A DNA stretch of 64,000 bases from Manis javanica. Its lineage: Eukaryota > Chordata > Mammalia > Pholidota > Manidae. The first letter of the stretch is position 1, and every line of letters begins with the position of its first letter. The position numbers and the translations under genes are program-made. The stretch is taken from positions 40,245,034-40,309,033 of the forward strand of contig NC_133169.1 of NCBI RefSeq assembly GCF_040802235.1. Reading direction: 5' to 3'. Shown piece after piece: positions 1 through 64,000 of this stretch. Under the pieces are notes generated by a model that was not told the origin of the DNA, made no database searches, and saw only the letters and a program-made list of their open reading frames with translations.

Positions 1-574
1 GTTCATTCGAAGAACCTGTATTGAATGGCTTTTAAAAAATTATAAGGATGTGCCAAATGTCCCAGATATGGAAGGGATCCATTCCACTGTGAAAAATATA
101 ATGTTTCATGAAGGGCCATACTGTTGTTACAGTTTATACAGAAAGGCAACTAGGGATACCACAATCCTATGTAAGCATAGTGACAAGGGCTCATGGATAC
201 ATAATAAAGAAATCTCCCAGGATGGAGAGGCGGGACTGGTTTAGGGGATACCTGTGTCCGCTTAGCAGTGCTGTGACTGATCTCTCCTTCAAACTGAATC
301 ACACTGCAGTTTTTACTGTTTGAGAATTTTGGTATCTGGTAAATTCATATCTTTTTTTATGTTTTCTCAACTTTACTGTCTTCACCTTCTTTGATGCAAG
401 CTGCTCCATATCACTGCGTCCTGGTGGGGGCGGGGGGGGGACATTGTTACATTGTTTGAACCTTAAGCACCCTGCTTCTTCTCTACATTCCTGAAGCCTC
501 AGTCAGGCTTTGTCCTTTTCCAGGGCCTGTCCTCTTACTGGGCAGGGGTTACTCCCTGCTGCTTCCCTATCTTA
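1..574. other. Unclassified intergenic sequence
   Basis: No gene or repeat recognised with confidence. Two short open frames overlap near 50-323 in different frames, have no start context or homology I can recognise, and look fortuitous. A G-run lies near 425-440. Confidence 0.4.
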
Positions 575-3305
575 CTATCTCCCCAACCCTACACCCACTG
601 TTAAATAGAGAATAAGTATTACTGGCAACTCATAATGTAACAAAATAACAAATGAAAAATCGAACAAAAAGAGGTTGTAAAGTGTTATACAAGGCTGATG
701 GTCGCACTAATACTTCAACCTGGGTACCAGTATAATCAGTTTAGAGATAATTATGATAAATATAATTAAACTATGAGAACTCAGAATATATGCAATCCTT
801 GATACTGCTGGTGTCTCAAATAAAATCAATATGTTCAGGATCCCCCTTCATTTGAGGGTGCCCAAATAGCTGAACCCTTTTAAATGCAGAGTATTTTGAC
901 ATTTTTAGAACTGCTTTTACAGAACAATTTCCAAGGGGCTCAATGTAGCTACCATGCTCCTTTCACTTTCCAGGGCTCAGGACCCCGACGCGGTTACCAG
1001 GGCTGCAGGCGGCTGAGTGCACACGGCTGGGGCTACAGTGGATGTGTGCGTGGATGGATGCAGCTGCCCAGCACATTTGATTCTTGGGAATTAGAGCCAC
1101 GTGACTAGAATGCTGAGGAAAAACCTATGGGAACCCAGGTGCAGGGTCATGTTTGATGAATGCATTTCACCCACTTCTTTAGTGTGGAAGAAGAATATCT
1201 CTACTTTTGCTTCAGCAACATTTTTTATATTTTTTAATTGAAGTTTGGTTGATAAACAATATTATGTCTGTTTCAGGTATACAATATAAGGAGTTGACAA
1301 TTATGTACATTAATAAGTCCTCACCCAACTAATGGAGTTACTGTCTGTTAATGTAGAGAGACACTACTGCACTACTGACTGTGCAATGTGCTGTTTAAGC
1401 AACACTTCTGAGGGGTGTTCTTTGATTCATCAGTCTTATGATTTCCAAGTAATAATGTAATCAAACAAATTCTAGCAGAGTAGAGGTACAATAAATATGA
1501 GAGGATGTAGGAAGCAATATGTAGGCATTTCCTGATTATTACAGGGCATCCACTTCTATCATCCAAAGGCCTAAAAGTTAACATAAAATAATTAAGTTAA
1601 AATCTATTTCAAAAAGTACAGTATAAACCACGTAATGGCCTAAAAAGAGATTACAAATTGAATGTATCAATAAAGAAATGTAAAAAATGAAAAATGGCTA
1701 ACATAGATGTTCATAGAGCTGATTTTGGGGGATAAATAGAAATTTAAAAATTGTTTCCCCATGAAAATTTAGGGTAAAGCTAAGAGCTTCACAGTCACAG
1801 GGAGATTAAATAGGAATGGTGGTATGTGGCTGCACTGTGAAATTCATTTTTCAGTGTCTTTTATATGTTCGTATTTAATTTTTCCTAATATTTTATCTTG
1901 AGTGTTTACACAATTACAGGAAAATTACAATGTTATAATGGACATCTATATACGCTTCCCCTGAACTAAATAAATGCACATATATTGCTTGTTCTATGTA
2001 TACATATTTATAAAATTCATAAATAAAAATTAATTTTACATCAATCCATTATTCTGATAGAGAAAAAGTTAGCAATTATAGGTGGAAATAAGTCTGAAAT
2101 TACACTCAATTTGAGCCTGAAGGATTGTAAGAAAACTTTTAATTTAGATCATCTTAACAATAAAAACACATGTGATAATGCATGAAGATTTTGCTAAAGT
2201 TTACTTGTCTAGCATGAAAAATGTGAAATTTTCCAAGTCTGTGGTACAATCATATTTTGAAAGAATGGATTTAGCCAATTACAGAAAAAGGGTAACACAA
2301 TTTTCCTCTTTACTTTTGTCTTGAAATTCAATTCTGGGTCATACTTTGTTTAATGTTAGCCTTGACAGTCACAAAATTTTAAATCTTCTTTAATTTAGCG
2401 TCTTTAAAATTTAAATTTGATTGATTAAATATAAAATAAGTGTTTTTATTAATCATTTCCAATTATTAGGTTCATAGTAATGTATATTTATGAAGAACAC
2501 AAGAATATTCTCTTGAGTTCTTATTATTGTGTATACCCCCTAAGAGAAAAGGGGCTATAATATCAACTATAGAATAAATTATAACATTCACACTCCATAT
2601 ACTTGAGATTTCAATTTTAATTTTATGCTTCTTTTCTTGGCTAGACCATTTTGCTTTCTGTTTTTCAATCTTTTTCATTGGGAATGAGTACTCTGAAACT
2701 GAAAAGGCTATAAATGTGTGCATCATTTTCTGGACTTTTTAAGCTAAGATAAATATATGTGGTTGTTTACACAGTGTTAATATGGTATGAAAATGTATAC
2801 ATTTTGAGATATAGTTAAAATTGACTACTATATGGATAAGATTGAGAAGTTAGAATTTTATAGAGTTTGTGTTTAAATTAATGCCTGAAATTGTTGTGTT
2901 TCAATCTTAAATATTTTGCGTGCTCACACAGGTATGTATGCAAAATCTTTGTACATAAAGTTCTCCTGTATCAGAATATATATGTCAGAATATTCCTAAC
3001 CCACAGGTCTGATGTACGTACCCTAAAAAAGTGGTCCATGACACCTGACAGAAAGGAAGGTTGTTACAAGCAAGTAAAGACATTAAATTTATAATAAATA
3101 GGTAATAAAAGAAAGACATTTTGGTTAATTTAGATTAGCAGTCAATCCAATGAGTTTTTGAAAAGCAAGACTATGAATTTCTTTAGAAATAAAGTTTTCA
3201 TAAAAACATTCTCCTATTTTTAAAGTAATTTAAGATGTAATTATCTTTTCTTCTGACTAATTATAACATTTTTGTTATCTTATATACCAAGATTTATCAG
3301 TGATT
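575..3305 (+). repeat. Paralogous block A
   Basis: This block aligns by eye with block C (from about 15365) and, from about 2035, with block B (from about 9035). Shared landmarks are the stretch near 600-700, the 'cacccacttctttagtgtgg' stretch near 1170 (C: about 15955), and the passage around 2035-2110 reading 'ccattattctgatagag' (C about 17145; B a close variant about 9050). Similarity stops at about 3305, just after 'agatttatcagtga', where B and C continue with different sequence. Divergence is moderate, with many substitutions and small indels. It contains an antisense old L1 3' end near 1225-1345. It serves as an unoccupied-site reference for two insertions present only in C. Confidence 0.75.
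1225..1345 (-). mobile_element. Old L1 3' UTR fragment, antisense
   Basis: The sequence reads as the reverse of an ancient mammalian L1 3' UTR ('attgaagtttggttgataaa', then a 'tttcaggtatacaatata' passage), a pattern repeated in several places in the window. Only a short degenerate piece remains, and it lies inside block A. Confidence 0.6.
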
Positions 3306-3489
3306 GTTGTCAATCTTATAAGGCAAAGAAGTAAAATGATCTGTGAATAGACACTTAGATATAGATTTAAAAGTAGATACAAAAGAATACAGAGATGATA
3401 TAGGTATAGGTATGGATATAGATATAGATGTGAACATAAATGAAAATTAACTCAAAAGATAGACTCAGTTTATCATTTTATATTAGTGG

Positions 3490-3900
3490 AGGTATATATA
3501 TATACTGTGAAGTATTTGCCACCATAAGGTTGGTTAACACATCCACTCTACAACACTAAACTTTCTCCATTGTATTTTTTGATTTCCTTATCAGATATTA
3601 ACTGTTCATACATGTATGTTTGTATGTGGGATCTTAATTCTATTTCCTCTTCCATATGTCTGCTTTAAATTTTTGTAAACTGGTACCATACTGTTTTGAA
3701 GAATATAGCTTCATAATATAGTTTGAGGTGAAGATGAGTGATGTCTACTTTGATCTTTTCTCCGTTTTTCTTGAAATGTAAGGTTCATTTTTATTCCATA
3801 AGGTAAGTAGACTTTTAATTTCTATTTCTATATAAACTGTCACTGCAATTTTAATAAGAATACATTGAATCTATAGATAGCTTGCCTTCAGCATTTCCAA
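3490..3900 (-). mobile_element. Degenerate L1 ORF2 fragment, antisense
   Basis: The order of phrases matches antisense L1 ORF2: a 'ggtaccatactgttttgaag' passage, then 'ctttgatcttttctccg', then 'aatacattgaatctatagat'. The same passage occurs in the young minus-strand L1 at 63560-64000 (compare its 'tgcattaaatctgtatattg'). It has many substitutions and is an old copy. No coding capacity remains. Confidence 0.6.
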
Positions 3901-4639
3901 ACAAACTGGCCTGTCTTCGCAGTAAAAAGGACATGCAGATTCAAAAATGAGGGCATAATTCTATCCTCTGGGATGCCAAATTTATTGTGGGATAGATCTT
4001 TGGGGAAGAACTTCTTGGAGTTCTATGTATAAGGTAATAGCCCTTCCTATGTTGGAATTAATCAAATGAACTGCAATCAGAAATGGCACCAATATAATTA
4101 AAGAGTCATAACATGAGAAAATAAAAGTGAAGTTTTAAAATTATCTCACTTTACAATAAATGTTTCACTCTTTGTTCCCAGATGGAAGTGACCTAAAGAA
4201 GAATATTTGCACTATGACTATGTGATTTTGCTTGGTTTGGGGGACCTTGAAAAAATTGGGACTGTCTGTTTGCCTTCATTCCTCAGTCCTTATGTGGACA
4301 CACTGCTGCTCAACCGGCCATGGATTTTCCTATTCATATTCCACATTCCAGGCAGCATTTTTGTACATCCTTCTGTATCTACAGGGAGGCAAGGTTCAGG
4401 GTAGGGGCTGTTTACATGCATCAGTAGCCATGAGCAAGCCTATGCGCAGGGCTGAAATTCTGAGCAGAAACTTTGTGACCCAAAGATTAAGGCAAAAAAG
4501 AAGAGAGACACAATGTGCAGGCAGACAAGCTTTTTCACCTTTATGATGGTGTAGGAATAAGTGTAAACTTAAAGAAAAATACAAGTAAAGTTGGAAGAGA
4601 CTGCTGTTTTGAAATAAGATTTCAACAGTTTTTCTTTAA
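3901..4639. other. Unclassified sequence with short open frames
   Basis: Open frames at 4207-4404, 4232-4546 and 4396-4584 overlap on both strands and match nothing I recognise, so they are treated as chance. A stretch near 4055-4100 ('aatgaactgcaatcag') recurs at about 5130-5190 ('aatgaactgcaatcaacagtgg'), flanking the L1 fragment at 4640-4930. This points to a local duplication or two pieces of one older element. Confidence 0.35.
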
Positions 4640-4930
4640 AAAAATTGATGTATGCTTTTATTGAAGAACAGTTGGCATATAATATCATATTGCTTTCAAG
4701 TATATGGCATGGTGACTCCATATTTATATACATTTTAAATGTTCACCCAAACAAATGTAGTTACTGTCTTTCAATATAGATGTTACAGAAATATTGACTA
4801 TTTTCTGTATGCTGTACTCTCATCCATGTGACTAATTTATATCAGAATTGAGGTTTTGTACCTCTCTATCCCCTTCACCTTTTTCACTCACCCACCACAA
4901 CCCCTCATCCATTGTAAACATCAGTCATTT
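4640..4930 (-). mobile_element. Old L1 3' UTR fragment, antisense
   Basis: It runs from 'gcttttattgaagaacagttgg' through 'tttcaagtatatggcatggtg' to 'cctctctatccccttcacc', the reverse complement of the L1MA/L1MB-type 3' UTR. It is degenerate. Confidence 0.65.
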
Positions 4931-5194
4931 CTCAGTGTGCATGAGAATTGCCTTAAACTGCTTAAAAGTACAATTTAATTATGAATTTAGCTCATATGAA
5001 AATGAAAAACATGAATAATCTACTTTAACACTTCTTTTAAAATAGCATTATTGGTAAAAAACTAACAGTTTTGGCTGAAGTGAAAAAAAGAAATAAGAAT
5101 TTGTAAGTGTATTTGAAAGAATCTGAAGAAATTAATCAAATGAACTGCAATCAACAGTGGCACCAACATAGCTGAGGTCATAGTATGAGAAATA

Positions 5195-6480
5195 GAAAAG
5201 CTGATAATCCTACCACACACCAGGCAAAATATTCCTAGTGGATTGCTGATCTAAATGTGAAGGGCTAATGGACATTTTGAAAAATGTTTTTTATGAGTTC
5301 AGGATAGGAAGATGCTTCACAAATACCATGAAATATAAAGGAAAACATCCACAATGTTAACTATATTAAAAGTAACGTGCCTGTTCAATACACTACATAA
5401 TTGGGGTATAATATAAAAGAGGAAGACAGAGCAGGGGTGAGGTATATTGTTAGAACAGAAATCTGGTACAGGGTGAATTTCTAAAATGTATGTGTTATTC
5501 CTACAAATCGATTATAAGTTACAGAAAACCTAGTACAAATGTACACAGTAGAAATTTTAATATGGATATCAAAAGGATGAAAACTAAATGGTAAAAGACA
5601 TATGAAAAGATAAGTTGTCCTATTTTGTGTGTCTCCAGTGGCAGAAATCTGAGATTTTCAGTGTGTAAGTATTTACACTGAAACTGACCTAAGGAAGCAC
5701 AGACAGTACAGTAGGGAACTGACGGAGGAAAGAAGACAAATATGAATTCGATAGTGAGAAAATTGTCTGTTATGCATTCAGACCCAATCCCATTGCTTAT
5801 TTCTGGGGAACATCTACAGGTCTCTCAATTACTTTACCCAGGAGCAAGAAAACAGCATACTGATTATCAACCCTGTTTTTATGGCATACTGATTATCAGC
5901 CCTATTTTTCATTGAGAGGAATCTTTACCTAGGGCCATTGAGTCTCCATTTTTTTGCAAATAATGGGACAAGAATGTTTATAGGATCAGATGCAATTGTC
6001 AGAATGATACTCACTAGGATTATAAGAGGTCATCATCATAAAACAGAATGGTGAACATACATGGATGTAGGCAAGGGGCCAGCAACTGAAGTCAGTCCTG
6101 ACCATAATTATATCTCAAGGAATTTCAGAAATTCCAAAAGAAATGCCCAATTTAATGACAATGTTAGATAGTGTGACGGATGTGAAGAAAACTAACCTTG
6201 CATATACTATGTCAGTAACTACTAACTTTCAATATATGCTTACCCACAAATCAGAAATTCCATTCCCTGTATTTACTCAACTGAATTACCCCTGTATGGG
6301 TTTAAAAATGCATTCCCAAGGATGTGCAGAAACAGCATCACTTGTAAAGGGAAGATGGTAAACATTGCCAATGTTCGTCAACATCAGAGTGGAGGAATGC
6401 ACTTTGGCTTATTCATACAGGGCTATAACATACAGCAATTAACACAATAGACATAGAACTAACAACCCAATTTGAGATTG
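5195..6480 (+). mobile_element. Degenerate L1 ORF2 3' half, sense
   Basis: Reads as broken L1 ORF2 coding sequence in the plus direction. 'gattgctgatctaaatgtga' near 5240 begins the same conserved stretch as about 25820 in the long L1, and the 'tggcttattcatacagggct' passage near 6405 corresponds to the terminal ORF2 region. Frames are closed throughout; the 72-codon frame at 6143-6361 is a residue of this. Confidence 0.5.
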
Positions 6481-6509
6481 GTATAAAATTTTTATTAAGA
6501 ATTAATCAT

Positions 6510-6850
6510 TGTGTTTAGGCACTTGGGAGTATAATTGCAATATTTCCAGAATCTCTCACCTGGCCCTAGTTCATCTCCATATCAATAGGTGTTCCAAGGG
6601 GTGGAGAGAAGTAATACTTCTCCATATCAATAGGAAATTACAAGGGGGAGCGAGGGCATATCTGGACTGGAGAGGTTTGGGTGGGGTCCCTTTCTGCAGT
6701 AGGGTCAGGGGAGACACAGGTGAGCAGAAGTCGATGACTGCTTGTAGCAATAAATGGGTTTCTCCCACTTTATTTCTCCCTATGACTGATTTCAGTTTCA
6801 AAGGTAATTTACCCTGGGGTTGGATACAGATTTTCTGCAAGGAGATGTAG
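6510..6850 (+). mobile_element. Solo LTR, plus orientation (copy 1)
   Basis: This segment matches the reverse complement of 16098-16408 along almost its full length. Shared blocks include 'attgcaatatttccagaatctc' (mirrored at about 16380-16400), the 'atatcaataggaaattaca' passage, and the 'caataaatgggtttctccca' block containing AATAAA. Read this way the better-preserved copy starts TG and ends CA with the poly(A) signal in its last third, as expected for an LTR. The open frames at 6509-6850 and 6571-6840 are incidental. Ends are approximate, because no target duplication was resolved in this copy. Confidence 0.6.
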
Positions 6851-7889
6851 AACTTTACTTGAATGGCATTTTATTATTAAAAAGTTTGGAAAATACAACC
6901 ATCTACACAGTTCATGCACAAGGACAGATCAAATGATATGAAAGGTAATTGTTATAACATTTTTGTTCACATATGACACAAAGAAGAGTTAAGTTTAAAG
7001 GATTTGTTTCTATATTTCTCCTATGGCTCCTGAGATTTATCACACCTTTCAATAGAATGTTGATATCACCCACATGAACAAAATTATATACCTGGTATTA
7101 GAGCTCCAAACTTAACTATTGAGCATGTAGTGCCCTAGGTTGCCATTCTGTTCTGGATATCATATTCCACATCTTCACTATGCTATGCCACGGTCTAAAG
7201 TAAACATATGAATTTTCTGTACTCCATCCATACACTGCCAGTTTCCATGATGGCCAGGATTAATTATTGCAGGTGACAGGACAGGATACCTAACCATGAG
7301 GTGTACCCAGGTAGAAAGAAGTCAGTGTTAACACAATGTTGTCATGCAATACCTGGACAACTGGCCTTCCTAGTTTTGACAAATGCCTCAAAGATATGAG
7401 TACCAGTGTCAGACTGATCACCTATTTCCAGGACATTTTTATCTGACAATGAACAAAGTTAGAAAAGCAGTAGCCAGAAGAATCTTGTAGCACAGCTCAG
7501 GTGCATTCTGCTTCACCTGTACCATTTCACAGGGAATGATGGGGTTACAGTAAGAGTTACAACTGTGCAAGCACATTCCACACTTTCTCTCAGAATGGAT
7601 GCAGCCTTGTGTGAGTTAAGAATGAATAGAGGAGATGTGTCATAATTCTGGAAAGTAATCAGTAAAGGGATAAATGTGAAAAGAGCAGAAATTGAACCAC
7701 CAGTGAACTAGCAGTAAATTTTCAAAATTTCCTCCACCTTTCTCTGGACCCGATGCAAGTTACTGATCCAAAATGGCAAATGGGTGCCAGGATGTTTACA
7801 GAGACATATCTAGGATAATCTTGCTAGACCTCCCTCAGGAACTAAGCAAGGCAACTCCTGATGCCCAAATATTTTAGAATCTCCCCTTG
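6851..7889. other. Unclassified intergenic sequence
   Basis: No recognisable gene. The composition is less AT-biased than its surroundings, but I could not assign it to a repeat family or see a supported reading frame. Confidence 0.35.
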
Positions 7890-8452
7890 TAGTTTTCTTG
7901 GTCCTCCTGCGCCATCCTCCTCCACTGCACATCTGCATGACGGTAACCGTAGCGGCGGCGCACTGAAGAGCAGTCGCTTTCAGGGAGCTTATTCTTCACC
8001 AGAGACGCTGTGTTCTCAAAAGGTGGTGGAAAACTCTCGTAAGTTTTTCTTGCTCTTCAGTTTTGCCACAGAGATCATGAATTAGCAGAGAATACATGGC
8101 AGAATAGGATAGCTAAACTTCAGCCTTTGAGCATGAGGCAGAAAATGGCAATCCAAGGGTATCAAAGTATCCAGAAAGGTGGTGGAGCCAGTAAGCCTCA
8201 GTTGAATGATGCCATAAAACCGTGCAGGCATTCATCTGATCCCAGAGAGGACAGTGAGGACTTGGAGTGCTGAACTTGACCTGTAGATTCATGGACTTCT
8301 CATTGGATTGTACACATGGGGACAGATCCAAATAGCATCGCAAATGCTGGAAATGAGGGGGCAACAAAACCACAGCACAGAAGTGGCAGGTGGAATCTTC
8401 TAATAAACTCATATAGGATTATTTCTGCTAAAAAAAGAAAAAAAGAAAAGAA
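7890..8452 (+). pseudogene. Unidentified processed pseudogene
   Basis: The structure is that of a reverse-transcribed mRNA. A CpG-bearing, more GC-rich 5' part (about 7900-7990) is followed by a short coding-like tract, then a 3' part with AATAAA near 8403 and an A-rich tract (8429-8452) about 20 bases further on. The longest coherent frame ends with TGA at 8271-8273 and reads backwards to about 8080, encoding a hydrophilic peptide with the run QNRIAKLQPLSMRQKMAIQG. The best start, the ATG at 8078, is out of frame with it by an indel, giving MN followed by a stop. I do not recognise the parent gene. Paired flanking duplications were not found. Confidence 0.45.
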
Positions 8453-8689
8453 ATTCCACATTATAGGATTTAAATGAGACCTGTAGATTATTTAGAAACT
8501 ACAATGAAATGTGTAGGGTAAAATCCAAAATCATTTGGTACATAAAGAACCAGAAATCCTCAAGTTCCTGAAGACAAAGGAACCTCAGGATATTGATGCT
8601 GAGATGGAGCCTACTGGACTGTTTTCCCAAAACTTTAAAGCAATTATTATAAAAATTATGCACTTGAGTGAATAGATCATCATATGCAA

Positions 8690-9034
8690 ATGTACATTGA
8701 ACAAAAAGAATTAGAAAAAAATTTTAAAGAAAAAATACAAGTAGAATTTTAGACTTAAAGAGACTTATTAGTGGGCTTGAAGACAAAGATCATAGAGGAA
8801 ATAAACAGGAATCTATAAGATAGGACACTAGAAATACTCAAAATGAACATCATTGACATCAAGTATCAGAGAATGAAATAAGTAAATTTCAGGAAGTTTG
8901 GGGAAAAGAGCAAAGAAAGAAATCTGCCAGTTGTATTACTGAAATCACATTAGGAAGGATAAAGAGCTCAAGAAGAAGATGCTTTAAAAGAAATTATAGC
9001 TGAAAGCATCATAAATGTGGAAAAGAGCATAAAC
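8690..9034 (+). mobile_element. Degenerate L1 ORF1-like fragment, sense
   Basis: The sequence is A-rich with phrases such as 'aagaaattatagctgaaagc', matching the ORF1 passage of the long L1 near 22340 ('aataattgctgaaaacttcc'). It is heavily decayed and directly precedes block B. Confidence 0.4.
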
Positions 9035-11395
9035 TTAATTTTACATTAATCCATTATTCTGACAGAAAACAAGTTCACAATTATAGGTGGAAATAAGTTT
9101 GAAATTGCATCAATTTGAGCCTGAAGAATTGTAACAAGAAACTTTCCTTTCAGATAGTCTTAGCAATAGAAACACATGTAATAATACATAAAGATTGTGC
9201 TAAAGTTTACTTGTCTAGCAGGAAAAATGCAAATTTTTACAAGTGAGTGGTATAACCATACTTTGCAAGAATGATATAACCAATTACAGAAAAAGGGTTA
9301 CACTATTTTACTCTTTACTTCTGTCTCTATATTTAGTTATTGATCATTCTTTAATTTTACCATAGTTACAACAAAATTTTCACTCTCCTATAATGTAGCT
9401 TTATACAAAATTTACATTATTTTGATTAAATATAAAATAAGTGCTTCTTTTTATTAATAAGTACCTATCACTAGGTTAATAATGTATATTTATGAAGATG
9501 ACAAGAATATTCTCTCTAGAATCCTTATTATTGTTGATACCCCCTAAGAGAAAAGGGGCTATAACATGAACTATATAACAAATTGCAACATTCACACTAT
9601 ATATAAATGAGTTTTCAGCTTTAGTTTTTATGCTTTTCTTGGTTAGACCATTTTGTTTTCTTTTATTGAATTTTTTTATTGGAAATGAGTACTCTGAAAC
9701 TTAAAAGGCTATAAATGTGTGTGTCATTTCCTGGACTTTTAAAGCTATAATAAATACGTGGGTGTTTATAAAGATTGAATATGGTATAAAAATGTATGCA
9801 TTTGAGATATAGTTAAAATTGACTATTATATGGATAAGAGGAAGAACTTAAAATTTTATAGAGTGTGTGTTCAAATTAATGGCTGAAATTACTTTATTTC
9901 AGCCCCAAGCGTTGTGCATTCCCACACAGGTATGTACCCAAAAATCTCTGTATGTAAAGTTCTGCTGTATCAAATGCATATTTCTGACCCATAGGTCTGA
10001 AGTATGTTCCTTAGAAAATTGGTCCATGACACCTCACAGAAAGGAAGGATGTTACGAGCAGATAAAAGTATATTATAACAAATAGTAAAGGGAAGACATT
10101 TTGATTAATTTAGATTATTAGCAATCAATCCAATGAGTTTTTAAAAAGGAAGACTATGAACTTCTTTAGAAATAAAACTTTCATAAAAACATCCTATTTT
10201 TAAGGAAATTTAAAATGTAAATATCTTTTCTATTGACAAAGTAATTATAAAAATTTTATTGTCTTATATTCCAAGATTTATCAGTGAATTAGTTTGCTTG
10301 AGTAACTAATGCTTTTTTCTGTATATAGCAGATCCTTGAAGTAACTATTTGCTTTAGAAAAAAACTTCATATATGTTCTATTTAGGTTTGACCATATACA
10401 AAAGGGTAAGTTATAATACAAAAGCTTGTTTTCTGGATAATTTCCAAGAAAAGTGTAGCCTTTACAATATATTCCTTGCTCTGACTCTCATTATGCTGGA
10501 CTGTTTATGAAAAAAAAGAAAATAAAAAGCTCAACATGTATTCTTCAGATACTCATATGCTTACAGTTACACCAGTTAATTCCAGAACCTGATTCTTTAA
10601 TATATATGCCATTACTCTTGAGTTAATAAGGATTATAGAATTTATTCAATATATTATCAAGAATAGTATCATCCTTATCTTTTTAATGATATGGAAAATA
10701 CCTAGGATTTCATTACGTTTGACTTTTAAAAATGGTATTGTTAGTATGAATACAAATTTTCTTCCCAAACGAACAAACTTTGTATACTACATGACAAAAA
10801 TGTAAGTTTGATTTAAAATTTAAAAAACAAAGTACAAAGATTAGAGAAATATACTGTTTGAAAGGATTTATATTGATTGTGTAAACTGATGTAGGATTAC
10901 CTTATGTATTTATGAGAATGTTCTGATTTATTTCCAATGATCATTTTTAAACCAAGAATCAAATCACTAAGTGTGGATTTAAAGAAAATGAGCATTTTCT
11001 ATAGAACTTAATAACTAATGCCTCATGATATTAATATTTCTTGTAATAGAAGGCATGTTTTGAAATTTCCCAAACTTACTAAAGTATTTTTTTAAAATGA
11101 ATGTATAAAGACATAAATAACTGAAATCGTACAGATCTGTAGAACATTGACATTTGAGAAGGTTCATGTCTTAGTTTCAATCATTTTAAGTAACTCCTAT
11201 GATTCATACCTGCTGATTGAATAATGGTATCCAAGTACTTTGTGCTTAGTATAATCATTTTCTTTCCTAAATTTCATGATTTTCACATCATGAAAATACA
11301 TCTTTTCCACCGAAACATGACACAGACCTGCTGTGGATTGAGGAAAGAGTAAAATCATCCCACAAGTAAAATCAGAGTTTCTCCGTTAAATATCA

Positions 11396-11680
11396 CATGG
11401 GGAAGAGGGTTGGGAGGGTGGTCAAAGTGGGTGAAGGGGGTAAAGAGGTGCAGGCTTCCAATTATAAAATAAATTAGCCATGTGGATGACAGTACAGCAT
11501 CGGGAATATAGTAAAAAATATTGTGGAATATTTGTATGATATTATTTACAGATAGTGTCTACATTTATCATGGTGAGTATTAGTGAAGTATATAATTGTC
11601 AAAATACTATGCTGGACACTGAGACCAATATAATATTGTACACTAATTATATTTCAATTAAATAAAGTTAAAGGGCAGTA
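11396..11680 (+). mobile_element. Old L1 3' UTR fragment, sense
   Basis: It has the G-rich 'gggttgggagggtggtcaaa' start, the 'cttccaattataaaataaat' passage and the terminal 'accaatataatattgtacac...caattaaataaag' ending of an L1MA-like 3' UTR. It is part of block B, with a counterpart in C at about 19735-20010. Confidence 0.65.
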
Positions 11681-12344
11681 ACCCTCAGGTAGATATTCAA
11701 GAGTTTATTAGTTTTTGAAATATATCAGAAAATGTATAATTAAAGAAAAAACTTGCCAACTAAAGAGAGTTCTGCGGCTTTCGAAAGACAGACAGATGGA
11801 CAGAAGGAAGGCAGGAAGAAAAGAAATAAAAGAAAGATATAATGAAGTGTTGCATTAAAGAAAGCTGATAGAAAATAATTTCATTCCATTTGTAGAAATA
11901 TATCATTATATATAATCTGTATTATTTATACTATGCACTTTATCTGAGAAATACACCATTAACAATTTCTGATAGAGAAAATCAATATGGAGCTGGAATA
12001 TTTAAAATGTTTATATTTAATCTAATCATCTTCCTGTTTCTCTGTCATCTGTATCTGATACTGAAAAATTATGACTTTCAATGTGACAGAAACATCCAGA
12101 GAAGTATTGATTTTAGACTTTCAGTTAGGTTGTTTTATTAATAATTTTGAACAAATTGATTATGACTTTTAGAACACCTACAAATGTAATTTAAAAATTA
12201 AAGGAGTTATCACCAATAGCTTCAATTATCCATAACACATTAAAATGTCTGTTTTAAGGAAAATGGGAATTGAATATCATGTATTATATGTTTCTAATTT
12301 TGTTTGCTTTTAGACACTGTCAAACATTTTATTCTTCCTTTATT

Positions 12345-12650
12345 CATTAAAAAATTCTATTGAAATATCAATGAGATACAATAGTATGTTGGCTTCAGAT
12401 GAATAAAAAAGTGATTCAACAATTGTATAATTACCAAATAATCACCATGATAAATTAGTCATTATATTTAAATAAAAATGTATATCTATTTTTAGCTCTA
12501 TTACTTATGCTGTATTTCTCTCCCTGTGAATAAATTTTTTAATAAATTAAAGTTTGTAACTCTATCCTATACACCTATTTTTTTTGTCCCATCTCAGTGG
12601 TAACCAACGTCCCTGTGTTTATGAGTCTGTTTATATTTAGCAGGATATGA
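12345..12650 (-). mobile_element. Old L1 3' UTR fragment, antisense
   Basis: Phrases in reversed order of an L1 3' UTR: 'attgaaatatcaatgagat', 'aatcaccatgataa', 'gtttgtaactctatcctat', and 'gagtctgtttatattt'. The same element is present in block C at about 20720-21000. Confidence 0.6.
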
Positions 12651-12939
12651 AAATTTATCAAACTACATTAATTCTGCAAAATACGTATTAAAATTTGTTA
12701 AATGATTATGATTCTGTTATAAAAGCATTTCCGCATTTATTCTCATCAACAGATAAAATGTTTCTAAGGAGACATACAATTCATTATTCTACATACAAAA
12801 AAAGAAGATAATCATTCTTTATTACATGTCTGCTAGTTGCAATCAGTTATTGAATTATTTATCATGTATTTGTTTTTTATTGTTTCTTTTCGTGTACATA
12901 CAAATGAAATCAGGGAATAGGAGGGTTGGTGAGAACAGG

Positions 12940-13697
12940 TGCCCGGTGCCGGGCTTCGCGGGGAGGAGTGTTGACGCTCGCGGCCGCGGCGGGGCTTCGG
13001 TCCGGAGCGGAAGCCGGTGCGGAGGGGCGTGGACGGGAGACGGCGCTACTGCCGAGGGGACGGGGCTCCGGGCCGGCGGAAAGGCCAGGGCGGAACACGG
13101 CGAGGCGACCGGATGGACCGCGGTGCCGCCGAAGGGGAGGGACTTACGGCCGGTGGGGAGGTGCGTGGAAGGGAGACAGCGCTGTGGCCGAGGGGACGGG
13201 GATTCGGGCCAGGGGAGGGGCGGGACAGTAGAGAGCGGTGCGGCCGAGGGGACTTCGGGCCGGTGTGGAGGGGCGGGGACGGGAGACGGCGCTGCAGCAG
13301 AGAGGGCGGGGCTTAGGGCCGGTGGGGAGCCTGGGACACGAGACGGCGAGGCGACCGGACGGTTGACTGCTGCCGAGGGGGCCGAGGATTCGGGCAGTTT
13401 GGGAGGCCACGGCGGGATATGGCGAGGCGACCGGGAGGTCGGCGTGCTGCCGAGGGCGCGGGGCTTCGGGCTGGTGTGGAGAGGCCGGGGATGGTAGTCG
13501 GTGCTGCTGCCGTGGAGGCGGGGTGGAGTGGGGCGGGGACGGGAGACGACGCTGGTCTAGAGGGGGCGGGGCTTAGGTCCGGTGGGGAGCCTTGGGAGGA
13601 AGACGGTGATGCCGGATGGTCGGCAGTGCTGCCGAGGCGGCGGGTCTTCGGGGCCGGTAGGGAGGCCGTGCCGGGAGGCGACCAGGGGCCCGCACGT
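12940..13697 (+). repeat. GC-rich, CpG-rich minisatellite
   Basis: Tandem divergent units of roughly 47-78 bp (mean about 64). The marker 'gccgagggg' or close variants appears near 13052, 13121, 13188, 13242, 13371, 13449 and 13630, with weaker versions near 13300, 13508 and 13555, so about ten units. The recurring core is 'gacgggagacggcgct' followed by 'gccgagggg' and 'cgggcc'. CpG dinucleotides are dense inside a block whose flanks are strongly AT-rich. The GC content removes stop codons, so every frame is long (for example 12826-13497); no protein is implied. It marks the 3' end of detectable paralogy between blocks B and C. Confidence 0.85.
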
Positions 13698-14269
13698 CAT
13701 TTCTAAAAAATATTTAACACACTGTTAGCATATGATATGGCAAACATTCTTATTAGTATTTTCCCAAAAGAGCTGAAAACTCACGTGAACACAAACCCTG
13801 AAACACATAGTTACACAGCTTTGGTCATCAGTGTCAAACTTGAAAACAAAAACACGTCTTTTGGAAGGTGGAGGCCGTGCATGTGTGGTTAGTTTGTGGA
13901 AAATCTGTCCTCGATTTTTCTGTGAACCTAAAATGGATCGAAAAATATTAAAATTAATATAAGTAAATAAATAGAGGTCTGAAAAGAATGATAAGACCAT
14001 GACATTTTAAGATGTAGTGGATGAAAATTTGCAAATCATACTCTTGACAGTGGTCATTTATTAAAAATATGTAAAAGCACCTAGTATTCAAGAAGTATAA
14101 AATAAATGACACAAAAAATGGACAGTCACTAGACTAACATGATAAATGAATGGTAAATAAGCACAGGAAGATGATCAATATCAATATACATTACTGAAAT
14201 GCACATTTTAGTTAACATATGAGGCCGTGATTAAAATATATGGACAATGCCAAATGATGTGAGGATGTA
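13698..14269. other. Unclassified AT-rich sequence
   Basis: No gene or repeat family is recognised. This sequence does not match the continuation of block C after 29170, so paralogy has ended. Confidence 0.35.
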
Positions 14270-14870
14270 CATCTGGAATTCTTACCCACTGCTGGCGGTA
14301 ATGTAAAATCCTGCAACTTACCTGAAAATGTTGACCAGTTTGCTTCTAATGTAGTTAAACATATACTCATGACCCAGAAATCACACCTCCAGGTTTTTGA
14401 GAGAAACTAAAAATTATGCTTGAATTAAAATCTATATCTGAATATTTATAGTTACTTCATTCAGAATAATCAAAATCAGGACACAATCCAAATGACCTTC
14501 AGGGAGGAATGGATTACCAACCTGTGATACACCCATAAAAAAGAAGACTGCTTAGTATTAAAAATGTGCTACAGCTTTGTGCAACAACTTGGGTGAAACC
14601 AAAAGAATTATGCTGAGTGAAACAAGCAGTCTCAAAAGTTACATACTGTTGGTCCTATGTATGGGAATTCTCCACGTGGCAAAACTATTATGATAAAGAA
14701 ACAAGGTAGCTGCCAGTGACTAGTGATTGGACAAGGGTGTGGCTACCAAGGAACACCAGAGATTGGGGGAAAACCATTATGTTTCTGATTGTAACGGTGG
14801 TTATAAGAATCGAAACAAGCGACAAAATTCATGAAACCATTTACTAAAAAAGAATATTATTTTTTTTAAG
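14270..14870 (+). mobile_element. Old L1 ORF2 3' fragment, sense
   Basis: Degenerate L1 coding and 3' phrases occur in order: 'cttacccactgctggcggta', 'tgacccagaaatcacacctcc', 'aatgaccttcagggagga', 'attatgctgagtgaaacaagc'. These are the conserved C-terminal ORF2 stretch seen in the young L1 at 26340-26720. All frames are closed. Confidence 0.65.
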
Positions 14871-15364
14871 AGTAAGTGAAGATACATATTAAAAGAAGTG
14901 AGGAAAATTCCATAAGCTATGTTTCTATGCTATTTTATGGATATTTACTTCAATAGTAATTTTAACAACAAAAATTGTTACTATTTTGTTAATTACTATT
15001 ATATTTTAAATAAGAATTATGACTTTTATCTTCCATTCTTTGGGGTGCAAATCTAGAGAAACAGGTACACCAACCAAGAGATGAATGTGTAATCATAGTT
15101 AGAAACTCTTCTGAACATTTAAATCATAGACTTATAAAAGCTGTTGATTTTGCAATATAGAAATATTATTACAACTAGGAATGTAGTGGTCAGTTTTGTA
15201 CCTTGTTTATAATTATGACATGGAATATATCAAATTTGCCATATTGCTTGAACTTAAACTATTTTTAAGTTTGATCCATCTAAGCACAAAGGACACTAGA
15301 AATTGTAATCTGTAGTCTGAAAGAAATTCTTGTTGATGATGTTTGCATAGGGAGTTTTATTTCT
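14871..15364. other. Unclassified AT-rich sequence
   Basis: Very AT-rich, with no gene, repeat family or conserved open frame that I can support. Confidence 0.35.
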
Positions 15365-16097
15365 CCAACCGTACACTCATTGTTAAAAAGAGAATAAGTA
15401 TTAGTGGCAGGTTATAATTTATAAAAATACCAAATGAAAAGTCAGACGAAAAGACATTATAATGTGTTATGTAAGCCTGATAGTTGCACTAATACTTCCA
15501 CCAGGGTATCGATATACACAATTTAAGGATATATATAATAAACATATTTAATGCTAAGAACTTGGGATATACACAGTCTTGACACTGCTGGTTGCTTTCA
15601 AAGATCTGTCTCAAATATAAACAATATGTTTAGGAATCCCTGCCATCTGAGGGTGCCCAGGTAACCCAACTCCTTGAAATAAAGTGCATTTGGATGTTTT
15701 TAGAACTGCTTTCATAAAACATCTTTCCAAGGGGCTGAGCACAGCTCACATGCACTTACCCTTCCCAGGTGCCTGGACCCTAATGCAGTGACTGGGGCTG
15801 CAGTACACTGAGGGCAAATTTCTGGAGATAAAGCTGATGGGTGCATGGATGGATGGAGATGTTATGCTTGCTTTGATCCCTGAGAGTGATCTTCATGTGT
15901 TTAGACTGTGAAGAGAAACCCAGGTGCATGATAATGTTTTATGATGGCATTTCACCCATTTCTTTAGTGTGGAAAAAAGGACCTTTAATTTTGGCTAAGC
16001 AAGATTCTTTGATATATTTTGAATTGAAGTTTGGCTGATATAAAGAAATATCACATCAGTTTCAAGTATACAACATAATGATTTGACAATTATGTAC

Positions 16098-16408
16098 TGT
16101 AACTCTGGGGGAAAATCCCAGTGCAAAATACCTTTGAAACCGAAATCAATCAGAGGGAGAAATAAAGTGGGAGAAACCTATTTATTTCTTACAAGCAGTC
16201 CACTTCTGCTTTCCCTCATCTCTTGTGACCCAGCTGCAGAAGTAGAGGCTCCCACCCATCCTCTCTGGTCCAGACAAGCCCTAACTTACCCCTGTAATTA
16301 CCTATTGATACGGAGATGGACTACTCTCCACCCCTTGGAAACATCAATTGTATGGCGATGCACTAAAGCCAGGTGGGAGATTCTGGAAATATTGCAATTT
16401 TACCCACA
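16098..16408 (-). mobile_element. Solo LTR, minus orientation (copy 2)
   Basis: On the minus strand it starts TGTGGG and ends TTACA, with AATAAA (plus-strand 'tttattt' context near 16180) in its last third, a typical LTR layout. Block A at about 1300 gives the uninterrupted target 'aattatgtacattaataag'. In C this is split after 'tatgtac' and resumes as 'tacacattaag', implying a short target duplication of about 3-5 bp. It matches 6510-6850 in reverse complement. Both interrupted L1 fragments are antisense 3' UTR. Confidence 0.7.
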
Positions 16409-17848
16409 TACACATTAAGAAGTCCTCACCAAACTAGTGTACTTACTATCTGTCAACACAGAAACATGCTACAAAACTACTGATTATATTCTCTATACTG
16501 TTTAAGCAACATTTAGGAGGGGTTTTCTTTGATTCACTGGTACTATGATTTTCAAATAATGCAATAATCAAGCATATTATAGCAGAAGAGAGGAAAAGGG
16601 GATTTGAGAGAATGAAAGAATTAATATAGGCATTTCCTGATTATTACAGGTTATCCACTTCTGTTGTCCAAAGGCCTAAAAGGTACTATTAAAAAATTTA
16701 TGTTAAAATCTATTTCATAAAGTTCAATGAAACCATTTAAATACCTAAAAAGAGATTATAAATTAAATGGGTCAGTAAAGAACTTTAAAAAGTGAAAAAT
16801 AACTAACAGATTCCCACAAAGCTGTATTTTTTAGATAAATGGAAATGGAATGTTTTGAATGAAAATGTAGGGTAAAACTAAGTTTCATAGTCACAGGGAG
16901 TTTGAATAGGAGTGTAGTGATGTGGGTGCATTGTGAAACCCATTTTTCTCATTGTCCTTTTTATGTTTGTGTTTAATTTTTTCCTAATATTTTACCTTGA
17001 ACATTTATGCAATTACAAATAAAATTGGAATGGTATAATGAACATCTATACACCCTTCACCTGAACTCACTAAATAGACATACACTGTTTGATCTACACA
17101 TACCTAATTTTTAAAATTCATAGATCCAAATTCATTTTTCATTATTCCATTATTCTGATAGAGAACAATTTAGCACTGATGGGGGAAATAAGTATGAAAT
17201 TGCTCTCATTTGGAGCCTTAACTGTGGTAGCAAACCGACTTCCCATTTAGGCAGTCCTGACAATGCAAACATATGCAATAATGTGTACTGTGCTAAAGCT
17301 GACTTCTCTCGCATGAAAAATGCAAACTTTTACAAGTGTATGGTGTATTCATATTTTGAGAGAATTATTTAGCCAATTACAGAAAAATCGTAACAATGTT
17401 TTACTCTTCACTTTTGTCTTGAAACTCAGTTCTTGAACACTCTGTTTAATCTCTCCCTGTACAATTAACACAAAATTTTCCCTCTTCTGTAATTTAACTT
17501 TTCAAAATTTACATTAGTTTGATTGGATATAAAATAAGGGCCTATTTTTATTAAAAAGTATCTATTATTAATTTGGTGGCAGTTTATATGTATGAAGAAA
17601 CAAGATGATCCTCTCTAGAGTCTATAATTGTTTTTACCCACAAGAGAAAGTGGCTATAGCATGAACCAGAGAATAAATTACAATATTCACAGTATACAGG
17701 CATGAGATTTCAGGTTTACTTTTGATGCTTCTTTTTCTTGGCTAGACTATTACTTTCTTTTTTTTTAAATTGGTAATGAGTACTCAAACTAAAAAAGCAA
17801 TAAAGTGTATTTTAATTTCTCTATTGGACTTCTTAAGCTAAATAAGTA

Positions 17849-18122
17849 GGAGTTTATTGTTCATTATGCTTCAGAAGATTAGAGACTGTTGAGAATTAGG
17901 CTTGGGGTTGATTAATGATTGTGCATTGAGTCCCCTATACAGAAATTTATTGTTGTTAACAACCATTTGATCAACAAATATGAGAGATGCCCTCTCAAAA
18001 AAAAAATATCGAACTATCCTTTATATTTTTGTAAAGTTTTCTGAGGCATTGTCAGTTATGGATTTAGGATCTCACAAACTGTATGAAAAAAAAATAGCAA
18101 ATAATAAAAGGGGGAGTTTATT
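17849..18122 (+). mobile_element. 5'-truncated insertion of L1-borne ERV tail with 3' transduction
   Basis: The segment from 17859 to about 18000 matches the last ~140 bp of the chimeric L1 tail (28774-28912), including the 'gagatgccctctc' end followed by a poly(A) run. About 90-100 bp of unrelated sequence then follows, ending in a second A-rich tract ('gaaaaaaaaatagcaaataa'). The 10-bp duplication 'ggagtttatt' flanks the whole unit at 17849-17858 and 18113-18122. Blocks A and B lack the insert. Target duplication, extreme 5' truncation, poly(A) and a 3' extension are hallmarks of L1-type target-primed reverse transcription with readthrough. The poly(A) signal in the tail has decayed to AACAAA. 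Confidence 0.85.
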
Positions 18123-19729
18123 TCTGAAAAAAGTGTACATTTGAGACATAGTTAAAATTGACTATTGAATGTGTAAGACAAAGGGAAGAATTTGAAATCT
18201 TATAGATTGTGTGTGTGAATTAATGCCTGAAACTGTTTAATTCCAGCCCTAAATATTGTGCATATCCACACAGGTATGTACCCAATAATCTCTGTATGTA
18301 AAATTCTGCTGTCCAATGAATAATCTGACCCATAGATCTGAATGTATGTTTCCTAGAAAATTAGTCCATGAGACCTAACAGACAGGAAAGATGTTATAAA
18401 GCAGATAGAGATATTAAATTTGTAATAAATATATAAAAGAAATACATACTGATTACTTTAAATTATTAGCAATCAATCCACTGACTTAAAATGAAGAATA
18501 TGAACCTCTTTAGAAATATAGCTTTAATAAAAAATTTTGTAAAGAAATTTAAAATGTAATTACTTTTCTATTGACAAAGTAATTATAAAATTGTTATCAT
18601 ATGATCCAAGATTTATCACTGATTATGTTTGCTTGATTAACTAAATATTTTTTCTCTAAATAGCAGACCCTGAAGTAACTATTTGGTAAAGAAAAAAGCT
18701 TCATATATATTCCATTTAGACTTGACAAAAGGGTTAAGTTATATAAATAATACAAAATCTTCTTTTCTGGATTATTTCCAAGAGACTTCATATATCCCTT
18801 GCTCTGATTCTCATTATGTTGGACTGTTTATGAAAAAAAAAAAAGAAAAAGCAACTGATTTCAACACGTATTCTTCATATACTCATATGCTTACATTCTC
18901 ATAAAGAAAGGTGAGTGATTGCTCTTCACAAGAATCTCTCTGATTCTTTAATATATGTGCTATCAATCTCTTGGGTTAATAAGAGTTGTTATAGAACTTC
19001 AATTATTAAGAAAATTATCACCCTTAACATCTAATGAGATGTAAACCTTAATATTTTATCATTTTTTATTCCAAATAAAATTATTTTTAATATAAGTACA
19101 AGTTTTCTTCCCAAATGAACAAACTCTGCATATTATATGCCAAGATGATATATTTAATTTAAAATACAAACAAAGTACAAAATTTCGGGTAATATATTGT
19201 TTGAAATGATGCATATTTATAATATAACCTGATGTAGAACTAGCTTATGTATTTATGAGAATGTTTTGACTTATTTCTAAATACCCCTGTAAAACCAAGA
19301 GTCACATTGGTAAGTGTGGGTTCAATTGAAAACGAGCATTTCTTATATGTTAATAATTAATGTCTCAGGATACTATTTTTTCTTATAATAGAAGTATGTC
19401 TTAAAATTTCATAAATTTGCTAACAGATTTTCAGTTCATACATAAAGATGCAGAGAACTGAAATTGTATACGTCTGTAGAACTTTGACATTTGAGAAGGT
19501 GGGTGTTTTTGTTTCCATCATTTTAATTCACTCAGTAAATACCTGCTGATTGAAAATGATATTAAGCGCTTTGTGGTTAATATAGTCATTTTATCCCATA
19601 TTTCATGACTTTAACATCATGAAAATACATTTTATTTTCATCCCAAGCATGGCACGGATATGCTGTGGATTAAGGAAAGAGTAAAATCACCCCAGAAGTA
19701 ACAGCAGAAATTCTTATATATGTACTGCA

Positions 19730-20010
19730 TGGGGAAGAGGGATGGGAGGGTGGTCAAAGTGGGTGAAGGGGAAAAAGATGGGCAGGCTTCCAATTATAAA
19801 AAATAATCCACAGGGATGAAAGTCCAGCACAGTGAATATAGACAATAATATTGTGGAATCTTTGTATGATATTATCTACAGATACTATCTATATTTATCA
19901 TGGTGAGCATTTAGCAAAGTAATAGTCAGAACACTATTTTGTACACTGACACCAATATAACATTGTACATTAACCATATTTCAATTAAATAAGTTTAAGG
20001 GACAGTAACC
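19730..20010 (+). mobile_element. Old L1 3' UTR fragment, sense
   Basis: Counterpart in block C of 11396-11680: G-rich start 'gggatgggagggtggtcaaa' and terminal 'gacaccaatataacattgta' ending. It is degenerate and non-coding; the minus-strand open frame over it is incidental. Confidence 0.6.
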
Positions 20011-20719
20011 CTCAGGTAGATTTTCAGTAGTTTATTAGTCTTAAGAAATATACCAGAAATAGTAAAATTAAAAAAAGTTTTGCCGACCAAAATGAGTTCT
20101 GCAGCTTCCAGAAGACAGACAGACAGAAAGAAAGAAGAAAGGAAGGGAAGAAAGAAAAGGATATAATGACCTACTACATTTAAAAAAAGTTGGTAGAAAA
20201 TAATTTCATTCCATTTATAAAAATAACTCATTATACATAATTTGTATTACTTATACTATACATTTTCTCTGAGCAAATACATCATTAACAATTTCCAGTA
20301 GACAAAATAAATGTGGAGGTGGAATCATGGAAAATGATGTTTGTATTTTATTATCTAATCATCTTCCTGTTAATCTGTAACCCACATCTGGTATTAAAAA
20401 GTTATATGATTTTCAATGTACAGAACCATCCATAGAAGTGCTGATTGTTAGACCTTCAGTTAAGTGGTTTTCATAAATAGTCTTGAACATTATAATTATG
20501 AGGTATTTTAAAATACATACAAATGCAATTTAAAAATTAAAGGAGTTGCAATGAACAAGAACCTAAATCACCCATAAGTTTTGTGACCTCGTATTTCCTT
20601 GAATAATTAGACACATGTTGGAATGTTTGTTTTAAGAATGAGAACTGAATATGACATGAATCTATTTTTCTTGTTTCTTCACCTTTAGCCACTATCAGAC
20701 ATTTTATTCTTCCTTTATT

Positions 20720-21000
20720 CCTTAAAATGTTTTTGTTGAAATATAGATGACTAAAAAACATAATCTTGGATTCAGATGAACAACAAATTGATTCATCAGT
20801 TGTTTATGGTACCAAAGCCTCACCATGATAAGTGTGGTTATTATGTCACCATAAATATATTACAATATTATTAGCTCCATTGCCTGTGCTGTACTTCCAT
20901 CCCTGTTACTAAATTATTTATGACTTGAAATTTATAACTCTTTATCCTATTTACTTATTTCATTTGTCACCTGTGGTAACCAGCAGTGTGTTCTCTGTTG
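20720..21000 (-). mobile_element. Old L1 3' UTR fragment, antisense
   Basis: It reads 'ttttgttgaaatatagatga' through 'ctcaccatgataagtgtgg' to 'ggtaaccagcagtgtgttct', the antisense L1 3' UTR order. It is the counterpart of 12345-12650 in block B. Confidence 0.6.
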
Positions 21001-21104
21001 AGGAACCTATTTTTGTTTTGCGTTGTTGAAACTACTTTATAAATTATTTAAATCTATCAAACTATACTAATGCTTGAAAAATACCTGTTAAAATTAATAA
21101 ATGA

Positions 21105-21131
21105 GGGGAGGGAGCCATGTTGGCGGCAGAA
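21105..21131 (+). promoter_or_regulatory. L1 5' end with YY1-like core
   Basis: The first bases of the insertion are a G-rich run followed by 'gccatgttggcggcagaac', resembling the start of other mammalian L1 promoters. 'ccatgtt' at 21115-21121 fits the YY1 core CCATNTT, which in human L1 positions transcription at the element's first base. That the element begins exactly here, next to the target duplication, supports a full-length 5' end. Function in this family is inferred. Confidence 0.5.
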
Positions 21132-21907
21132 CAGAGGACACAGGACAACACTCAAACCACATCCACACCTGCGAGAACCCAGTGCCTCGTGAAGGGGGTA
21201 AGATACAAGACCCAGCACGGCGGGAAGTGAGCACCCATCCTCCAAAATCCCGGTGGGAGGAGAGGATTCAAAGCGGGCAGGGAGAGGGAGCCCAGTACTG
21301 CTAAACACCCAGCCCCAGCCATCTGGACCAGAGCGCAGACACAGTGCATGCATGGGTTCCTGGATACTAGGGAAACAGGACAGCAAGACCTGTGAGCAGG
21401 TCCCTGAGGCTGGCACCCAGAGACAAAGAAAAGTGAGTGGCTTTTTTAAAAAATTATTTATTTATTTTGTAAAATTATTTATTTATTTACTTCTGTTGTG
21501 AGTACTTTTTGGAAGTCTTAAAAGGATAGGAATGCCAAAACCAGATGGAAGCATCCCGGGATACTTAGTCTGGCAGCAGGGAATCTGGGGATCTCTGGGC
21601 ACTCTAATGCCTGGGCAGCAGGGAGCATGGAGGCCCCTCATGGAGATAAATAGCCTCCCAGCCGCTCCCACTACAATGCGACTCCACCATATTGGAGCGG
21701 TAGCCCGAAGCATGCCACACCCACAGCAACAGTGGAGATAAACTCCATAGCACCCGGGCAGGAATCAGAAGCCCTGACTGCGCACAGCTGCCCAGAACAA
21801 GCCACTAGAGGTCGCTGTTCTCCCAGGAGAGGAAGGCCAAAAACCAACAAGAATGAAAGTTCTTCCAGCCGTCACTCGTGCCAGCTCTGTAAACTATCTC
21901 TATCACC
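21132..21907 (+). other. L1 5' UTR
   Basis: Non-coding leader of the L1, moderately GC-rich in its first 350 bp. An A/T-rich interruption lies near 21440-21490 ('aaaaattatttatttatttt' repeated). Minus-strand open frames at 21057-21416 and 21483-21713 lie here; an antisense L1 frame is known only in primates, and these have no evident relation to it. Confidence 0.6.
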
Positions 21908-22689
21908 ATGAAAATGCAAAATTTTGGGTAGACAAAGATCACAGAGTCAACACCTGAGAAGGAAACAGACCTAACCAGTCTTCCTGAAAAATAATTCAAA
22001 ATAAAAATCATAAACATGCTGACAGAGATGCAGAGAAATATACAAGAGCTAAGGGATGAAATCTGGAGGGAGATTACAGATGCTTAGAAAGAGATTACAG
22101 AAGTGAAACAAACTCTGGAAGGATTTATGAACAGAATGGATAAAATGCAAGAGGCCATTGATGGAATAGAAACCAGAGAACAGGAACACATAGAAGCTGA
22201 CATAGAGAGAGAGATAAAAGGATCTCCAGTAATGAAACAATATTAAGAGAACTGTGTGACCAATCCATAAGGAACAATATCTGTATGATAGGAGTACCAG
22301 AAGAAGAAGAGAGAGAAAAAGGGATAGAAAGTCTCTTTGAAGAAATAATTGCTGAAAACTTCCCCAAAATGGGGGAGAAAATAATCAAACAGACCACGGA
22401 AATACACAGAACTCCCAACAGAAAGGACCCAAGGAGGAGAAAACCAAGATACATAATAATTAAAATGGCAAAGATCAAGGACAAGGAAAGAGTTTTAAAG
22501 GCAGCTAGAGAGAAAAAGGTCACCTATAAAGGAAAACCCATCAGGCTATCATCAGACTTCTCAACAGAAACCTTACAGGCCAGAAGAGAATGGCATGATA
22601 TATTTAATGCAATGAAACAGAAGGGCCTTGAACCAAGGATACTGTATCCAGCACGATTATCATTTAAATATGAAGAAGGGATTAAATAA
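21908..22689 (+). pseudogene. L1 ORF1 (broken)
   Basis: ORF1p is the L1 RNA-binding trimer that coats L1 RNA with ORF2p. The likely start is the ATG at 21908. A stop follows within a few codons ('gggtag'), another in-frame stop lies near 22085 ('gcttag'), and at least one frame change separates the N-terminal coiled-coil region (about 22018-22230, heptad-like 'MQRNIQELRDEIWREI') from the intact C-terminal part. The last 134 codons (22285-22689) remain open and include the RRM-like and C-terminal domains, with conserved 'SLFEEIIAENFP' and 'KGLEPRILYPARLSFKY'. It is decayed but recognisable along its whole length. Confidence 0.8.
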
Positions 22690-22961
22690 TTCCCAAACAA
22701 GCAAAAGTTGAGGGAATTTACCTCCCACAAACCACCTCTACAGGGCATCTTACAGTAACTACCCTAGATGGGAGCACTCCTAAAAAGAGCACAGAACAAA
22801 ACACCCAACATATAAAGAATGGAGGAGGAGGAATAAGAAGGGATAGAAGAAAACAATCTCCAGACAGTGTATATAACAGCTCAATAAGTGAGCTAAGTTA
22901 GGCAGAAGATACTAAAGAGGCTAACTTTGAACCTTTGGTAACCAAGAATCTAAATCCTGCA

Positions 22962-25900
22962 ATGGCAATAAGTACATATCTTTCAATAGTCACCCTAAAT
23001 GTAAATGGACTTAATGAACCAATCAAAAGTCACAGAGTAATAGAATGGATAAAAAAGAAAGACTAATCTATATGCTGCTTAGAAGAAACTCACCTCAAAC
23101 TCAAAGACATGCACAGACTAAAAGTCAAGGCATGGAAAAACATATTTCAGTCAAACAACAGAGAGACGAAAGCAGGAGTTACAGTACTAATATCAGACAA
23201 AGTAGACTTCAAAACAAAGAAAGTAACAAGAGATAAAGAAGGGCACTACATAATGATAAAGGGCTCAATCCAACAAGAGGATATAACCATTTTAAATATA
23301 TATGCACCCAACACAGGAGCACCAGTATATGTGAAAAAAATACTAACAGAACTAAAGGGGGAAACAGACTGCAATGCATGCATTTTAGGAGACTTCAACA
23401 CGCCTCTTACCCCAAAGGACAGATCCACTGGGCAGAAAATAAGGAAGGACATGGAGGCACTGAATAACACAGTAGAACAGATGGACCTAATAGACATCTG
23501 TAGAACTCTACATCCAAAAGCAACAGGATATACATTCTTCTCAAGTGCACATGGAACATTCTCCAGAATAGAGCACATGCTAGCCCACAAAAAGAACCTC
23601 AGTAAATTCCAAAATATTGAAATTCTACCAAACAAATTTTCAGACCACAAAGGTATAACACTAGAAATAAATTCTACAAAGAAAACAAAAAGGCTCACAA
23701 CACATGGAGGCTTAACAACATGCTCCTAAATAATCAATGGATCAACAAAGAGATTAAAATAGAGATCAAGGAATATATGGAAACAAATGAAAACAACAAC
23801 ACAAAGCCCCAACATCTGTGGGATGCAGCAAAAGCAGTCTTAAGAGGAAAGTATATAGCAATCCAGGCACACTTGAAGTAGGAAAAACAATCCCAAGTGA
23901 ATAGTCTAACATCACAATTATTGAAACTGGAAAAAGAAGAACAAATGAGGCCTAAAGTCAGCAGAGGGAGGGATATAATAAAGATCAGAAAAGAAATAAA
24001 CAAAACTGAGAAGAATAAAACAATAGCAAAAATCAATGAATCCAAGAGCTGGTTCTTTGAGAAAATAAACAAAATAGATAAGCCTCTAGCCAAAATTATT
24101 AAGAGAAAAAGAGAATCAACACAAATCAACAGAATCAGAAATGAGAACAGAAAAATCATGAAAGACTCTACAAAAATACAAAGAATTATTAAAAAGTACT
24201 ATGAAAGCCTATATGCCAACAAGCTGGAAAACCGAGAAGAAATGGACAACTTCCTAGAAAAACACAACCTTCCAAGACTGACCAAAGAAGAAACACAAAA
24301 TTTAAACAAACCAATTACAAGCAAGGAAATTGAAACGGTCATCAAAAAACTACCGAATCAAAAAACTATCCCCGGGCCGGACGGATTTACCTCGGAATTT
24401 TATCAGACACACAGAGAAGACACAATACCCATTCTCCTTAAAGTTTTCCAGAAAATAGAAGAGGAGGGAATACTCCCAAACTCATTCTATGAAGCCAGCA
24501 TCACCCTAATACCAAAACCAGGCAAAGACCCCACCAAAAAAGAAAATTACAGAGCAATATCCCTGATGAATGTAGATGCAAAAATACTGAATAAAATATT
24601 GGCAAACTGAATTCAAAAGTATATCAAAAGGATCATACACCATGACCAAGTGGGATTGTACAACATTCGAAAATCAATCAACATCACCCACCACATAAAT
24701 AAAAAGGAGAAAAACCACACGATCATCTCCATCGATGCTGAGAAAGCATTCAACAAAATTCAAAAATCCATTCATGATAAAAACTCTCAGAAAAGTAGGT
24801 ATAGAGGTCAAGTAACTCATCATAATAGAGGCCATATATGATAAACCCACAGCTAACATCATACTGAACACCGAGAAGCTGAAAGCTTTTCCTCTAAGGT
24901 CGGTAACATGACAGGGATGCCCACTCTCCTCACTGTTATTTAACATAGTACTGGAGGTCCTATCCATGGCAATGAGACAAAACAAAGAAATACAAGGAAC
25001 CAAGATTGGTAAAGAAGAAGTTAAACTGTCAGTATTTGCATATGACATGATACTATGAACAAAAAACCCTAAAGACTCCACTCCAAAACTCCTAGAACTG
25101 ATATCAGAATATAGCAAAGTTGCAGGATAAAAATTAAAACACAGAAATCTGTGGCTTTCCTATACACTAACAATGAACCAATAGAAAGAGAAATCAGGAA
25201 AACAACTCCATTCACAATTGTATCAAAAGAATAAAATACCTAGGAATAAACCTAACCAAAGAAGTGAAAGACCTATACCCTGAAAACTGCAAGTCACTCT
25301 TAAGAGAAATTAAAGGGGACACTAACTAATGGAAACTCATCCCATGCTCATGGATAGGAAGAATTAATATCGTCGAAATGGCCATCCTTCCCAAAGCAAT
25401 ATACAAATTTGATGCAATCCCTATCAAATTACCAGCAACAATCTTCAATGAACTGGATCAAATAGTTCAAAAATTTATATGGAAACACCAAACAACCCGA
25501 GTAGCCAAAGCAATCCTGAGAAAGAAGAATAAAGTAGGGGGATCTCACTCACCAACTTCAAGCTCTACTACAAAGTCATAGTAATCAAGACAATTTGGTA
25601 CTGTCACAAGAATAGAGCCACAGACCAGTGGAACAGATGAGAGACTCCAGACATTAACCCAAACATATATGGTCAATTAATATACAATAAAGGAGCCATG
25701 GACATACAATGGCAAAACGAAAGTCTCTTCAACAGATGGTGCTGGCAAAACTGGACAGCTACATGTAAGAGAATGAAACTGGAACATTGTCTAACTCCAT
25801 ACACAAAAGCAAATTCAAATTGGATCAAAGACCTGAATGTAAGTCGTGAAATCATAAAACTCTTAGAAAAAGCATAGGCAAAAACCTCTTAGACATAAAC

Positions 25901-26759
25901 ATGAGTGATGTCTTTTTGAACATATCTACCCAGGCAAGGAAAACAACAGCAAAAATGAACAAGTGGGACTATATTAAGCTGAAAAGCTTCTGTACAGCAA
26001 AAGACACCATCAATAGAACAAAAAGTTACCCTACAGTATGGGAGAGTATATTTGTAAATGACAGATCCGATAAAGGCTTAATGTTCAAAATATATAAAGA
26101 GCTCACCCACTCAACAAACAAAAAACAAATAATCCAATTAAAAAATGGGCAGAGGAACTGAACAGACAGTTCTCCAAAAAAGAAATACAGATGGCCAATA
26201 GACACATGAAAAGATGCTCCACATCACTAATTATCAGAGAAATGCAAATTAAAACCACAATGAGGTATCACCTGACACAAGTATGGATGGCTACCATCCA
26301 AAAGACAAACAACAACAAATGTTGGCAAGGTTGTGGAGAAAGGGGAACCCTCCTACACTGCTGGTGTGAATGTAAATTAGTTCAATCATTGTGGAAAGCA
26401 GAATGGAGGTTCCTCAAAACGCTCAAAATAGACTTACCATTTGACCCAGGAATTCCACTCCCAGGAATTTACCCTACGAATGCAGCACTCAAGTTGGAAA
26501 AAGACAGATGCACCTCTATGTTTATCATAGCACTATTTACAAAGCCAAGAATTGGAAGCAACCTAAGTGTCCATCAGTAGATGAATGGATAAAGAAGATG
26601 TGGTACATATACACAATGGTATATTATTCAGCCATAAGAGGAAAACAAATCCTACCATTTGCAACAACATGGATGTAGCTAGAGTATATTATGCTCAGTG
26701 AAGTAAGCCAAGTGGAGAAAGAGAAATACCAAATGATTTCACTCATCTGTGGAGTATAA
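22962..26759 (+). pseudogene. L1 ORF2 endonuclease-reverse transcriptase (broken)
   Basis: Full-length span of about 1,265 codons, close to the family norm. The start ATG at 22962 opens with the endonuclease motif 'LSIVTLNVNGLN'; a stop follows about 35 codons later. The endonuclease part (23109-23729) keeps 'ILGDFNTPL', but the usual 'SRIDH' is 'SRIEH'. The reverse transcriptase part begins near 23897; '[13 protein letters not shown]' and '[20 protein letters not shown]' are clear, then a stop at 24608. The catalytic FADD-type motif near 25035 reads FAYD, losing one catalytic aspartate. The C-terminal cysteine-rich region survives near 26290-26400. The stop is TAA at 26757-26759. At least eight frame breaks or stops separate the open pieces, so no activity is expected. 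Confidence 0.9.
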
Positions 26760-27109
26760 GAACAAACGAAAAACTGAAGGAACAAAACAGCAGCAAAATC
26801 CCAGAACCAAAGAATGGAGTAACAGGTACCAAAGGGAAAGTGTCTGGGGAGGTTGAGTGGGTAGGGATGGATAAGTGGGGGGGAAGAAGAAAGGGAGTGT
26901 TATGATTAGCATGCATAAAGGGGGGGTGGGATAAAGGGGAGGGCTGTACAACACAGAGAAGACAAGTAGTGATTATACAACATTTTGCTATGCTGCTGGA
27001 CAGTGACTGTAAGGGGGTCTCTGTGGGGGACCTGGTAGAGGGGAGAGCCTCGTAAACATAATGTTCTTCATGTAATTGTAGATTAATGATAAAATAAGAA
27101 AGGGTGAGT
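26760..27109 (+). other. L1 3' UTR and ancestral L1 terminus
   Basis: G-rich 3' UTR (26820-27050) followed by the canonical L1 end 'catgtaattgtagattaatgat' at about 27069-27090. A short A-rich remnant (27091-27105) follows. In the second copy the same place carries about ten A residues (reverse complement of 62330-62344), interpreted as the poly(A) of the ancestral L1. Retroviral sequence begins at about 27110 with 'actccctgata'. Confidence 0.75.
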
Positions 27110-27420
27110 ACTCCCTGATAGGATAAAACTAACTGCAAATCACCGATTAATGCATGCTTTAAATATCCTTAATTTTGATCATTTAAAGGTTGTCAGATGA
27201 TCAGCTATGGAAGTACATTTTTCCGATAATATTCCTTTCTCTTAAAAAAAAAAAAGAAAAAAGGCAGTTCCTGTGTGGTGATCTCCAATAGGTTCTTCAC
27301 AATGGTATAAAGGGCATATCAAAGTGTGGGCAGGGGATTTGTTTGTGTTCATTCAGAGGATCGAAGCCTAATTTGGCTACCCTGAAAATGAAATAAGATA
27401 TGATATGAAGAAGAACTTCC
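27110..27420 (+). pseudogene. Retroviral integrase C-terminal fragment
   Basis: Reading across frames, the segment near 27265-27390 gives the betaretrovirus-type integrase C-terminal barrel, with a 'GRGFVCVHSEDRSLIW' run and an upstream QWYKGHI stretch in a neighbouring frame. Stops and shifts interrupt it. In the second copy the equivalent open frame is at 61875-62111. Envelope transmembrane sequence follows after about 100 bp, so the surface subunit expected between pol and the transmembrane subunit is missing in both copies. That deletion probably predates the spread of the lineage. Identification rests on the motif read by eye. Confidence 0.55.
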
Positions 27421-27543
27421 AACATCAACATTCTCTGGAAGAGTCATTGCAGAAGATGAACATCAAAAAACTTCAACAAAGATCCTGGTTCTGTTGCAGT
27501 TGTAGCTGCATTCATCCCACTGGTTCCTGGACTTCCCATTGGA

Positions 27544-27987
27544 ATGAAGAATGAGATATCTAAGCTGGCCTGTTCATACAGTAAAACAACAAATTTGACT
27601 GGATCTATACTGTCAGAACTCAACCAAGAATTAGGAAAAGTGCAAGTTACAGCACTCCAAAATCTTGTGACTATAGACTATCTACTGTTAAAAGAACATA
27701 TGGGATGTCAACAGTTCCCAGGAATGTGTTGTTTTAATTTGTCTGATTTTTCTCAAACTATTCAAATTCAGTTAGACAATATCCATCATATCATTGATAA
27801 GTTTTCACAAATGCCTAGGGTACCTAACTGGTTTTCTTGGTTTCACTGGATATGGCTGGTAATTGTAGGTCTGCTTTGGTTATGTCGCTGTATTCCTATT
27901 ATGTTAATCTGTGCACGCAATTTAATTGGTAGTTTAAAACCTATACACGCTTATGTTACACTACAAGAAGATATGTCAAAGAAATAA
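27544..27987 (+). CDS. Endogenous retroviral envelope transmembrane (TM) subunit, open frame
   Basis: 147 codons, uninterrupted. Similarity upstream in the same frame (about 27490-27543) includes a hydrophobic fusion-peptide-like run, so the ATG is an internal methionine, not the original env start. Visible features: possible glycosylation site N17-L-T, an 'LQN' heptad helix around residues 38-53 in the position of the so-called immunosuppressive domain, the C-X6-C-C motif (C55, C62, C63), a tryptophan-rich membrane-proximal stretch then a membrane anchor (about 96-123), and a short tail with 'AYVTL'. The family is a fusion subunit normally cleaved from an envelope precursor. The surface subunit is absent, so entry function is not expected. 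The covalent-type cysteine motif is of the alpha/gamma/type-D kind. The second copy carries a stop in the membrane-proximal part. Confidence 0.8.
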   Translation: MKNEISKLACSYSKTTNLTGSILSELNQELGKVQVTALQNLVTIDYLLLKEHMGCQQFPGMCCFNLSDFSQTIQIQLDNIHHIIDKFSQMPRVPNWFSWFHWIWLVIVGLLWLCRCIPIMLICARNLIGSLKPIHAYVTLQEDMSKK

Positions 27988-28912
27988 TCAATCTTCCCAT
28001 GTTTTCTTCCGTCTGCTACTTCTATAGCTTCTCTTCTTCCTTCATAATTACAAACCCTAAGTAGAATTCATGCCTCATGTCAAAATTACTGAGTATCATA
28101 ATTCTTCCAAGTGGTAAAGATACCTCAAGACAAATGCTGGGCATAGAAGCCACAGGGCATAAATCTGCAAAGAAGTAAAAAGCTAACCTTTTCAAACAAT
28201 ATTGCTTCTCTCTCACTTGCCAACTTTACATTTCCCTGTATGGCCCTGGAAGATGACTGGTTAGCCAGAGATGGGTAAGATTCCTCAAGGGAGGAACAAC
28301 CTAAGACAGGCAGAGTCGCAGGAGGTCGATCAAGTGAGAAATTGGAGATCAACAGAGGTGAGGCTTAGAACCTCAGCCCCCCACCCCCCCTGTTTTGAGA
28401 GAAATCTTCTGCATCCGTGGATGTTTTGTTGCCCTTGTCTAGCTTGGATTAATACTTAGTCCATAGGCACACACCTGATCATCTACATTTGCCCTCTTAC
28501 AGCACTAAACTATGTTTTCTACCTTATTCTTGCATCTACCACTTCAGCATTTTATTAAAAATAATAATAATAATGATAATAATAATAAGGGAGAAATGTG
28601 GGATTCACATATAAATCAAGTATAAAAATCAAACGAATAATCATAATTGACCTGACTGTTTATAGTTCATAATGCGTGATCAAAACCAAAAGTTTCTGTG
28701 ATGACTGCCCCTGCACTGTTCACCATGTAAGAAGTTATTCACTATGTAAGAACTGGTTCACCATGTAAAAACTTGTTCATTATGCCTCAGAAGATTGGAG
28801 ACTGTTGAGAATTAGGCATGGGGTTGATTAATGATTGTGCATTGAGTCCCCTATACAGAATTTTATTGTTGTTAGCAACCATATGATCAATAAATACAAG
28901 AGATGCCCTCTC
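27988..28912 (+). mobile_element. Post-env and LTR-like 3' end of the ERV tail
   Basis: About 600 bp of non-coding post-env sequence is followed by an AAT-type microsatellite (28556-28588) and a purine tract 'aataagggagaaa' (28584-28596). A possible LTR start 'TGTGGGATTC' follows. Next come three 19-bp tandem units beginning 'ttca[c/t]' at 28719, 28738 and 28757, then a terminal region carrying AATAAA. The block 27995-28775 is shared with the LTR element at 45509-47347 and with the second chimera. Whether the purine tract is the true polypurine tract is uncertain, because the shared copy at 46500 lacks it. Confidence 0.65.
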
Positions 28913-28920
28913 AAAAAAAA
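28889..28920 (+). terminator. LTR polyadenylation signal used by the chimeric L1
   Basis: AATAAA at 28889-28894 is followed 18 bp later by 'gccctctc' and an A-run starting at 28913. The same end, 'gagatgccctctc' plus A, closes two other insertions (17859-18112; minus strand near 60550). The repeated endpoint shows that cleavage at this viral site defines the 3' end of the retrotransposed RNA. Confidence 0.8.
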
Positions 28921-28943
28921 TTTTAAAAAAAATTAATAAATGA

Positions 28944-29170
28944 CTGAAAATCTAGGTTATGGAGACATTTTCATGTTTATTATTACCAGTATATACACTT
29001 TGTCTAAGTAGGAGACACACCATTCATTCTTCTATGCAGCAACAACAGAAAAAGTTATTTATTCTTTTATTATATGCCTGCTAGTTTCTAGCAGTTATTA
29101 ATTTTATATACAATAGATTTATTTACTATTGTTTGTCGGGGGTTTTTGTTGTACATATGAGTGAAATCGG
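28944..29170 (+). repeat. Continuation of paralogous block C
   Basis: After the chimeric insertion the sequence again parallels block B from about 12700. Compare 'gcctgctagtttctagcag' near 29080 with 'gtctgctagttgcaatcag' near 12829, and 'gtacatatgagtgaaatcgg' at 29151 with 'gtacatacaaatgaaatcag' at 12894. Paralogy then stops where B enters the minisatellite. Confidence 0.65.
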
Positions 29171-29400
29171 GGTGGGGGAATGGGTGAAAAAAGTGAAGGG
29201 GATAAAGAGATGCAAACTTCAATTTATAAAATGAATAAGTCAGAGGAATGGAGCTACAAAATAGAGAATACAACCAATAATACTGTAATATTATGGTATG
29301 GTAATAAGGGCATCTACACTTACTAAGGCAAGCATCTAGTAATGTGTGTAATTATTTAGTCACTGAATTGTATATTTGAAACCAATATAATATTGCATGA
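29171..29400 (+). mobile_element. Old L1 3' UTR fragment, sense
   Basis: G-rich start 'gggggaatgggtgaaaaaag', then 'gatgcaaacttcaatttat', then the terminal 'gaaaccaatataatattgc' ending. It is the same 3' UTR type as 11396-11680. Confidence 0.55.
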
Positions 29401-29874
29401 GAAGTATCTTACAAAAAGAAAATACATGGCTTCTGCCTTCAAGGTTCTTAGAATTGAGATAGTACATAGAATTGTATACAATGAAATAACAAATGTAATA
29501 GAAGTTAAATGCTCAAACAGGTGTGAAAAACACACAAGCAGCTGTCATGGAGTTGTGAAATCACAAATACTAGTGAAGGGTCCACACTTTTTTTACTGAG
29601 AAAGTGATTTTTTAAATCTCCTCTGGGTCTCAGGGGGCTGCCTCATTGTAGGGAAATGAGGATCAGTATTCCAGGAAATGAAATGAAATCAGCAGGTGTT
29701 TTTAACTGTAGTTCTAATAGTTAGAATCTCAAATTAAAATATGGCTGACATATTCATCATCAAGTACACAACAATGATTTCCCAAATTTCTAATCAATAT
29801 TCCCCTTGGATTTTTACTCTACCCTGTGCTTGGTGACTTCCTTCCCTCCAGAGAGACCCTCGTGCGGAGAGGGG

Positions 29875-30800
29875 GTGGACAGCTACAATCTCACCTCTGT
29901 GACTCACTTTATCCTCACGGGGCTCTCTGACCTCCCCGAGGTGCACTGTCCTCTCTTTGTGGTCTTTGCCTTCACCTACCAGGTCACCTTGGTGGGAAAC
30001 GGGGCCATTCTCTTGGCCACTGGGACGGAGAAGAAGTTGCACACATCCTTGTATTACTTCATGGCCAATCTGTTCTTCTTAGACATATTTTGCCCATCAG
30101 CTACTGTCCCACAGATGCTGAACAACCTCTTGACTGGGAATCACAGCATTTCCTTCCTGGGCTGTGCTTTGCAGCTTTATTTCCTGGTGGCCCTGGCAGG
30201 GACTTAGGTCTTCTTTCTCACTGTCATGGCTTATGACCAGTACATGGCCATCTGCTTACTCCTCCATTACAGCCTCATCATGACCAAGGCTCGCTGGACC
30301 CAGCTTGCAGCTGGGACCTGGGCAGCACGGTTTCTCCATTTCCTACTCCACATAGTGTTCACCTTCCGCCTGTCTTTCTGCAAGTTCAATCAGGTTAACC
30401 AGTACTAATGTGACATCCCCCCAGTTGTGGCCCTCTCTTGCTAATCCACCAACATAGAAGAAATGCTTATGTTTGTGGTATCAAATATCTTGGGAATTGG
30501 TGCCTTCCTAACCACCTTCATCTCTTATGTATACATCATATCCACAATCCTAAAGATCCAGTCAGTGGAAGGGAAGGCAAAGCCTTCTCCACATGTGCCT
30601 CCCACCTCCTGGTGGTCTGTTTGTTCTATGGCACAACCATCTTCACCTACATTCACCCCTCTACAAGTCACCACTCCCCAGACAGGGACAGACTCATTGT
30701 CATACTCCGTGGGGTTATGACCCCAATGTTAAACCCCATGATCTACAGCTTGAGGAGCACAGAGGTGAAAGGGGCACCTGGCATGGTCTTATGTGCCTAA
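29875..30800 (+). pseudogene. Olfactory receptor pseudogene (single exon)
   Basis: A seven-helix odorant receptor frame of about 308 codons, typical length. The N-terminus 'SYNLTSVTHFILTGLSDLPE' carries the usual glycosylation site and helix-1 lead. 'GNGAILL', 'LHTSLYYFMANLFFLDI', 'MAYDQYMAICLLLHYSLIM' (MAYDRY variant) and the C-terminal '[18 protein letters not shown]' follow. Defects: the expected start codon is GTG (29875-29877), with an upstream in-frame ATG only at 29806. There are stops at 30205-30207 (just before the MAYDRY region), 30406-30408 and about 30442, plus a frameshift near 30575-30590. The stop after VLCA is at 30798-30800. It is class II by sequence style; I do not assign a family. 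No other receptor gene is nearby. Confidence 0.9.
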
Positions 30801-30859
30801 GCGTGTTTACAGTGAGTGTAAGAGTAAAAAATAATGACCCAATACTCATTTTAGAATAA

Positions 30860-33800
30860 ATTTATAGGAAGAATTAATATAAAATAATTTTAATTGACAC
30901 AGAATATAGGCACATGAAAACTTATAGACATGCAAACATACAGATAAACAGTCTATCTGTAAGTCTACATATGGATATGTTTATGCTGAGTCTATGTCCC
31001 CATAACATTATTTCACTCCATCCTGTCTTTCCATATTTCTTTCAAATTACTATGTATTTATCTGCTTTTGTCCTTCTTTCTATGATCCTGTACGTTCTCA
31101 TATCTACCTGTCTCTTCAAAGAGAAGATGACTTTACTTTATCTCTGATTTAGATATCTAATTCAATTCCATATATTACTGTCATCTTACCTTGAACATGT
31201 TGAAAACTGTAAGCATCATCTTCTAACAGACACACACACACATGCACACAGTTTATCAGCTGCCATGTATTTTTGGCACTAATATTCCCCACCTACACAG
31301 ACTAAAATCCCTGAAAGCTGACTGTGCTTTGCCTTGCAGACCAGCGCTTTTGTTCAGAGTGATTAGGGGGATGATGATTCTGGGTTGATGTTCCTGGGGT
31401 GACAGGGTGCCATTCCCACTCTGTCCCCATTTCCTGTCATCTCTGGAAACAAGTAGGTTTTCTCTCTGCACTACTGCTTACGTGATTCCTTGCTTTATCT
31501 ACAATCAGGGATCATTTTCTCCACAGTTTGCCCCAACCTGGGAATCCCAGTTTGCTTCCAGGTTCAGTCCCCCGTCAGACGGTCTCTCTCTGCATTTCTG
31601 ATTCTCTTTTCACTTTTTGGCATTCATTATCTTCTCTCCTCTTTTCTGCATTCTGTCCTTCCTTTATCACTAGTGAATGTGTTTATATTATTCAAGACAT
31701 ATGTCAGCTCCTTTGCTGGACTGTTACTGATTTTCCAAATCATGTTCAAATCTTGTAAACAGAAAGTTTCATCATATGCATTTGTTCCACTTCAGCTAGG
31801 CTGTCAACACTGACTGCTGTGCTTCGGAAACAATTTCATTTTCCAAAATTCAGCATTGCCCTGAAATACATCATCTACAGCATTCCAGGGTTATTCATAG
31901 TAGTGGCTGGTCAATTGTCTGTTCGTCGATTTTATATAGTGGGAAAATCCATACTATCCTGGAGAAGCAAATAAAGTAATAGTGCTCTCTCTTATAATTA
32001 CAGATTTGTTTAATTTTTTTCTTCACATTTCATGACCTGTCTTAGAGTTTGCATGTGGTATGAAAGAATCAGGTCTTTGTATTAAAAAAAAATTCATGGA
32101 TTTTGTTAAATACATTATCATACAAAATTGAATAAAATCTAAAAAACCTAACCATTTGTTTATTTTATATTTCAGGTACTCAAATATTCATTTAATATGT
32201 CACCACTTATTGAAATGTAATACTCTTTGTGATCTTGGTGTTATAACAGTGTTGCACAAACCACCCTGAAATCTGATTCTGACCTATCTTCTCTCTTCCT
32301 TGAAATTTATGATCACCTGAGAAATGCGGGCCTAATAAGTTGCCAACTTCCTGAGCAAATTCTCACGGGATGTACCTGGCAGTGTAACAGCAATGTGGAC
32401 ACCCATGCAAGTTTACAGTAGGCATTCCTTTAAAGTTCAGGACACACTAAAGGGGGCGAATGAATTCGTTAAGTTTTGCTAACTACTGTGTCTCTAAATC
32501 ACTTGGCATTTTATGTTGATTACTGTAAAAACAGACTGACATCAATCGTGTATGAAAGAGGTACCAGGCAGATAGAAGGAAGTATAGAAGGGCATATAAG
32601 CTGCTGGCTATTGGGTGTGGAGGACTCAGGAGAAAAAATGGTAGAGTTGAGTCTAATTCCAGAGAAGCCTTGACTTCTGGTGGCCGCTGAGGCTGCTGGG
32701 CAGATGGCGGCACCTCACTCCCAGAACAGGGGTGTGCGGGTTCCATGGCATCCTATAGTCAGTCAGACAACTATTACTCTTGTCGTTGGGTCTGTTGTGT
32801 TCTCTGTACAAACCCTGACATTTCTGTGTGGCTGAGCAAGAGACTGGTGATTTGCTGGAGGATGACCAAGATATTATAGTGCTGGAATTACTATTTAAAC
32901 TTTCTTCACAGTATTGTGGATTCTAACACTGCAAACTGCATGCCAAAATGGTCATAAAAACAAGTCTCAGTATTTCAAAATGGTGCATACAAAATATGAG
33001 GGCATCCGACTTGTAATTACATAAGGGAAAGGAGAGCAGTCCCTTTGGTGAGAATATACATATTAACATGTGAGATACTTATTTTTCCTTCTCCTCAGCT
33101 GTGTTTCCATAGCAATGAACAGATGGAAACTGTCTTACTATAGACCCTCCCACGTTTTACAAGAGAAGGGTTCTTGGTGTTTTTGTGAGAAAGAATATAA
33201 TGGGCACAGAAAATCCATTGAGCATTAAACATGTATTTGGAGTTGTAGGGGTGAGAAAGGGAAGAGTACACACCTGGGGAGCTGGGACTTGGCAGGCCCA
33301 GGGTGGGTCCCACGGAGAACAAGAGGGGGCCTGTTTAATATTTGGTCTCAAAGGGGACAGGTGAAGTCCTCCTGGGGCTCAGGCTCACTCCACCCTCACA
33401 CCAGGCAGGGGGATTTTCAGCTGTATTTGATCCCCATTGGAACCATCATGTCCTGGGTATGTGTGATTTGTACTATGTTAATAATGGAGAAGTGTGATTT
33501 CTTACTATGGTAATAGATTTTGGATGACATTTGGGTCCATCTCTCCTCCATGTCGTAATTAGCTGATTTTGGCCAGCCTGTTATCTATAGTCTCCCTCCA
33601 CATCCCATAGGAAGAGCTTACACATAATTTGTAGAATATAAGCAAACATCTGGATGAATGTGAAAACCAGCCCTGTCCCCCTCACCCCACCCTGCTCATG
33701 TCTGTTTATCTACCTGCTATAACGCAAGAAACCATGGAACATGTTAGTGAATCCAGAGAGATTTATTAGTAACATGTGGTTAGAGGAGACCAAAACTTTC

Positions 33801-34391
33801 ACCCTCCAGATTGTAATTAGTTTTGTTTATTGAGAAGATCACATGGGCCTTATATCCAGACTGATAATGGCTCTTTTCCTGAACCCTTAGTAAAGCAGGA
33901 TACAGAGTGAGTGACAGATGAATAGTTTTGAAGCAAGACTGTAGGAGGCAAGAACCTTAGGCAGAAAGTCTGTATCATAAATGATGGTTTCCCTTGAGAT
34001 GTAGAATATGTTTTTATGTAATTTATTCATGTGGCTTGGATTGGGCATGGGCATAAATTTTAATTTTTGGATCAAATGGAAAGTCCTGTTTGCTAATGAA
34101 TATTAATATTCTTCCCAGAACTTGTTGCAACTTCTTACTAAGTTCTTCAAGTAGAGAATCCTTCATGTTTCACTGAACGGCTGCCCAGACAGCCTCATCT
34201 TTCTTACTCAGTATTGACCGTCCTGCAGTAGACAAGCAAGGCATGTCCCGCTCCCAGCCAGCTGGTCCTTCGCAGTCTGCTTACACAGGTTAGGGAGGAA
34301 CAAGTACCTCCCCAAATCTCCTATTATTTCAGTTCTCTAACCATGCTTTTTTAATGGATTTCCAAGAGGGACATAAAAGTAATTCCTACCC
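30860..34391. other. Unclassified intergenic sequence
   Basis: No gene seen. There is a short CA repeat near 31230-31246. Open frames at 31407-31813, 32476-32746 and 33095-33513 lie on both strands, overlap one another and lack recognisable motifs. A slightly GC-rich patch at 32670-32750 and another at 33280-33420 hint at old LTR or DNA-element pieces, but I cannot name them. Confidence 0.35.
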
Positions 34392-34847
34392 TGATTGTGA
34401 GGGATCCTGGTGGGCCAAAGGATGACTTGGACAAGACCAGCTTGGTGAGTCACTGAGTTTTATCAAGGGGCTGCTTACGGAGAGGTCGGTGACACTGTGA
34501 GCAGTGCCTTCCCATGACACTCCCCCACGTGCTGCTGCGAGAATAGATTTTATCAGGGAACAGGACAAGGGTGCTATGCACGAGAATGCAAGTAACTGTG
34601 TGTAAAAAAGTAAGCAATCACAGAAGTCCTTCATATCTTGATGTTTCTCTTCAGACACAAAATATTCTGCATTCTTTGCACCTTGCCCTAGCATTACAGG
34701 AACAGGGAGGAGCTTCTGGACCTGCCATCGAGGACCGCAGCCCAGCAACTTGTTCTAAAACAGTGTCTTTAATCAAAATGCCTTAACTTTGTTCAGGTTT
34801 CAAAGGATCACTTATGCCTCACTCCACCCCATACTCTGGATCTTACA
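34392..34847 (-). mobile_element. ERV 3' LTR, minus orientation (older ERV 'E1')
   Basis: On the minus strand the segment starts TGTAAGATCC immediately after a purine-rich tract (34848-34866, reading 'gaggggttggaaaaa' on the minus strand) and ends CA near 34392-34396. Length of about 455 bp, a T/G start after a polypurine tract and a GATAAA-type signal near its end fit an LTR. Its sequence differs from the LTRs at 38984 and 43180, so this is a different ERV. No matching 5' LTR is visible. Confidence 0.6.
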
Positions 34848-37800
34848 TTTTTCCAACCCCTCTTCTGCAATTGTCCCCTGAGCCATCAAAGGTGTTTTGT
34901 AGTCGTTTATTCCTTAATACAGAGTCCTGGGTAGCTTTCCCCAATAGTAATGAATTCTACAGCAGCGCATGCTTATCCCTAGAATGACACAAATACTGAT
35001 GAATAGTAAAGGGCTCCAGGTTTGTGGCAGAGACCCCCAAGCAATGTGCAGGAGCATTATCCATACTTAAATGATCAATTTCATGAATATCCTGGGACAG
35101 ATTATTTAAAGCATCATCTTTTATTGGCTTCATTATCAGGAAAGTATACAGAACCAGTAAGAGCACAGGAACTGCCCTGAGCAGAAAGCAAAATATCTAA
35201 TGGCATGTATTTTGTAAGACCACCTTACACATCTGAGATGTCTCTTGATTTAAAAGAAAAATACATCTAAGCAATCCTGCAGGTGGGCTCCCAAAGTGAG
35301 ACCTGCATTGTGTAAGCAATCAAGTAATTAATAAGAGGTATCTCAACAGGAACAAAAGAAAACAAATGTTAATGGTGGGAGCAAATCAGCAATCCAGTGT
35401 CTATACCTGAGTATTGCCAGGGAGTTTTCTAGATGTCAGGATGCAAGCATCTTCACACAGGTAAGTGCAGGCAGTGGCAGCCAGACAGGTTTTCCTGGTC
35501 AGCAGTTTGAATGTCTTGAGTGGCCCCTAAGCAGCAGTCACACAGATTGTCTAACATGGGGGGCCTTGGTGATTCCTCTGAAGTGTGTATCACATCACCT
35601 AGTTTTAGCTTTTAGGGCTTCATGGAAAAAGAGCAGTTTTACTTTTAATGACTCTAATCCAAAAAGATGGGATAAAATTAGAAACAATAGTTGAAGAGTC
35701 ATAGCCAGTATTGGAGGAAACCTGACGAATTCAGGATCCAGCTCATTGCACAGTGAACAGTCTCAGAATCTAATATCCATATAGGTGCACTATTGAAATA
35801 TTTTTTTCTTTTTAACCACCATGACTTTTTATCAAAAATAACCATTTATTTGCAAATTAAGTCCAACAAGCTTGGCTCAGGTTTGTTGACCCAATTATTT
35901 ACATAAGTGCAGCAAGAATCACAGTGATTGACCTCATAGATGCTTTTAAATCTGTTTTGCTAGAACCTTTTCATAAGAAACCTCAGACTGAACTTTTAAA
36001 AGGCCTCTCACATCCAGGAAAGCCAAGCCAAGGACTTTGCCATCAGAGTTTGCCCACAGTGTCTACACAGTTTGGGCAACGTCCTCCTTTTTTGAGGTCC
36101 TCAAAATATCCCAAAGTCCCTGAACTTGCCTGGAGGTGGCCTTCCTCACTCGCAAGGTAAGGCTGCTGGAAGCTCTGGAAGCAAGGGGTCAGGCTGAGCG
36201 CTTCCAAGGGCTTCGCTGCCTCCCAACCTTAGTTCCTTAAAGCTATCCAGTTACATCTCAGTCTCCATCTCTCTCAAATAGGACATTCCAGTCAAAGCCT
36301 TGGTGGTACAACCAATGTTTCCACTTGTGTCCTGTTACAGGGACAGATCCTTATTGAAATTATATAAATAAATATACATATTGCCAAAAATATTAAAATA
36401 CTCATAGTTTTCCAATTTTGGAGGGATCATGTAGGGAGAAAAACAGATGAATGTTTCAATTCTGATTACGAAGTTGTAATTTGCTGAATTGCCATAAATC
36501 ATAGTTTAAGAGAAAAGGTTTCCTTACATCCAGTTCAGTTTAATGACCTTAAAGTCACCAGAAACACCTGTATTTATCAAAAGTCCTTTCCATGAATCTC
36601 CTTGAAGATGAATCTCTTTTTCCCAGACCCTTATGAAAGCATCTCATCCTATAGGTGACAAAAGACTTAAAAATAGTCATGGTTCAATACGTGATGAGAG
36701 TTCATCATAATTCAATTGACAAGGAAATTTGGTTATTTCTGTAACATACAATGTTTCAAAAGCTACAATTACAAGTAATCTCAAATAAGGACATAAAAGA
36801 GTTCTAGGAGTTCCATATGACTTACAGAATACTTATTTTAGAACATATTCTTACACAAATATAGTCTAAAGAGGTTCAGCATCACTTATTTTACAGTGTG
36901 TCCCAGGTCATTTAACATATCAAATAAAAAAGCCTAATTAGTTAAATATCTCTCCTTTTCGAGAAGAAATTGCTCTGACACGTTCCATGGGCCCTCTGGA
37001 AAATCTCAGACTTAATTAGAGATAAAAAGCACTTTACTTAGAATTTCATTTGGAAATTTTTTTTTAAATATCAAAAGATTTACATTTTCCAACCTCTGAA
37101 TATTAAGAGAAGACCAATACTTCAAGAAAAATTTGTCCTTTTAACTAAGAGAAAATAAAGTTCTAGTATTGTAATGTACTTGGTATTAAACCTCATTTAC
37201 TTCTGTCTCACACAGCATGACTAAACATGAAATTCCTTTTCCACAAGGCTTCTACAATTTCCTTTTCACATTCACATTTTGCACTGTGTTTTCCTTCTTT
37301 AAATACCCAGCTTCTCACCTTTAGGAGAAAGTTACTTTATTTTTCCCTTAATAAAAATTAATTTCCATTTCTCATACATTCTTTTACCAAAAATATATTT
37401 TACTTTTCTTACAGGCAGAGATGTTTCTCTTATTATTTCTAATGTCTTTACTTATGCTTTTTAACATTCTAAACTTTTAAAAACTTTTATTTCTAGTGAA
37501 ACTAGTAGTGATTATAAACTCTGTTATACCACCATTCTTTAAAACTGGCAATTCCATTAATGCGTATCATAATTTCTAGAAACATGTGCTTCCTCCTAGT
37601 ACAGTCTTTCATTAAGCACAGAACATATTTACTAACAGACATAAATTTGTCTTTAGTTTCTCTGTAATACGCAATCTAAAGCAGGTAAACCTACATTCAG
37701 TAATTGATATGTCATTATTTCCTCTTATTTGGAAATAATCCAGGTATTCAATGAAAAACTAATCACTTAAATTAGCTTAGCAAAATCATAAGATTTCAGG

Positions 37801-38220
37801 TTACCAAAAAACATTTTCAAGCTTTTTTAAGTGCACATACCATAACACATAATATTTCTAAAAAGTTCTACTAGTACTCCTATTTGGTTTATTTGTTCTT
37901 AACAACTATTCTTGGATTGCCCACAAAATATTCATGAGACGTCAAAGTCAGCCACTCTCCCAAGCCTTTACCTTATTTTTGAAATGTTTAACAGATAACA
38001 TCAGTTTATATGACTTTAAGTAAACCCAGGCAGAATAAAAGTTTTCATTTTAATGCTGATAACCTTAAATACTTGCCCATTTTAATTAAATAACAAAGAT
38101 TAGCATTGGTGTCAAATATTTTATCAGACCACATGAACTTGAAAAGCTCTTGGGTTAGTTTTTATCAGAATTTCTGAAAGTTTTGGAATGCCCAGTTCAT
38201 ACAAGTGTGTTTGTTTTTTA
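34848..38220 (-). mobile_element. ERV E1 internal region (degenerate)
   Basis: Upstream of the LTR on the minus strand is a polypurine tract and a short frame (34957-35166) starting with a hydrophobic stretch then charged residues, possibly an envelope tail. From about 35740 to 38220 the sequence matches 39730-42010 of the neighbouring provirus. Shared phrases include 'tatttacataagtgcagcaa' / 'tatttgcataagtgcagcag', 'cttttaaa' with 'ggcctctcacatccagg', and the final 'tttggaatgcccagtt' / 'tttagaatgcccaatt'. The shared part is AT-rich and non-coding. The 5' end and 5' LTR are missing. Confidence 0.55.
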
Positions 38221-38224
38221 TTAA

Positions 38225-38978
38225 GAAAATATTATTTATTGACAAAATAATATTTATTAACAAAATAAAAAATTATTCTCCTACTAATTACCATTTCAAT
38301 TCCCTGGCAAAACACCTAAGGCAATTCCACACAATACTTTTTTCAATGAATCATCAACAAAAAAACATATTTTTGGGTTTCAAAACACTTATCATTATAG
38401 TTTTATAGGACTCTTCTAAGGAAGCAATTTAGTTACCTCACAGAGAAGAACTATATTTGAAATTAGATAGCATTTCTTTTTCATAGGATGCAAGATTTCT
38501 GAAAAGAATATACTTAATGAATTATGTAAACAAAAACAGAAATAAAAACCTCATGATGTTCCCAGTTTCAATTGGAAAAACAAAAGTCTTTAATCACATA
38601 CATTACATTAAGTCAGAAAAGGGGGATGGTTTGCCAATATCCATTAGCAAGTGTTATTGGTTGGGTTCTGTAGTTCAGATTCTTCTCACCAAATCTCAAA
38701 TTTCCAAGTTTATACTCTATATCTTTTTTCTGTGTATTTTACCTGTTTGAACAACATCAATTTAAACAGCTAAAACAGTCTAGAAAATTCTGTCTAAATT
38801 TATGGGCAATACATCTTATTTCTAAATCTGGTACTCCAATACTAGTTTAACCATGTTTTTCTATATACTGAAGTGCCCTCCCTGCACTATATTTAACTGT
38901 GTACCAACTTTTCATTATTATTCTCATATTTAGGTCATGAAGCATTAAAACAAAACGACCACTTAATGTACCAAAAAT
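38225..38978 (-). pseudogene. Possible continuation of NECTIN3 retrocopy 3' UTR
   Basis: This AT-rich segment directly abuts the left edge of the provirus that lies inside the NECTIN3 retrocopy 3' UTR, so positionally it should be the distal 3' UTR. I cannot confirm this from sequence, because UTR homology cannot be judged here. Short open frames at 38205-38408 and 38517-38750 are not meaningful. Confidence 0.3.
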
Positions 38979-38983
38979 TCAAG

Positions 38984-39405
38984 TGTAAGATAAATTTTAG
39001 CTGAAATAAGCAGGCGAAGAGAGGCAACAAAGGGCCAGGTAGTTTATTTGAATGCTACTCCCGGTGATACTCCGCGGTCTGGGTACTACAGGCCAGGGAA
39101 GTCACACCTGGTCCGGAGGTGGGGGCTTAAAAGGGGTTAGGAGGGAGAGGAGTGGGCAAGCTGTCCTAGGGGGTGTGGAGAGGTATGATTGGCTAAAGGT
39201 GACATAATAGACAACTAGAAACTTTTTCTTTCTAAGAGGGAGGAGGCTGACATCTGGCTCTCAGTTGGCACATCAGAAGGATGGAATTCAGGAAGAGCTG
39301 TCCATTTTCCATATAAGGCATAGACCTTGGGGTCTGGACTGTTCTCCCCCTATGGCAACTCTGTTCTGTTTGCATGTCCTTGTTTTTCCTTCCTCCAACC
39401 TAACA
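38984..39405 (-). repeat. 3' LTR of provirus E2
   Basis: 422 bp, minus-strand TGTTAGG...CTTACA. Compared by eye with 43180-43605 it differs at about 30 positions including small indels, so the integration is old but not ancient. The TATA-like 'ttataa' of the right LTR is changed here ('cttaaaag' on the plus strand against 'cttataag'). AATAAA lies near its minus-strand end (plus-strand 'tttattt' near 39049). Confidence 0.85.
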
Positions 39406-39465
39406 TTCCAGCCTTTTGGTCATAAGGGGCAACAACTCCATCTGCCTACTTCCAGCTGACAAGGG

Positions 39466-39708
39466 TCACCATAGGGGTTTGAGGCTGGTATTAGGCCGAA
39501 GGGGGGGTTTAGTGGGAAGAGGTGCATAACGGTGAAGTAACATCTGGTTGGTGGCGACCCAGGTCATGTGGGTTAGCTGCTGTTGGAGGAACCTGAGGAC
39601 ACAAGGGGCATCTAAGAGTAAACCACAAACTGTTATTAAGGGGCCCAGTAGGGGCATTAGCCAGGCCATTATGGGGAACTGGAATTCTGGATTGAGTTTA
39701 CATCTCAA
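39466..39708 (-). pseudogene. Envelope transmembrane C-terminal fragment of E2
   Basis: 80-codon frame with 'WLMPLLGPLITVCGLLL' as a membrane anchor preceded by a proline- and tryptophan-bearing lead, then a cytoplasmic tail with 'QMLLHRYAPL', the layout of gammaretrovirus-type TM proteins. The ectodomain and surface subunit upstream are missing. It ends about 60 bp before the 3' LTR, where env is expected to end. Confidence 0.65.
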
Positions 39709-39729
39709 TGACTAGTATTAGGATTTAGT

Positions 39730-41643
39730 ATAGATAAGACTGCATTATTGAAACAATACTTTTCTCTAAAATCACCCTTATTTTTATTAGAAGTAGCCAG
39801 ATTAAGAAAATAATTAACAGTTGGCTTGATTATTTGCATAAGTGCAGCAGGAAGAGCAATTGATTACATAGGCTCTTTTAAATATGCTTTGCTGTAACTT
39901 TTTGTAAGGAATTTCACATTGAACTTTTAAGGACTTCTTGAGGCCAGAAATCCAAGCCAGACTTGCCATCAGGTTGTGCCTGCAGTACCTGTAGATTTGG
40001 ATAAATTCCTCTCTTCTTGAGGTTCCCAAGACATTCCTGAGGTTCCTGCACCTGCCAGGAAGTGACCTTCTTTACTCACCTGGTCAGGCTGCTGGGAACT
40101 CTGTAAGCAAGGTACCAGGCTAGTTCTTCTAAGGGGCTTTGTTGGCTTTATAAAGTCAATCTTAGTTCCTTAAAGCTGTTTGTTCATATCTGAGTTTACA
40201 CATGTGTCTCTCAGATATGATGTTCCAGTCAAAGCCTTGGTAATATAACCAGTGTTTTTAATTGGTCCTCTTACAAGGAAAGCAGATTCTTATTGAACTT
40301 GTGCAAATAAACATACTGCCATGAAATATAAAAACAGTCACTAAGAGTTTTTAAATTCTGGAGGGATCAGGTAGAGAGAAAGATAAAGTTTCACTTCTGC
40401 TTATAAAGGCAGTTATTTACTAAACTGTTGTCAGCTTAAGAGAAAAAGCTTAAAACACTTTATCAGCAACATTGGAAACAAAAAGCTACAAAATCATCTT
40501 CTTTAGTTTACTTAATCTTATGTAACTAATACTTGTTCTGCTGAAATCTAGTTCTTTACTAGGTTAAGAGTAATAAAACTGACTATAAATAATAAAAGAC
40601 TTACAAATGACAATGGTTAAAGATCTGATGAGAACTTACTGTAAGACAGTTGACATAAGGAAATTCTGACATTTCTGTAACACAAAACATTCAGTAACAA
40701 AGTTTAGCATCATTCTCTGTGACAGTGCTTTCTAGGTAATTAAGCAGGTACTTATAGATCATATAAATAAGTTAAATTAGCCAAATACTTTCTCCAATGA
40801 GAAAAAGTTCTTCTGACATTTTCCAGGGGCCTCTGGAAAATATCAGAGTTAACTAGAGGTAAAAGTACCTTTTTGAATTTGATTTTGGGAAGTTGTCAGA
40901 AGAAAGTTTCTTTGGCACTTGCTTAAATACAATTATAGGTTGCCATGAAGAAATACTTATCCATTTAACTAGAATGACAACAAAGTACTTCAAAGGCAAA
41001 TAAAGAAGGTTACACAGTTGTTAGCAAAGTTTCTTTTAGTCCTTTTAATATTAAGATCTCATTTTCTTAAAGACTCCGACAACTCACTGAGACTTTAAGC
41101 ATGAGAAACTGCTTTGATAAAACAATTAGAACTCTCTGCAATCTTTCAATATTAAGAGTAGACTAACAGTTAAGAAAACTTTGTCTTTTTAACTGAAAAC
41201 AAAATTCTAATTTTGCTGTGTACTTGATACTGAGACTCATTTGCTTTAATTTTATATAGCATTACCATATTAAATTCTTCTACAAACTTTTTATAACTTT
41301 CTTTTTACATTTAGATTTCTCCTAAATAAACTGCTGTACTTTAGAACAAAGTTACTTTCTTTTATCAAAAGACATATTTTTTAGTATGGAGAAATGTTTT
41401 CCTTATTACTTTAAGTAGTTTTGATTAGAACTTGAAACCATTACTTTAACCTTCAGTGAACACTGAAAAATAGGCTACTGTAAACTGTTACACTAGCATT
41501 CTTCAGATTGATACATTTATGAAAATACATTATCATTTTTGGAAATGTGCTTCATAGTACAATTTCTTATTAGGCACAGAATATGTCTATATAACTTAGC
41601 AAACTTTAAGAATTTTGGTTACTACAAAAATTCTCAGGCTGTT

Positions 41644-41688
<45 letters not shown>

Positions 41689-42010
41689 TGTTATACATTA
41701 ATGAAGTATTATTATTAATATATTTATTTGCTAGGCTTGTTTACTTATTTTTAGCAACTATGCTAGATGACTTACAAAACCTTTACTGAATATTAGACAA
41801 AGCCAAGCCTTTAAGCATTTTATTCTGAAAAGATTTAGCAGATAACATTGACTTAAATGACCTTGGGTAAACATAGGCAGCTGGTAACAACAAGGACATG
41901 CCTGCCTCAGCCAAACCCAAATTAGCATTAATGCTTAATATTTTTATCAGATTTTCTGGAAGTTTTAGAATGCCCAATTTTCACAAGCACTTGTTTTTAA
42001 ATAAAATCTT
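39730..42010 (-). repeat. AT-rich internal block shared by ERVs E1 and E2
   Basis: Homologous along its length to 35740-38220, with many indels. It has no open reading frame beyond about 70 codons. It occupies the place where capsid, polymerase and envelope genes belong. A (TA)n microsatellite at 41645-41686 lies inside it. Its origin is unknown: either a highly decayed viral segment or captured non-viral sequence. Confidence 0.6.
41645..41686. repeat. (TA)n microsatellite
   Basis: About 20 uninterrupted TA units inside the AT-rich block of provirus E2. The corresponding place in E1 (about 37650-37690) has no such run. Confidence 0.95.
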
Positions 42011-42065
42011 ATTCATCTATATACCTAGACACAAAAACGTACAAACTGAGATACAATGACTACAG

Positions 42066-42798
42066 TCAGCAACACCCCCCCCACAAAAACATATACACAG
42101 ACAGACAAACCGATATAAAGACTTGAGTCACTGATATCCAATTGCCTTCCTTCTCCTCAGCTTCTAGTCCATGGCTTCTGGAACCAGAGGGTGGGAGGAG
42201 CATGTTCTGGTGGGGGAAGAGGGCAGTGAAGGTGGGAGGAGAGGGGGAGGGGGTGGTACAGCCACCGGAAGAGGAGAGCAGGACAACAGCATGGTTGAGA
42301 ATGTAGGACTTTAATATGGCTGCGACATGTGTGAAGACAAAGGACTTAAAGATGGTGGTGGAGAGGGGGAGGGGATTGTGAGCTGAAGGAGGTGGAAGAT
42401 CAAGGTCCTCTGGCGGATCTGAAAAGGAAGAAGGACTGAGCAGAGTAAAAGGTTGACAATCTTTAACTGGAGATTGGGCCAGGAGAACCTGAGTCATTGA
42501 ACATAACATAAAGGTCTGGAGAGGAGTGCAAAGTTCAAAAAGCTTGCACATATGGGATTTCAGTCTACTCTCTGCTCCAGTGGCAATAATTAATCAAGGT
42601 GGTGAGGAGGCTAAAATTGAAAGCTCCCTCAGGGGGCCAGCAAGATTGATTGTCCAAGGGATACTGAGGCCTGGCCTCAGAGCAAAGAAAGACTAGTTTC
42701 TATTTGCGAACTTCCCAGGACAAATACAGAGTAGCCAGATTAGAAATGAGACACTGCAGCAGGGTCTGAGCCTCTGCTTTTGAGGGCTGGTTCCCCAT
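42066..42798 (-). pseudogene. gag matrix/p12-like remnant of E2
   Basis: The minus-strand ATG at 42798-42796 opens with MGNQPSKAEAQ, a myristoylation-type gag start. Further matrix-like sequence follows across stops (a 'WPPEGAFNFSLLTTLINYCHW' region near 42560-42630, read in pieces). The open frame 42066-42551 then holds a proline-rich late-domain-like part with 'DPPEDLDLPPPSAHNPLP'. Capsid and nucleocapsid do not follow; sequence passes directly into the AT-rich block. At least three in-frame stops make it non-functional. The class I (gammaretroviral) assignment rests on the MGN start, the order and the primer-binding site. Confidence 0.65.
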
Positions 42799-43159
42799 GT
42801 CTGCACCACTTCCCAACTAATCCCGCTGAGAGGAGTGCCCAGCATCCCAAGCACGCCAAGTCAGGGGAGACATCCTGGGAGCCTGGGTGAGGGACGTCTC
42901 CCCCACCACAGGGCCAGGGGTGGGCTGGATGCCCACAGAGGGTGGGCCAAATGCCTACGGGCTGGATGCCCCTGCTGTACATACACACAATTTCTAACAG
43001 ACCAGGTGAAATGGAGTTAGGAAGGGAAACAGACCAGGGAAAACTGAGGGACTCACCAGAAAATAGTCCATGTAGTGGAGAGCAGGCTGAGGTCCTGGGT
43101 CAGGGAAGGAGGGGGCAGGGCCACTGGTGGTCGGTTGGGGCCCTGCACTCATGCTCCTT

Positions 43160-43177
43160 CCTGGGATTTTGGCACCA
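43160..43177 (-). promoter_or_regulatory. Primer-binding site, tRNA-Phe-like
   Basis: Two bases after the 5' LTR on the minus strand the sequence reads TGGTGCCAAAATCCCAGG. It matches the complement of the mammalian tRNA-Phe 3' end (TGGTGCCGAAACCCGGG) with about three transition-type differences. This supports the minus orientation and an ERV-F-like priming class. Confidence 0.65.
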
Positions 43178-43179
43178 AA

Positions 43180-43605
43180 TGTAAGATAAATTTTAGCTTA
43201 AATAAGCAGGCAAAGAGAGGCAACAAAGGGCCAGGTAGTTTATTTGAATGCCACTTCCGGGTGATGTTCCGTGGTCTGGGTACTACAGGCCAGGGAAGTC
43301 ACACCCAGTCAGGGAGGTGGGGGCTTATAAGGGATTAGGAGCAGGGGGAGTGGGCAAGCTATCCTAGGGGGTGTGGAGAGGTATGATTGGCTAAAGGTGG
43401 CATAATAGACAACTAGAAACTTTTTTTCCTTCTAAGAGGGAGGAGGCTGACATCTGGGTCTTAGTTGGCACATCGAAAGGATGGAATTCAGGAAAAGCTG
43501 TCCCCTTTCCATACAAGGCACAGACCTTGGGGTCTGTTCTGTTCTCCCCCTATGGCATCTCTGTTCTGTTTGCATGTCCTTGTTTTTCCTTCCTCCAACC
43601 TAACA
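43180..43605 (-). repeat. 5' LTR of provirus E2
   Basis: 426 bp, minus strand TGTTAGG...CTTACA. It contains a TATA-like 'cttataagccc' near 43325 and AATAAA near 43240 in minus-strand order U3-R-U5, and is paired with 38984-39405. Confidence 0.85.
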
Positions 43606-43610
43606 CCAAG

Positions 43611-45508
43611 TTCATATGACAATATAAGAATTGTCCTCCAGAGATGAAAAAAATTATAGTAATTATCATGTTTAAAAGGCATGTTTTTTATTATACTTGT
43701 ATGTATTTTGGACAAAAATATTCATCAGCTAATATGCTCTTCCACACATTGTATTCACTGAGTTTACTACCACAGTTTTAGTGCAACAAAATATCTTTGA
43801 AAAGCCACTTTACAGTAATTATTGCAAGGCTCATTAAAATGCAGAGATAAATATCCCATTTGTATAGAAACTTAAAAAAATGTTTGAAAAGGAAAGGTGT
43901 TTCATCAGGCTGAATATTTTTTGTATACTAAAAATATGTATAAACATTTCTTGAATTAGTTTTACTATCAATTCTGATACAGTATCATTTAATGGTGATA
44001 AATTCTGAGAGGTATATGTTTAACAAGCATTACACTTGAGATTATAGTCTTAGGTAAACATTTAATACACAATGCCAAGGTAGTTTCCTTTTTTCAAAAT
44101 TTTTGTATCAAAAGTTATACATTTTATGTTGACATTTCTTCTTACCTGTGTGACTCAGACCAATAAAGTACTTTGCCTTAAAATTTAAAATCTTGAGACA
44201 GTAGTACAGCATTGAAAAAAAATGTAAAGCAGCTCAGATACATTGAACCCAGATTTTACATTTTCATTTGTCAAATTACAATATAAAAAGTAAGCTTGAA
44301 AATTGAGTTGAAAAAGCTTATTCTTCCTCAAGAAAAAGTATGAACGATCTGAAAATGATCAACTAGTCTGAATGAAATATTGTACATAGTTAAGTCACAT
44401 TTAGTGGTAGCTAAACATAACACTCCCTCCTCGAAATTATGGAACTATCTATGTGTGAAACTAAGTCATCTTCATTTTCATCATAACATTCATCACTGAC
44501 AAACTGCATTCCCATTTTTAGATCTTCATAATAATCCATTGGTCTTTCAAACCTACTGATATTTTCTACATTGTTCCACTGTGTTTTTTCAGGCTCTTCT
44601 AAAATAGTCTTTCCATATTAGATTGCTCACTGGATTTTTGTTTTCTTTTTTTACACTGTCTGGGTAAGAATCAAGCTCATCTTGTTCAAGAACATCTATT
44701 TGTGATTCTTTTTACATATCTGATGGTGGAGTGTAGTTCTTGGCAAAGTAGTCTCCACGAAACGTCCATCTTCTCCTACAGAGGAATATTCCAGCCAAAG
44801 CACGTACAAGTACTATGAAGAGAGCCCCACCCACTACACTAGCAATGATCCTGCCAATTGTGTCATCCTTAATTGTTGCTAAAGTTGACAATGGGAAGGG
44901 CAAGTTTTTGATTCTGTTGCTAGATCCTCGATGTCAGCAGTTGAGGGATGCCACTGAATTGTAGGCTGAAGGGTGGTAGTAGGAGGAGGATCTGAAATGT
45001 AGATGACCTTTGATCACTTCTGTGACCAAGGGAGTAGTCACTTTACAGACATAAACACCAGAATAATTGAAAGTCAGTGGATGGACGAAATGAAGAGTAT
45101 TGTCTGAAGCCAGTAAACCATCAGGCCATTGTCCGTCCAACCTGCTCCACACAGATTTGAAGGGCGGTGGATTTGCATCAGCATTACACTTGAAATTACA
45201 ACCTTTTCTTCCTACAAACCAATTTCCATCATAGCCTGTTACTGAAACCTCAGGAGCACACTGTAAAGCTAATAGGAAAGAATACCTGCTGTCCTTTTCC
45301 AAGGCTGGATGTTTTACAACACAAGTAATTCGCCTTCCTCTAGCAAACCTGGCTGGAAACAGCTGTACTGACAGACAATTACTGCTGTTTCGTTTGGAAA
45401 AGAAGTAGTAGATTCCATTTCACCAACATCACCCTCCCAGTCAACGTGTGCAACTGATTGTCCAGTGACTGCAATGCAGATGGTTGCTACTGTTTCACTT
45501 CCTCCATC
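43611..45508 (-). pseudogene. NECTIN3: NECTIN3 processed pseudogene, 3' portion
   Basis: Nectin-3 is a cell-adhesion immunoglobulin-superfamily protein. Minus strand: second and third Ig-like domains (frame 44934-45302 with 'APEVSVTGYDGNWFVGRKG' and 'VWSRLDGQWPDGLLASDN'), stalk, membrane segment (frame 44712-44903, 'IIASVVGGALFIVLVRALAG'), cytoplasmic tail to 'SRRECYV' and a TAG at 44411-44413, then 3' UTR to 43611. Exons are joined without introns, showing a reverse-transcribed mRNA. Frame breaks occur near 44630-44710, 44900-44930 and 45300-45500. The normal PDZ-binding end (EWYV) reads ECYV. The copy is interrupted at 45508 by an LTR element and at 43610 by a provirus. It has no coding potential as a whole. 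Confidence 0.92.
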
Positions 45509-47353
45509 TGCTGGGAGCCATGCTACTCAAGCTGTGTAGCGAAGCTCAGGCTGGAAGAAGACCCCCATAAGGCAGGGGCCTTTGCAGCTGGCTCCCTCTA
45601 TTACCCACCTTGATTTTGTTATTTTCCATTATACTATTGGCTTTGTTTCTACTTGCATTGTTGCCAAAGACTAAGCTAACCTTTGCTAAGCAGCACAGAA
45701 AAGATGAGAACATAAACTTCCCAAAAGCTTTTCAGGACAGTGCTTCTGAAGAATAGAACACGCAGGGCCAAATGGCAATCTTAGCATAAAAGTACAGAAA
45801 CCTGCTGTTAGTTAGTCAAACATTGACCACCCCATTTCCACTGAGAATGCCCCCCTTGTTTACAATTCTAGTGAAACTAGTGATGGAACGTTTTATAGAA
45901 ATAGAGTCATGAGAAAATATTGAATAGAATAACCCTGTTGACACTTAATTAATCATCTCATGTTTTCTTCCCTCTACTACTTCTATAGTTTGTTTTTCTT
46001 CTTTCCTAATCACAGCCCTTTACTAGAATTTGTGCCTCATACGTGAAATTACCAAGTACCATAATTTTCCAGGAAGTAAAGATACCTCAAAATAAGTGCT
46101 GGGCATAGAAGCCACGGAGCATAAATCTGCAAAGAAGTAAAAAACTAACCTTTTCAAAGAATATTACTTCTCTCTCAGTTACCAGCTTTACATTTCCCTG
46201 TATGGCCCCGTAAGATGGCTGGTTAGCCAGAGACGGGTAAGATTCCTCAAGGGAGGAACAACCTAAGACAGGCACAGTCGCAGGGGTCCATCAGGTGAGA
46301 AAAAGGGGGCCAACAGAGGTGATGAGGCTTAGAACCTCACCCCCCCCCCCAGTTTTGAGAGAAATCTTCTACACCTGTGGATGTTTTGTTGCCCTTGTTC
46401 AACTTGGATTAAGACCTGGTCTGTAGGCACAAACTTGATCATCTACACCTGCCTTCTTACAGTTCCAAATCATGCTTTCTATCTATATCTTGCATTTACC
46501 GACTACATTAACATTTTATTAGATTCACATATGAAGTATAAAAATCAAATGAATAATCATACATTATATTTAACATGATTGTTTATAGTTTAAGGTTTGT
46601 AGTTAAAACAGAAACAGGTTCTATGCTATGAATGCCCTTGCATTGTTCATCATGTAAGAACTTGTTTAATTCCTGCAGTAGTGGAGTCATAGAGACTTGT
46701 GTAGCATATGTCAGAGAGATTTTAGTATCCGCACAGAAGAAAGAGAAATGTAGATAAGAAGGGGAAAGTTAGTTTGCTGCCTACTATGCCCTATAAAGGA
46801 GTATAAGGTGAAGATATGAGTTTATGATTTTAGATTGCTTATAAATTTATTAAAGCTTCTAAGAATATTTTTGTGGGAAAGAATCCTAACTGTGGCACTA
46901 GGTGACCTGTATTTCACCCTGAGCTGATAGACTCCATAGTCGCTGCTACATACTGCACGCTCCTACGGTCACATGCACTTCTTAGAATCTGCGTTGCATA
47001 GAAACGTAAAACACAATAGAGTACATGTTGATAGGAAAAGTTTTGGTCAAGGAACAGAAAAACAATCACCTGTCTAACGCTTGACCAACCATGAATAGAT
47101 TACAAAGTAAAAGAAAGAAAAAAGCTTGCCTATACTTATTAACCAACTGCCTATACTAATTAATCATCAGAATAAAAAAATAATCATATCCTTGTGCAAA
47201 ATAGTATAAATAAAGCTGTCATCGACACTTTGTCGAGAGACCACCTCCATCTGACTCCGTGTCCTGTCTCTCCACGAGCCTACTCCGTCTCATCCTTTTG
47301 GGCTTCACACCCCCCCTCCCCCACCCCGCTGGAGCTGGATTCCGGCATCCATC
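45503..47353 (+). mobile_element. Betaretrovirus-type LTR element inside NECTIN3 retrocopy
   Basis: The element 45509-47347 begins TGCTGGGAGCC and ends TTCCGGCA (inverted TG...CA termini). It is flanked by identical 6-bp duplications 'tccatc' at 45503-45508 and 47348-47353. Removing it restores continuous retrocopy homology across the Asp-Gly-Gly region. Six-bp duplications are typical of ERVK/betaretroviruses. Near its right end, TATA/AATAAA-like 'tataaataaagc' (about 47206) is followed by about 140 bp of U5-like C-rich sequence. The middle, about 45948-46675, matches 27995-28775 of the chimeric L1 tail. It may be one long solo LTR or an LTR plus a deleted interior, with possible 'ttaatt' repeats at both ends of the shared block. 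Confidence 0.8.
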
Positions 47354-48010
47354 AATTAAAGAATCTGTCGCTCTTACCAGGCTCACAGTGGGTTCAGCTA
47401 ACAGAGTTAAGGTTGTGGAGGACTGAGCATTTCCAAGCGGGAATGTAACGGCTTTGCATAAGTATTTTCCAGGATCAGAGAATCTTTTAGGAGAGTAACT
47501 GGTGCATCATTAAGTGAGCAGCTGTCAAACGAGACCCTTCCCTGATACTCTCCTTGAAAGAGAATCCATGCTGAGGAGGACGAACTGCAACAGTCTGCGA
47601 ACTTCCGCCATCTATCTTCTCCCACGAAATCTGTTATGTTTTCATTCACTTCAATTTAACATTTCAATGAAACATTCTTTCCCCACAGCGCCGTGACGTG
47701 CGGCTCCACAATAACTGGCCCGGCTGCGGCCCCACGGAGCCGGGGAGGAGCGGCGGCGGGACAGGCGGGGGCGGGGGCCGGGCCCGCGGGGAGACGCGGC
47801 GGAAGCTGCGCCTGGGCGCCGCCGGGACCCAGCGGGGCCGCGCGCTCCCCGCCCTTCCCCCGGCCTCCCGCTCGCCCGCCCGCGGCTCCCCGTTCCCGGC
47901 GCCTTGGGTCCGGGGCGGCGGCGAGAGGCCCGGCGCGTGCGTCCGGGTCTCCCGTCTCCGCCGAGGTTGAGGCGGGAGCCGCCGCCGCGCCCCTCCCCCC
48001 GGCACCCTCC
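47354..48010 (-). pseudogene. NECTIN3: NECTIN3 processed pseudogene, 5' portion
   Basis: Minus strand: GC-rich 5' UTR and signal-peptide region (about 47720-48010), then the mature start 'GPVIVEPHVTALWGKNVSLKC', then the first Ig-like domain in frame-shifted pieces ('GEYQGRVSFDSCSLNDA'), then sequence matching the domain-1/2 linker up to the insertion at 47353. There is a stop at 47656-47658 where the parent has leucine, no start codon at the expected place, and at least two frameshifts. The GC-rich leader creates long incidental frames on both strands (47656-48093, 47693-48052). Both pieces are collinear, with no intron. Confidence 0.9.
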
Positions 48011-48839
48011 CGCCTCGAACTCCTGGACAAGTGTTTGCTTTTAAGCCAATAAATTTTTACGACACAGTCGGGAAGTAGAAAAATCTCTCCCATTTACATG
48101 ATATGTATATATACACACACAAACTATGAATCCAGGTATCTTGTAGTTTTATACTTTATACTGCCACAAATATGGTATAAAACAAAACTCACTAGTTATG
48201 AGTTCTGATGATTTTGCTTTTAAGAAGATTTTACTTCTTAAATGATTTTATCTAATTGCAATGCCCCCATTATGGCCATAGTTATTCCAAGTTGTAATTC
48301 CCCTGCAGGCTGGCAGAAGTTTTCTAAAATAAAACTTGCAGGTGGAGTTGTAACCCCGTTTCTGTCCAAACATTCCTGCCTACAAAATGGGGTGTGACTC
48401 TCGGTTCTGTCTGATCACAGCATCTCCAACATGATGGATATTAAGCCATCATCTTGGGACGCAAAGTAAACTTACAAAGATGTGTTATTTTTGCTAGATA
48501 TTCACAACTTTCAGAATCACAGTTTGTATTACCTGCCAGAAGGTGGCATGCCTGTCTCTAGAATTTAAAGACCTCGTTAGGTAAAAGAGCAGATCTAATA
48601 TATAAAAGGGCTGTACCATGGTTGGGCATTATGCATGTTTTACAGCATACCCTGTTACAAGGAAATGTTAAAGGTACTTTTTTAAGTGGAAAAGAAAAGG
48701 GAATAACTAGAAAGAAGAAAACAGAGAAAAAACTCACTGGTATTGCTAAACATATAGTGAAGGAAATGGGTCAATCACATGCACAGCTAGTTTTTAGGTT
48801 AAAAGACAAAAATTAAATCGTCTAAAACTACAATAAGTG
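48011..48839. other. Unclassified intergenic sequence
   Basis: No gene recognised. A short frame at 48622-48816 is lysine-rich and lies in A-rich sequence; there is no reason to consider it coding. Confidence 0.35.
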
Positions 48840-49900
48840 GTCACACAATAGTGAAATATGAAATATGACAGAGAAACCACAATGGGGGAAGTAAAAATGT
48901 AATGCTTTTAGAACACACTTGAGTGACTATCAATTAAAATGGACTGCTATATATATAGGATGTAATACATGAAACTCGTGGTCACAGCAAACCAAGTACC
49001 TATAATAGGTACATAAAACATAAACAGTAAAGAAAACAAACATAACCTTAAGGAAAGTCAGCAAATCATAAGGGAAGAGAGCAAGAAAAGTGAAGAATTA
49101 TAAAAACAAGAAGACAATCACCAAATAACAATAAGTATATACCTATAAATAATTAGTTTTAATGTAAATTGATAAATGTTCCAATCTAGAGGTGTAGGGT
49201 TGCTGAGTGGGTAAAAAAAAGAAAGTCTCCTATACATTGCCTACTACAAATTCTCACTACAGAACTAAAGACACACACAGACTGCAAGTTAACAGATGGA
49301 AGAGGATATTCTATGCACATGGAAATGAAAAGATAACTGGAGGAATATAACTTACCACTACGGAAAACATTACTGAAGTTCTTCAAAAAATTACTAATAG
49401 AACTATTACATGATCCAGAAATTCTACTTCTGGGTATTTATCCATAGAAAATGAAAACACTAATTCAAAAGATATATACACCCCTATGGCCATTGCAGCA
49501 TTGTTTACAGTAGCCAAGATATGGAAGTAAAGATTAAGTGTCCATCAATAGATGAATTGATAAAGAAGATGTGGTACATATACACAATATTACTCAGCCA
49601 TAAAAAATGGAATATTGTCATTTATGACATGTGTAGAATGTATTAATGTAAGTTAAATAAGTCAGAAAAACAAACACCGTAAGATTTCACTTATACATGA
49701 AAAAAGTGTCTTATACATAGGAGTGTCTTATTTGTACATTATATGGAATATAGTTAACAATATATAACAAATTCATATAGTGAGGGATGGCAGGTAGAAT
49801 TATCATGGTATATATGCAAATACTGAATCAGTACATTACATATGAAACTAATATAACATTGTATGTCAATTACACTTCAATACAATAAGAATAAGAACAT
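48840..49900 (+). mobile_element. Old L1, sense, internally deleted
   Basis: ORF2 N-terminal phrases ('tacctataaataattagttttaatgtaaattg' corresponds to the LNVNGL start; 'aagacacacacagactgcaag' follows) jump near 49390 to C-terminal ORF2 and 3' UTR phrases ('tgatccagaaattctacttc', 'tgtccatcaatagatgaatt', 'gaaactaatataacattgta'). About 3 kb of ORF2 is missing. All frames are closed. Confidence 0.75.
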
Positions 49901-51445
49901 TTACTACAAAGCAGATAAAACTGTAACCATAAAAATGTTATTTATATATTCATAAAGTATATATTATTTTAAATTAGTTATGGTATTGACATATTAATTA
50001 TAAATTACTGTGTATAATTTATAAATATATAAATTATAAATTTATAAATATATAAATTATGCATAGAACAAATATAGAAAATGCTGACTTTGTTTAGGAA
50101 TGGGAGGTAATTATATATATTTATATTCTATTTGCTTATACCTCCATAGTATAAGAAATTCATGATTGCATTGAATAACCAGGTAATGTATGAAGATGTA
50201 AGATTAATAGGAAGCATATGACATAAAACCTAAATACTATAAAGTGATACAAACTTAAGAATAGTAATAGTGTCAAAGCTTCAAGACAGAAGAATGACAC
50301 TGTAAATGTGGACAAAATAGAGTTAATAAAGACATTGAAAGTATATACACTGAAACGGAGTCCGGAGGTGATTAAGGAAAAGGGGTCTACACAGATCCTC
50401 TTCTCTGAAACTACCATTCTGGGAAAAAATTTTCACTTTGTACTCTACCGATCAGCAAACATCCAAAACTTTCTCTGCCTGCTACAAAGTGAAACTGTGC
50501 CTAGTGATAATCCTAGCAACCAACTATGTACAGATAAATGTAGCTTAAATAGCTATAGACAATCATAACTATTTCAGAACAACCCATTTTAGTCCCCTTG
50601 GAGTTATTTCTTTTTACCCTTAATGACCCTAATCCCTTTCCCACCTGGGAAGCATACAGGGTTTCCTCTGTATTCTGATTGTGATTCCTAAGATCCCAAT
50701 AAACACAAGCGATTATTGTACCATTTGCCTTTTCTTGATTGACAACATAGCCTATCTTCAATATATGGAAGCTTTGTATATATGTTAAATGAAGCATTTT
50801 CCCCTCAATAAAGGCATTGTGTTCATGTTGCAGCATATACACATAAAATCACTATATCATACACCTTGAATTTACACAATGTCACGTGTACTGTATTAAA
50901 ACTGAAAAAAAATAAGAACAGTGTGTTATTTAAATCCTGCCATTTGTGCCATTTTCCTTTTTCCTAATCAGCTTTCAATTACCTGAGCTCCTGAGAAAAG
51001 CTGACACTAACTGACCGGCATTGCCAGTGGGAGAAGCGCATAGCCACGGCACCCACAGCATCCGAGGGAAAACAACTCAAGATGTGTGTTTCACTCCTCA
51101 TTCCAAAATAAACTGTATTTAAACAACACATTTAAATGTAGAAATTAACACTATAAAAGGACTAAAAAGTAATTATATTTATAAAATGTTAGGGGTAGAA
51201 ACACCTTTCTAAAGCTGTTCATTTGTTAGTACTAAAATTTGAACTCTGTCAGCCATTTCTAACTTAATTACCGGAGATGCTGGTTAAGATTAGATGTCGA
51301 TATAAATAGGAATTCCTTTTCAGTGACTTTCAGACAGAATCTCATGGGGTCCTAATTTTATAGAGCTAAAGTTGAATTTATTTGAATAGATTTATTTCTA
51401 ACCATGTTTATACTGATTATATTGTTTTCAAGGTAAAAAGTGAAC
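49901..51445. other. Unclassified AT-rich sequence
   Basis: Very AT-rich with an ATA/TAT-dense patch at 49960-50060. Frames at 50160-50417 and 50308-50568 (opposite strands) and 50513-50842 show no recognisable motif. No gene is supported. Confidence 0.35.
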
Positions 51446-51446
51446 A

Positions 51447-51915
51447 TGTGATGAGATAGCTAGAGAGAAAAAGGATTAATGGGGAACTTAGAGTGAAAGT
51501 TAACATTCTTTGCTAAGCTCTTTTGCAGAACAAGATGTTCTAGGGAAAGAAGGCCTCAGAAGGACATATCAGTTGCTATTTGCAAATATTACCTGCCAGA
51601 GCTCTCCTGACTGCCACTTGGCGGCCCCCACCCTGTTGTCAGGGACTGACAGTTTTGGCCAATCACTGCTCCCCTTCTGAACAACAATCAGAATTGCACC
51701 GAGTTTTCCTCTTATTTGTATGGTGGACCTAAGTGAGAACTGGTTTGTTCTATAAAAGAACAGCCCTGTGTTCTTGGAGGAGACATTGCTTTGGGAGTTA
51801 ACATGGCTGCTTGCTGTATCTATTGCAGGTTATAAACTTTACTTTCTTATTGCCTGGTTTGGTTAAGTCCTATGAGTTGACGCACATAAAGAGATGAACC
51901 TCTTATGCCCCAACA
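51447..51915 (+). mobile_element. Probable solo LTR
   Basis: About 470 bp starting 'tgtgatgagatagc' and ending 'atgccccaaca'. It has a TATA-like 'tctataaaagaacag' near 51750 and a 'tataaactttactttctta' stretch near 51830. The base composition is more balanced than the flanks, and the promoter-like elements come in LTR order. No open frame. Target duplication not resolved, so ends are tentative. Confidence 0.5.
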
Positions 51916-57389
<5,474 letters not shown>

Positions 57390-58150
57390 ATTGAAATTTA
57401 CTCCTCAGGACCAGCTTAGGAGAGGCAGAGTCACAGTAGTTTGCAAGTGTCACTTCTGCCTGATGACTTCCTGATTCTTCTGGGTTCCCTGGTCCCTACT
57501 CCAGCATAGGGGGTTCCTGTATACACAGCCCCCAGCTGGTGTCTAGGAGTTCAACTCAGTTCTGACATTGTCTACCTGGGAACAACATCTAACTCTGAAG
57601 TTAGGTTTCAGTCATACAAAATTTCCTCACACCCACTCTAGACACTAGCAAGACCCAGGCTATTACCTGTGCTTCTGACGTAAGGTTACAGATTGGAGGT
57701 TCCAGTGACCTCCTTAGTCTGATTAATATTCAAGAGAGGCTTACAAAACTCAGGGAAACAATTACATTTACCAGATTGTTAAAGAATTTGACAAAGGATT
57801 GGAATCAGCAGCTAGAAAAGATCCCAAAGGAGCTGTGGCTTGGTAGAGTTTTGGCTCAGCTCAAAATCATTCTGGTTCCTTAAGCATGGGGGCTTTCTGA
57901 GAAAAAAAGGACCCTAAAGCTTCCTTTTGGGGTTTTATGGAGTGTTTATTATATAATCATAATTGTCATTTTTTTTGGCCAATGCCTGATTCAACTTCCA
58001 GCCCCTCTACCACCTGTAGAGTTTGGGAAGTGGAACTAAGAGTTCCTGTTTTCTAACCATACGACTGGACCTCTTGCAGCCAGCCCCCAGCCTTAAGTAA
58101 GTCCAGGTATCACCTTCATTAACTGCAAGACACCTGTTTCACGTTAGAGG
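57390..58150 (-). mobile_element. ERVL/MaLR-class LTR region, antisense
   Basis: Read on the minus strand, the order of phrases matches ERVL-type mammalian LTRs: 'ctggaagttgaatcaggcat', 'gtttccctgagttttgtaag', 'gtcactggaacctccaatct', 'cagaagcacaggtaatagcc', 'gacaatgtcagaactgagtt' and 'gacaccagctggggg'. It is an old copy with indels. Ends are approximate. Confidence 0.6.
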
Positions 58151-60499
58151 CTCTGAAGGCTTTCCAGGATCTGTGGTTGAAAAACAAATATGTCTTGGAA
58201 ATCTATTTCAATTATATGAATAACCAAATACATATTTCTAATATATCATTAAGTCACACTGGCAAAAGAATAAAATGATGTATGGAGAAATCACCTTCCT
58301 GACTTCTAATAAATTTTGTATCTTCAATTTTAATAGCAGATTACTAGAAACATTGGTTTCTAGTAGATAGAAAACTGGTTGCAGAAGATTCCACACAATA
58401 AATGCCTGCAACATGGAATATCGTGCAGCTATCAAACATGACAAAGAGTTCCAAAAATGCTCTACTGAAATTTTAACACATATTGTACAAGTATTTAAAT
58501 TTATTTTTAAAATGTGGTTTGTTATAATAGGTTATAACTGTAACCGGGAGTCTGAACTCCGCCCCACTGACCTCTCGCCTGCAGTGGGGCAAGGGAGGTG
58601 GGAAGGAGGCTGCTGTTCAGCCAGGAGGAGCCAGAACCCCAGGTAACAGCCTGTCAGCTTCCAGCTGCAATATTGGTTCATCCAAAGCACCCCTTGCCCA
58701 CACTCCTTAACTGTTATAATTATTTTAGTCTCTGTCAATAAAATTAGGGCTATTTGTCTAATACAATAAAATTCAGCTGTTGCATAGAAGTATCTTAGCA
58801 GTATTTCCTTAGTATTTCCAACAGGCATTAGGTATCAAATCACTTCTGTTGCAGCTTAGATGTCTTATACTATTGATTTCTTCAAAACAGTGTCCAAACA
58901 AGCACACAAATTTGGTTGATCTGTGTCTTAGGTTTCTTTGTATCTTCCACAGTTTCCTACTCATTAATTTTGTGTCTTTTTATATTTGCTGATAAAATAA
59001 GCCATTTTTTTTACAAAATTTTCCACTTTCTGGATTATTTTATTACGATTCCATAGCCATTGAACTTGTTCTGTCTCTTATCCTTTCTGTAAAATAAAAG
59101 TTTGATTGAATCTTCTTTCCATTGTTTTGTGCAGAAGAATTCAGATGAGTTGTACCTTTATTGCATCTTATCAGGATCATATAATATATTGTGGCCCCTT
59201 TTTTATTCATAATAGGTTTAATTGTTATGGTCAGGTGTTTCAATCTCTATCATTTGTCATAAAATATCCCATCTTTACCTAGTAATTTTAGCAGTCACTA
59301 AAAAATGATACTTAAATGTTTTGATCCTTTTGCACGTATTTGCTTGAAGTTTCTATAAATGTAAGTACTTCACTATTTGATTACATTGAAATGTTCATTC
59401 ATGCCTCAAAGGTAACTGATTTTTTTCTTTCTGTTTGTTTCTTTGGAAGCCTTATGTATTCTTTTGTTTTTTTTGCCCTTACAATTTACTTTACTGAACC
59501 TTACGCATTACTCTGGTTTAATGTTATTAAAATATTTTCATAGTTAGGCTAATCATTTATACAAAATTAGATTAGTTTGCTTCTAATTTTAGTGATTTAA
59601 TATTTAGTTTAATTTTGTACAATTATTTGAAATACATACATGACTTACAAAACTACAAAATAAGGTACAAGAAGGTAATACAAAGAAGGTTCCAGTCCTG
59701 TCTTAGACACATGTAGCCTTCCTAACTCTATAGAATATCACCTGCATTAGCTTTGATATATCCTTCTATTGTTTAATATAAGAAATCTCAATTAAAATTT
59801 TCTTTAGCAATATATCCTGGATATTGTTTCATAATATTATTTCATATACACCCATCCCCAACACACACATACACATATTCAATAATATTCAGAATTACTT
59901 TACACATTGATCCTTTTAAATTTATTGAACTCCAATGTTAGTGTGTTACTGCCTCCCAATATTATCCAGTAATAGTATAAAGCCATTGGCGTTAGGAAAA
60001 AGATTTAAAACTAAGCTTCCAGAAAAGGGATAAACATTAAAAATGACAGTAGATCACACTTGAGAAACTCTTTCATGATTCATAATTGAGAACTGTCTTT
60101 GAAGTCTTTCATGTGAAAAAAAAAGGAAGGCACAATTCTGTGGAAACACTTGTTTTCGTGATGTTGACAAGCATGGCTGTAATAGATAAGAGAAAACAAG
60201 GTGATGAGAAACTGTGCTTGATCCTAGTGTCAATAAATTGTTTTCAAAGAAATGGGAAAAGCAATACTAAATTCTTATAAAAATGAATTTAAAACAAATC
60301 AGTCATTGTAGTTCTGTGTTATTATATAATATATGTACAATTCTATTTTCATAAGAAAATACTCAAATACTTATTTTGTGAGTGAAGGAAAGGTACATCA
60401 CAGAAAATATGTTCCCAATACTAAATTCCGTCTTTAAAAAAATATTATGTAAAAGAACTATGTAAGGCTAATCAGTAGTTGAAGAGCTATCTTTTCTGG

Positions 60500-60500
<1 letters not shown>
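58151..60500. other. Unclassified intergenic sequence
   Basis: AT-rich, with a small GC-richer patch at 58545-58660. Frames at 58413-58646 and 58532-58828 overlap on opposite strands there. A short L1-like remnant ('catggaatatcgtgcagct' near 58412) is possible. No gene supported. Confidence 0.35.
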
Positions 60501-60540
<40 letters not shown>

Positions 60541-60549
60541 TACTACTTT
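60501..60549. repeat. (TAT)n microsatellite at the 3' tail of the second chimera
   Basis: About 13 TTA/TAT units plus 'tactactac' lie exactly where the poly(T) (minus-strand poly(A)) of the insertion should be. Most likely it arose by expansion from the original A-tail. Confidence 0.85.
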
Positions 60550-62315
60550 GAGAGGGCATCTCTCATATTTATTGATCAAATAGTTAACAACAATAAAATT
60601 ATGTATAGGGGACTCAATGCACAATCATTAATCAACCCCAAGCCTAATTCTCAACAGTCTCCAATCTTCTGAAGCATAACAAACAAGTTCTTAGATGGTA
60701 AACAAGTTCTTAAATAGTGAAAACTTCTTACATGGTGAACAGTGCAGGGACAGTCATATCATAGAAACTTTCGGTTTTGACCACGCACCATGAACTATAA
60801 ACAATCAAGTCAGATATGATTATTCGTTTGATATTTATACTTGATTTATATGTGAATCCCACATTTCTCCCTTATTATTATTATTATTTTTTTAATGAAA
60901 TCTGAAGTGGTAGGTAGATGCAAGATAAAATTAGAAAACAAAATTTAGTGCTGTAAGAGGGCAAATGTAGATGATCAGGTCTGTGCTTATAAACTAAGTA
61001 TTAGTCCAAGCTATACAAGGGCAACAAAACATCCACGGATGCAGAAGATTTCTCTCAAAACAGGGTGGGTGAGGTTCTAAGCCTCCCCTCTGTTGATCCC
61101 CAATTTCTCACTTGATGGCTCCCCTGCAACTGTGCCTGTCTTAGGTCATTCCTCCCTTGAGGAATCTTACCCATCTCTGGCTAACCAGTCATCGTTGGGG
61201 GCCATACAGGGAAATGTAAAGTCGGTAAGTGAGAGAGAAGCAATATTGTTTGAAAAGGTTAGCTTTTTACTTCTTTGCACATTTACGCCCTGTGGCTTCT
61301 ATGCCCAGCATTTGCTTGAGGCATCTTTACCACTTAAAAGAATTATGATACTTGGTAATTTTCGATATGATGCACGAATTCTACTAAAGCGTTGTAATTA
61401 GGAAGGAAGAAGAAAAGCTATAGAAGTAGCAGATGGAAGAAAACATAGGAAGATTGATTATTTCTTTGACATATCTTCTTGTAGAGTAACATAAGCATGT
61501 ATAGGTTTTAAACTACTAAATTGCGTGCACACATTAACATAATAGGAATACAGCTACATAACAAAAGCAGAACTACAATTACCAGCCATATCCAGTGAAA
61601 CCAAGAAAACTAGTTAGGTACCCTAGGCATTTGTGAAAACTTATCAATGATATGATGGATATTGTCTAAATGAATTTGAATAGTTTGAGAAAAATCAGAC
61701 AAATTAAAACAACGCATTCCTGGGAACTGTTCACATCCCATATGTTCTTTTAACAGTAGAAAGTCTATAGTTACAAGATTTTGGAGCACTGCAACTTGCA
61801 TTTCTAATTCTTCATTGAGTTCTGACAGTATAGATCCGGTCAAATTTGTTGTTTTACTGTATGCACAGGCCAGCTTAGATATCTCTTTCTTCATTAGAAT
61901 GGCAAGTCCAGAAAATGGTAGGATGAATGCAGTTACAACTGCAGCAGCACCAGAATCTTTGCTGAAGTTTTTTGATGATCATCTTCTGGAATGACTCTTC
62001 CAGACAATAGTGATGTTGGAAGTTCTTCTTCATATGGTATCTTAATTCATTATCTGGGTAGCAAATTAGGCTTTGATCCTCAGTATAAACACAAACAAAC
62101 CCTTTGCCCACACTTTGATATGACCTTTATACCATTGTGAAGAAGCTATTGGAGATCACCACACAGGAACTGTTTCTTTTTTAAAAGAGAGGAATATTAT
62201 CAAAAAAATGAACTTCCATAAATGATCATTTGACACCCTTTAAAAAATCAAAATTAAGAATATGTAAAGCATGCATTAATCGTTGATTTGCAGTTAGTTT
62301 TATACTATCAGGGAG
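60550..62315 (-). mobile_element. ERV tail of the second chimeric L1
   Basis: Minus-strand counterpart of 27110-28912 along its whole length: integrase C-terminal frame (61875-62111, with 'GKGFVCVYTEDQSLICY'), envelope transmembrane frame (61610-61894, same C-X6-C-C motif), post-env block, three 19-bp-type tandem units (near 60690-60745) and the 'gagagggcatctc' end. The transmembrane frame stops at 61610-61612, just before the membrane anchor, where the other copy has tryptophan. The gap between integrase and transmembrane sequence is the same as in the first copy. Confidence 0.9.
61610..61894 (-). pseudogene. Envelope TM subunit remnant (second copy)
   Basis: 94 codons matching residues 1-95 of the open frame at 27544-27987, including the heptad helix and C-X6-C-C motif. 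A nonsense codon precedes the membrane anchor. Anchor and tail sequence continue recognisably to about 61465, where the 'AYVTLQEDMSKK' end is seen in reverse complement. Upstream is the hydrophobic fusion-peptide-like run. Confidence 0.8.
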
Positions 62316-62344
62316 TAATCCGCCATTTCTTCTCTTTTTTTTTT

Positions 62345-64000
62345 GTTATCATTAATCTACAATTACATGAAGAATATTATGTTTACTAGGCTCTCTCCTA
62401 TACCAAGTCCCCCCTACAAACCCCATTACAGTCACTGTCCATCATCATAGCAAAATGTTGAAGAATCACTACTTGTCTTCTCTGTGTTACACAGACCCCG
62501 CTTTTCTCCCAACCCCCACATTACGCATGCTAATGATAATACCGCCTTCCTTCTTCCCCCTGCCTTATCCCTCCCTACTCACCCATCCTCTCAGTCCCTT
62601 TCCCTTTGGTACCTGTTAGTCCATTCTTGGGTTCTGTGATTCTGCTGCTAATTTGTTCCTTCAGTTTTTCTTTGTTCTTATACTCCACAGATGAGTGAAA
62701 TCATTTGGTATTTCTCTTTCCTCACTTGGCTTATTTAACTGAGCATAATACCCTCTAGCTCTATCCATGTTTTTGCAAATGGTAGGATTTGTTTTCTTCT
62801 TATGGCTGAATAGTGTTCCCTTGCATATATGTACCACATCTTCGTTATCCATTCATCTACTGATGGACACTGTCTTTTTCAAACTGGAGTGCTGAATTCT
62901 TAGGGTAAATTCCTAAGAGTAAAATTCCTGGGTCAAATGGTAAGTCTATTTTGAGCATTTTGAGGAACCTCCATACTGCTTTCCACAATGGTTGAACTAA
63001 TTTACATTCCCACCAGCAGGGTAGGAGGATTCCCCTTTTCCACAACCTCGCCAACATTTGTTGTTGTTTGCCTTTTGGATGGTAGCCATCCTTACTGGTG
63101 TGAGGTGATATCTCATTGTGTTTTTAATTTGCATTTCTCTGATAATTAGTGATGTGGAGCATCTTTTCATGTTCTGTTGGCCATCTGAATTTCTTTTTTG
63201 GAGAACTGTCTGTTCAGTTCTTCTGCCCAATTTTTAATTGGATTATTTGTTTTTTGTTTGTTGAGGTGGGTGAGCTCTTTATAAATTTTGGATGTCAAGC
63301 CTTTATCGGATCTGTCATTTACAAATACATTCTCCCAAACTGTACGGTACCTTTTAGTTCTGTTGTTGGTATCCTTTGCTGTACAGAAGCGTTTCAGCTT
63401 GATATAGTCCCATTTGTTCATTTTTGCTTTTTTTTCCCTTGCCTTTGGAGATATGTTCAAGAAGAGGTCACTCATGTTTATGTCTAAGAGGTTTTGCCTA
63501 TGTATTTTCTAAGAGTTTTATTGTTTCATGACTTACATTCAGGTCTTTGATCCATTTCAAATTTACTTTTTTGTATGAGGTTAGACAATGGTTCAGTTTC
63601 ATTCTTTTACATGTAGCTGTCCGAATTTGCTAGCACCATCTGCTGAAGAGACTGTCATTGCCTCATTGTATGTCCATGGCTCCTTTTTCAAATATTAATT
63701 TCAAAAATTAATGTTTGGGTTAATGTCTGGAGTCTCTAATCTGTTCCACTGGTCTGTGGCTCTGTTCTTGTGACAGTACCAACTTGTCTTGATTACTATG
63801 GCTTTGTAGTAGAGCTTGAAGTTGGGAAGTGAGATCCCCCCCACTTAATTTTTTTTCTCAGGATTGCTTTGGCTATTCGGGGTCATTGGTGTTTCCATAT
63901 GAATTTTTGAACTATTTGATCCAGTTCAGTGAAGTATGTTGCTGGTAATTAGATAGGGATTGCATTAAATCTGTATATTGCTTTAGGCAGGATGGCCATT
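62345..64000 (-). mobile_element. L1 of the second chimera (3' part; continues beyond window)
   Basis: Minus strand: 3' UTR from 62345 with the 'attgtagattaatgat' end, the ORF2 stop TAA at 62680-62678, and C-terminal ORF2 frames at 62661-62852, 62857-63057, 62997-63230 and 63167-63475. These match 25900-26760 of the first copy almost phrase for phrase. About ten A residues (62335-62344 region) sit between the L1 end and the viral sequence. ORF2 is broken by several shifts. The element continues past the right edge, so its 5' end and target duplication cannot be checked. Confidence 0.9.

What the first reader, a model, noticed from the sequence alone, without database searches (positions are those of the whole stretch)
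21090..28943. An L1 element whose 3' end is a retroviral integrase-envelope-LTR segment, inserted as one unit
Seen directly: a perfect 15-bp duplication encloses about 7.8 kb that starts with an L1 5' end and ends at a retroviral poly(A) site. The paralogous block B gives the empty site. Established: L1 can read through its weak poly(A) signal and copy downstream DNA (3' transduction). Inference: an L1 inserted upstream of an ERV 3' half, used the LTR poly(A) signal, and founded a chimeric lineage. An L1 subfamily carrying envelope coding sequence as part of its 3' end would be unusual and may be undescribed.
Basis: partly seen in the sequence, partly recalled or inferred. Interest (0 to 1): 0.92.

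Follow-up and report, generated by a model that had tools for sequence, protein, structure and literature searches.

The report
Pangolin L1 with retroviral tail
In the Malayan pangolin a common family of jumping genes (L1) carries as its own tail end a piece of an ancient retrovirus (end of integrase, membrane part of the envelope gene, and most of the LTR with its RNA-end signal), and it has been copied as one unit many times over.

Summary
The window is Malayan pangolin DNA. At 21090-28943 a 15-bp target-site duplication encloses an L1, its internal A-rich tail and an ERV segment ending in poly(A) at the LTR R/U5 boundary; a paralogous block shows the empty site. An ERV-only marker has 4,331 genomic hits. 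All 40 that I sampled (38 distinct), plus 7 found by the junction, have the L1 3' end directly upstream. Target-site duplications enclose both halves in 14 of 17 testable insertions (mismatched flanks: 4 of 272). The sampled copies share one breakpoint and, where readable (46 of 47), one ~0.9-kb envelope deletion, so I infer a single origin. Fuller ERV relatives in the genome place the breakpoint at TT/AAAA, an L1 endonuclease site, inside integrase. Best explanation: an L1 inserted into a provirus, read through to the LTR poly(A) signal, and this 3' transduction became the permanent 3' end of a prolific autonomous lineage; roughly two thirds of matching L1 3' ends carry it (small sample). No selection on the envelope fragment was detected. 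The founder locus was not found. My literature searches found no description of it.

The parts
21090..21104 (+). 5' target-site duplication (15 bp); L1-type nick TT/AAAA at its left edge
   Evidence: empty site in block 12235-12940
21105..27098 (+). L1 body: 5' end, ORF1 and ORF2 regions (not intact here), 3' UTR and internal A-rich tail. Another full-length copy (L028) shows an ORF1 of 339 aa (Transposase_22) and a 922-aa ORF2 part with EN and RT
   Evidence: Pfam on L028
27080..27125 (+). L1/ERV junction: ...GATTAATGATAA-(A/G-rich)-AAAGGG..., breakpoint within the A-run that in ERV relative L096 reads TTATT/AAAACAAAAAGGGG
   Evidence: printed rows
27099..27479 (+). C-terminal end of retroviral integrase and spacer (frame broken here)
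   Evidence: IN_DBD_C E=2.5e-4 (20.7 bits, cutoff 21) for an uninterrupted piece of L047; aligned to ERV loci L095-L097
27479..27480 (+). Point where 905-926 bp present in the ERV relatives, including the surface-envelope stretch, is missing; 46 of 47 loci cross it without a break, the other (L011) is cut before it
27460..27987 (+). Open frame of 175 aa: envelope TM subunit with C-X6-CC motif and membrane-anchor-like stretch (own reading); similar to avian (ASLV) TM
   Evidence: PDB 4jpr E=7.2e-12; nr hit in Manis javanica
28587..28912 (+). Polypurine tract, then LTR U3 and R with AATAAA; U5 absent
28913..28928 (+). A-rich tail of the insertion
28929..28943 (+). 3' target-site duplication
60547..64000 (-). 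Second copy of the same L1-ERV element, cut by the window end; same poly(A) site

Best explanation
This is a copy of an autonomous L1 lineage whose permanent 3' end is a transduced ERV segment. Founding steps (inferred): a full-length L1 inserted in sense orientation into the integrase gene of an alpharetrovirus-like ERV at an L1 endonuclease site (TTATT/AAAAC). Its transcript passed the weak L1 end and was cleaved at the ERV LTR poly(A) site (R/U5). That RNA, either from an ERV already lacking the 0.9-kb envelope stretch or losing it early, was reverse transcribed elsewhere by the L1 machinery. Amplification (shown for the sampled copies): the whole L1-ERV RNA was then copied again and again by target-primed reverse transcription, giving 5' truncation, A-tails and 15-19-nt target-site duplications around both halves. 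Likely role of the tail (inferred): it supplies an efficient poly(A) signal. The envelope fragment is a passenger.
For: One junction in 47 of 47 fetched loci. Truncated copies start at different L1 positions but run into the ERV part. Duplications in 14 of 17 insertions against 4 of 272 controls. Divergence has no step at the junction in 8 full-length copies (L1 body 6.2-9.0%, ERV 6.3-7.1%). Internal L1 A-tail kept at the junction. ERV relatives without the L1 at this site: TTATTAAAACAAAAA in L096, TTATCAAAACAAAAA in L095, TTATTACAACAAAAA in L097; the missing 905-926 bp present in them; R continuing into U5 in L096 and L097. Of 20 U3-marker loci none starts at the LTR edge as a solo LTR would, and 12 of the 13 whose R end was found run straight into an A-rich tail. 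A full-length copy encodes ORF1 and EN/RT.
Against: Founder locus not found (exact patterns only). The breakpoint sits in an A-run, which would also suit template switching. L019, L026 and L028 show no duplication of 14 nt or more, and in L012 it lies 14 nt before the element start. In a larger but unequal set the L1 part is more diverged (8.4%, 13 copies) than the ERV part (6.6%, 25 copies), which I cannot explain fully. The poly(A) advantage is untested. 8 of 20 sampled L1 ends without the exact ERV marker lack the ERV part, so ordinary L1s were also copied. L089 carries about 20 nt of U5-like sequence before its A-run.
Confidence: 0.78

Rival explanations
1. Same chimeric L1 lineage, but founded by template switching: L1 reverse transcriptase began on an ERV mRNA, ran to the A-run in integrase and jumped to the poly(A) tail of an L1 RNA; that chimera then became a source element.
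For: The breakpoint lies in an A-rich stretch and the L1 A-tail is at the junction. Such L1 chimeras are known (passages and reference list of PMC6500023). No founder locus was found.
Against: Needs a full-length L1 after the jump. The breakpoint matches TT/AAAA, which insertion predicts and switching does not require. 3' transduction is common (PMC8232201 passage).
Confidence: 0.2
2. Coincidence: an old L1 and an ERV fragment lie side by side and were spread only by segmental duplication.
For: Some loci are duplicates of each other (L009/L010/L016; L029-L031; four groups in L075-L094).
Against: Different flanks and different duplications at most loci, 4,331 marker hits, different truncation points, empty site.
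Confidence: 0.01
3. A retrovirus captured an L1 and spread it by integrase.
For: Retroviral sequence present at the 47 loci and the window.
Against: No 5' LTR seen, U5 absent or cut short, A-tails, 15-19-nt duplications and L1-type 5' truncation.
Confidence: 0.01

Closest known systems
L1 3' transduction (Moran 1999, Goodier 2000, Pickeral 2000 as cited in PMC6500023 and PMC8232201; passages seen)
   Same: L1, internal A-tail, downstream flank, second poly(A), duplications around the whole
   Different: Here the transduced flank is a proviral 3' part, 1.8 kb in the window copy (up to 1.6 kb is quoted for human L1), fixed as the 3' end of a whole lineage
SVA / SINE-R (PMC4432496 passages; that SINE-R holds env and LTR is recalled)
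   Same: Retroviral 3' part spread by L1 machinery
   Different: SVA is non-autonomous with no L1 body; here the ERV end is fused to an L1 with ORF1 and ORF2
L1 families with recruited 5' UTRs (PMC5872511 passages)
   Same: L1 lineages renew themselves with foreign end sequences
   Different: Here the 3' end is renewed, from an ERV
U6-L1 and similar template-switch chimeras (Buzdin 2002, seen only in a reference list)
   Same: L1 joined to another RNA
   Different: Those are single-round products (recalled); here the chimera itself is the repeating source
ERVs of Manis pentadactyla, including an alpha-like lineage (PMC12584738 passages)
   Same: Pangolin ERVs; one gamma copy carries an L1 inserted near env
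   Different: The passages seen describe no L1-ERV repeat family; that L1 sits between env and 3' LTR, not in integrase. Whether this donor is its alpha lineage was not tested

Membership tests
L1 (LINE-1) | ORF1 and ORF2 with endonuclease and reverse transcriptase | tested here: met
   Copy L028: Transposase_22 3.2e-25, RVT_1 1.3e-44, Exo_endo_phos 6.5e-24; one copy tested
L1 (LINE-1) | A-tail, 5' truncation and target-site duplications of roughly 7-20 bp (range recalled) | tested here: met
   14 of 17, control 4 of 272
L1 (LINE-1) | Current retrotransposition activity | not tested
   25 sampled copies are at least about 4% apart in the ERV part; no search for young copies
L1 3' transduction | Internal L1 A-tail, then foreign flank, then a second poly(A), inside one duplication | tested here: met
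L1 3' transduction | Source L1 found next to the transduced sequence | tested here: inconclusive
   Two exact patterns, no hit; ERV relatives without the L1 found
ERV provirus or solo LTR | LTR with U5, LTR edges, 4-6-bp duplications | tested here: not met
   0 of 20 U3-marker loci start at the LTR edge; 12 of 13 readable R ends run into an A-tail, L089 has about 20 nt of U5-like sequence first; L033 is an unclear possible solo LTR
SVA-like composite | Non-autonomous, no L1 body | tested here: not met
   Full-length L1 in 8 of 20 sampled loci
Co-opted envelope gene | Frame kept by purifying selection | tested here: not met
   45 copies: 27 without stop, 16 without stop or frameshift; N:S 19:5 singletons, 6:1 shared; a weak test

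The most novel reading that the evidence does not exclude
The retroviral LTR end is a working replacement 3' end: by giving the L1 an efficient poly(A) signal it outcompeted ordinary L1 and became the main L1 lineage of pangolins, persisting through several subfamilies while its source copies still carried an open envelope TM frame.
Probability: 0.35. Interest if true: 0.88.

Novelty: new variant of a known kind. Interest (0 to 1): 0.8.

Why it matters
L1 3' transductions are usually dead ends or small sublineages (recalled). Here one taken from a provirus became the shared 3' end of an autonomous family with thousands of marker hits, an autonomous counterpart of SVA. It makes testable whether a strong LTR poly(A) signal helps or limits an L1, shows that one element can spread retroviral envelope and LTR sequence genome-wide without any virus, and warns that such ERV pieces in pangolin may be miscounted as retroviral insertions.

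Tried and rejected
Founder locus: two gapped exact patterns (ERV target next to the L1 5' end), 0 hits each. LTR ends followed by non-A letters as a sign of U5: 11 exact hits genome-wide; of the 6 fetched, L029-L031 are one duplicated insertion, L032 and L034 start inside the ERV part or further up, and only L033 starts at the LTR edge, without a convincing duplication. Pfam gives nothing for the TM frame above its cutoffs; the PDB comparison does. Selection on TM: dN/dS 0.55 in the TM frame against 0.62 and 0.70 in the other frames of the same stretch (25 copies), no shift between single and shared changes; rejected as evidence of function. The test is noisy: one of the two wrong frames gave p=0.01. 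The L1 row was read in a wrong frame and is not used. The identity figures printed at the end are off register by one base and are not used; only its printed rows are. Splicing as cause of the missing ~0.9 kb: the ends (CAACAAA|AG...TTTT|AGATCC) do not give the observed join by GT-AG; a deletion at an AG repeat fits better, with one A unexplained. A cleaner junction count and a count of uninterrupted ERV target sites did not complete (and 116).

Full report
What was checked. The stated coordinates are exact. AAAATTAATAAATGA stands at 21090-21104 and again at 28929-28943. Joining the two flanks in a script gives a sequence that aligns without a break to the paralogous block at about 12235-12940, so the 7.8 kb between them is one insertion. 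The same element occurs a second time in the window, on the minus strand at about 60547-64000.

Host. The assembly has 2,559,957,944 bases in 63 contigs, contig 1 being 241,980,339. The Malayan pangolin assembly in PMC11825179 is given as 2.56 Gb, 62 scaffolds, longest 241.98 Mb (passages); the one extra contig is not explained. The nr protein LOC108387303 of Manis javanica resembles the window's TM frame (75% identity over 119 residues), and its first 183 residues match this genome at 99%. I take the host to be Manis javanica.

Is it a family? A 33-mer from the ERV side only has 4,331 hits with up to 2 mismatches; the reversed control has 0. I fetched the first 20 listed hits in 10-kb pieces and 20 more in 1.1-kb pieces, 40 of about 100 listed. 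All 40 have the L1 3' end and an A-rich tail right before the ERV part. In L014 only the last ~20 bp of L1 remain. L009, L010 and L016 are one insertion in duplicated DNA; no other pair in these sets is near-identical, so 38 are distinct. Seven loci from the junction query agree, but those were chosen by the junction. The 40 favour less diverged copies, because the listed matches are exact, and all lie on contig C1.

How common. A 31-mer at the L1 3' end has 21,966 hits. Of the 100 exact ones listed, 21 pair with a listed exact ERV marker (count from the lists). Of 20 fetched among the other 79, 12 are also joined to a slightly changed ERV part and 8 are ordinary L1 ends. That suggests about 68% of such L1 ends carry the ERV, with a wide error (roughly half to 85%). 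A U3 marker has 17,194 hits, as expected if many copies are truncated inside the ERV part; this includes any unjoined ERVs.

One unit. Full-length copies (8 of the 20) share a 5' end GGAGCCAAGATGG.... With starts and ends set by hand, a duplication of at least 14 nt with at most one mismatch flanks the element in 14 of 17 insertions (window plus 16), lengths 15-19; L019, L026 and L028 fail, and in L012 the duplication ends 14 nt before the start I set. Pairing left and right flanks of different copies gives 4 of 272. L010, L016 (duplicates), L011 and L018 (interrupted or nested) were left out. Pairwise differences in 8 full-length copies show no step at the junction (L1 body 6.2-9.0%, 12.6% in the CpG-rich 5' part, ERV 6.3-7.1% with 6-8 copies). 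In unequal sets the L1 part is more diverged (mean K2P 8.4%, 13 copies) than the ERV part (6.6%, 25 copies, range 4.1-10.5%); I do not know how much of this is the choice of copies. The ERV-part tree is star-like with short inner branches. At a mammalian rate near 2.2e-9 per year (recalled) the sampled copies would be around 15 million years old, roughly.

What the ERV part is. The TM frame 27460-27987 is open (175 aa) and resembles the ASLV TM (4jpr, 7.2e-12), more weakly filovirus GP2 (3.3e-6 and weaker), and barely syncytin-2 (0.025). Upstream pieces of two other copies match the integrase DNA-binding domain (PF00552, E=2.5e-4 and 9.3e-4, both just under its cutoff). Searching the genome with the surface part of the Manis javanica protein gave 150 scored loci of 664 candidates, so fuller ERV relatives exist. 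Three of them (L095-L097, the best three matches) show the following. First, the L1 breakpoint falls in integrase at TTATT/AAAACAAAAAGGGG (L095 has TTATC, L097 TTATTACAAC), a good L1 nick site (TTAAAA is named as the L1 site in a passage of PMC9604959). Second, 905-926 bp, including the surface-envelope stretch, is missing in the chimera at 27479/27480; 46 of 47 loci cross this point without a break and the other, L011, is cut before it. Third, in L096 and L097 the LTR continues into U5 where the chimera goes into its A-tail; the R end of L095 was not identified. These three are relatives, not the donor itself: their LTRs are clearly diverged from the chimera's.

Unjoined copies. Of 20 loci taken by the U3 marker, all continue upstream of the LTR edge; they hold several duplicates (about 14-15 distinct). 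The R end was found in 13: 12 run into an A-rich tail, while L089 has about 20 nt resembling U5 of L096 (CACTCTTG region) before an A-run, so either a later cleavage site or a different copy type. In the other 7 the script did not find the R end. L084 shows an R end and A-tail of one copy directly before the polypurine tract of the next. L033 may be a solo LTR.

Mechanism. Shown for the sampled copies: spread as a single L1-type unit, one shared junction and deletion, end at or near R/U5, internal L1 A-tail. Inferred: single origin by L1 insertion in a provirus followed by read-through. Template switching at the A-run is the main rival. L028 carries ORF1 and most of ORF2 with EN and RT, so the lineage was of autonomous type. 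L022 ends early in U3 with its own duplication, so other ends were used at times.

Envelope fragment. In 45 copies 27 have no stop and 16 neither stop nor frameshift; the other two frames have 9-14 stops each. The ratio of amino-acid-changing to silent changes does not differ between single and shared changes (19:5 and 6:1; 143:61 and 39:20 in 25 copies), though a wrong frame gave p=0.01, so the test is noisy. The source copies probably had an open frame; I see no sign that it was selected.

Literature. Searches (open-licence PubMed Central only; listings with starts of abstracts seen, and passages of seven papers) gave no paper describing an L1 family with an ERV 3' end in pangolins or elsewhere. 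Repbase and Dfam could not be searched, so an unremarked library entry is possible.

Noticed in passing
window 36650-37046 and 40430-41066, minus strand: Match the upstream part of the pangolin ERV loci L095-L097, so another fragment of the ERV family lies in the window
   Followed up: no
window 45946-46521, plus strand: Env-LTR spacer piece about 83% like the chimera and the ERV relatives, running into an LTR-like end
   Followed up: partly
window 21105-21130: The window copy has a different 5' start (GGGGAGGGAGCCATGTTGGCGG) from the 8 full-length copies sampled, which begin about 98 bp further up with GGAGCCAAGATGG or close forms: two 5' UTR forms
   Followed up: partly
L022 about 8752: Insertion ends early in U3 with A-tail and duplication: an alternative RNA end
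   Followed up: no
L089: About 20 nt of U5-like sequence stand between R and the A-run
   Followed up: partly
L084: LTR R end and A-tail stand directly before a polypurine tract and second U3
   Followed up: no
L086 and L087: 99.8% identical over 451 bases but with different sequence after the tail: a duplication edge or two young insertions
   Followed up: no
G000 contig C19: Many hits of the ERV surface-envelope query lie on contig C19, several with open frames
   Followed up: no
window 9788-12606 and 18127-20982: Old direct duplication (about 75-78% identity) that provides the empty site
   Followed up: no
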